Shown one piece after another: positions 1-38,085 of a stretch of 38,085 nt of DNA. The stretch covers positions 1 through 38,085 of the forward strand of contig JAACDM010000253.1 in assembly GCA_009936795.1 (NCBI GenBank). The letters run 5' to 3'. Both the position numbers and the translations under genes were made by a program. The notes under the pieces are model-generated. The model had not been told where the DNA came from. It made no database searches and worked only from the letters and a program-made list of their open reading frames with translations. How positions within the stretch are numbered: the first letter of the stretch is position 1; each line of letters begins with the position of its first letter. This stretch comes from Verrucomicrobiaceae bacterium. GTDB taxonomy: Bacteria > Verrucomicrobiota > Verrucomicrobiia > Verrucomicrobiales > DEV007.

Positions 1-925
1 GCCCTAGCTCCTTTGCCCACGAGGGTCTGGGTTCCTGTGAGCTGACTGGCATTCAACCACAGCGACACGGTCAAGTTTCTTGCCAGAAGTTCCCTTCCCG
101 CGACAACAGCCTGTGCGCCACCCTCAAATGCAGCTGAAGTTCCCGTCGCCAGAGCTGGCAACTCGAGCTCTACACCATCAAACACCCCATCCCTTCGGCG
201 ACCAGACACATCGCGAAGAACAGTCTCGCCTGCTAATTCATCCAACGAGTAGTGCGCGAGCGAAACCGCCGGATTGACCGGCAAAGGGGGCTGATAGAAG
301 GGTTCAACGCCCTCAAGCCTTGATACCACATCTTCAAACCCCTCGTCGCCCGCGAAATTCGCGCCACCGTGATCGCCAGTATCGTTGGTCCAATCGCCAT
401 TGAAATAGCGAACGTCGATTGGGTAATAACCAGACTCAGGTAAGTCGATCGTCCCCGTAACCGTCATACTTCCATGCCCATTCACATAAACCACCGAACC
501 GTCGTCCGACGTCGTGGTGAACGTCCATTCGCCAGGCTCATCCACACGGAGATAGCCAACCATGCGGAACGCGGCATCTCCCAAATTCGTATCTTCTCCT
601 GATAGGCTATCACTGTCCGCTCCCAGCCACTCACTAATGAGATTTAGGTCATTAGTGAGTGTAGTCAAAGGTCGTGGCAACGAAGTTTCCTGTGGCAGAT
701 GTGTTATAAACATTCTCGTCCGCCCAGCCAGCATTCGCATTGTCAGCACCATTTGGACCGTCGTCAGCCCGATGTTGCGGTTCTCCCGACGTCGGGCGGA
801 AGGCTCCAGTAGTAGGCGACAAGCCCCTCTCCACTAGTCAGCGTGTCTAGTGGGTAAGGTGCTTGCGCGCACAGCTAGCTAGGCCAACTCCCAACAAGAA
901 CGAGGATGGGGGAGATGTTCACCAT
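1..925 (-). pseudogene. Disrupted PA14/LamG-like secreted protein gene (3' end beyond window)
   Basis: No single frame covers this stretch, but three successive minus-strand frames join into one recognisable product. From ATG 925 comes a short signal-peptide-like start, then an in-frame TAG at 875-877, then LCAQAPYPLDTLTSGEGL. The frame shifts by one base near 768 and gives GWADENVYNTSATGNF. It shifts again at the 13-bp hairpin (628-661) and gives LISEWLGADSDSL, GYLRVDEPGEWTF and TTSDDGSVVYVNG. The last two are typical of PA14-like carbohydrate-binding domains. The remainder (LAHYSLDELAGE, then LTVSLWLNASQLTGTQ) looks like the start of a LamG/concanavalin A-like domain that runs off the window. 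Both shifts require skipping one extra base. I infer a secreted surface or polysaccharide-binding protein that has decayed. Sequencing error is possible but less likely, because a nearby 6.7-kb ORF is intact. Confidence 0.68.
628..661. repeat. Perfect 13-bp inverted repeat with 8-nt loop
   Basis: The arms cactcactaatga (628-640) and tcattagtgagtg (649-661) are perfect reverse complements around the loop gatttagg. The hairpin sits exactly where the PA14 reading frame breaks on the minus strand, and it lacks a T-tract, so a simple terminator is not favoured. It could be a small inserted palindrome or a scar that caused the frameshift. Confidence 0.8.
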
Positions 926-967
926 CCTTCCGCAGCCAATTCCCCGGGTGGTATCAATGACCAATTC

Positions 968-2443
968 TCACTTCCACCGTGTCGGAAAGGCCATGGGGTC
1001 AAGCCCCCACACTAACGGAAGCAACCAATACACAAAGGCACTGAGCAACACAATCGAAATCAAATTCATCCATAGTCCAATACGTACCATGTCCGGTATG
1101 CGCAGGTGCCCCGAACCAAAGACGACCGCATTGGGAGGCGTGGCAACCGGAAGCATGAAAGCGCAAGAAGCTGCGACCGTAGCCGAAACCATGAGGATAA
1201 ACGGATGCACATTGATGGCCAATGCCATAGGAGCGAGCACCGGGAGCAGCATAGACGTCGTCGCGATGTTCGACGTGATCTCGGTAAGAAAGTTCACCGA
1301 GGCGATGAGCAAGACAATCAACACGATAAAAGACGCCCCATCGAGCAACGTCATTTGCCCACCGATCCAAGCCGCCAATCCAGATGACTTAAACCCCTCG
1401 GCTAAGGCCATGCCGCCACCGAACAAGAGCACGATGCCCCATGGAATCTCTTTCGCGTCGTCCCAGTCTAACAGCCGCTTCTTTGGCTGGCACGAAGGAA
1501 GCATAAACAAGACCAGCCCCGAAATCATGGCGATGATAGTGTCGTCTAGCTTGGGAAAAATCCCGACCTGCTTCTGAATACATGAACGGCTGATCCATGC
1601 GAGTGCCGTCAAGATGAAGACCACTAGCACGCCTTTCTCCTCGAACGACAACCGTCCAAACGATGCCAGCTGGGATTTGATTTCAGCTCTCCCGCCTGGC
1701 AAGGCTTTGCTTTCAAAACGAAAGGCCAGCCGCGTGAGATAAAGCCAACAAATAGCTAACAGAATCAGTGAAATAGGGAGACCAAACCGCAGCCATTGCG
1801 AGAAACTGATCTCGTATCCATAGAGTTCTTGCACAACTCCCGCGAGCACCAGGTTAGGCGGCGTTCCGACCAAAGTTGCCATCCCTCCAATGGACGCGCT
1901 GTAGGCAATGGCTAACATCAACGCCTTAGCGAATCGGTCGCTCTCGTCATCACTCGCGCCCAGACTCCCTCGCATCTGAGCAATAATTGCCATACCGATG
2001 GGCAACATCATCACTGAGGTCGCTGTGTTCGAAATCCACATCGATAGCCCTGCTGTGGCCAGCATGAATCCGAGAATGATCCGGGTCATGTGCGTACCAA
2101 TGGCGTGAATGATAGATAGAGCGATTCGTTTGTGTAGCCCCCATTTCTCAATGGCGATCGCGAGAAGGAACCCACCAATGTAGAGAAAAATGTATCGGTG
2201 CCCGTAGGCCGTGGTCGTCGACTGCAATGCCAAGGCACCCGTCAGCGGGAAGAGCACAATGGGCAGCAGGGCCGTCGCGGCAATGGGGATCACCTCCGTG
2301 ATCCACCAGATCGCAATCCACAAAGTCGATGCCAAGACGGCATTTGCCTCAGCACTCATTCCCTCCGGGCGAAAGCCGAACAGCACCAGAACAAAGGCCA
2401 AAGGCCCAGCCACGATGCCTAACCGTGCTGACGTTAGGGTCAT
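968..2443 (-). CDS. SLC13/DASS family anion (carboxylate):sodium symporter
   Basis: This 491-residue inner-membrane transporter has about 11-12 hydrophobic segments. The family imports di- or tricarboxylates (succinate, malate, citrate) or sulfate with sodium. Two hallmark Ser-Asn-Thr-type motifs are visible, one per repeat: SNTATSVMMLPIG (residue ~140) and TSNIATTSMLLPV (~390). There are also two proline-containing pore motifs, GTPPNLVLAG (~218) and ATPPNAVVFG (~435). Length matches bacterial DASS proteins. The ATG at 2443 lies 5 bases after the stop of the upstream M29 aminopeptidase gene, so the two are probably co-transcribed. Substrate cannot be assigned from the sequence. Confidence is high for the family and low for a specific substrate. 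Confidence 0.93.
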   Translation of the reverse strand: MTLTSARLGIVAGPLAFVLVLFGFRPEGMSAEANAVLASTLWIAIWWITEVIPIAATALLPIVLFPLTGALALQSTTTAYGHRYIFLYIGGFLLAIAIEKWGLHKRIALSIIHAIGTHMTRIILGFMLATAGLSMWISNTATSVMMLPIGMAIIAQMRGSLGASDDESDRFAKALMLAIAYSASIGGMATLVGTPPNLVLAGVVQELYGYEISFSQWLRFGLPISLILLAICWLYLTRLAFRFESKALPGGRAEIKSQLASFGRLSFEEKGVLVVFILTALAWISRSCIQKQVGIFPKLDDTIIAMISGLVLFMLPSCQPKKRLLDWDDAKEIPWGIVLLFGGGMALAEGFKSSGLAAWIGGQMTLLDGASFIVLIVLLIASVNFLTEITSNIATTSMLLPVLAPMALAINVHPFILMVSATVAASCAFMLPVATPPNAVVFGSGHLRIPDMVRIGLWMNLISIVLLSAFVYWLLPLVWGLDPMAFPTRWK

Positions 2444-2448
2444 CGCCG

Positions 2449-3543
2449 CTAGTTCAGAGGCTTGAGATCCTTGGCAAGAAACTTGCCATTTCGACGAATC
2501 ACCTCGCCATCAAAGGCAATCTCTCCCCCACCGTAGTCTGATCGTTGAATGCAAACCAAGTCCCAATGAATCTGGCTCTTGTTGCCGTTGGAAGCCTGTT
2601 CATAACACTGTCCTGGCGTGAAATGAAAGGAGCCGCCAATCTTCTCATCGAAGAGGATGTCGCGCATAGGATGCTTAATCTCTCGATTGAATCCAATGGC
2701 AAACTCTCCAATGAATCGCGCGCCTGCATCTGAATCGAGGATCTCGTTCAACTTCTCCGTATTGTTCGCGGTAGCTTCGATAATCTTCCCCTTTTCAAAA
2801 CGGAACTTCACTTGATCGAAGCTCGTTCCCTGATAAATCGACGGCGCATTGTAAGACAGAGTACCATTGATGGAATTCTTGATTGGTGCCGTGAAGACTT
2901 CGCCGTCCGGGATATTGTATTCCCCACCGCAGGCGATCGCAGGGATGTTTTTGATGCTGAATTTGAGATCAGTTCCAGGACCCGTGATGTGCACTTCGTC
3001 CGCCGCTTCCATCCGCTTCTTCAAAGCCCTCATTGCGGGTAAGAGCTTCTTGTAGTCTAACAAACAAACTTTGAAGTAGAAATCTTCGAAGGCCGCCGTG
3101 CTCATCCCCGCTTGCTGCGCCATCGAAGAGGTCGGCCAACGCAGGACACACCAACGCGTCTCATTCACCCGATAATTCAAGACGCGCCGCGCCTTCTTCA
3201 TGATAGCCTTCATCACATCAGGCTCCACGTCGGCCATTTCATTAATGTTGTGAGAACCACGAATCGCAATGTAAGCATCCATGGACTTCATCTGATGTAG
3301 CGCGTTCTTACTCAGAACATCCAAACGCGCGTCCTCAGCCGCGACACCCAATTCTCGAGTCACAAGGGAATCATGCAGTTGCACATGGGGGAAGGCGCCC
3401 ACATCCCGGGCAGCCCTGATCAGTGCCACAGGCATTTCCGAAGGAACATCAAAGGCATCGATCAGCACATGCTCTCCCTTTTTAAGGGATGTCGAATGAG
3501 TCACGAGTTGCTTTGCAAGCTTCTGAATGCGGGGATCGGTCAT
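2449..3543 (-). CDS. M29 family (AmpS/PepS-like) metallo-aminopeptidase
   Basis: The 364-residue product matches thermophilic-type M29 aminopeptidases, cytosolic enzymes that remove N-terminal residues from peptides using a dinuclear metal site. Visible features are the N-terminal MTDPRIQKLAKQLV, a central GPGTDLKFSI, and acid- and histidine-rich metal-site segments near the C-terminus: GGEYNIPDGEVFTAP (~230), IGEFAIGFN (~305) and GSFHFTPGQCY followed by QIHWDLVC. The frame extends upstream to 3690, but the added 49 residues do not look protein-like and cross the start of the divergent beta-lactamase gene, so I chose ATG 3543. It probably leads a two-gene operon with the DASS transporter. The 60-bp gap to the divergent gene must hold both promoters. 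Confidence 0.9.
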   Translation of the reverse strand: MTDPRIQKLAKQLVTHSTSLKKGEHVLIDAFDVPSEMPVALIRAARDVGAFPHVQLHDSLVTRELGVAAEDARLDVLSKNALHQMKSMDAYIAIRGSHNINEMADVEPDVMKAIMKKARRVLNYRVNETRWCVLRWPTSSMAQQAGMSTAAFEDFYFKVCLLDYKKLLPAMRALKKRMEAADEVHITGPGTDLKFSIKNIPAIACGGEYNIPDGEVFTAPIKNSINGTLSYNAPSIYQGTSFDQVKFRFEKGKIIEATANNTEKLNEILDSDAGARFIGEFAIGFNREIKHPMRDILFDEKIGGSFHFTPGQCYEQASNGNKSQIHWDLVCIQRSDYGGGEIAFDGEVIRRNGKFLAKDLKPLN

Positions 3544-3603
3544 GCACAGACTATGCGCAAGACTGAGCTTCTTGGAAGCGGAATGTCGTGGCACACTGCT
3601 GGT

Positions 3604-5076
3604 ATGAAAGCCTTGTTTGCACTCGCCTGTATCGCCCTCACCGGAATCGTGATCGCTGATCCTCTCCCTCGGGCAGCTCCCGAATCTCAAGGGGTGGCGT
3701 CGTCTGCGCTCGATACGGTCTTTAAGAAACTATCCGAAATCGATGCGGTGCATAGCACGATGATCGTCCGTCACGGCCAAGTTATTGCGGAAGGTTGGTG
3801 GCAGCCGTACACAGCACAACGCCGCCACAAGCTCTACTCGCTGAGCAAAAGCTTTACATCCACAGCCGTGGGCATGGCCATCGCCGAAGGCAAACTCAGT
3901 CTAGACGATACCGTGGTCTCCTTCTTTCCCGAGCACGCACCGGCATCGCCAAGCTATCACCTTAAGAACATGCGAATACGCGATCTCCTCAGCATGTCGA
4001 CAGGCCATGTGGGATGAGATCTTCAGAAATTCTCGTTCGCAGAATCCGACGGACCTCTAGCAAAAGCCTTCCTGCACCTTCCCGTCGCTCACAAGCCGGG
4101 CACTCATTTCCTCTACAACACCCCTGCCACCTACATGTGTTCTGCCATTGTCCAGAGGGTCACGGGCAAGACTGCCCATGACTACTTGAAGGCACGCCTA
4201 TTCCCTCAGTTGGGCATCGAGGACTCTCACTGGGAAACTTGCCCCGAAAGGGTGTCGCTTGGCGGCTATGGCCTCAATGTGAAGACGGAAGACATTGCCA
4301 AACTCGGTCAACTTTACCTCCAAAAAGGTGAATGGCGGGGCCAACGCCTTCTTCCCGCGGACTGGGTGGCCGCTGCCACTGCTCGGCAGACCTCCAATGG
4401 AAGTAATCCAAACAACGATTGGGACCAAGGCTACGGCTATCAATTCTGGCGATGCCGCTACAACGCCTACCGTGGAGACGGAGCGTTTGGCCAATTCTGC
4501 CTCGTCCTACCCGATCAGGACACGGTAGTCGCCATCACCAGTGGCACCAGCGACATGCAGGGGGTGATGAATGTCATTTGGGAATACCTTCTTCCTGCGC
4601 TAGCGCCCGTTGCCATTCCGGAGAATGCCAAGGCCCAGTCAGCTCTCTCCACATATCTAAGCAATCTTAAACTTCCGAACCTCAAGGGGAATCCTATGGA
4701 TCAGCAGGTAGCGCCCTTTCTGAATAAGCGCTATCAGTTCGCTGAGAACTCACACGGCTTCGAGGAGCTGATCTTCGTCCAGAAGGATGGACGTGCACAG
4801 TTGGCATTCAGGATGAAAGGGAAAGCTGCCTCCATGCAGGATCTTGGGCTAGCCTTAAACACACGCCTAGACCCTCAGTCATCGGCGAAGGCCGTGAGCC
4901 AGGCTGCCTGGTCTTCGCCAGAAACACTTATTTATCGTACCTACTACACACGCACTCCATACACCCTGACCTTACACATTACCTTCAAGGACAACAGAAT
5001 CAGCCAACAACCCGAGTGGAATGTGGCTTTCGGCCCTAAGAAACTGACACCACTGAAAGGAACCCTAACTCAGTAG
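3604..5076 (+). pseudogene. Serine beta-lactamase/penicillin-binding-fold hydrolase interrupted by in-frame TGA
   Basis: ATG 3604 opens a signal peptide (MKALFALACIALTGIVIADP) followed by a class-C-like serine hydrolase domain. The catalytic Ser-x-x-Lys is in LYSLSKSFTSTAVG (residue ~80). The frame stops at TGA 4015-4017 after LLSMSTGHVG and continues in the same frame with DLQKFSFAESDG. The second motif region (FLYNTPATYMCSAIVQRVTG) is present, and the frame stays open to TAG 5076. A single TGG-to-TGA change would explain the break. Intact neighbours terminate with TGA, so stop-codon reassignment is not supported. Without readthrough the product would keep the SxxK but lose the remaining active-site elements. 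An internal restart near 4135 would lack the catalytic serine. The family includes esterases and peptidases as well as beta-lactamases, so no resistance role is implied. Confidence 0.82.
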
Positions 5077-5227
5077 CACAATTGGTTGACAGTCCTGAGC
5101 CTCCAATCCGGTGAGGTCACAAAATCGTTGCGCCAGTCGCTTGGCCAGATTAAATAGAATTAGCGATATATCATGCAACCTTTTCACGTATGGTTGGTTA
5201 CTAGCTGCTTACGGGATTGTATTGAAA

Positions 5228-5623
5228 ATGAGCACCATTGAACAGCGAAGTGAAGAGCAACTGGATGTCCTCCTACAAGGATGGCGCCAGCCGGAAGTGG
5301 CCCCTGATTTTACGGCTTCTCTTCTTCAGCGCCTTCCAGTTCAAGAGCGTCCAGAGAATTCGAAGTTGGTTGCCTTTCCTGCCATCATGGGTCCGGGCAG
5401 TGTCATGGGGGCTGCGGCCGCCGTCCTCCTACTTCTGATCATCGGACTAGCCCATTCCTCTCGTGTTAAACTCGAGAGTGATCTCGTCGAGCTAGACAGC
5501 CATTCAGACGAAGCCATGTCTGATTTGTATCGTCTCATTCACCTTGAGGAACTCGCAAGCATGGATGATCTGGCACCTGAGGATGCCGATATGGCCCTCC
5601 TCCTCTTCGCCACAGGCGGCTAG
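5228..5623 (+). CDS. Small single-pass membrane protein, function unknown
   Basis: The 131-residue product starts MSTIEQRSEEQLDVLLQGWR. It has a soluble N-terminal ~60 residues, one hydrophobic helix (GAAAAVLLLLIIGLA, ~66-80), and an acidic C-terminal tail (SDEAMSDLYRLIHLEELASM). The pattern of a short cytosolic helix region, one membrane segment and a short tail resembles small anti-sigma-like proteins. However, no ECF sigma gene is adjacent and no zinc-binding HxxxCxxC motif is present, so I do not assign that function. I chose ATG 5228 over the upstream frame extension to 5111, which encodes cysteine- and arginine-rich sequence unlike the rest. It is followed by a strong hairpin at 5713-5744 and then the giant CotH protein, which it may precede in the genome without sharing a transcript. 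Confidence 0.6.
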   Translation: MSTIEQRSEEQLDVLLQGWRQPEVAPDFTASLLQRLPVQERPENSKLVAFPAIMGPGSVMGAAAAVLLLLIIGLAHSSRVKLESDLVELDSHSDEAMSDLYRLIHLEELASMDDLAPEDADMALLLFATGG

Positions 5624-5712
5624 TTGGATCAGCTCTCGGGCGGTATCTTTGAGAATAACGCCCCTGATAAAGTGCCAGGTAGCTTTGTAGGGCTGTGCGC
5701 CAATTGACAATA

Positions 5713-5744
5713 AATCTCACCAAGAATACCGTCTTGGTGAGATT
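5713..5744 (+). terminator. Perfect 13-bp stem-loop, probable terminator or leader hairpin
   Basis: Arms aatctcaccaaga (5713-5725) and tcttggtgagatt (5732-5744) pair perfectly around the 6-nt loop ataccg. It lies between the small membrane protein and the giant CotH gene. The downstream sequence is only weakly T-rich (cctctgccccc), so it may be a factor-independent terminator of modest strength or a 5' leader structure. Confidence 0.6.
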
Positions 5745-5766
5745 CCTCTGCCCCCAAACTCCGCTC

Positions 5767-8700
5767 TTGAAGCCCCACTTCATACGCTTAACGCTCAGCT
5801 TTGCCTTCTTTTCCCTGCTAATCACGAGCTCAGTCTGGGCTCAGATCATCGTTAGCGAGATCATGTTTCATCCACGCCACGTGAATGAAAAGGAGCCGGT
5901 AGCCCAAGAGTGTGTTGAACTCTGGAATCGAAGTTCTGAATCGATCAGCCTCGCAGAGTGGAAGTTTGATCGTGGGATCCATTTTACCCTCCCAGACATC
6001 GAAATCCCGGCTGATGGGATGGTCGTGATCGCGGCCGATCCAACCGCAGAGGTATTCAGCGATATTGCTCACCTGCTAGGACCGTGGACAGGTCGATTGA
6101 GCAATCGAGGTGAGCGGATCCGTCTACTGAATGCCACTGGCGACACCATCGATGAAGTGCACTATGCCGACCAGGGCGATTGGGCTGCACGAAGACAGAT
6201 AGATTTACTCGGGCAAGCAAGTTGGGAATGGGTCGCGCCCTCTGATGGAGATGGCTATTCCCTGGAGCTCGTCGATGCTCACTTGCCCAACGCAAATGGT
6301 CAGAACTGGAAATCCAGTCTCGTCGATGGTGGAACTCCAGGGAACCGAAACAGTCGGGAGGCAACTGATACAGCGCCTATCGTTGCCAACGTCCAACACC
6401 ATCCCGCTGTTCCTACAGCTCGCGAGCGCGTGATTGTCCGTGCCGAGTTTGCGAGTCGCCCTAACGACGTTATTTCTGCCACCCTACACTATCGAGCTTC
6501 AAGCTTCGAACCCGGTCCGTTCCGCACTTCTCCAATGTTCGCAGAGACTTCCGGATCTTATGCCGCGACGATTCCCCCATACCCTGACAAGACCGTGATC
6601 GAATTCTACGTCGCAGCTGGAGTTGGGCAAACCTCTCGCACTTGGCCTGCTCCGTCCAATGAAGACGGCAGCCAGTCGGCCAATGCGCTCTATCAAGTCG
6701 ATGACGAATTCGAGCCCAGCGATCAGCCCTACTACCGAATCGTCATGACCGTTCCCGAGGACGCACGTTTCCGCCCGAACGCCTTCCCGTCCCGCAGCGA
6801 CGCCCAAATGAACGCCACCTTCATCACCACACGCCGTGGCGATACAAGTATTCGCTACCAAGCAGGACTGCGACATCGCGGTAACGGAAGCCGAAGCCGC
6901 AATCCGCGGAGCTTTAAACTATCACTTCCATCAGATAATGCCTGGCGATCCCTAACTAGTCTCAATCTCGTCTCGCAATACAACTACCTCCAAACCTTCG
7001 GCCTCCATCTATTTAAAGTAGCCCAGCTCCCCTCACCCGAAGCCATCTTCGTGCAACTACGCCTGAACGGCATCAACTATGCGACCGAAGGCAATCGGTT
7101 CAATGTCCATTACGGCTCCTACGCCCACATCCAGCCTTTGAACGGCGAATTTGTTGACAAGGCCTTTCCCAGCGACAGTCGGGGCGATCTCTACAAGAAA
7201 GTCAGTGCCAATCCAAACCGTGACAGGAAACGTTGGGGAGTTCATTTCGAAGACCAAGTCGTCTATAATACCCCCAAGTGGCATGTCGCTGATCAGTGGA
7301 CAAAGGAAACCAATGGTTCAGCCAACGATTGGACCCGCTTTCAAGAGTTCATCGTCACGATCAATGAAACTCCTCCACAAGTCTACGTTGAGACCGTGTC
7401 TGAGGTGATCAATATCGAGCAATGGGTGCGCTGGTTTGCCCTAATGAATCTCCTCAACAACAACGAGACCAATCTCAGCCACGGAATTGATGATGACTAC
7501 TCCATCTACCAAGGAGCCTCCGATCCGCGCGTCGTCTTGCTGCCACACGATCTAGACACCATCTTTGGACTTGGAGACACAACCTCAAACCCCCAAGCGA
7601 CCATCTTTCAAATGCTCGACCCACGATTTGGCCGCGGTGATGCCCGTGTGCCCCAGCTAGAGGCATTCTTTAATCACCCCCACATTCGCCCTCTTTATTT
7701 CCAAGCCCTCGACGACCTCATCGAGACCGTTCTAAATCCCGACTCCTTCGAGCCTCTGTTAGACACCATTCTAGCGCATGTACCAACAAATCTGCGTGAG
7801 CGCATCAAGGCGTTCAATCGAGCCCGGCGACACCACGTCCGCTCGATCATCGATGCCCCTTTACGGGTAAACATGCTGGATTTGCCGTTCGATGGAGAAA
7901 GGTATGAAAGTACAAATGCGACCATCGATCTAAGCGGCACCGTGAGTCCTCGACTCGTCGACCGGGTCGTGATCAATGGGCAGGAAGTTGTCTATGATCG
8001 CGGTCGCGGCCAATGGTATGCCTCGGCACTCCCACTCAAAGAGGGATTAAACCTCCTTCGAATAGACGCGATGACCCAATCTGCAGAGGTCTTCAGCAGT
8101 CAGACCATTGCCATCAAAACGCCCATTGAATCTGGAAATACATTATCAGGACGACTCACAGAGAACACCATACTTTCCTCAGCGGAAGGTATCTACCGAG
8201 TTATCGATGATCTTATCGTTCCAAGCGGGATCACCCTCACGCTCTCGCAAGGAACAACTCTAAACTTTGCAAACGATGTCCAATTGATCGTCGCTGGTGG
8301 CACGCTTCTTGTCAACGGCACAGAGAGCCGTCCAGTCACGTTGAGTGGTCTCACCGACCGATTCTGGTCGGGGGTAACACTGCGAGGTCCTTCAACCAAT
8401 CACCGCCTCTCACACCTGCTCATTCAAGGTCTGCACGTGGGCTTACCAGCGATCACCCTTACAGACACTTCCCTGACAGCCGACCACCTTGATCTATCCT
8501 CACACATTGGGCTCTCGCTTTCACTCAATCGCTCCTCAATACAGCTTAGCAACAGCTCACTTTCATGGCGATCGCTCAACAGCACTGGTGGGCCACTGCC
8601 CAACTTTCCCCTAGCTTTAGAACAGAGTCATCTGGGAGAAGTAAGTATCATCAAACGCCCAATCTCAGATACTTCCGTCATCACCGTTTCCGGCAACACC

Positions 8701-11700
8701 TTCATGGGAGCGGATACCGCACTTCGATTGGAAGGACGAGCGAAGCTTCTAAACAATAAGTTTCAGGACTGTTGGACAGGTATTCAGCTAAACGGTGGCG
8801 AACTATTAATCGCCAATCAGCTTTTCTTAGGTGTCAATCAAGTCATCCACTACACCGACGCATCGAAGGTGACCCTTGAGCACAGTGTGATTCACGATGC
8901 CGAACAACTAATCGGCGGCACCGATACTAAGATCCAGGCATTCATTGCGAACAACATTTTTACTGAACTCAGCCAAGCCATTTCGGATGCAATTCTCGAA
9001 GAAAGCTTTGTGCAATTCACACACAATTTCTTCGATCCTGCCATTGCCGCAACACTGAAGACGACAAGCGTTCGTCCAGGCGTCGTCATTTCGGGTATAG
9101 ACCCGAACTACAATTCAAACTTCACGCTCGCTGCGAGTTCGCTTGGAATCGGCAGAGGAACTCATGGTGACAACCTCGGACTCGTTGACCGTGATCAGCC
9201 AGCTATTCTTGGAGTACCTCTTTCAAAAACCTCTTCCCGTAGTCAATTCATCAGCTTCTACGGCAGTGGCTGGGAGCAAGTTGAGTATCGACTCGACAAT
9301 GGCGACTGGAACAAGATTCCCATTTCATGGCTTCCATCAGAACCCGGATCGTTCCGCGAAGCCTTCCTCGTTCTCCAGGAGCTTTCAGATGGCCTACCCC
9401 AGCTCGACTATAGAAAAGATGCCGATGCCTCCATTGGAACGCTCCACTGGACCGTAGGACAAACAATACCGAGTATTGTCATTAACGAGATTTCCGCCAC
9501 CAACGAGGTCACAGATATTGACGGAGCCTTTCCAGACTGGGTCGAACTACACAATCCCGGCACCCAATCCATAAAACTCACTGGGTTTCAACTTGGTGGC
9601 GATGGTGACGATCGCTTGATTCTACCGAAAGACACGAAAATCCGAGGGGGGCATTACTTGGTACTACCATTGCAGCCAACCAATAACCATGGATTTGCCC
9701 TGGACCGAGATGGCGAAACTCTAACTCTCTACGATTCACAAGGTCGCATCGTGGACCGTATCACCTTTGGCCGACAACTCTCGACCCACACACTTGGGCG
9801 ATTGCCAGCCAATCCTAACATTTGGGCTCTTGGCACGCCAACTCCCAACAATCTGAATCGCTCCGCCCTCGTCGCCTCGACTACTGAAGCTCGCTTTAAC
9901 GAGTGGTACGTTGCTGCAGGAGTCGCCTACCAAGAAGACTTCATCGAGCTTGCCAACGCCGCACCCCTTCCGATCGACATTTCGGAACTCGCCATCAAAT
10001 CCTCACAGACTTACCGTCTGCCAGCCCATTCGTTTCTCGGAGCCGATGATTTTTACAGACTCACGTCAGACGATCTAGGATTTGGATTGGATCCGTGGTT
10101 CGGCATGGCCTCACTCCAACTTCCCTCAACGGGAGAGTTGGTGGACCAGATCTTCTGGCAAGGCGAACACTCAGAGGCGAGCACCGGAAGAATTCCAAAC
10201 GCCACCGGTGTGGCCATTGCACTTATGAGGCCTTCTCCCGGTCAATCGAATGCAAACTCCGTTCGAGATCCACTCATCGATCTCCGAATTTCGGAAATTC
10301 ATTATCGCCCATGGGCAGGCCAAGCAGAGTGGCTTGAGCTATTAAACGTAGGTTCCGACTCGCTTGATCTAGAAGGATTGGAGTTCTCATCGGGGATTAA
10401 ATTCTCGTTTACCGCAATCACAATCGCACCTCAAGAGCGTATTCTGCTAGTGTCAGACAAGGCGGTCTTCCGCGCTCATTACGGAAATGCACCGCGTATC
10501 GCAGGAGTCTTTGCAGGTAGACTAGATAACGCGGGTGAGCGTTTCGCGGTCCGCCGCGCCGGAGACGTTTCGCCTTCTATACTTGCAACCGGCTACAATC
10601 CAAACTGGTACCCGCTTACCAATGGCCTCGGCTTCACTCTAGTACCTCGCAGCGAATCTCGCCGTATGAGCGAAGACCGTGAGGACTGGCAAGCGGGAAC
10701 GGTGCCCGGCGGTACACCAGGGGCGCCTGAACCACCATTTATCTATTCTAGCAGTGAAACGACGACCATCATTGGTGACTTCCTCATCCACCAAATCGAG
10801 GCACTAAACGAACCTTCGATCTACGCAGCTACAAACCTTCCCCCAGGCCTTACCTTGGATCCAGACCTCGGTGTCATCTCTGGTGCTCCTGAAGAGTTTG
10901 GCACCTTCCTTGTCACCATCAGCGCGACGAACGGCACAGGCAGGAGCGACCACCCCTGGGTCTTGCAAGTCGCGTCATCGGGGCCCTTCGCTCAGCTCCG
11001 GTGGGAGATGTTGCCCGCCTCCGCCACTCAGAATCTACCTTTTCAAGCCACCATCTCGGCTCGCGATGCGATTGGACGACTCGTTCGCGATCCCCCAGGA
11101 GAGATAACGCTCACGGCAGCCGTTGATCGAGGAGACGGGCCACCTGTCCTCATCAATGAGATTCGAGATTCAGGCACAGACGGACTCACGGTGACTAAAC
11201 TCGACCGTAACGTCAATACCACAGGCTGGAGAATTCTGCTCAATGCCGCGGCGGATCGCGACATCAATGCTGTTCATGGAATCAACTCGCCAGGTCGCGT
11301 GTTAGATCTTCCACCAGATTTCACTCGATTAGATCTCCCAGAAAATCAGTTGGGATTTAATCTTCAATGGACAGATGATCCTCCAAGTGACCGCCGGGGT
11401 GGCCAGCGCGGATGGGCGCTGATCATCAATGACGTTAACGAGGCTGTCGACTTTGTGATCTGGGGCTACACTGAAGAAGAGTTCTCACACTGGGCTCCAA
11501 GCGATGACACTGGCGCACCCATCGTGGGAGATCTCTGGACGCGTGCTGCGGTCATCCATCCAGGGGACTTTGGTCTCACCTTGGCAAGGTCAACGGCCAC
11601 GGATACAGATTCAGCGCTCGATTGGCTATGGCTACCAAGAAATGGTGTTCCTCGTATTGAAGGCCCCAGTGTCAGGCAGGAAGCTTTCGATATAGCACTA

Positions 11701-12474
11701 ACGGAATCCGATCAACTCTCGACTAGTGTTTGGCTTCTAACCATGCAAAGCAATGACTTCAGTTCAGGCGTAAGCCTAACGGCTACCGAAATACTTTCTG
11801 GATTCCAGGCGACATCCTCTCCCTTCCAGGTCCTTCCGTCTGGTCCTCCCAAACTCCCTGCTGCCTTGAACCTGCAAGTTGTCGCAGGTCAGCCCGTTGC
11901 CCTGCCCTTTCTCTCTCATCCCCTCAACGAAACATTGGAGATCGACGAAGGCGGGAAACTTATTCTCGATGGACAGCGAATTCTAGCACAAGTCGATACA
12001 CCGGGACAACGTCAGCTTGCCATCGTTGGGCGCAATGCGGTGGGTGAGAGTGCCACGCTAATCGACTTCACCGTATTAGCCGATACAGATCAAGATGGCC
12101 TTCCCGATCTGTGGGAGGCCAGTTTTTCGCAATCAGATCCATCAGCCGATCCTGACAACGACGGCGTCAACAACTTAACAGAGTTCCTCGCTAAGACCGT
12201 GCCTACCGACAGAACTTCATTTCCCTACCTTACGACGATTCAGCCTCGAGATAGCGACATCACTCTCGGCTGGCAAGGTCCGCCAGCCAGAACTGGCATC
12301 TACACTGTCGAGTCTGGCCAAATGGTTCAAGGGCACCTTATTTGGACCCCACTCCACGAAGGCTGGATTCTCTCCGAGGAAGGCGAATCTAGCTTCACGT
12401 TTACGCCAAGTCATAGGCTTCTCCCCGACGCCCGTCTGCTGCGCGTGCGCGTCTGGGAAAACGGTGTGAAATGA
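5767..12474 (+). CDS. Giant secreted CotH / lamin-tail-domain / beta-helix protein
   Basis: The 2235-residue protein starts at TTG 5767, which yields a clean signal peptide (KPHFIRLTLSFAFFSLLI, cleaved after VWAQ). The longer frame from GTG 5695 would run through the hairpin. Domains in order, numbered from TTG 5767: lamin-tail-like domain (~27-145, IIVSEIMFHP); Ig-like segment; CotH kinase-fold domain (~316-650) with RHRGNGSRSRNPRSFKL and the metal/ATP-site-like LLPHDLDTIFGLG; a right-handed beta-helix-like region (~805-1105, starting near PSGITLTLSQGTTLNF); three further lamin-tail-like units (~1235, ~1375, ~1500); a putative-Ig segment (LPPGLTLDPDLGVISG, ~1690); and a calcium-binding DTDQDGLPDLWEASF repeat (~2107). 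In spores CotH phosphorylates coat proteins. In Verrucomicrobia and Planctomycetes such exported multidomain proteins are common but uncharacterised. An extracellular or cell-surface role is inferred. The intact 6.7-kb frame is evidence for good sequence quality. Confidence 0.9.
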   Translation: MKPHFIRLTLSFAFFSLLITSSVWAQIIVSEIMFHPRHVNEKEPVAQECVELWNRSSESISLAEWKFDRGIHFTLPDIEIPADGMVVIAADPTAEVFSDIAHLLGPWTGRLSNRGERIRLLNATGDTIDEVHYADQGDWAARRQIDLLGQASWEWVAPSDGDGYSLELVDAHLPNANGQNWKSSLVDGGTPGNRNSREATDTAPIVANVQHHPAVPTARERVIVRAEFASRPNDVISATLHYRASSFEPGPFRTSPMFAETSGSYAATIPPYPDKTVIEFYVAAGVGQTSRTWPAPSNEDGSQSANALYQVDDEFEPSDQPYYRIVMTVPEDARFRPNAFPSRSDAQMNATFITTRRGDTSIRYQAGLRHRGNGSRSRNPRSFKLSLPSDNAWRSLTSLNLVSQYNYLQTFGLHLFKVAQLPSPEAIFVQLRLNGINYATEGNRFNVHYGSYAHIQPLNGEFVDKAFPSDSRGDLYKKVSANPNRDRKRWGVHFEDQVVYNTPKWHVADQWTKETNGSANDWTRFQEFIVTINETPPQVYVETVSEVINIEQWVRWFALMNLLNNNETNLSHGIDDDYSIYQGASDPRVVLLPHDLDTIFGLGDTTSNPQATIFQMLDPRFGRGDARVPQLEAFFNHPHIRPLYFQALDDLIETVLNPDSFEPLLDTILAHVPTNLRERIKAFNRARRHHVRSIIDAPLRVNMLDLPFDGERYESTNATIDLSGTVSPRLVDRVVINGQEVVYDRGRGQWYASALPLKEGLNLLRIDAMTQSAEVFSSQTIAIKTPIESGNTLSGRLTENTILSSAEGIYRVIDDLIVPSGITLTLSQGTTLNFANDVQLIVAGGTLLVNGTESRPVTLSGLTDRFWSGVTLRGPSTNHRLSHLLIQGLHVGLPAITLTDTSLTADHLDLSSHIGLSLSLNRSSIQLSNSSLSWRSLNSTGGPLPNFPLALEQSHLGEVSIIKRPISDTSVITVSGNTFMGADTALRLEGRAKLLNNKFQDCWTGIQLNGGELLIANQLFLGVNQVIHYTDASKVTLEHSVIHDAEQLIGGTDTKIQAFIANNIFTELSQAISDAILEESFVQFTHNFFDPAIAATLKTTSVRPGVVISGIDPNYNSNFTLAASSLGIGRGTHGDNLGLVDRDQPAILGVPLSKTSSRSQFISFYGSGWEQVEYRLDNGDWNKIPISWLPSEPGSFREAFLVLQELSDGLPQLDYRKDADASIGTLHWTVGQTIPSIVINEISATNEVTDIDGAFPDWVELHNPGTQSIKLTGFQLGGDGDDRLILPKDTKIRGGHYLVLPLQPTNNHGFALDRDGETLTLYDSQGRIVDRITFGRQLSTHTLGRLPANPNIWALGTPTPNNLNRSALVASTTEARFNEWYVAAGVAYQEDFIELANAAPLPIDISELAIKSSQTYRLPAHSFLGADDFYRLTSDDLGFGLDPWFGMASLQLPSTGELVDQIFWQGEHSEASTGRIPNATGVAIALMRPSPGQSNANSVRDPLIDLRISEIHYRPWAGQAEWLELLNVGSDSLDLEGLEFSSGIKFSFTAITIAPQERILLVSDKAVFRAHYGNAPRIAGVFAGRLDNAGERFAVRRAGDVSPSILATGYNPNWYPLTNGLGFTLVPRSESRRMSEDREDWQAGTVPGGTPGAPEPPFIYSSSETTTIIGDFLIHQIEALNEPSIYAATNLPPGLTLDPDLGVISGAPEEFGTFLVTISATNGTGRSDHPWVLQVASSGPFAQLRWEMLPASATQNLPFQATISARDAIGRLVRDPPGEITLTAAVDRGDGPPVLINEIRDSGTDGLTVTKLDRNVNTTGWRILLNAAADRDINAVHGINSPGRVLDLPPDFTRLDLPENQLGFNLQWTDDPPSDRRGGQRGWALIINDVNEAVDFVIWGYTEEEFSHWAPSDDTGAPIVGDLWTRAAVIHPGDFGLTLARSTATDTDSALDWLWLPRNGVPRIEGPSVRQEAFDIALTESDQLSTSVWLLTMQSNDFSSGVSLTATEILSGFQATSSPFQVLPSGPPKLPAALNLQVVAGQPVALPFLSHPLNETLEIDEGGKLILDGQRILAQVDTPGQRQLAIVGRNAVGESATLIDFTVLADTDQDGLPDLWEASFSQSDPSADPDNDGVNNLTEFLAKTVPTDRTSFPYLTTIQPRDSDITLGWQGPPARTGIYTVESGQMVQGHLIWTPLHEGWILSEEGESSFTFTPSHRLLPDARLLRVRVWENGVK

Positions 12475-12503
12475 TCAGGAATCGGTGTTATTTCTAACCT
12501 ACC

Positions 12504-13589
12504 TTGGCTAAACTTCCCTCTTCCGTTCAACTTCAGAGCTACAGTAGAGACACACGTCTTCTCTTTCGACTGTTTATCGCCATATGTGTGGTCTTCACTA
12601 TCGTCGCCTACTTCTCGGTAGGCACCCTTCCGGAATTGTTCCCCGACCATAAAGCCCAGCTGGGCAACGCTGGCCATCTGATCGAGCAGGGGCTTGTTGA
12701 TAAGAGCTGGGGCGAGGTTTTTCATGGTCTCCACTTCTTCAAAATTGGCGGGGGGCATCCTGTCATATGGAGCCTTACCTTCCTACTCACGGCTTTGTGG
12801 TTCACCATATTAGCAAAGATTACCTTCAACACCTTTAGCCTCCGCACCTTTGTCTTCGGCACTGTGGCAATACTTCTAGGGTTTTTAAGCACAGCCGTTA
12901 CGTTGGTTTCGGCGATATGGCACACAGACATTCAGGGATTCTCGCCCGGAATAGATCGGATTCAGAACTTGTGGTTTTACATTGCTAGTGTCGGCTTCCG
13001 AGAGGAAACGATCAAGCTGATCTTCTTCCTACCTCTCACCCCGCTTCTCTATCGGACTCGCAATCCTGCACTCATTCTGTTCACGGCCAGTTGCATCGGC
13101 CTCGGATTCGCAGCCCAAGAGAACACGATCTATCTGGGTGCCAGCACCCTGAGCCGATGTGTCACGGCAAACTTCCTCCACATCGCCCTAACCGGCACAC
13201 TGGGGTATGCGTTTTGCCGCTTTCTTTACACTCCCAAGAAAGAGTGGGACCGACTCATTGCTACTTATCTCGGCGTCATCTTCATTCATGGCCTCTACGA
13301 TCATCTCGCTACTGGTGGTGAAGGTGCCTCCATCTTCGTAATCATCGTATTTGCCTACACATGCTACTACTTCTTCGATCTAGTGGCGAAGCACTGCAAC
13401 GCAAAGCGTCAACCTATCTCACCACTTGCCATCTTCACGTTAGGGTGTGCAATTATCTTTGGGTCTTCGTTTGTTGCCTTGGCAACAGGCGTGCCTACCT
13501 TTCACATCGCCGTCACCTCAGCAGCGCCCGACCTTCTCGGGAGTGCCATGTTGATGTTTATCTACATCAATCGCTTGCGGGACGCCTAA
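12504..13589 (+). CDS. PrsW family intramembrane metalloprotease
   Basis: This 361-residue multi-helix membrane protein carries all the catalytic motifs of the PrsW/CPBP-related glutamic/metal protease group: REETIKL (EExxK, ~165), GFAAQENTIY (~195), ANFLHIALTGTLGY (a helix with His, ~215) and IHGLYDHL (HxxxD, ~260). PrsW cleaves the membrane anti-sigma factor RsiW in Bacillus by regulated intramembrane proteolysis. The target here is unknown, and the only single-pass candidate nearby is the 5228-5623 protein. The start is TTG 12504, 29 bases after the CotH stop. No in-frame ATG precedes the first hydrophobic segment. Its last 23 bases overlap the convergent membrane-protein gene on the other strand. 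Confidence 0.88.
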   Translation: MAKLPSSVQLQSYSRDTRLLFRLFIAICVVFTIVAYFSVGTLPELFPDHKAQLGNAGHLIEQGLVDKSWGEVFHGLHFFKIGGGHPVIWSLTFLLTALWFTILAKITFNTFSLRTFVFGTVAILLGFLSTAVTLVSAIWHTDIQGFSPGIDRIQNLWFYIASVGFREETIKLIFFLPLTPLLYRTRNPALILFTASCIGLGFAAQENTIYLGASTLSRCVTANFLHIALTGTLGYAFCRFLYTPKKEWDRLIATYLGVIFIHGLYDHLATGGEGASIFVIIVFAYTCYYFFDLVAKHCNAKRQPISPLAIFTLGCAIIFGSSFVALATGVPTFHIAVTSAAPDLLGSAMLMFIYINRLRDA

Positions 13590-14142
13590 CCAAGGCACGT
13601 ATCGCTGAAGCTCCAATGATTCCGATTCCAATCAACTCGAAGAGCCAATTCATGCGGAAGCCCATAATACGGAAATTGATCAGTCGATCCATCTGAAAAA
13701 AGGAAGAAGCTCGCGTGATCACAAAGAGAGCCAGCACAAGGAAACCGAACATCGCCAAGCGATGCGCCTTGAGCACTCCGCCCGCACGCAGGATCGCGAG
13801 CATCAACCCACAACCACCAGCGATGATCCCCGCAAGCACAATCGCCTGAGCCACCCGCCGATTGTCCCACCAACCTTGCGCCTTGGAAATATTCCGCCCG
13901 ACATTTGTCAGCCATGTCTGGACATCGAGCTGCTTGTTGATCCCCAAAGCAAACATCGAAACAGCAAAGAACAGCAAGAGAAGTCGATGAGTCCGCAAGT
14001 GCTCCTGGTATAACATTGGAGCTTGGCGCCACTGTATCCACAGCAACAAGGCCGCTAGGAAATAAGCGCCTACGGTCACCCAGCCCATAACCGTCGGATC
14101 ACCGATCCGAGGGTTCCATTTACGGATGAGAATATCAAGCAT
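13567..14142 (-). CDS. Uncharacterised five-helix integral membrane protein
   Basis: I do not recognise the family with certainty. The 191-residue product begins MLDILIRKWNPRIGDPTVMG and has about five hydrophobic helices: VTVGAYFLAALLLWIQW, LLLLFFAVSMFALGINK, AIVLAGIIAGGCGLMLAIL, LAMFGFLVLALFVIT and LFELIGIGIIGASAIRA. Conserved-looking polar residues sit in the loops (NRRVAQ, RASSFFQMDRLI). Database entries of this general type have sometimes been labelled isopropylmalate isomerase, which the sequence does not support. The 3' end overlaps the convergent prsW-like gene by 23 bp, so both genes end tail to tail. No operon partner is visible. Confidence 0.8.
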   Translation of the reverse strand: MLDILIRKWNPRIGDPTVMGWVTVGAYFLAALLLWIQWRQAPMLYQEHLRTHRLLLLFFAVSMFALGINKQLDVQTWLTNVGRNISKAQGWWDNRRVAQAIVLAGIIAGGCGLMLAILRAGGVLKAHRLAMFGFLVLALFVITRASSFFQMDRLINFRIMGFRMNWLFELIGIGIIGASAIRALVRRPASD

Positions 14143-14285
14143 TGCCTAGCTATTACATCGCCGAGGATCTCATTCGCGCAAGTCAGCTCTCATATCTGCA
14201 CTGATCGACGAAAGCATCCGGGAAATGAATTGCTGATTGCACACTTTGCACCGACCTTTTCTCCTTAACGATCCCAGCCCAAACC

Positions 14286-15167
14286 TTGCCCGATTCAGCT
14301 AGCCCCACCACCCCTGTTGATGTCGTCATTCGTTCTCACAATGACCTTCCTTTGGTCGAGCAGACACTGAATGAACTCGCCAAGCAAGATGCTAAGATCA
14401 GCCTAACAGCGTTCGACAATGCCTCCACCGATGGCACCCGCGAACTGCTAGAGAAACATGGTGCGCATATCCATCACGTTCCCGCCGGCACTTACGTCCC
14501 TGGACGCGTCCTCAACGAAGCTATGGAAGCGACCGAGAACGAGATCGTCGTGTTTATCAACTCAGATTGCGTACCTCAATCTTCTCACGCGGTGAGCTCG
14601 TTAGTGAATGCTATCGAGAATGATACCGAGATCGCTGCCGCCTTCGGCCGTCAGGTCGCGCAACCGGACTGTTGGCCCCTTTACAAGAAGGATACGGAAG
14701 ACACCTATGGAGACGGTTCCCGCCAGAAATACTGGAAGCACTGCTTCTCTATGGCCTTCTCCGCCGTTCGGCGTTCTGTCTGGAACGACCTGCCATTCCG
14801 CACAGATATTCAATATTCTGAAGACATCGACTGGACATGGCGAGCCCGGCAGAAAGGATCTAAAGTCAAGTATGCTGCAGAGGGCGTCGTCATGCACTCT
14901 CACAACTACTCATGGAAGCAGTTCTACAAACGTCAGTTTGGTGAAGGCAAAGCAGATGCCCAAATCTTCACATGGACGCCTTGGGAAAAAAGTTGGTGGC
15001 GCTATTCTGTTCTGCCCTTCGGCCGACAATGCCTCAGTGACCCCCGCTACCTTCTAAAAAATGGCAAGATCCTATCCCTTCCGAGCTCTCCTTACTTCCG
15101 CGCCGCACAACTGTTAGGTAGATGGAACGGTTTTCGCTCGGGCCTAGCGTCGGGGGTGACACCATGA
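14286..15167 (+). CDS. GT2 family glycosyltransferase
   Basis: A 293-residue GT-A fold transferase that moves a sugar from a nucleotide-sugar donor to a lipid- or glycan-linked acceptor on the cytoplasmic face. The N-terminal nucleotide-binding strand is VDVVIRSHNDLPLVEQTL, with FDNASTDGTRELLEKHG next. The DxD-like metal site is VVFINSDCVPQS (~95), and the acceptor/base motif is YSEDIDWTWRARQKG (~180, ED.DW). A C-terminal amphipathic region probably touches the membrane. The start is TTG 14286, because no ATG or GTG precedes the first strand. The stop codon overlaps the ATG of the next gene (ATGA), indicating translational coupling. It is separate from the main polysaccharide locus but likely acts in surface glycan synthesis. 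Confidence 0.9.
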   Translation: MPDSASPTTPVDVVIRSHNDLPLVEQTLNELAKQDAKISLTAFDNASTDGTRELLEKHGAHIHHVPAGTYVPGRVLNEAMEATENEIVVFINSDCVPQSSHAVSSLVNAIENDTEIAAAFGRQVAQPDCWPLYKKDTEDTYGDGSRQKYWKHCFSMAFSAVRRSVWNDLPFRTDIQYSEDIDWTWRARQKGSKVKYAAEGVVMHSHNYSWKQFYKRQFGEGKADAQIFTWTPWEKSWWRYSVLPFGRQCLSDPRYLLKNGKILSLPSSPYFRAAQLLGRWNGFRSGLASGVTP

Positions 15168-16243
15168 CTGTCCCTTCTTACGCTTATCATGGCTCGGAAG
15201 AGTTCAATGCGCGATTCCACGACACCGTTCAGGCTGTAGCAAAAGATGTCGAGGAAGCTCTTGGAGACAATTTGTTAGGGCTTGTTCTTGGTGGCGGTTA
15301 TGGGCGCGGTGAGGGAGCTGTCATCAACGAAGCTGGCGTTGAGCAGCCGTATAATGACCTCGACTTCCTGCTCGTTGTGCAACATCCCGGCGATGTGGAT
15401 CAAGCTACGATCGCACGCATCAAAACCCATCACGAAACGTTAACGCCACTGCATGTCGACTTCACTCAGCCGATGACCGTGCAGGATCTTCAGAAATGGC
15501 CTGCGTGGCTCATGTGGCATGATTTCCTAAATGGCCACATTGTATCGTCCGGCGATCCCCAACTGCTTCACAAGCACGTTCCCAAATCTGTCGCCGGAAC
15601 CTTAGCCCCAATCGAAGCCTGTAGGCTCCTTATCAATCGAGGTGCTGGGCTACTCTGGGCGATGCGAATCGATCGCGGACTGGAAAACAAAGAGGACGCT
15701 GACTTTATCAAGCGCAACTACTGGAAATGCGCGCTCGCTCTGGGCGATGCTCTTCTCATCTCCCACGACTCCTATGCCACGTCCTACAGAGGTCGGGACA
15801 AACGGTTTAAGGAACTTTCCCATAAGTTTGCCGATATTTCAGAGCTAGATATCGTCCCATTCTACGACGACGCGCTACATTTCAAATTCTCGCCTCACGA
15901 AGTCACTAAGCCATTCGACATACTCGAAATGGGCGTGCTCACATCGCGAGTCTTTCTCTACATTGAGCAGCGCCGTTTCAAACGTAGCTGGGCGGATCAC
16001 CAAGCCTATGCAAAGTGGAAGGGCCTTCGTGAACCCGAGGAACATGTCCCCTCGAAGTGGACCCGAAATCTCTACAAGGCCTATCGGTTAGGTGAATACG
16101 GATGGCGTTATCCTATCGAATCCGTGTATCGAGCACTTCCTGGCCTTCTCTACAATACAAAACGACCTGGTTGGGAACACGAGTCTGACCGCTGCCTCCA
16201 ATTGTGGAAAGGTCTCATGGGTGTCCCCATCAACGAACACTAA
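15164..16243 (+). CDS. Nucleotidyltransferase-fold protein coupled to GT2
   Basis: The 359-residue product has the signature of the polymerase-beta/MNT-type nucleotidyltransferase fold: LVLGGGYGRGEGAV (residues 40-53, the GG/GS strand-turn), two acidic residues in YNDLDFLLVV (D65, D67), and a third acidic position in LHVDFTQ. The rest is largely helical and may bind the substrate. I take ATG 15164 rather than 15122 because it forms a 4-base ATGA overlap with the GT2 stop, and the extra 14 residues would simply be an overlapping frame. Families with this fold add nucleotides to sugars, antibiotics, proteins or RNA. The target is unknown. Tight coupling to a glycosyltransferase suggests modification of a glycan or its precursor, which is an inference. 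Confidence 0.7.
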   Translation: MTVPSYAYHGSEEFNARFHDTVQAVAKDVEEALGDNLLGLVLGGGYGRGEGAVINEAGVEQPYNDLDFLLVVQHPGDVDQATIARIKTHHETLTPLHVDFTQPMTVQDLQKWPAWLMWHDFLNGHIVSSGDPQLLHKHVPKSVAGTLAPIEACRLLINRGAGLLWAMRIDRGLENKEDADFIKRNYWKCALALGDALLISHDSYATSYRGRDKRFKELSHKFADISELDIVPFYDDALHFKFSPHEVTKPFDILEMGVLTSRVFLYIEQRRFKRSWADHQAYAKWKGLREPEEHVPSKWTRNLYKAYRLGEYGWRYPIESVYRALPGLLYNTKRPGWEHESDRCLQLWKGLMGVPINEH

Positions 16244-16283
16244 GACCTTGATACAATCCCGCTGAATTGAGAGGGTTCCATGT

Positions 16284-16688
16284 ATGCACCGCTGCGCGTC
16301 TCTACTCACGGCCATTGCTCTCACATGGCTATGCCAGTGCCAATCTCTTCCCTCTGACTACGTCCGAAATCCTAACCAGTGGCGTACGTCCACACCACCG
16401 GAAAGTACCACGGTCTTCACACACGCTCCAGCCATGTCTCGAGAAGTCGGTCCGGTTTCAGCAAACCGCCCTCTGAGTGGCAATTGGAAACACGTCGTGA
16501 AGAAGATGAAGGAACAAGCCGCCGGCATGGGGGCAAACGCCATCATTGTCCCCCGGCTAGCCGCCTACGATCGGGCTGCCCTACCAGAAGCCTATCTTGG
16601 AGAAGGAGGCGCATTCTCTCCAGGGCCTCCTTCACGCCAGTTAAAAATGAGCCCCCGCGCGCAAGGGCTCGCCATCCACTTACCATAA
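16284..16688 (+). CDS. Small exported, possibly lipid-anchored protein
   Basis: The 134-residue product begins with a short hydrophobic leader (MHRCASLLTAIALTWLCQCQ) containing two cysteines that could serve as a lipobox, although the residues before them (WLC, CQC) fit the consensus poorly. The middle contains KKMKEQAAGMGANAIIVPRL, similar in style to small periplasmic proteins with an alpha-beta unit that ends in a GANAI(I/V) strand (YbjQ-like or DUF4156-like). The C-terminus is proline-rich. Its TAA is immediately followed by the ATG of the SMP-30 gene, so the two are probably translated together. Function is unknown. Confidence 0.62.
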   Translation: MHRCASLLTAIALTWLCQCQSLPSDYVRNPNQWRTSTPPESTTVFTHAPAMSREVGPVSANRPLSGNWKHVVKKMKEQAAGMGANAIIVPRLAAYDRAALPEAYLGEGGAFSPGPPSRQLKMSPRAQGLAIHLP

Positions 16689-17558
16689 ATGGACCCGATT
16701 CGTCTCACTGAAACACCGGCGAACCTTGGCGAGGGACCTTGTTGGCATGAGGACGAGGGTGTGCTCTATTGGGTCGATATCCTGGGCAAGCGACTGCATC
16801 GCCACGATCCTTCAGGCAAGCTTACTCGTTATTGGCAGTTGCCGGAAATGGTTGGGACAGTAGCGCCACGCGCGTCAGGAGGCCTACTACTCGCGCTACA
16901 AAGCGGGCTCGCGTTCTTTGATCCAGAGAACGGGGAGCTCGACCGACTCCCGATCATTGACGCAAATCCACGTACTCGATTCAATGATGGCAAATGCGAT
17001 CCTCAAGGTCGGTTCTGGTTTGGCTCCATGGATATTGAGGAGAAAGAGAATCTTGGTATCCTCTATTCCATGGATCTAGATGGCAAGGTAAAGGCATGGA
17101 TCGAGAACATCGGAGTCTCGAACGGCATGACATGGTCGCCCGATGGTAAGACAATGTACTACATCGATTCTCCGACACGTCGCCTGGATACTTTCGATTT
17201 CGACTCTTCAAACGGAAGCATCACCAACCGACGCAATCTCGTCACATTCGACGAAGAGGATGGATTCCCAGATGGGATGACACGCGATAGTGAAGGCTAC
17301 CTGTGGATCGCACACTGGGCCGGAGGTTGCATTAGCAAACGATGCCCTGCCAGCGGTGAACAGCTGGCCAGAATACCCACTCTTGCCTATCAAACCAGCG
17401 CTTGCTGCTTCGGAGGTCCCGAACTAATCGATCTCTACATCACCTCCGCCCAGGTAGATTTAACAAAGAGCCAGCAAGCAACCTTCCCACAATCCGGCCA
17501 TCTGTTTAAGAAGACTCTGGAGACGCCAGGGTCCCCGACGTTTCCCTACCGTGGATAG
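16689..17558 (+). CDS. SMP-30/gluconolactonase family lactonase
   Basis: A 289-residue six-bladed beta-propeller enzyme of the SMP-30/gluconolactonase/LRE family, which hydrolyses sugar lactones to aldonic acids with one divalent metal. The expected metal and substrate residues are present: E15 in NLGEGPCWHEDEG, N99 in RFNDGKCDPQGRFWFGS, N145 in GVSNGMTWSPDGKTMYYID, and D195 in GFPDGMTRDSEGYLWIA. It starts directly after the stop of the small exported protein with no gap. Its last 53 bases overlap the convergent polymerase gene, but no truncation is evident because length is normal. No signal peptide is seen, so it is probably cytoplasmic and acts in sugar acid catabolism. Confidence 0.92.
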   Translation: MDPIRLTETPANLGEGPCWHEDEGVLYWVDILGKRLHRHDPSGKLTRYWQLPEMVGTVAPRASGGLLLALQSGLAFFDPENGELDRLPIIDANPRTRFNDGKCDPQGRFWFGSMDIEEKENLGILYSMDLDGKVKAWIENIGVSNGMTWSPDGKTMYYIDSPTRRLDTFDFDSSNGSITNRRNLVTFDEEDGFPDGMTRDSEGYLWIAHWAGGCISKRCPASGEQLARIPTLAYQTSACCFGGPELIDLYITSAQVDLTKSQQATFPQSGHLFKKTLETPGSPTFPYRG

Positions 17559-18996
17559 GTTCTCGCCGTTTCTGCCGACGAATCGTTTCCAGCTTGGAAG
17601 CCACTGCGAGCATGGCCAACCAAAGCACCGCATTCTTCGTTTGGAGTAGCACTTTCTCGATAAAACTATGCACGTACAGAGCAGTTAGCACTAATAAAAT
17701 CGCTACTAAAAAATCTCCAACCCACGTGTTTCGGTAGCGGTAGCAATGCTTCAGCGTCAGCCACAAGGTGGTGAGTATGAAGAAGAGGAAACAGGCAAAG
17801 CCAAGGTAGCCAGTTTCAGCCAACAAATACCAATACAAACTTTCTACAACGGGAGCTCGATAAAAAATCTCCTCAGAATGGTTATCACCATCGGCAGCCT
17901 CATGCTCGATCAACACTTCAACATACCGGGTCACGGGCAAACTGCAGGCAATCTGATAGTTATTCCAACCGACACCAAACACGCTATCACGAAGCATGAA
18001 AGATGCTTGACGTGCCAGTATTACACGCAGGTCTTCCGTATCAATCTCCTTATCTACAGAGGCAGCATTCTGCATAACGCTAACCCTCTCAGAAATCGTA
18101 TCTATGCTAGCATAGGTTCCGTAGCCGCCAGCCATCAAAAAGAGCAAACCCATAAAATAACTTCGCCGCGTGCGCTTTCGAGCGATGCTCAGTAATGCGA
18201 CTACGACTGACAAAACAGCAACAATCATCAATGATCCACGTGACACCGTAAGAATAGCAGAAACAGCACCGAAACAATAGCCACCAAATAGCAAGAGTGC
18301 CGTTAAAAGAGGTATTTTACGGTGAAACGACAAGACAAGGCAAGGAATCGCGCCCATGTATGCCCAAATTCCAAAGGCGTTAGAATGATCAAACGTCGCT
18401 CGGACTCGATGTGCTCCTGCTACATAGCGATCAAACAAAGCATAGGTTCCCGCAATGATTAATGCCACCGCTAGGCTACGAGCAAACCATAGAATGTCCT
18501 GTTTTGAACGAATAAACGCATGAGTAGCCAGATAGACGAGAGAAAGCAGGCTGAACTTCAGGATAGCTTCCCAAATATTCCGCGCACTAATCCAATCTCC
18601 ATCCCCCTCTAAATCGACCAGAGCACCAGGCCATGGAATTGGCAGCGTCAGCACTAATGTAAAAGCACCCGCCAAACAGAAAGCGCCATAAAAGAAAAAG
18701 CCCGGAGGCATCAACGGCAGGTCTCTACGACGCCCAAAGAACGTCGCCGCGAGTAATGTGATCGCCGCAAAAACCATAAGGGAAATCTCAAAACCTCGGG
18801 TATGCCCCGTATGATTTACCGAAAATACGGTCAGCGTGATCTGATCTGCGTGAAAGGCGGTCCCAGCAATCATCGCAAAAAAAACAGCAATCTGCCCTGG
18901 ACGAAAGTCCTTGATCAAGAACCCCAGTACCGGAGCCACCATAAGGTAGGAGACTAAACCGATAGCAATCTTTACATACTCAAGCCAGTCAGTCAT
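17506..18996 (-). CDS. O-antigen ligase/Wzy-type polysaccharide polymerase
   Basis: The 496-residue inner-membrane protein has about 11-12 helices and one long periplasmic loop between ~300 and 390. The Wzy_C/O-antigen-ligase signature region is visible as RVRATFDHSNAFGIWAYMG (~205), TVSRGSLMIVAVLS (~250) and DSVFGVGWNNYQIA (~335). These proteins join lipid-linked oligosaccharide repeats in the periplasm or ligate chains to an acceptor. Placement at the end of the leftward arm of a locus with an initiating sugar transferase, a Wzz-like protein and Wza-like proteins argues for a Wzy polymerase. The stop of the upstream double glycosyltransferase is 2 bp away, so they share a transcript. The 3' end overlaps the SMP-30 gene by 53 bp. 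Confidence 0.88.
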   Translation of the reverse strand: MTDWLEYVKIAIGLVSYLMVAPVLGFLIKDFRPGQIAVFFAMIAGTAFHADQITLTVFSVNHTGHTRGFEISLMVFAAITLLAATFFGRRRDLPLMPPGFFFYGAFCLAGAFTLVLTLPIPWPGALVDLEGDGDWISARNIWEAILKFSLLSLVYLATHAFIRSKQDILWFARSLAVALIIAGTYALFDRYVAGAHRVRATFDHSNAFGIWAYMGAIPCLVLSFHRKIPLLTALLLFGGYCFGAVSAILTVSRGSLMIVAVLSVVVALLSIARKRTRRSYFMGLLFLMAGGYGTYASIDTISERVSVMQNAASVDKEIDTEDLRVILARQASFMLRDSVFGVGWNNYQIACSLPVTRYVEVLIEHEAADGDNHSEEIFYRAPVVESLYWYLLAETGYLGFACFLFFILTTLWLTLKHCYRYRNTWVGDFLVAILLVLTALYVHSFIEKVLLQTKNAVLWLAMLAVASKLETIRRQKRREPIHGRETSGTLASPESS

Positions 18997-18998
18997 AA

Positions 18999-21374
18999 CT
19001 ATCCATTCCCCTCTCCGATCATCTCACGGTATTTCGCCAAATAAAGCGACGTGAGATACTCATAGGAATAACGCTGTTGAACAAGTTCATTGCCAGCCTC
19101 TGCCAACTTCGCAAAATCCTGACGACGTTCCTGCGCCCGCACCATGGTCTCGGCCAAATCCTCAACCGAAAGAGATTTAAACAAGAATCCGTTTTCACCA
19201 TCAACAACAAGATTCGGATCCACCACATCACTTTGTATGACTGGCGTATTGCTCGCCCAGGATTCTACCACCACCGCACCGGAATTCATGAATCGAACTG
19301 GCACGACGTGAATGTCGCTATGCCTCAACCAGCCTAAAACTTCCTCGCGTTCCACTACGTCCGTAAAGATCACAGAGTCCTCCAGACCGTTGTCTTTCAC
19401 ATAATCTGACATTTCCCTATTGAAACCTGGTTCAAAATCTCGGCGCCCTACAATAACGAGCTTAGCTTTATCGAGCTGGGGAAGTGCTTCGTCAAAAGCC
19501 TTGAGTGCGATGTCTTGTCCCTTCACATTAGAAACACGCCCCAAGCATAGAAAGATGAACGTTTCATCGTCTATATCATATTTCGCCTTTGGTGACTCGA
19601 CTGGCTCCTTATACTCATCAACAAGAACCGGCACAGGCGAGTAACTCACCCGATCCGTGTATCCCTTGATGAAGTCGATCTCTTTGTTTGAAATAGCGAA
19701 GACGTGATCATTGTGCTCCAAAGCCAATCGTTCCCTCAAGATCGGTTGATAACCATCAAGCATGTCCGTAACTTTTACAGACTCCTTGATCAACGCAGCG
19801 TAATCTCGGAAATCAAAGGATACGAGAACCGACTTCTTTCCCAATAATTTCTGAGCCCCCAAAGCGGCCAAAGCATTGTAGTGCGGCGCTGGAAAAGATT
19901 GTATCACGTCGTATCGATCACGCAGCAAATAAAAAGGAAGGAAGGGGCAGAACGTGCCCGCCAAATTTGACGGATATTGGCGGAAGGGGTTGAAGAGATT
20001 CCATAGACGCTTAACCCGAATACCTTCAATGTACTCAAGATTTTTAGAAACAATCCGCTTGGGCGTGAACACCGTGACACTACAGCCATTCTTGGCTAGA
20101 TCGCGTGCTTGAAAAAAGATATTTGTTTCTGCCCCACCGACTTCTGGAACAAAGCGATTCGACACAATTGCCAATCTGATTCGACCAGGTTGGAAGGTCG
20201 TGATTTCACTGGCCAAATTCGCAGCAACCACATCTTCGCCATAGTCCCCTTTCGCAGCCTCATAGAGATTCTCCCCCATGGAAATGCACTTCTTTTCGTC
20301 CTCTATCAGTTCGATTACACCCTTCGCATAATCTTCGGCCGAATCCCTTATGAGCAAGCAATCATCTCCCAAATCGTAACCCTCAGCTCCGAGGGTCGTG
20401 GTCACCCCAGTACGCTTAGCCTTTGCAGCTTCTAAGACTCGCACGCGTGCACCTGAGGCTTGGTGCACTGGGAATACGGTGAACAAAGAGGCCTTCACCG
20501 TGGCAAGCATATCATCGACGCCACCAAGAATGCGCACATGCTTCTCAGCGCCATGCTTGGCAATGAGTTCCTTGTAGATAGGGGTTTCGCGCCTACCTGC
20601 GACAAAGAGTTTCACACCTGAAGTCTCTAAAGTCGCCTTGATCAATGAATACACTTGATCCATGATAAACGTGAAAGCATCGATGTTAGGAAAAGAATCG
20701 AGCGCGCCGAAGAACAGAATGTTTTTCTCTTGAGAAACGCTTTCTTCCATATCCTTAAACGCAATAGCATTGGGCAAGAGCGAGAAACGAGAAGGCGCGG
20801 TTCCTCTCCAGTAGGCTTTCTCCAAAAATTTCCGGTCTTCAGGATTCGCGAGTAAAAAGAGGTAGGGATGACGGTACAGCTTCCGTTCAAACCAACGGAA
20901 CTTGAGAGACTCAAACAGAAAAAAGCGATTCTTGATCGAGCGATCCTTTTCCCAATAACCTCTAGTGAACTGAGAAAAGACAAGATCGGAATCCACAATC
21001 ACCTTCGTCTGCGGCGAGACTCTCTCACACTCGAATGCCAGTAATACTGGCACCACTGATCGGAGGAATATATAGTCATATTCCCTCTCAGCCAGCAGAT
21101 CACGGAATTGCCGCATGGTACCTTCTGAAAAATGATCAATCGACGAAGGTAGGAATGCATTCTGCCCCTTTATTGACTCAAGCACCAAGGATCGATGTTT
21201 CCCTTTTTTGTGGGCCTCGATATCATCATCCGAATCGTCCTTTCGCCGTATGACAAGCAAATCAGCATCAAAGGATTCTTGAAGCGTACGCCAAATGAAC
21301 TGGCTACGATTCATATCCCCACCTATCCGAGTGAGGAAAGTAGCGTCTATATAGAGAATGCGAGATTGAGACAT
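18999..21374 (-). CDS. Two-domain GT4 glycosyltransferase fusion
   Basis: The 791-residue product contains two complete GT-B glycosyltransferase units. The N-terminal unit (~1-390) has YIDATFLTRIGGDMNRSQF, a donor half starting at NILFFGALDSFPNIDAF, and the donor motif SGARVRVLEAAKAKRTGV (~315). The C-terminal unit (~397-791) starts RLAIVSNRFVPEVGGAETN, has IFLCLGRVSNVKGQDIALKA, and ends with GAVVVESWASNTPVIQSD, the EX7E-like region in which the first acidic residue is replaced. Each domain would transfer one sugar, so the fusion could add two consecutive residues of the repeat unit. It lies 7 bp after the phosphatase gene and 2 bp before the polymerase gene, so it belongs to one leftward operon. 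Confidence 0.9.
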   Translation of the reverse strand: MSQSRILYIDATFLTRIGGDMNRSQFIWRTLQESFDADLLVIRRKDDSDDDIEAHKKGKHRSLVLESIKGQNAFLPSSIDHFSEGTMRQFRDLLAEREYDYIFLRSVVPVLLAFECERVSPQTKVIVDSDLVFSQFTRGYWEKDRSIKNRFFLFESLKFRWFERKLYRHPYLFLLANPEDRKFLEKAYWRGTAPSRFSLLPNAIAFKDMEESVSQEKNILFFGALDSFPNIDAFTFIMDQVYSLIKATLETSGVKLFVAGRRETPIYKELIAKHGAEKHVRILGGVDDMLATVKASLFTVFPVHQASGARVRVLEAAKAKRTGVTTTLGAEGYDLGDDCLLIRDSAEDYAKGVIELIEDEKKCISMGENLYEAAKGDYGEDVVAANLASEITTFQPGRIRLAIVSNRFVPEVGGAETNIFFQARDLAKNGCSVTVFTPKRIVSKNLEYIEGIRVKRLWNLFNPFRQYPSNLAGTFCPFLPFYLLRDRYDVIQSFPAPHYNALAALGAQKLLGKKSVLVSFDFRDYAALIKESVKVTDMLDGYQPILRERLALEHNDHVFAISNKEIDFIKGYTDRVSYSPVPVLVDEYKEPVESPKAKYDIDDETFIFLCLGRVSNVKGQDIALKAFDEALPQLDKAKLVIVGRRDFEPGFNREMSDYVKDNGLEDSVIFTDVVEREEVLGWLRHSDIHVVPVRFMNSGAVVVESWASNTPVIQSDVVDPNLVVDGENGFLFKSLSVEDLAETMVRAQERRQDFAKLAEAGNELVQQRYSYEYLTSLYLAKYREMIGEGNG

Positions 21375-21381
21375 GGCTGAT

Positions 21382-23115
21382 CTAAATAGTAGAGGAAGTC
21401 TCGGGAGCGAGGGCCGAGCGGTTCCACCAAAGAAGCGTTTGATCGTCTAGACTAGTACGATCTTCCACGGACCGATTGATCCGCTCTTGGAAACTATTCC
21501 AGAATGTATCATAGCCAAAAGGCAAAGTGGCTTTAGCAAAGTCTACAAAATTTTCCCAGCCCCAAACGTTCTCCCCTTCAAACCACTCAAATACATCGTC
21601 GCTCACTATTAGAATGGTGTCTACAGAATAGAGTTCTCGTCGCTCAGAAACATAATGGCAATCTGCGAAGATACCCAGCGGAGGGCCAGTTGCGTGCTGC
21701 TGACAAACTAGCTCTCCACCACTAAGAAGGAGGGCAGGACAATGTCCCGCATTAATCACTTCAAGCGTCGTGCGCGCCGCATCGACCTTCACAATCGAAC
21801 GAGTGATGAAGCGGGTGTCTCCACCCAACCAATCATGCAAAGTGTTATTGAATGATTCCAAAAACTCCTCCAAATCGAAGTCGGATTGCAAACGAGAATG
21901 CAACGCCGTCCGAAACATAAGTGCAAAGATGGCTGCTGTTGCCCCCTTGCCCATCACATCAATGATGACCATGATGAGATTTCCCTCACGATCATAGCAA
22001 GATTCTTGAAAGTCGCCCGCGACCATACTGTGGGCAGCACTTCGGTGGACAATTTCCCAGTAGGGAGACGGAGGCAATTCACGGGGATGAAGTAACTCGC
22101 GCTGAATCCTGGTAGCAAATTCGGTCTCACGACGAAACTGCTCGTCATGATGACACTCCTTGCGCAGGCGATAGTGGTCAATTGCTATACCAAATAGATC
22201 CGCAAAGACACGCGTCTGGCCAGACTCTGTCATACTTAATCCTCCTTCTTTGCCTACCTCGACTAGCAGACAACCTAGATTCATCTCATTAGCAACAATG
22301 GGATGGCAGCATCCATCGGCCCAGTCGACACCGCGCCCGCCGCGCAGAACTTGCAGAACCACTTCCGGAGCATCGGCTATTGAGCGAAGGTAAGTATGTC
22401 CATCAAAGGCATCACTCAGTTCGCAATGAAGGCGTTCAGACAAAATGACAAAGACTCGCTTTGGCCTTGCATGAAGGCAGCCCACCAAATGTTCAATGCC
22501 CTTCTCTACGAACGTACCGGGGGCATCCTGATGTAGAATAGCTGCCGCCAACTGATAGAATGCAGAAAGCTTACTAACAGAGAGCCCGAAGGACTCGAAC
22601 GGCGCCGCATGCTTAGACAACTCAGCCTGTAATGATGCCGCTAGCCGTTTGCGAACAACACAACAATAACCCGACTCTGAACGCCAATGTTCCCATGAAT
22701 CACTGAAGTTGTGCACGATGTAAAGGCCCCGCCCACGTTGCTCTGTTAAGTCGTCTGGCAACCGAGGGCTGCGCGTGAATCGGTCGGGAGGTCCATTGCC
22801 TTCATCTTTCACCCTGAGCTCGAGTTGACCTTCAATGACGGCCCAGGACACGACAATCTCCCGCGATGGATCAGAGATTGAACCGTGCGAGATTGCATTG
22901 TTGACCAGCTCTAAAACAGTTATGTACCACCGCCAGCGATGCTTCTCACCGAGCCCCATCTCCGTGAGTGAGAGCTCAAGGCACGCCCAAAGATCTTGGA
23001 AGTGATTGAGATGAGCAGGGAAACTAACGCGTTCTGACTGGTAGGGTTCTACCGCCAGGTTAGAGCCTCGCGACAAACTCGCAGAGCGCGCTGCACTGAC
23101 GTTATCTAAAATCAT
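21382..23115 (-). CDS. RsbW-like histidine-kinase-fold domain + GAF-like region + PP2C (SpoIIE) phosphatase
   Basis: The 577-residue regulator begins at ATG 23115, 10 bp after the preceding gene. The frame stays open to 23406, but that extra sequence is a shadow of the overlapping gene. Order of domains: an anti-sigma-type ATPase (~31-160) with N box LELVNNAISHG (69-78 region), G1 box VKDEGNGPP (D104) and G2 box RGRGLYIV; a middle region that looks like a GAF sensor (~175-315); a linker helix (TRIQRELLHP); and a PP2C/SpoIIE phosphatase (~340-565) with AGDFQES (D368), IDVMGKG (D386), NAGHCPALL, GPPLGIF, and acidic pairs at 506/507 and 557/558 (LIVSDD, SLDDQTLL). In partner switching, RsbW-type kinases phosphorylate STAS proteins and SpoIIE-type phosphatases reverse it. 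Two STAS-type genes lie in the divergent arm of this locus. Confidence 0.9.
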   Translation of the reverse strand: MILDNVSAARSASLSRGSNLAVEPYQSERVSFPAHLNHFQDLWACLELSLTEMGLGEKHRWRWYITVLELVNNAISHGSISDPSREIVVSWAVIEGQLELRVKDEGNGPPDRFTRSPRLPDDLTEQRGRGLYIVHNFSDSWEHWRSESGYCCVVRKRLAASLQAELSKHAAPFESFGLSVSKLSAFYQLAAAILHQDAPGTFVEKGIEHLVGCLHARPKRVFVILSERLHCELSDAFDGHTYLRSIADAPEVVLQVLRGGRGVDWADGCCHPIVANEMNLGCLLVEVGKEGGLSMTESGQTRVFADLFGIAIDHYRLRKECHHDEQFRRETEFATRIQRELLHPRELPPSPYWEIVHRSAAHSMVAGDFQESCYDREGNLIMVIIDVMGKGATAAIFALMFRTALHSRLQSDFDLEEFLESFNNTLHDWLGGDTRFITRSIVKVDAARTTLEVINAGHCPALLLSGGELVCQQHATGPPLGIFADCHYVSERRELYSVDTILIVSDDVFEWFEGENVWGWENFVDFAKATLPFGYDTFWNSFQERINRSVEDRTSLDDQTLLWWNRSALAPETSSTI

Positions 23116-23125
23116 TTTAGCCACG

Positions 23126-24316
23126 TTACTTGCGAGCCCTCTGTAAGAGCTTTGCAAGATAACGACCACATTCCTTTTTGATTTGCCCAGGCTGCGACAG
23201 AATTTGCTCCATCGCCATATCTGACTCCCGCGGATCGTCTGCAGAATGGACTCCAAGAACATCGGCCATTGAAATCGCTCCCACCGGAGCCTGGGCGATA
23301 GCTCGCCGGTCACGGGAAGACAGCGACTCAACCTGGGCGGCAGTACGAGGGAGCAGCCCGTAAAGAAAGATGTTTCCGAGTGCCGCCTGAAAAAACAAGG
23401 GCGCACGGCAAATCAGAAAATCTTCTGAGTCCAACTGACGCAACTTCATGCCCTGATGGGACTGCATTTCCTGGAAAGGGGCACGCCCGACAACCCGCAA
23501 ACCGTGCATTCTCACAATCTTTAACCAGAGACGAAACGCCACAAAGCGCTCTCGCCAAGATGGCCGCTTTCGGGTCACTTTGAGATCCCCTGCTATGAAG
23601 GGCTCCACTCGATCAACGGCTCCACGATACTTACAATTAAGAAGCCGACCACCTTCAAGATAGCACTGATCCAACTCAGTGTGCCGCCCCATGAAAGTAT
23701 GATCTGCAACCTTAGAGTTCGCTACCCGATTCTGCCCATTCAGCACACAACCATCGCCAATGCTAACATAAGGCCCAATTTCACTTTCAGGCCCAACTCG
23801 CACGTGGTCACCTATCCAAACAGGCTCATGGATTACGGCCGAGGGATGAATCTGGCACCAGCGCCCCACCCCATTCGTGGAAAGGCTCAATTCGCTATCT
23901 TCTGAAGCCCGCTTCTCTAACCATTTCCGCTCTAGCTCAAACCAATGATCCATCAGGCGCCATCCATCACTCAGATCGGCAGGTGCTGAAAACCCAGGCA
24001 GTGTGTTAGCGATTTTACAGCCAGGGTGTTCGGCCTCGCCATTATCCTGAATAATGTCCCATTCGATCGGCCAAAGTGTAGCTTTCTCCATCGCCTTGGT
24101 CACAACGACAGGCCGATCTGAACAGTAGATTAGAAGCCTTGTGTATCCCTCATTAACCGCATAGTCGAGCCAATGATAGAGTAGAGGTAAATCGCCTACC
24201 TTCCAAAGTGAGAAGGGCTCATCCAAACGAATCGCATCCGCTTGAGAAAGGTCAGGAACACGAAGATGAAGAGTGTCATCTGACTTCTTGCGAGCGTGAT
24301 GCGTAAGTGATACCAT
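23126..24316 (-). CDS. Hexapeptide-repeat (left-handed beta-helix) nucleotidyltransferase-like protein
   Basis: The 396-residue product resembles the NDP-sugar pyrophosphorylase/acyltransferase class. An N-terminal alpha-beta region (~30-140) looks like a degenerate nucleotidyltransferase fold (LPLLYHWLDYAVNEGYTRLL, then DIIQDNGEAEH) without the usual GGxGTRL loop. A left-handed beta-helix follows (~153-235), recognisable from repeats such as IHPSAVIHEPVWIGDHVRVG and EIGPYVSIGDGCVLNGQNRV. A C-terminal ~150 residues are unassigned. It lies between the initiating sugar transferase gene (36 bp upstream) and the phosphatase gene (10 bp downstream). It may supply or decorate a sugar of the repeat unit. 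Loss of the nucleotide-binding loop makes pyrophosphorylase activity doubtful, so a structural or acyltransferase-like role is possible. Confidence 0.78.
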   Translation of the reverse strand: MVSLTHHARKKSDDTLHLRVPDLSQADAIRLDEPFSLWKVGDLPLLYHWLDYAVNEGYTRLLIYCSDRPVVVTKAMEKATLWPIEWDIIQDNGEAEHPGCKIANTLPGFSAPADLSDGWRLMDHWFELERKWLEKRASEDSELSLSTNGVGRWCQIHPSAVIHEPVWIGDHVRVGPESEIGPYVSIGDGCVLNGQNRVANSKVADHTFMGRHTELDQCYLEGGRLLNCKYRGAVDRVEPFIAGDLKVTRKRPSWRERFVAFRLWLKIVRMHGLRVVGRAPFQEMQSHQGMKLRQLDSEDFLICRAPLFFQAALGNIFLYGLLPRTAAQVESLSSRDRRAIAQAPVGAISMADVLGVHSADDPRESDMAMEQILSQPGQIKKECGRYLAKLLQRARK

Positions 24317-24352
24317 AACAATGATGATTCTTGGGTTGCTGCCCGTTGGCCA

Positions 24353-25096
24353 CTAGTAGGCACCTCGCCCAAGAAGAACGGCAGGCACCGTGAGCAACAG
24401 AATCCTCAAATTTGCCCAAAACCCCTCTGACCGTATGTATTCCAGATCCAATCGTACTTGGCCTTCAAAATCAATATCCCCTCGACCACCAATTTGCCAA
24501 AGACCGGTGATTCCTGGCTTCACGACCAATCGACGCAACTCGCGGGCCCGATACTCGATGACTTCGCCAGGAACTGCCGGACGAGGACCAACAAGGGTCA
24601 TGTCCCCCTTCAAAACGTTCCAAAACTGCGGAATCTCATCTACCGAATACTGCCTGATCCATCTTCCCAGTCGGGTGATGCGAGGATCATTCTTCATCTT
24701 AAACGTCGCCGAACGAACATGCTGATTGTGCCTCGAAAGCTGGAGCTTGCGGGCCTCCGCGTTCATATGCATGGACCGAATCTTAAACATCTTAAAGATC
24801 TTACCATCCTTACCCACGCGATTCTGACGGAAGAAAATTGGGCCACCGTCTTCGAACTTGATAAGCACGGCCACCACAGCAAGAACCGGAAAAAAAACGA
24901 GAAGAGCACCCGCACTCCCAATCACATCGACAGTTCTTTTCAAAAGCATCGAACACCTCAAGGACCCACGCCAAAGCATGACCTTCATCCTAAGCCTGCG
25001 GTTCCAACGTTCCTGCTTTTGAGGACAGACGGCATGAGACCAGTGTTCGGCCACTAATTTCCCTAAATCGGTCTTTGCGTTACCCTGAATAGCCAT
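24353..25096 (-). CDS. Polyprenyl-phosphate sugar-1-phosphate transferase (WcaJ/PglC-like)
   Basis: The 247-residue enzyme starts polysaccharide synthesis by moving a sugar-1-phosphate from a UDP-sugar onto undecaprenyl phosphate at the inner membrane. It has the short, PglC-like form: one membrane helix (DVIGSAGALLVFFPVLAVVA) then the catalytic domain. Conserved segments are PIFFRQNRVGKDGKIFKMFK, RLGRWIRQYSVDEIPQFWNV (the catalytic Asp-Glu pair), GDMTLVGPRPAVPGE, and KPGITGLWQIGGRGDIDFE. It is the first gene of the leftward arm and faces the AT-rich divergent promoter region. The N-terminal ~45 residues (MAIQGNAKTDLGKLVAEHWS) are less typical, so a slightly later start is possible. Confidence 0.94.
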   Translation of the reverse strand: MAIQGNAKTDLGKLVAEHWSHAVCPQKQERWNRRLRMKVMLWRGSLRCSMLLKRTVDVIGSAGALLVFFPVLAVVAVLIKFEDGGPIFFRQNRVGKDGKIFKMFKIRSMHMNAEARKLQLSRHNQHVRSATFKMKNDPRITRLGRWIRQYSVDEIPQFWNVLKGDMTLVGPRPAVPGEVIEYRARELRRLVVKPGITGLWQIGGRGDIDFEGQVRLDLEYIRSEGFWANLRILLLTVPAVLLGRGAY

Positions 25097-25180
25097 ACAA
25101 TTTCATTGTTATCAGATGTAATTATTAAAATCAAGATTTTTATATCATATAATAGCAGAAACTATAGATTCTAGAAGGCT
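25097..25180. promoter_or_regulatory. AT-rich divergent promoter region of the polysaccharide locus
   Basis: An AT-rich stretch separates the two arms. On the plus strand TATAAT at 25148-25153 is a perfect -10 box, with TTAAAA at 25125-25130 as a 17-bp-spaced partial -35. On the minus strand TTGATT followed about 17 bp later by TAACAAT is a weaker candidate for the leftward operon. Transcription from both sides would express initiator, polymerase, export proteins and regulators together. Confidence 0.55.
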
Positions 25181-25357
25181 ATGGACCTAGGACTGGGGAG
25201 TAAGGCAATTCTAGCGCTCCTACCTCCCTCGATTAACGTCTATTCAAATCGCATGACTTTCAAGCCAGTTCGCAGCGATTCGTCGCATTCTAGTCATAGA
25301 AAGACCTCATTAATCCCCAGCGCCAGACGGAACAGTGCCCTGTCGCTCCCACGCAAT

Positions 25358-25663
25358 ATGATCTCCGCAGAAAATCTGGGTAGCAGCCTCATTCTCAAGT
25401 TCGACACTGACCGATTCGACGCGACCAACACGCAAATGTTCATCGAAGCCGTTGAGGGAATATCCCTGGAGTCCCCAAATTCCATTATATTACATTTCGA
25501 GAAGGTGAAGCTCATTGACAGCAGCGCCGTCGGCGTCCTGCTAGATTTCTACAAGTCTCTACCACCTGAGAGCCGCTCAATTTCAATATTGAGACCCCAG
25601 CCAGCAGTCGCATCCATGATCGAGTTCCTTAGGCTTCATCACGTATTTCAGATCAAGAGTTAA
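25358..25663 (+). CDS. STAS-domain anti-sigma factor antagonist-like protein
   Basis: A 101-residue single-domain STAS protein of the SpoIIAA/RsbV type. It shows LILKFDTDRFDATNTQMF, then the strand-turn LHFEKVKLIDSSAVGVLLDF (D54-S55-S56), whose serine is the usual phosphorylation site, then SISILRPQPAVASMIEFL. The frame is open upstream to ATG 25181, which lies just behind the TATAAT and an AGAAGG. I chose 25358 because it gives a complete ordinary STAS domain, and the upstream 59 residues are Ser/Arg-rich and not family-like. The longer form cannot be excluded. The CpsF-type gene begins 5 bp after its stop. It is the likely partner of the kinase/phosphatase fusion encoded at 21382-23115. Confidence 0.82.
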   Translation: MISAENLGSSLILKFDTDRFDATNTQMFIEAVEGISLESPNSIILHFEKVKLIDSSAVGVLLDFYKSLPPESRSISILRPQPAVASMIEFLRLHHVFQIKS

Positions 25664-25668
25664 GTAGC

Positions 25669-26544
25669 ATGTGGAGTTTGGAAACAGAGCCACCAGTCTC
25701 GTTGATTGTCGGGCTGCCGTTCCATCACACAACGATGGATGAAGCATTGCGCGACTACACCTCCATCATGCGAGGAAACAGTTCGGCCTATTGGATCACG
25801 GCGAACGTCGACTTCGCTACCCGAGCTCCCACCGATCCCATTCTCAAAGACCTTGTCTTTCACGCAGATCGAGTATTTTGCGATGGACTTCCACTGGTCT
25901 GGCTTTCAAAGCTTTTCGGACGATCACTTCCTGAACGAGTAGCTGGTTCAGACTTGGTGCCCAAGCTACTCGAGACATCCGCCCGCGAAGGCCACCGTGT
26001 CTACTTCCTCGGAAGTGATGAGGAGACTCTCAGCAAAGCCAGTCAGATTGCGACTGAGCGTTACCCAGATTTGCAGATCGCGGGGCATCACTCACCGCCC
26101 TTTGCTCACGTTCATGAATGGGACAACGAACACATCATCGCTAACATCCGAGCAACCAAGGCAGATCTCGTCCTGGTCGCAGTCGGGAGCCCCAAGCAGG
26201 AACGCTGGATCTCCGGATACTTCGATCGAACTGGAGCAAAGCTGGCGATCGGCATTGGAGCTAGTCTCGACTTCATTGCGGGTAGCCAGACTCGAGCACC
26301 TCGCTGGGTACAACTAGTAGGTTTTGAATGGCTCTGGCGGATGCTCTCAAACCCAAAGCGGCTCGCAAAACGTTACGCATCCAATTTCTTATATCTCGGA
26401 GCAGCCGCTTTCACGCAATGGCGCGCCTACAAGAAGAGTTTCCCCGTTGAGCAGCAATCCGAACGTCAACCAATCGATGGAGTCATTGATTTAACCTCGA
26501 TGAACAAACTCACTCCCGCCGCACTAGCAGGCTGCGTAACCTAG
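25669..26544 (+). CDS. WecB/TagA/CpsF family glycosyltransferase (GT26)
   Basis: A 291-residue GT26 transferase that usually adds N-acetylmannosamine, glucose or a related sugar to a lipid-linked sugar on the cytoplasmic membrane. Family hallmarks in order: YWITANVDFATRAP (~45), DRVFCDGLPLVWLSKLFG (catalytic Asp, ~70), RSLPERVAGSDLVPKLLE, RVYFLGSDEETLSKAS, LVLVAVGSPKQERWI, and the C-terminal membrane-contact segment APRWVQLVGFEWLWRMLSNP. A further ~35 residues follow the usual end (EQQSERQPIDGVIDLTSMNK). It starts 5 bp after the STAS gene, so they are co-expressed, and it likely adds the second sugar after the initiator. It stops at TAG 26542-26544, and the same frame continues open into the second STAS-like gene. 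Confidence 0.94.
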   Translation: MWSLETEPPVSLIVGLPFHHTTMDEALRDYTSIMRGNSSAYWITANVDFATRAPTDPILKDLVFHADRVFCDGLPLVWLSKLFGRSLPERVAGSDLVPKLLETSAREGHRVYFLGSDEETLSKASQIATERYPDLQIAGHHSPPFAHVHEWDNEHIIANIRATKADLVLVAVGSPKQERWISGYFDRTGAKLAIGIGASLDFIAGSQTRAPRWVQLVGFEWLWRMLSNPKRLAKRYASNFLYLGAAAFTQWRAYKKSFPVEQQSERQPIDGVIDLTSMNKLTPAALAGCVT

Positions 26545-26570
26545 ATCAGACAGGCAAGGCGAGCTGATAG

Positions 26571-26580
26571 CCCCCCCCCC
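26571..26580 (+). repeat. Homopolymeric C10 tract
   Basis: Ten consecutive cytosines lie between the CpsF-type stop and the second STAS-like ORF, in the same open frame as both. Such tracts slip during replication. If translation of the STAS-like gene starts at ATG 26632 the tract is untranslated. Its length could still affect messenger structure or coupling. Confidence 0.9.
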
Positions 26581-26631
26581 AGTGTCCTGGCCTCAAAAGA
26601 GGTCAGCCAAGAGCTGAAAAAACTAGGGTTA

Positions 26632-26955
26632 ATGCCGCCATTGAATAGCGCCGAACGACAAGAGGATACGCCATCAATCGAACTGCTAAAGGCCGCAAAC
26701 GGATGCCAAGTGAAGGCTCCAAGATCGTGGAGGTCAGATATATGGGACCCTGCTCTTGAAAGCGGCGTTCCCGTTCAGATTGATCTTAAGCAAACCAGTT
26801 TCATTGACTATCCCACACTGCTGAGGCTGAACGAACTGAAGCTGAAGCTGGAAAAGCAGCAACTTTCTCTTAAGATGGTATCGGTCATGCCGGAGCTTGA
26901 GGGGCTCATGGGAGCGCTTGGATTCTCGGAACTTCTCGATGGGTCGCGGGCATGA
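26632..26955 (+). CDS. Degenerate STAS-like protein
   Basis: This 107-residue product has the STAS pattern of a core strand followed by a helix. VPVQIDLKQTSFIDYPTLLR corresponds to the strand-turn-helix that in STAS proteins carries Asp-Ser-Ser-Gly, here Asp-Tyr-Pro-Thr (D59-T62). LSLKMVSVMPELEGLMGALG matches the last strand and helix. The phosphorylatable serine is therefore missing, although T62 is close. The N-terminal third (NSAERQEDTPSIELLKAANG) fits a STAS first strand only loosely. The frame is continuous upstream to the CpsF stop, so the start could be earlier, but ATG 26632 is the first usual start. It may act as a decoy or constitutive antagonist of the RsbW-like domain, which is an inference. 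Confidence 0.68.
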   Translation: MPPLNSAERQEDTPSIELLKAANGCQVKAPRSWRSDIWDPALESGVPVQIDLKQTSFIDYPTLLRLNELKLKLEKQQLSLKMVSVMPELEGLMGALGFSELLDGSRA

Positions 26956-27101
26956 GAAATTGCGTATGAGAACTCTTGCAATCTCGAAATACAACTGCAA
27001 TAACTACCATACTCAAACCGATTTCTATTCTTCTGGAGAAATAATTTTAGCGATGTTTTGGAATAAACGAACTTACCTGAAGGGAGATCCTTCTTTCTAA
27101 T

Positions 27102-29318
27102 ATGAAACCAGTATCACCTTTCCGCTTTCCCCTTGCCTTCGATCCACTGCGGCTTCTCTTGGCCCTTCGCGATCATTGGATAGCGCTTATTCTCCTAACT
27201 GCGTTAGGCATCGCTGGCGGAGGAGCCTTGGGTTATAAACTCTTCAATAAGAACACCTATTCGGTATCTTCAATACTACGAAAAACAAAGGACGCCGAAG
27301 GCTTTAGCCTCTTCGGACCAGATGGCTACAAGCCAGCCATGCTAAAAGATCAGGCCTTAGAAGAGATTGCCATGGGGCATTCTGTCCTAACAAAGCTTGG
27401 TGAACAATTTGACCCACCCGAGACTGTGGAACAGTTGGAAAAACGTCTCAACGTCCGCTATGACACTCAACAAAAGCTTTTCTACTTAAAGGCGAAAGCC
27501 CCCACAGAAAAGCTCGCCATCGTCATTGCCAACCGCTGGTCCGATCTTGTAGTCGAACACTCCAAAGGGCTCATGCGTGTGTTTGCCTCGAAGGACGCCC
27601 AGACACTAACCGAAGATTTAAAGCGCCTTGATGAAAAAATAATCCCTATCAACAAGCGTATTAGCGAGTTGTCGGAGGAAGAAGCCATCATCGACGACGA
27701 TGCCGCGTATGCCTCTCTTTCCGGTGAGATTCAAGCACTGAGGAAAGAACTGCGGAACTACGAGATTCAGGAGAGTACGTTCCACCTGCGCTACATGCAG
27801 ACGATCGAAGCCTTGATTGAGAATCATCCGCTCAAAACGCAAATGCAGCTCCAGCGCGATCGTCTCAATGCCTTATTGGCAGAAGGTCAAACCGAAGAAT
27901 CGCCTCATGTCGAGAAGCTAAGAGCCACGATCGCAACTCTCAGGAGACAAGCAGAACAACAGCTAGGCACAGAACTCACTGTTGAACAAATCCGTAGCAT
28001 GAGTTCTGTCGAAAGTGCCCAGCTTCACTTTGAACGTTACCTCAGCCTTAAGGAAGAACAGTTCCAATATGAGGAGGGCATTCGAATGGTGAAGGAGGAG
28101 CTCGTTAAGCGAGAAACGCAGATGAAAGACTTGCCTCTTGTTGCTTCAAAGTTTCGTGAACTCGACGATGAACGCGCCCGCCTACTTGCAAATCAGAGCG
28201 CTTTCGATACCCAGCTAACACAGGCTATGACCTACGCAGGTCCAGATTCCAAGGGGTACCTTGAGCCTCTTGAAGCTGCCGATTATGGCATGGCAGAACT
28301 TTCGACCGGCAAATACAAGACGGTTGCAACCGGACTTTTGCTCACCGGACTCATCTTTGGCACAGTCCTCCTTTGGGCTATCCTTCGGGAACTTAGGCGA
28401 CCTGAACTCCGCACCATGCTACAAGGCGCAATCACAACACGGGCAACGCCAACCTTGGGACTCTTGCAGAAAGACGAGATCGAAGATGAAGCCGCGGTGA
28501 GAGAATTCTGGCTCAGTCACGTGGCTAAGAAAGCAGCGGGCGGTCGACGTATTCTCTTCCCAATTGTCGGCGAGCTAAAGTCCGAATTCAGGTTCTGGAA
28601 GACACTCTTACATACCATCAAACAAGATAACGCCCTCGTGCTCTTCATTGATGTGGCGCAGGATCCAGTGCCTGAGTCGTTTCTCAAAGCCAACCTCCTT
28701 CCGTTCAGCCCGTCGGGCAACGTAGGCCCAACAGCTTCGACATTCCACCAAGGAGGTGGCACCGGCTCAGCAGATCTTTGGAAGGTCGGCACATCATTTC
28801 AGGAAGGCGGAAACTCTGTTATCAGCTCCTCCGCTAGCACCGCTCTCATGGAGCCGCCCATGTCGAGCAGCGCCCTCTCTACCAACCTAATGCCCAACGA
28901 TCAGCCAATTATCCCACACGCTAGCGACGTGTCACAATCTGCCCTCTATGTTAGTGCCGCTGACTACTCGGCCGAGAAACTTGCACGTCTACTGCAAGAC
29001 TTGCCACCGCATTACCACGTGATCTGTAGATGGGCGATTGGACCAACATCATCCCTTGCCGCTATTTCAAAAGACTTTGATCAGCACTTCCTGCTCAACT
29101 CCCCAGTGACGACTCAAAAGAAAGTAGCTTCCTCACAAAGCCGCATCTTCCGCCGAATCTTGGGCACTCCCTCTGGAATACTTTTCCTCAATGAACCCGT
29201 CAAAGGCATCTTCACGAATCTGATCCACCAGATTGAAAGCCGCTACTTCGATTGGCGCTTGAATAAGAGCCCCAAGCAACGTCCCCAAGACAGCAATTCA
29301 GATGACAACGATCTATAG
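27102..29318 (+). CDS. Wzz/GumC-type polysaccharide co-polymerase with degenerate tyrosine-kinase domain
   Basis: The 738-residue protein has the layout of chain-length regulators: a cytosolic start, helix 1 (IALILLTALGIAGGGALGYK, ~25-45), a long periplasmic coiled-coil region (~110-370), helix 2 (VATGLLLTGLIFGTVLLWAI, ~407-427), then a ~300-residue cytosolic domain. That domain aligns in order with BY-kinases: a GGRRILFPIVGELKSEFRFW stretch in place of the P-loop (GELKS at 490-494, where the usual form is GEGKS), LVLFIDVAQDP in place of Walker A', and GSADLWKVGTSF where GLSDVLxG is expected. The key glycine before Lys-Ser is lost, and no tyrosine-rich tail is present. I infer a catalytically dead scaffold that still regulates polymerisation and export. 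A weak GGGAG lies upstream of ATG 27102. It is followed by two Wza-like genes. Confidence 0.88.
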   Translation: MKPVSPFRFPLAFDPLRLLLALRDHWIALILLTALGIAGGGALGYKLFNKNTYSVSSILRKTKDAEGFSLFGPDGYKPAMLKDQALEEIAMGHSVLTKLGEQFDPPETVEQLEKRLNVRYDTQQKLFYLKAKAPTEKLAIVIANRWSDLVVEHSKGLMRVFASKDAQTLTEDLKRLDEKIIPINKRISELSEEEAIIDDDAAYASLSGEIQALRKELRNYEIQESTFHLRYMQTIEALIENHPLKTQMQLQRDRLNALLAEGQTEESPHVEKLRATIATLRRQAEQQLGTELTVEQIRSMSSVESAQLHFERYLSLKEEQFQYEEGIRMVKEELVKRETQMKDLPLVASKFRELDDERARLLANQSAFDTQLTQAMTYAGPDSKGYLEPLEAADYGMAELSTGKYKTVATGLLLTGLIFGTVLLWAILRELRRPELRTMLQGAITTRATPTLGLLQKDEIEDEAAVREFWLSHVAKKAAGGRRILFPIVGELKSEFRFWKTLLHTIKQDNALVLFIDVAQDPVPESFLKANLLPFSPSGNVGPTASTFHQGGGTGSADLWKVGTSFQEGGNSVISSSASTALMEPPMSSSALSTNLMPNDQPIIPHASDVSQSALYVSAADYSAEKLARLLQDLPPHYHVICRWAIGPTSSLAAISKDFDQHFLLNSPVTTQKKVASSQSRIFRRILGTPSGILFLNEPVKGIFTNLIHQIESRYFDWRLNKSPKQRPQDSNSDDNDL

Positions 29319-29345
29319 CTCGCTCTAACACCAACCACCTGACTC

Positions 29346-30290
29346 ATGATGAACCGCGTAATTCGCCATCTTCTCTGGTCAACACTCGTTACGATCCTAC
29401 TGGCCACATCCTTTAACGTGTCTGCCCAGCGACCGATGTACAAATTGGGCCCGGGTGACAACGTGACCATGTATGTCATAGGACGCCCCGAAACCAAGAC
29501 GGAGGACATTCCTATCGCGCCTGACGGCACCGTGACTTATCTCGACGTTCGCGTGAGCATTGCCGGGCTGACCATTCCGGAAGCAGGAAAAGCTGTCGAG
29601 ACCGCTCTTCAGAAGCTCGATACCAACGCCAAGGTCGTCCTCTCGCCTGGTGCATTAGGTAGCAAGAGCTACACCATTCTTGGAAGTGTTCCGAAGCAGG
29701 GGCGTTTCAACATAGAACGCTCAATATCTTTGTTGGAAGCAATCGCCAAGGCAGGTGGGCTCTCGAAAGAAGATACCCAAGCGGGCGCAGTTAATGCCCG
29801 GGTAAACCTCAATCAATCTTTCATTGTTCGCCAGGGGCGCAAGCTGGCGGTGGACTTCACCAAGCTTTACTCAGACGGAGACACAAGTCAGAACATCGGC
29901 CTCCAGCATCAAGATCACATCTACATAGCCTCAAATCTCAGCGATGAATACTACGTCTTTGGCTACGTGAAAAACCAGGGCATGCACCGTATGCGCCCGG
30001 GCCTTGGAGTCGTCGGCGCGATTACCGAGCAAGCCGGATTCGCACAGGAAGCTTGGAAAGGTAAAGTCTTGTTAGTCCGCGGTAAGATGGACAAGCCCGA
30101 AACAATCGCGGTCGACATTGCGGCAGTGCTCAAAGCTGAGCAAGCGGATGTCCCCATAAAGCCAGGAGACATGCTCTACATTCACCGTAAGCCTTGGTAT
30201 CATGCCGAGACTATCTTAGACCGCGCGTTCACTGCATTTCTCCGTTCAGCAGCTGCCACAAAAGTGAATCTCGAAACCGGTATCGAATAA
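29346..30290 (+). CDS. Wza-type polysaccharide export protein (PES + SLBB), Sec signal
   Basis: The 314-residue protein is exported by a signal peptide (VIRHLLWSTLVTILLATSFN, cleaved near VSAQ). It contains the Poly_export domain (YKLGPGDNVTMYVIG, TVTYLDVRVSIAGLTIPEAG) and two SLBB ligand-binding units (SYTILGSVPKQGRFNIERSI and YYVFGYVKNQGMHRMRPGLG). The ending KPGDMLYIHRKPWYHAETIL is mirrored in the next protein. Such proteins form the periplasmic and outer-membrane channel for polysaccharide. It lacks a lipobox, so it may be periplasmic and act with the lipoprotein encoded downstream. ATG 29346 and 29349 are both possible starts. It follows the co-polymerase by 27 bp. Confidence 0.9.
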   Translation: MMNRVIRHLLWSTLVTILLATSFNVSAQRPMYKLGPGDNVTMYVIGRPETKTEDIPIAPDGTVTYLDVRVSIAGLTIPEAGKAVETALQKLDTNAKVVLSPGALGSKSYTILGSVPKQGRFNIERSISLLEAIAKAGGLSKEDTQAGAVNARVNLNQSFIVRQGRKLAVDFTKLYSDGDTSQNIGLQHQDHIYIASNLSDEYYVFGYVKNQGMHRMRPGLGVVGAITEQAGFAQEAWKGKVLLVRGKMDKPETIAVDIAAVLKAEQADVPIKPGDMLYIHRKPWYHAETILDRAFTAFLRSAAATKVNLETGIE

Positions 30291-30328
30291 ATTTAATAGA
30301 GCCCCAAAAGTTAGCCATCGACTCCGTC

Positions 30329-31420
30329 ATGAAACCAATCGTGCATTTCTGCCTGCTCATTTTCTTGGGCTCTCTCGTCTCCTGCGACCCCATACCTGGA
30401 AAGAACGGCTCCAATCGCTTCGATCCCAGAGCACATGCTTCTCAAGTAGATTCCTCGGGAGCCATGACGACCTCCGCCAATTTCAAAAAGTTTAATGGAA
30501 CTGGCAGTATATCCAAGAGCATGCTGCGTCCCAAGACGGACGACTATCGATTGGGTCAAGGAGACAACCTTACGATCGAGCTGACGGATAAACCTGAGAC
30601 TCGTCAGGTCACCCGCGTCATGCCAGATGGACTGGTTTACTTCGACCTCGCACAAGGCGTTCCCGCAGAAGGAAAGACTATTGAAGAACTCACGGCTGCA
30701 ATCACCAAGAAGATGCAAGTCTTTGAACAGCGGCCACTGGTCCGCGTAACCTTGGACGAGATTACAAGCCGTAATTATTTCATCTTGGGTCAGGTGAATA
30801 CCCCCGGCACTTATCCCCTCACCCGTCCATTGACTGTTCTCGATGCGATCTCGGAAGCTGGTGGCCTGGCTAGTGCGCTCAATACTGATCTCGAAAGTCT
30901 GCCTGACCTATCCAGCGCCTACATAGTACGTAGGAACAAGATGCTCCCCGTCGATTGTCAAAGCTTGGTCGAAGGTGGAGATACCTCACAAAACATTTAT
31001 CTTGAGCCTGACGACTACATTTATATTCCCTCAACTCAGGACGCCAAGGTATACTTGCTAGGGTCTGTTACTGACCCAAAGTCCATCACTTATAAGGGCG
31101 GAACTACTTTGGTATCAGCTCTCGCCCGCGCTGGCGGCCCAACACCAAAAGCTTACCGTCAGAAAACGATTATCCTGAGGGGTAGCCTAACGAAACCTGA
31201 ATATGCAATCGTCGACTTTAATCAGGTTCTCAATGGCGGGGCTACTGATGTGCCTCTTGAGCCCGGCGACATTGTCTGGATGCCACGTTCTCCGTGGGAA
31301 AAAGCTGAGGAGTACCTCGTGCAAGTAGTCAGCGCAGCAGCTCAATCCGTCGCCGTTTATCAAGGCGGCCGCTTAGTCGATCCGGATGCAGCGCAGCCTG
31401 CGACAATCGGGATTCAGTAA
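30329..31420 (+). CDS. Wza-type polysaccharide export lipoprotein
   Basis: The 363-residue lipoprotein starts at ATG 30329 with KPIVHFCLLIFLGSLVSC, a clear lipobox (LVSC). The longer frame from 30194 overlaps the preceding gene and is not coding. It contains a Poly_export domain (YRLGQGDNLTIELTDKPETR, GLVYFDLAQGVPAEGKTIEE) and SLBB units (YFILGQVNTPGTYPLTRPL and KVYLLGSVTDPKSITYKGG). The last segment (EPGDIVWMPRSPWEKAEEYL) repeats the design of the first export protein, which points to a tandem duplication. It probably forms the outer-membrane export channel that works with the co-polymerase. The stop is 19 bp from the convergent RfaE2-PurN gene, so the locus ends here. Confidence 0.93.
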   Translation: MKPIVHFCLLIFLGSLVSCDPIPGKNGSNRFDPRAHASQVDSSGAMTTSANFKKFNGTGSISKSMLRPKTDDYRLGQGDNLTIELTDKPETRQVTRVMPDGLVYFDLAQGVPAEGKTIEELTAAITKKMQVFEQRPLVRVTLDEITSRNYFILGQVNTPGTYPLTRPLTVLDAISEAGGLASALNTDLESLPDLSSAYIVRRNKMLPVDCQSLVEGGDTSQNIYLEPDDYIYIPSTQDAKVYLLGSVTDPKSITYKGGTTLVSALARAGGPTPKAYRQKTIILRGSLTKPEYAIVDFNQVLNGGATDVPLEPGDIVWMPRSPWEKAEEYLVQVVSAAAQSVAVYQGGRLVDPDAAQPATIGIQ

Positions 31421-31439
31421 CGGAAAGCCGCGCTACTCA

Positions 31440-32501
31440 TCAGAGAGTCGCAGCATACTCCCTGATGACCCGAGGGTAGAGCTTTCTTTCTGCGACTTTG
31501 ATTCTCTCCAGCAGATCATCTGGCGTGTCATCTTTCCGTATCGGAACCGTTTCCTGACCAAGAATAGGCCCGGTATCCAGTCCCTCATCCACGAGATGAA
31601 TCGTGGATCCGGTCTTCGTTTCGCCTGCACCCAAGGCCTGCTTCCATGCGCATAGCCCTGGGTAGTTTGGGAGTAACGACGGATGGACGTTGAGTACTCG
31701 CTTCGGAAAAGCTTCTAATACAGGCGCCTTGAGACGACGCATGAAACCGGCAAGAATGACCAGCTCCACGGAAGCCGCCTTTAGACGATCTCGTATCTCT
31801 TTCTGTGCTGGTTCGCCGAGCCTCGTTTTGTAGGGCCCAGGATCCACAGACACGGCAGGCACGCAACGGTCTTCGGCAACTTTTAAAATTCTGGCATCAG
31901 GTTGATCAGAAAGCACCAACGCAACTTCGGTGTCCGGAAGACGTCCATCGTCGATGGCGTGAAAGATTCCTTCTAAGCTCGAACCTTGCCCAGATCCTAG
32001 TACTCCAAGTTGAAGGGGCTTCGATTCGCCATCATAAAGCTTTGAAAGGGTCTCCGTCGTCGACTTACCAGCAACCAGGGAAAGAATCTCTATTGAAGCC
32101 CCTACACGGTCTAAAGCCTGCCGTTCTTCTTCATTGAGAGATTCAGGAGTATAATCCCCTCCTTTAGCATAAACGTGTGGGGCGATAGCCTCAATGGCAC
32201 TAGTCGCACGCTCTTCTGCGAAGACGACCACGTAGTCCACAGCACTTAGGCCGAGTAGGACCTCCGCCCGATCTTCTAATCTATTGAGCGGCCGCCTTGG
32301 TCCTTTAATAGAAGCGACCGAGGCATCTGAATTAAGCGCCACACAAAGGGCATCCCCCGAAGTTCGGGCCTCATTCAGATAGCGAACATGACCAACGTGG
32401 AGCAAATCAAAACAGCCATTGGTGAAAACCAATCGCTTACCGTCGGCTTGAAGCCGATCCCGCTCCTTTCGAGCAGCTTCCCAGGAGACGACGGTACTCA
32501 T
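31440..32501 (-). CDS. RfaE2-like nucleotidyltransferase fused to PurN formyltransferase
   Basis: The 353-residue product is a two-enzyme fusion. Residues 1-~150 match the cytidylyltransferase-like domain of ADP-heptose synthase (RfaE2/HldE C-terminal part), with FTNGCFDLLHVGHVRYLNEA carrying the HxGH nucleotide motif, and ALNSDASVASIKGPRRPLN. Residues ~163-353 match phosphoribosylglycinamide formyltransferase: LGVLGSGQGSSLEGI, VILAGFMRRLKAPVLEAFP, NVHPSLLPNYPG (catalytic N271 and H273) and GLDTGPILGQ (D309). PurN carries out the third step of purine synthesis, using 10-formyltetrahydrofolate. The two activities are not in one known pathway, so the fusion may simply reflect co-expression. ATG 32501 lies 12 bp after the D,D-carboxypeptidase stop, in one minus-strand operon. 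Confidence 0.93.
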   Translation of the reverse strand: MSTVVSWEAARKERDRLQADGKRLVFTNGCFDLLHVGHVRYLNEARTSGDALCVALNSDASVASIKGPRRPLNRLEDRAEVLLGLSAVDYVVVFAEERATSAIEAIAPHVYAKGGDYTPESLNEEERQALDRVGASIEILSLVAGKSTTETLSKLYDGESKPLQLGVLGSGQGSSLEGIFHAIDDGRLPDTEVALVLSDQPDARILKVAEDRCVPAVSVDPGPYKTRLGEPAQKEIRDRLKAASVELVILAGFMRRLKAPVLEAFPKRVLNVHPSLLPNYPGLCAWKQALGAGETKTGSTIHLVDEGLDTGPILGQETVPIRKDDTPDDLLERIKVAERKLYPRVIREYAATL

Positions 32502-32513
32502 CAGGCACCAAAG

Positions 32514-33374
32514 TCAGGAAGCGTCTGCTTCATTTTTAACACTTTCCTCGTCCTCTGGAGGAGGAGCACCTTTCTCTGCTGGCACCTTGAGCGCCCAGCG
32601 GAGCAGTGATTCGCTGTCCTTCCAGACATGCTCACCATTGCTGCCTAGCACCACGACAATCACCTCCCGGCCATTGAACTCACCACTACTAACCAAACAG
32701 CGCCCAGCAGCGTTTGTGAATCCGGTCTTCATGCCGGTGACAAAGCTAAGTGGCAACAACTTGTTTGAATTTTGAAGCTTGTCAGTCCACCCCTTCTTGG
32801 GAAAGTCTACAGCCTCTAATTGCACGGCATCACAAATGTGCTCATCTCGATGCGCGACGATGGCGAGCTTGGCCATGTCGCGGGCGGTCGATTCCTGGCC
32901 TTCCTCGGTCAGGCCGTGTGCATTGACAAAGTGCGAGTCTCCCATGCCCAATTGCCGAGCCTTGGCATTGAGAACAGGCCTGAACGCATCTTGGCCACCA
33001 GAATGATCACGGGCGAGACACCGCGCAACATCGTTGCCACTCTTCACAAGTAGAGACTGGAGCAAGAGCAATCGTGGATATTCACGACCTGCTCGAATAC
33101 CAACCTTCGAGGGCTCCACCCGCGTATCTGTAGACTCGACTTTGACCTTCTGGTCGAGCTTTCCTGCTTGCGAGACAATTAAAGCGGTCAGCAGTTTCTG
33201 GGTACTGGCAACGGCTCGTTTCTCATCAGCATGTTTCTCGTACAGAATCGTACCATTTGTAGAATCAACGACTAGGGCCGCCCTAGCATAGACATTTGGA
33301 ACTGGATACCCGATCTCAGCAAGTCCAAATTCTAGCCCTAGAACATTCGCGACCAGAAGCGCGCAGAGTCGCAT
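32514..33374 (-). CDS. D-alanyl-D-alanine carboxypeptidase (S11 family, DacA-like)
   Basis: The 286-residue periplasmic enzyme trims D-alanine from peptidoglycan stem peptides. The three active-site motifs of the family are present: AVASTQKLLTA (S57-x-x-K60), KSGNDVA (S112-G-N114) and GMKTGFTNAAG (K216-T-G218). A signal peptide is likely at the start (RLCALLVANVLGLEFGL). There is no C-terminal PBP5-like beta domain or membrane anchor, so it is a minimal form that ends soon after the catalytic domain. It is the middle gene between the cytochrome/LRR/LamG gene (42 bp upstream) and the RfaE2-PurN gene. Confidence 0.92.
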   Translation of the reverse strand: MRLCALLVANVLGLEFGLAEIGYPVPNVYARAALVVDSTNGTILYEKHADEKRAVASTQKLLTALIVSQAGKLDQKVKVESTDTRVEPSKVGIRAGREYPRLLLLQSLLVKSGNDVARCLARDHSGGQDAFRPVLNAKARQLGMGDSHFVNAHGLTEEGQESTARDMAKLAIVAHRDEHICDAVQLEAVDFPKKGWTDKLQNSNKLLPLSFVTGMKTGFTNAAGRCLVSSGEFNGREVIVVVLGSNGEHVWKDSESLLRWALKVPAEKGAPPPEDEESVKNEADAS

Positions 33375-33416
33375 CAGGATTTTACTTTAACTGGCACTTT
33401 TCCTTCCGCTCCAGGA

Positions 33417-35084
33417 TTATACGTCAAGCAAATCAGCTTTGCTTGCTGCCGCAGTTTTAGGCTTGGCCGCCTCAGCACCCTCCTTAGCTCCAGGTGCATC
33501 CTTGTGGCCATAGCGGTCGAACATGGCTCCGACCTGATCAGCTGACAGCTTCGAATCGTAGATACGCACGTCATCAAGCTCACCTTTGAAGATGGCACCA
33601 TCGCTGCGACGCCCCACACGCATGACCTGATAAGTCTTCGTTGGCCGGCTGAGATTGTCTTGGCCAACTTTTGCTTCGCCGGCCACACTATCAACGAAGA
33701 TCCTGACGCCTTCTGCTTTGCCAGAACCATCATAGGTGACGGCAATATGATACCAGGTGTCTTTGTCCATGGCTGCTGGCACGTGGACTTTAATAGCATT
33801 GTCAGGCCCGTTGCTCACCAATTGGAAGACCACCTTGTCCTTGGTCACATGGACATCCCAACCACGCCCTGAATCAGAAACATCAGAACGAGCAGCAATC
33901 ACCCCGTCATCCTGAGGCTCACCTTTGACCCAGGCAGTCACACTAAATGGGTGCGAGCGTTCGAAGTTTGCGATGTCTCCAGCAACAAGGAAGGCCTTGC
34001 CGTCAAACTTGGCCGCTTTACCTGAAGGTCCGTCGCCGTAAGTCAACTTGCCACCCTGCACGGAACCTTGATGCTTGTCATCGAAGGCATCATGATAGGT
34101 CATACCTGAATCAAGTTTCTTCAAAGACTCAAAGTCCCACCCCAGATTGAGGTCGAGTTCCGGATTTTTCGTGAGGAAACGGAACGCCACGCGGGAGGAT
34201 ACCTCCGTATCGTAAAGAAAGACCTTCTTAAGCTTAGGTAACTTCGCTAAGGTCTCCAACACACCATCGTCCACTTTAGTTCCGTAGATATTGAGCGTTT
34301 CCAGGTTCTCCAGGCTTTCAAGCTGCTTGACACCCGCCGATGTGATTGCCGTGTTTGCAAGGTGCAAACGGCGAAGCTGTTTCAGTCCGGAAAGGTGAGC
34401 CATTCCAACATCAGTAATTTGGGTCTTGTTCAGATAGAGCCACGCAAGTTGAGGCGCGAGTGGCTTCAACAGCGCCAGTTGCTCGTCGCCAATGTCTTTC
34501 GCAACGCTGACCGACTCGACATGGAGCAAATTGGTATTTTGAGCGAGCGGCAACACCAGCACACCCAAATCCTGCAATGGCTTCATCAACTCAGCTGCAG
34601 CCGGATCTACCTTAGGCAGCTCAGGTTCTTTCAACTTTGAAGCACTGGGTGCGGGCGCAGCACTAGCGACTTTCTGAATGGCTTCAGGGGCGTCTGCCAA
34701 GACAAACTTCACATCATAGGAAGCCTTGTGCTCATCGATCCACCAAGTCAGCGCGGCAATCTGATCCTTCGTCAACGTGTCGCCTTTTGGAGGCATCAAT
34801 TCATCGTCGTCTTCTGGCAGTGTAACACGATCAATGAGAAGGCTCTCTCCCGACTTCCCGGATACGACAGTTTCCTCTCCCTTTTGGATATGCTCAGGTG
34901 TATCGAGCCGAAGCTTACCCTTCGATTTTTTTTCCCCGTGGCACTCCACGCAGCGGGCCTCCAAGATCGGTTTCACGACCGCTTCGTAAATGGTGGCCTC
35001 CTCCGCCCGAACCCCTGAAAGACTGAGGGCAAGAATAGAAAGACCTGGGAGAATGGTGAGATGACGACCAGAATTCATAATCAT
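33417..35084 (-). CDS. Planctomycete-type cytochrome c domain + LRR + LamG secreted protein
   Basis: The 555-residue exported protein has a signal peptide (LTILPGLSILALSLSGVRAE), then a PSCyt1-type domain with a haem-binding Cys-x-x-Cys-His (ARCVECHG, C45/C48/H49) and the usual follow-on MPPKGDTLTKDQIAALTWWI. A proline-rich linker is followed by leucine-rich repeats (~205-290, e.g. LRRLHLANTAITSAGVKQLE and TLNIYGTKVDDGVLETLA). The last ~200 residues form a LamG/concanavalin A-like jelly roll (PFSVTAWVKGEPQDDGVIAA, WYHIAVTYDGSG). PSCyt1 proteins are abundant in Planctomycetes and Verrucomicrobia and are linked to polysaccharide breakdown, but their exact role is unknown. ATG 35084 or 35078 is the start. 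It leads a minus-strand operon. Confidence 0.9.
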   Translation of the reverse strand: MIMNSGRHLTILPGLSILALSLSGVRAEEATIYEAVVKPILEARCVECHGEKKSKGKLRLDTPEHIQKGEETVVSGKSGESLLIDRVTLPEDDDELMPPKGDTLTKDQIAALTWWIDEHKASYDVKFVLADAPEAIQKVASAAPAPSASKLKEPELPKVDPAAAELMKPLQDLGVLVLPLAQNTNLLHVESVSVAKDIGDEQLALLKPLAPQLAWLYLNKTQITDVGMAHLSGLKQLRRLHLANTAITSAGVKQLESLENLETLNIYGTKVDDGVLETLAKLPKLKKVFLYDTEVSSRVAFRFLTKNPELDLNLGWDFESLKKLDSGMTYHDAFDDKHQGSVQGGKLTYGDGPSGKAAKFDGKAFLVAGDIANFERSHPFSVTAWVKGEPQDDGVIAARSDVSDSGRGWDVHVTKDKVVFQLVSNGPDNAIKVHVPAAMDKDTWYHIAVTYDGSGKAEGVRIFVDSVAGEAKVGQDNLSRPTKTYQVMRVGRRSDGAIFKGELDDVRIYDSKLSADQVGAMFDRYGHKDAPGAKEGAEAAKPKTAAASKADLLDV

Positions 35085-35202
35085 TGGGATAATAAACAGT
35101 GAGGGGAGGCAGCCTGCGAAGTCAAGCGCCCGGTGCCTAGTAGATTTACTGAAATAGAAACCCCAGCCCTGACCAAAGTTTCCCCCAACAAGAACGTGAA
35201 AA

Positions 35203-35231
35203 CGCCTACCCCATAAGCTATGAGATAGGCG
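35203..35231 (-). terminator. Rho-independent terminator after the PII gene
   Basis: On the minus strand, cgcctatctcata and tatggggtaggcg pair with two mismatches around a 3-nt loop, followed by a short T-run (tttt). It begins 25 bp after the stop of the PII gene. Confidence 0.65.
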
Positions 35232-35255
35232 CTCAGAAATCAGTTCCAGTTCCGC

Positions 35256-35621
<366 letters not shown>

Positions 35622-35692
35622 TCAGTTAGCTTGATTTGTGTAGTTGGAATCAAATGTCGTTCATGCACTGTTGTCCAGCACGATTGCGATGT

Positions 35693-35710
35693 AAGAAGGA
35701 ATCGTGCCAA
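35693..35710 (-). promoter_or_regulatory. Candidate sigma-54 promoter of the PII gene
   Basis: On the minus strand TTGGCACG (35703-35710) is a full -24 element. After 4 bases comes CTTCTT (35693-35698), a partial -12 that keeps C but lacks the preceding G of the usual GC. It lies about 84 bp before the start codon. The region also forms the inverted repeat gcacgatt/aatcgtgc. glnK genes are commonly sigma-54 dependent. Confidence 0.4.
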
Positions 35711-35845
35711 GCACTCAGAAATATCCGCAAATTCATCCGCCTACCGGGGTTACCCCTGGTAAACGTCACCTAGCGTAGTCGGCGAAGCGGCAGGATCATA
35801 CAAAAAAATCCAGCGCCCAGTAACACAATACCGAATCTGAACCGG

Positions 35846-36976
35846 CTACCACAGATTAGCATGGAGCGACTCATCGGTCCACAACTCGTAGTCATCACCG
35901 AAATCGCCACTAAATCTGAGCAGCGTGCTTCCTCCGAAATCATAGAAATCGACCTCTACCCCCTTGGCCATCGGGCTCTGGACCAAAGATCGCCATGGTA
36001 AAGGTGGGCGGCAATTCAGAGGAAGCTCGAACAATGGCATACCTGGTTACACTCTTGTCACCGTCCAAGCTGCCAAAGCCTAACAAATTCCTATTCCGAA
36101 AAGACAAGTCTACAGCAGGTGTATTCCCCATACCCGCTCCACTAAGGATGAACATATTTCCAACGTCGACAGAGGTTCCACAGAGTCTGTTGCCGGTCAT
36201 TTCGTTGATGATCAAATCCACATGATCGTCTTCATCGATTAGACCCGCCGACGCGCTATAACAGAGGGTGTCGTTAGCTGCGCCTGCATCGGTCTGCAAA
36301 ATTCGCATATCTATTAAATCAGGAAGATTTCCAGCTTTGAAATCGATGATGTCCGGCCACCCACCCGGTTGCCCGTAGAAGACTTGTGCCGTAACCCAAG
36401 TGAATCGTGGCCACTGCTCGTCCGTGGCATGAGACGTAGCGTGAGGATTCCCGCAAACAAGCTCCATAATACGATAACTATCAAAATCCCCGTGCGCCAT
36501 CGTAGCGGCCCCTATTGCAACAATGCTGGGACCATACACCTCTAATATCTGCCCGAGGCACGCTGTTCATTTGAAACCTAAGACCTCTCAGTTTAGCAGT
36601 TTTATACAACACGCAGCCCAGGCCAGAATGCGCCCCGTGAGACGATGCCCCAACGAGATTGCCGACAAAACTCTTGGGAAAGCCATCCCCGCTGTAGTCT
36701 TCGCTACCCACAAACTCTTCACCGAAAGAACCATTCGCAATCTCACCGCCGATCCTCGTGTAATCTCCCAACACGGAATCTAGCGCTATCTGATCCATGG
36801 TATCGAAGGAAATTAGGCTTCTTCATGTTAAGATCGATCACGGCATAGGGATTCGCCCCTGGTAGGGCCCAAACTGCGGAAAGATTGAGGATTGTAAGAA
36901 GACTGCGTCGCAATACCGTCTTACTCCAAACAGTTCGCAAGATTCCCCTGAAAGATCGATGAATTCTGTTGGGCAT
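35846..36976 (-). pseudogene. FG-GAP repeat (integrin alpha-like) secreted protein, frameshifted
   Basis: Four minus-strand frames join to one product. From ATG 36976 comes a signal peptide (LLTILNLSAVWALPGANP). The second frame reads LGDYTRIGGEIANGSFGEEF and VGSEDYSGDGFPKSFVGN, an FG-GAP Ca-binding loop. The third reads GPSIVAIGAATMAHGDF and SAGLIDEDDHVDLIINEMTG, further FG-GAP units. The fourth gives the C-terminus (GVEVDFYDFGGSTLLRFSGD). Shifts fall between about 36799 and 36835, at about 36540-36550, and in a five-base C run at 35959-35963. Each requires skipping one base. Some Ca-loop residues are also eroded (HGDFDSYRIMELV where DFDGDG is expected), so this is decay rather than a simple sequencing slip. 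FG-GAP proteins are extracellular, often adhesive or enzyme-linked. Confidence 0.72.
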
Positions 36977-37059
36977 CTCGCTACTGTAATTATATTTAAT
37001 TTAATAAAGATTATAATTTTAGCCAATCTTGGTATATTTCTTGAATTAATTGCCGCCGA
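36977..37059. promoter_or_regulatory. AT-rich divergent intergenic region
   Basis: This stretch is markedly AT-rich (for example ataattacagtagcgag before ATG 36976 on the minus strand). It separates the FG-GAP remnant from the CAP-domain remnant and offers several TATAAT-like boxes on both strands. No single promoter can be picked with confidence. Confidence 0.4.
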
Positions 37060-37069
37060 GGAGGCTCAA

Positions 37070-37654
37070 GTGCACGCTATACCAACTTAGTCCTCACCTA
37101 AGCTCGGTGTCGCACCTAATTTCGAAGGGGCTCAGTGGTCACGCGCCCTTCAGCCCGCCCAAACAATCCGAAAGCAAGTCGCAGTAACGGACGGCGACGA
37201 ACAGATCAGCGGTTTCAAGATTGATACAAGCAATCGCTTGGCCAACCTCATCGACTTTCATACCCATTACACGGTCGACGGCGACGATACAGAGCTTATT
37301 GGCTGGGAAGGAAACGTGGCCAGCAGCGCAGAGGGCACCAACCGCTCCAGCTACCAGGATCTCGTACTTCGCTGGATCAACTACTTCCGAGGTCAAGCGG
37401 GACTGCCAACAACCGTCGCGTTTGATTCGGCAAAGCACGCAGCGGCTCAACAAGCCGTTGGGTGCAGTTTTGGGCCTCCCTCGATTCCACACCTCATCCC
37501 AAGCATATCGCTATATATGCAGAGTTTAAGTCGCCCTAACGCTAACCATGCGCCTCTAGCCGTTTCATGGCATTGCGTCTTAATCCTAGCTAAAAATCGG
37601 ATACAAATTAGATACAAAAAATCGCCACGGCTGCTACTTTTCCATCTTGCCTGA
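37070..37654 (+). pseudogene. CAP-domain (SCP-like) secreted protein remnant
   Basis: A strong GAGGAGG (37059-37065) precedes GTG 37070 by 4 bases, but the frame meets TAG at codon 7 (37088-37090). Beyond it the same frame stays open and reads as the N-terminal half of a CAP/SCP-like protein: GDEQISGFKIDTSNRLAN, ELIGWEGNVASSAEGTN, then LVLRWINYFRGQAGLPTTVA and FDSAKHAAAQQAVG, where the CAP family has its RxNYxRAxAGLPP and AC..A motifs. From about 37470 the match stops, and the remaining ~60 codons do not look like the family. CAP proteins are usually extracellular. The stop codon and loss of the C-terminal half indicate a pseudogene. The only open start is TTG 37238, which would miss the N-terminus. 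Confidence 0.62.
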
Positions 37655-37777
37655 CTTCCACCGATTCAGAGTCCTCAGCATGAACTCAAGGTTCCCGATC
37701 CATGACTCAAACTGTGGAGCCTTGGGCACAGGCACGATGTGATCCACCTCAGCGATCTCAAGGCGTGCGCGTGGGTG
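37634..37777 (-). pseudogene. HNH endonuclease C-terminal fragment
   Basis: A 47-codon minus-strand frame, too short for routine gene calling, reads LEIAEVDHIVPVPK, then NLEFMLRTLNRWKSGKMEK and a stop. This is the HNH nuclease pattern of Asp-His (metal/catalytic), Asn-Leu, then Asn-x-x-Lys. It has no start codon and its upstream end runs directly into the stop of the neighbouring secreted-protein gene (20-bp overlap), so only the tail of the nuclease gene remains. The junction looks like a recombination or deletion scar. HNH enzymes of this type occur in phages and other mobile elements. Downstream at ~37600-37620 is a short direct repeat (gatacaaa ... gatacaaa). Confidence 0.5.
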
Positions 37778-38085
37778 TCACGATGTAAAACTTTCTCAGG
37801 CCCGAGGCATCCATATCGGTAACTTCTAGCATGCCGTCTGATCCTACTACCATGGTGGTCAGTGGTATCCAATCAGCGTCAAGAAGCGAGTCCTTGGTGC
37901 TCACTGCATAGTTCACCCCCGCTTTCCCAGGAGAGAGCGTCAGGAGCGCGTCTCCCTCGGTAGCATCTGGCGTCACAGTGATTTCCAGAAAGCTCGTAGG
38001 GTCATTCGGTAAGAGACGAGCGTGATACTCGTAAAGGTTACTGTCACCATCTCTATCAGCATCGACGTTAGGACCAGCGTCGGCA
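37758..38085 (-). CDS. C-terminal end of a secreted multidomain protein (5' part beyond window)
   Basis: The frame is open from the right edge to TGA 37758. It begins inside a calcium-binding type-3-like repeat (GPNVDADRDGDSNLYEYHAR), continues with LLPNDPTSFLEITVTP, and ends in an immunoglobulin-like C-terminal domain (NYAVSTKDSLLDADWIPLTT, then LRKFYIVTPTRTP). This DxDxDG repeat plus beta-domain ending is common at the C-terminus of large exported Verrucomicrobial proteins, and the giant CotH protein in this window ends in a similar way. Only about 108 residues are visible, so the main function is unknown. It overlaps the HNH remnant by 20 bp. Confidence 0.68.
   Translation of the reverse strand, partial: ADAGPNVDADRDGDSNLYEYHARLLPNDPTSFLEITVTPDATEGDALLTLSPGKAGVNYAVSTKDSLLDADWIPLTTMVVGSDGMLEVTDMDASGLRKFYIVTPTRTP

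Follow-up and report, generated by a model that had tools for sequence, protein, structure and literature searches.

In Vibrio fischeri, the SypE protein joins kinase, receiver and phosphatase regions and sets the phosphorylation state of SypA, a STAS protein. Unphosphorylated SypA, acting downstream of SypE, promotes polymer production and biofilm formation at a level below transcription. SypA keeps its activity when SypE is missing, and no target of it is known (PMC10120452; PMC8256260). By analogy, SypE/SypA of the V. fischeri syp polysaccharide locus, and also Rbd in V. vulnificus, appear to be the closest precedent for the polysaccharide locus described here.

The locus is found in a 6.6 Mb draft genome of the Verrucomicrobiota, within a stretch of 38,085 nt that was analysed as a whole and is termed the window. 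Domains were assigned by Pfam and NCBIfam profile searches. From the centre outwards, the left arm (minus strand) has the initiating transferase PGT, the gene at 23126-24316, the kinase/phosphatase KP, a tandem GT4 gene and Wzy_C. The right arm (plus strand) has STAS1, GT26, STAS2, a co-polymerase-like gene and then two export protein genes. The divergent arrangement of STAS1 and PGT is conserved; the coupling of gene dose put forward in the preliminary description would be a speculative reason for it. The features are as follows, with G001 and G002 denoting two other genomes of the same genus.

17506-18996, minus strand: Wzy_C polymerase/ligase (PF04932, E 2e-9), with an orthologue in the same-genus locus L155
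18999-21374, minus strand: tandem GT4 glycosyltransferase, two GT4 domains in a single ORF
21382-23115, minus strand: KP, an RsbW/SpoIIAB-type HATPase, a middle region and a SpoIIE-type PP2C phosphatase (PF13581, PF07228)
23126-24316, minus strand: Hexa, a nucleotidyltransferase-like, hexapeptide and degenerate phosphoglycosyltransferase-like protein (PF00132 and model matches)
24353-25096, minus strand: PGT, initiating phosphoglycosyl transferase (Bac_transf, PF02397, E 6e-65)
25358-25663, plus strand: STAS1, free STAS protein with a phosphorylatable Ser (DSS) (PF01740, E 6e-11)
25669-26544, plus strand: GT26 (WecG/TagA/CpsF) glycosyltransferase (PF03808, E 1e-60)
26542-26544, plus strand: in-frame TAG between GT26 and STAS2 (AAG in G002, a sense codon in G001)
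26632-26955, plus strand: STAS2, a STAS domain without the Ser (PF01740, weak), C-terminal part of the GT26-STAS fusion
27102-29318, plus strand: polysaccharide co-polymerase-like protein (TIGR03007, weak; syntenic in relatives)
29346-30290, plus strand: OPX1, polysaccharide export protein (PF02563/SLBB, Poly_export)
30329-31420, plus strand: OPX2, polysaccharide export protein (PF02563/SLBB), with the ATG at 30329 chosen as start

These searches bear out the gene content given in a preliminary description of this DNA, with two corrections needed. The polysaccharide genes named there are all present, but the list left out the 23126-24316 protein, which ranks among the best-conserved parts of the unit. 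A Pfam search with the co-polymerase-like protein (27102-29318) gave no match. The DE dyad of PGT is invariant across 14 sequences. In a structure model of the 23126-24316 protein (mean pLDDT 77.5), residues 14-240 match GMPPB-like sugar nucleotidyltransferases with hexapeptide repeats, and residues 242-394 match the WbaP and PglC initiating transferases (Z 13.1 and 10.8). This structural match is stronger than the profile match, which is weak against the neighbouring PGT (probability 3.6%), and the dyad positions are not Asp-Glu in that alignment. Thus the 23126-24316 protein may be a non-catalytic partner.

The preliminary description had read KP as a fusion of an RsbW-like kinase with a PP2C phosphatase, and this is confirmed. 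HATPase_c_2 (E 3e-15) and SpoIIE PP2C (E 1e-30) domains are found in a single ORF, with the start best placed at 23115. The HATPase half keeps the N-box residues E69 and N73 as well as G106/G108 and G128/G130, and the PP2C half keeps G367-D368, D386, D506 and D557-D558; all are invariant in five aligned relatives. Among solved relatives, profile comparison places the first half nearest to SpoIIAB/RsbW and the second half nearest to Rv1364c/SpoIIE. The middle region has a GAF match in the KP of a relative (locus L130). A Pfam search for a receiver (REC) domain within the window KP gave no match, and there is no receiver gene beside KP in the window. Elsewhere in the same genome, a search for an orthologue of the receiver returned only generic receivers, the best being a partial match at 42%. 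In the KP tree, polysaccharide-linked and stand-alone forms are mixed, with at least two changes between them, and the window KP forms a long branch.

The two STAS sequences of the locus differ at the phosphorylation site. STAS1 has the motif IDSSAVG, with the Ser present, and DSS or DST is present in the STAS1 orthologues found. STAS2 has FIDYPTL, without the Ser, and scores weakly with Pfam (23 bits vs a cut-off of 22.6). Compared with G002, dN/dS is 0.06 for STAS1 and 0.15 for STAS2, and both are under purifying selection. The preliminary description took STAS2 to be a second, separate STAS regulator, a view that is not supported: relatives carry this domain within the GT26 protein itself. 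STAS2 shares its frame with GT26, and the two are separated by one TAG (26542-26544) and 29 codons. In G002 the position of the TAG is AAG, and two indels break the GT26-STAS frame further on. In G001 there is an intact GT26-STAS ORF of 429 aa with the same FIDYPTL STAS domain; this divergent domain is scored by a custom profile and unscored by Pfam. STAS2 is the split-off C-terminal piece of a GT26-STAS fusion enzyme, and the alignment suggests that the tail of the window GT26 is what is left of a first STAS, now degenerate and interrupted by the TAG. An independent Ser-less antagonist role for STAS2 was ruled out because STAS2 is in frame with GT26 and is fused to it in G001.

A run of 10 C (26571-26580) was also considered as a slippage device for a phase-variable fusion. 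This was rejected: GT26 and STAS2 already share a frame, the run is not conserved in G002, and the TAG is the sole break.

Intact fusions are found in G001, L041, L043, L054 and others. The protein of L043 (Luteolibacter pohnpeiensis) is GT26-STAS-STAS, with PF03808 and two PF01740 stretches (E 1e-25, Pfam), and that of L041 (Opitutales) is GT4-GT26-STAS-STAS. In a model of the L043 fusion, of low overall confidence (pLDDT 61), the first half matches TagA/TarA and the second half SpoIIAA/RsbV/RsbS; the GT26 catalytic domain has a TagA/TarA-like fold (TM to target 0.77). The Ser is absent from the GT26 STAS in the genus of the window and in several other genera, so the GT26 STAS does not serve as a substrate in every case. 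A literature search of incomplete coverage turned up no paper that brings GT26/WecG and STAS together.

When genome contigs were scanned with KP, 18 named loci came up, every one of them from Verrucomicrobiota. The conserved unit consists of a free STAS gene (Ser kept) divergent from PGT, followed on the PGT side by the 23126-type gene, KP and a stand-alone receiver. PGT, the 23126-type gene, KP and the receiver are found in this order in 14 of the 18 loci, from Verrucomicrobiales to Coraliomargarita and Cerasicoccus. The receiver is directly downstream of KP in every locus with sequence there (17 of 17); the window differs in this respect. In 12 of the 18, a free STAS that has DSS and is divergently oriented is present within 8 kb, and reading of larger surroundings placed it farther off, beside GT26-STAS, in three further genomes. 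In several loci the 23126-type gene is separated from KP by genes for histidine kinases or receivers; L044, L048 and others have a histidine kinase there. These histidine kinase genes can be compared with the sensor kinase that provides input to SypE. In genomes of another class of the phylum (L122, L138) a REC-PP2C-HATPase fusion, with a domain order that differs from that of KP and is HsbR-like, is found beside PGT, a free STAS and GT26-STAS-STAS; a 23126-like gene is also present in some of them.

Among 387 other genomes sampled from the phylum, 15 have KP and 24 have GT26-STAS or GT26-STAS-STAS. The two occur together in six genomes, always on one contig and within 33 kb (Fisher p 1e-4, with kinship of the genomes ignored). 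Several GT26-STAS loci showed no kinase within about 8 kb. Outside the phylum, distribution was covered by plasmid records: no full-length KP match was found in the plasmid collection, nor was GT26-STAS among the matches listed, the best of which was a Planctomyces GT26 annotated as a HAD-IIIA hydrolase.

Thus the linkage of the partner-switching pair to polysaccharide genes, proposed in the preliminary description, recurs across Verrucomicrobiota. In G018 a syntenic polysaccharide locus has neither STAS nor KP detected in it, and a STAS-kinase-receiver set is kept elsewhere in that genome; G001 has the locus without KP. Three loci (L039, L042, L046) have STAS-KP-receiver sets for which neither PGT nor a 23126-type gene was detected within 8 kb. 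A strict coupling of the switch to the polysaccharide locus is weakened by G001, by G018 and by these stand-alone sets.

From the parts and their setting we infer that the polysaccharide locus contains a phospho-switch like SypE/SypA, independent of a sigma factor, which probably acts where polymer assembly begins. SypA-type logic is the best guess for this unit because comparable parts are found in the same setting. The HATPase half of KP would phosphorylate STAS1 at the Ser of the DSS motif, and the PP2C half would strip the phosphate. In relatives, the neighbouring receiver protein and histidine kinases would set the balance between kinase and phosphatase. Unphosphorylated STAS1 would be the effector and would promote polymer production. 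Its targets would be the first lipid-linked sugar steps, that is PGT with its 23126-24316 partner, and/or GT26.

For GT26, the fused STAS domain or domains are a candidate docking site for the switch on the enzyme. The C-terminal appendage of TagA, a GT26 enzyme, is needed for catalysis and membrane association (PMC6493773), and the fused STAS domains are placed directly after the GT26 C-terminal appendage. Binding at the fused STAS could set membrane association or dimerisation of GT26, since the appendage just before it governs GT26 enzymes. A more specific version, advanced tentatively, is a partner switch with a glycosyltransferase output in place of a sigma factor: the free STAS and KP would swap partners with the GT26-fused STAS, and synthesis would be switched at the enzyme itself.

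How much of such a switch persists in this genus is a separate matter. The KP of G002 has an in-frame stop at codon 91, with homology lost soon after; the contig of G002 ends at KP. G001 has the whole locus, including both STAS regions, with KP absent, and an RsbW-type kinase comparable to KP was not found elsewhere in G001. Thus KP appears to be decaying in the genus: of the three genomes with the locus, two have it lost or broken. Its loss may be recent. With no receiver beside KP and no serine in the GT26 STAS, the switch as a whole seems to be simplified here. These lesions, together with the long branch of the window KP and the GT26-STAS broken by a TAG in the window and by indels in G002, would fit a relic module in which STAS1 is unregulated or otherwise used. 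Such a reading, which is compatible with the SypE/SypA-like switch in relatives, is somewhat unlikely: the window KP is a full ORF with all checked catalytic residues in place, both STAS sequences are under purifying selection, and some of the lesions could have arisen in metagenome assembly.

The Ser of STAS1 is kept in G001, where KP is absent, and in G002, where it is broken, as expected of a downstream effector; the STAS1 of G001, at 48% identity, falls among the more divergent proteins of its locus. It is this retention that most strongly disfavours an anti-sigma role, in which the KP HATPase would hold an unlinked sigma factor in trans, STAS1 would free it, and the regulon would include the polysaccharide genes. 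The HATPase and STAS families are indeed those of RsbW/RsbV and SpoIIAB/SpoIIAA, and many sigma factors are encoded elsewhere in the window genome. Against this, no match to a SigB/F/G-type sigma factor exceeded the cut-off in that genome, and a glycosyltransferase carries fused STAS domains. The preliminary description had noted that the locus has no sigma factor, and sigma-70 region 2 is not among the matches listed on the window contig. In 11 genomes none is among the matches listed within about 28 kb of KP, the nearest being about 29 kb away; weak region 2 matches are not part of the listing for these genomes. A canonical anti-sigma circuit is accordingly unlikely. The preliminary description had raised action on polymer assembly as an alternative to a sigma-B circuit, and it is the better reading because the linkage recurs across Verrucomicrobiota without a sigma factor nearby. 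It is quite improbable that the switch governs something general along the lines of HsbR/HsbA-type systems (c-di-GMP, for example, or a programme of surface attachment), with polysaccharide genes merely frequent neighbours. The stand-alone sets of L039, L042 and L046 would fit this, but PGT and the 23126-type gene are repeatedly linked to kinases of two different architectures, and GT26 has STAS fused to it.

The arrangement of the SypE/SypA-like switch suggests that bacteria can switch surface-sugar production directly at the enzyme, not via gene expression. If so, partner switching would be extended from transcription to the post-translational control of a cell-surface polymer in a widespread phylum, and there would be a hint at the kind of target of the orphan STAS effector SypA. 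A STAS fused to GT26 beside a free STAS and KP makes a direct enzyme target testable.

Compared with RsbW/RsbV/RsbU and SpoIIAB/SpoIIAA/SpoIIE, the same kinase, STAS and phosphatase families are present. However, kinase and phosphatase are here in one chain, linked to polysaccharide genes and with no linked sigma factor. HmpU/V/W of Nostoc (hormogonium motility, polysaccharide) and the HsbR/HsbA-type systems likewise tie STAS switches to polysaccharide or surface behaviour; to our knowledge, they have no glycosyltransferase-fused STAS. The GT26 shares the catalytic domain fold and the conserved C-terminal appendage of TagA/TarA/WecG, but its relatives differ in carrying one or two C-terminal STAS domains. 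The likeness to SypE/SypA, in domain make-up and setting, extends to an N-terminal HATPase and a C-terminal PP2C in one protein, to a free STAS with a conserved Ser inside a polysaccharide locus without a sigma factor, and to histidine kinase/receiver input with the STAS proposed as downstream effector. In contrast to the syp locus, GT26 here has a second STAS that is either fused to it or split off, and a 23126-type protein belongs to the unit; neither is mentioned in the passages on syp consulted. The receiver is the central domain of SypE, whereas here a GAF-like region takes the middle position and, in relatives, the receiver has a gene of its own. Thus KP may work like SypE but, with no receiver domain within it, is not classed as SypE.

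The initiating phosphoglycosyl transferase has a long N-terminal part in the same-family loci L157, L161 and L162, where the counterpart of window gene 23126-24316 is short and the GT26 glycosyltransferase displays a STAS-like tail without Asp-Ser. These loci may form another lineage in which this arrangement (transferase, 23126-like gene, GT26-STAS) occurs with a degenerate STAS domain.

Ten consecutive C (window 26571-26580) are found in the GT26-STAS linker, shortly before STAS2 (26632-26955); the run is not conserved in same-genus G002. In genome G023 (L050/L034), the kinase/phosphatase gene (8001-9664 of L050) is interrupted, with its two parts in different frames; this could reflect a frameshift or an error in assembly.

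Other window open reading frames are:
5695-12474 (+), 2259 aa
33417-35084 (-), 555 aa, with PSCyt1 (Planctomycete-type cytochrome), leucine-rich repeats and a LamG-like domain
31440-32501 (-), 353 aa, with PF01467 cytidylyltransferase-like and PF00551 formyltransferase N domains

The PF01467 and PF00551 combination looks uncommon, and the product could be a nucleotide-sugar formylation enzyme.
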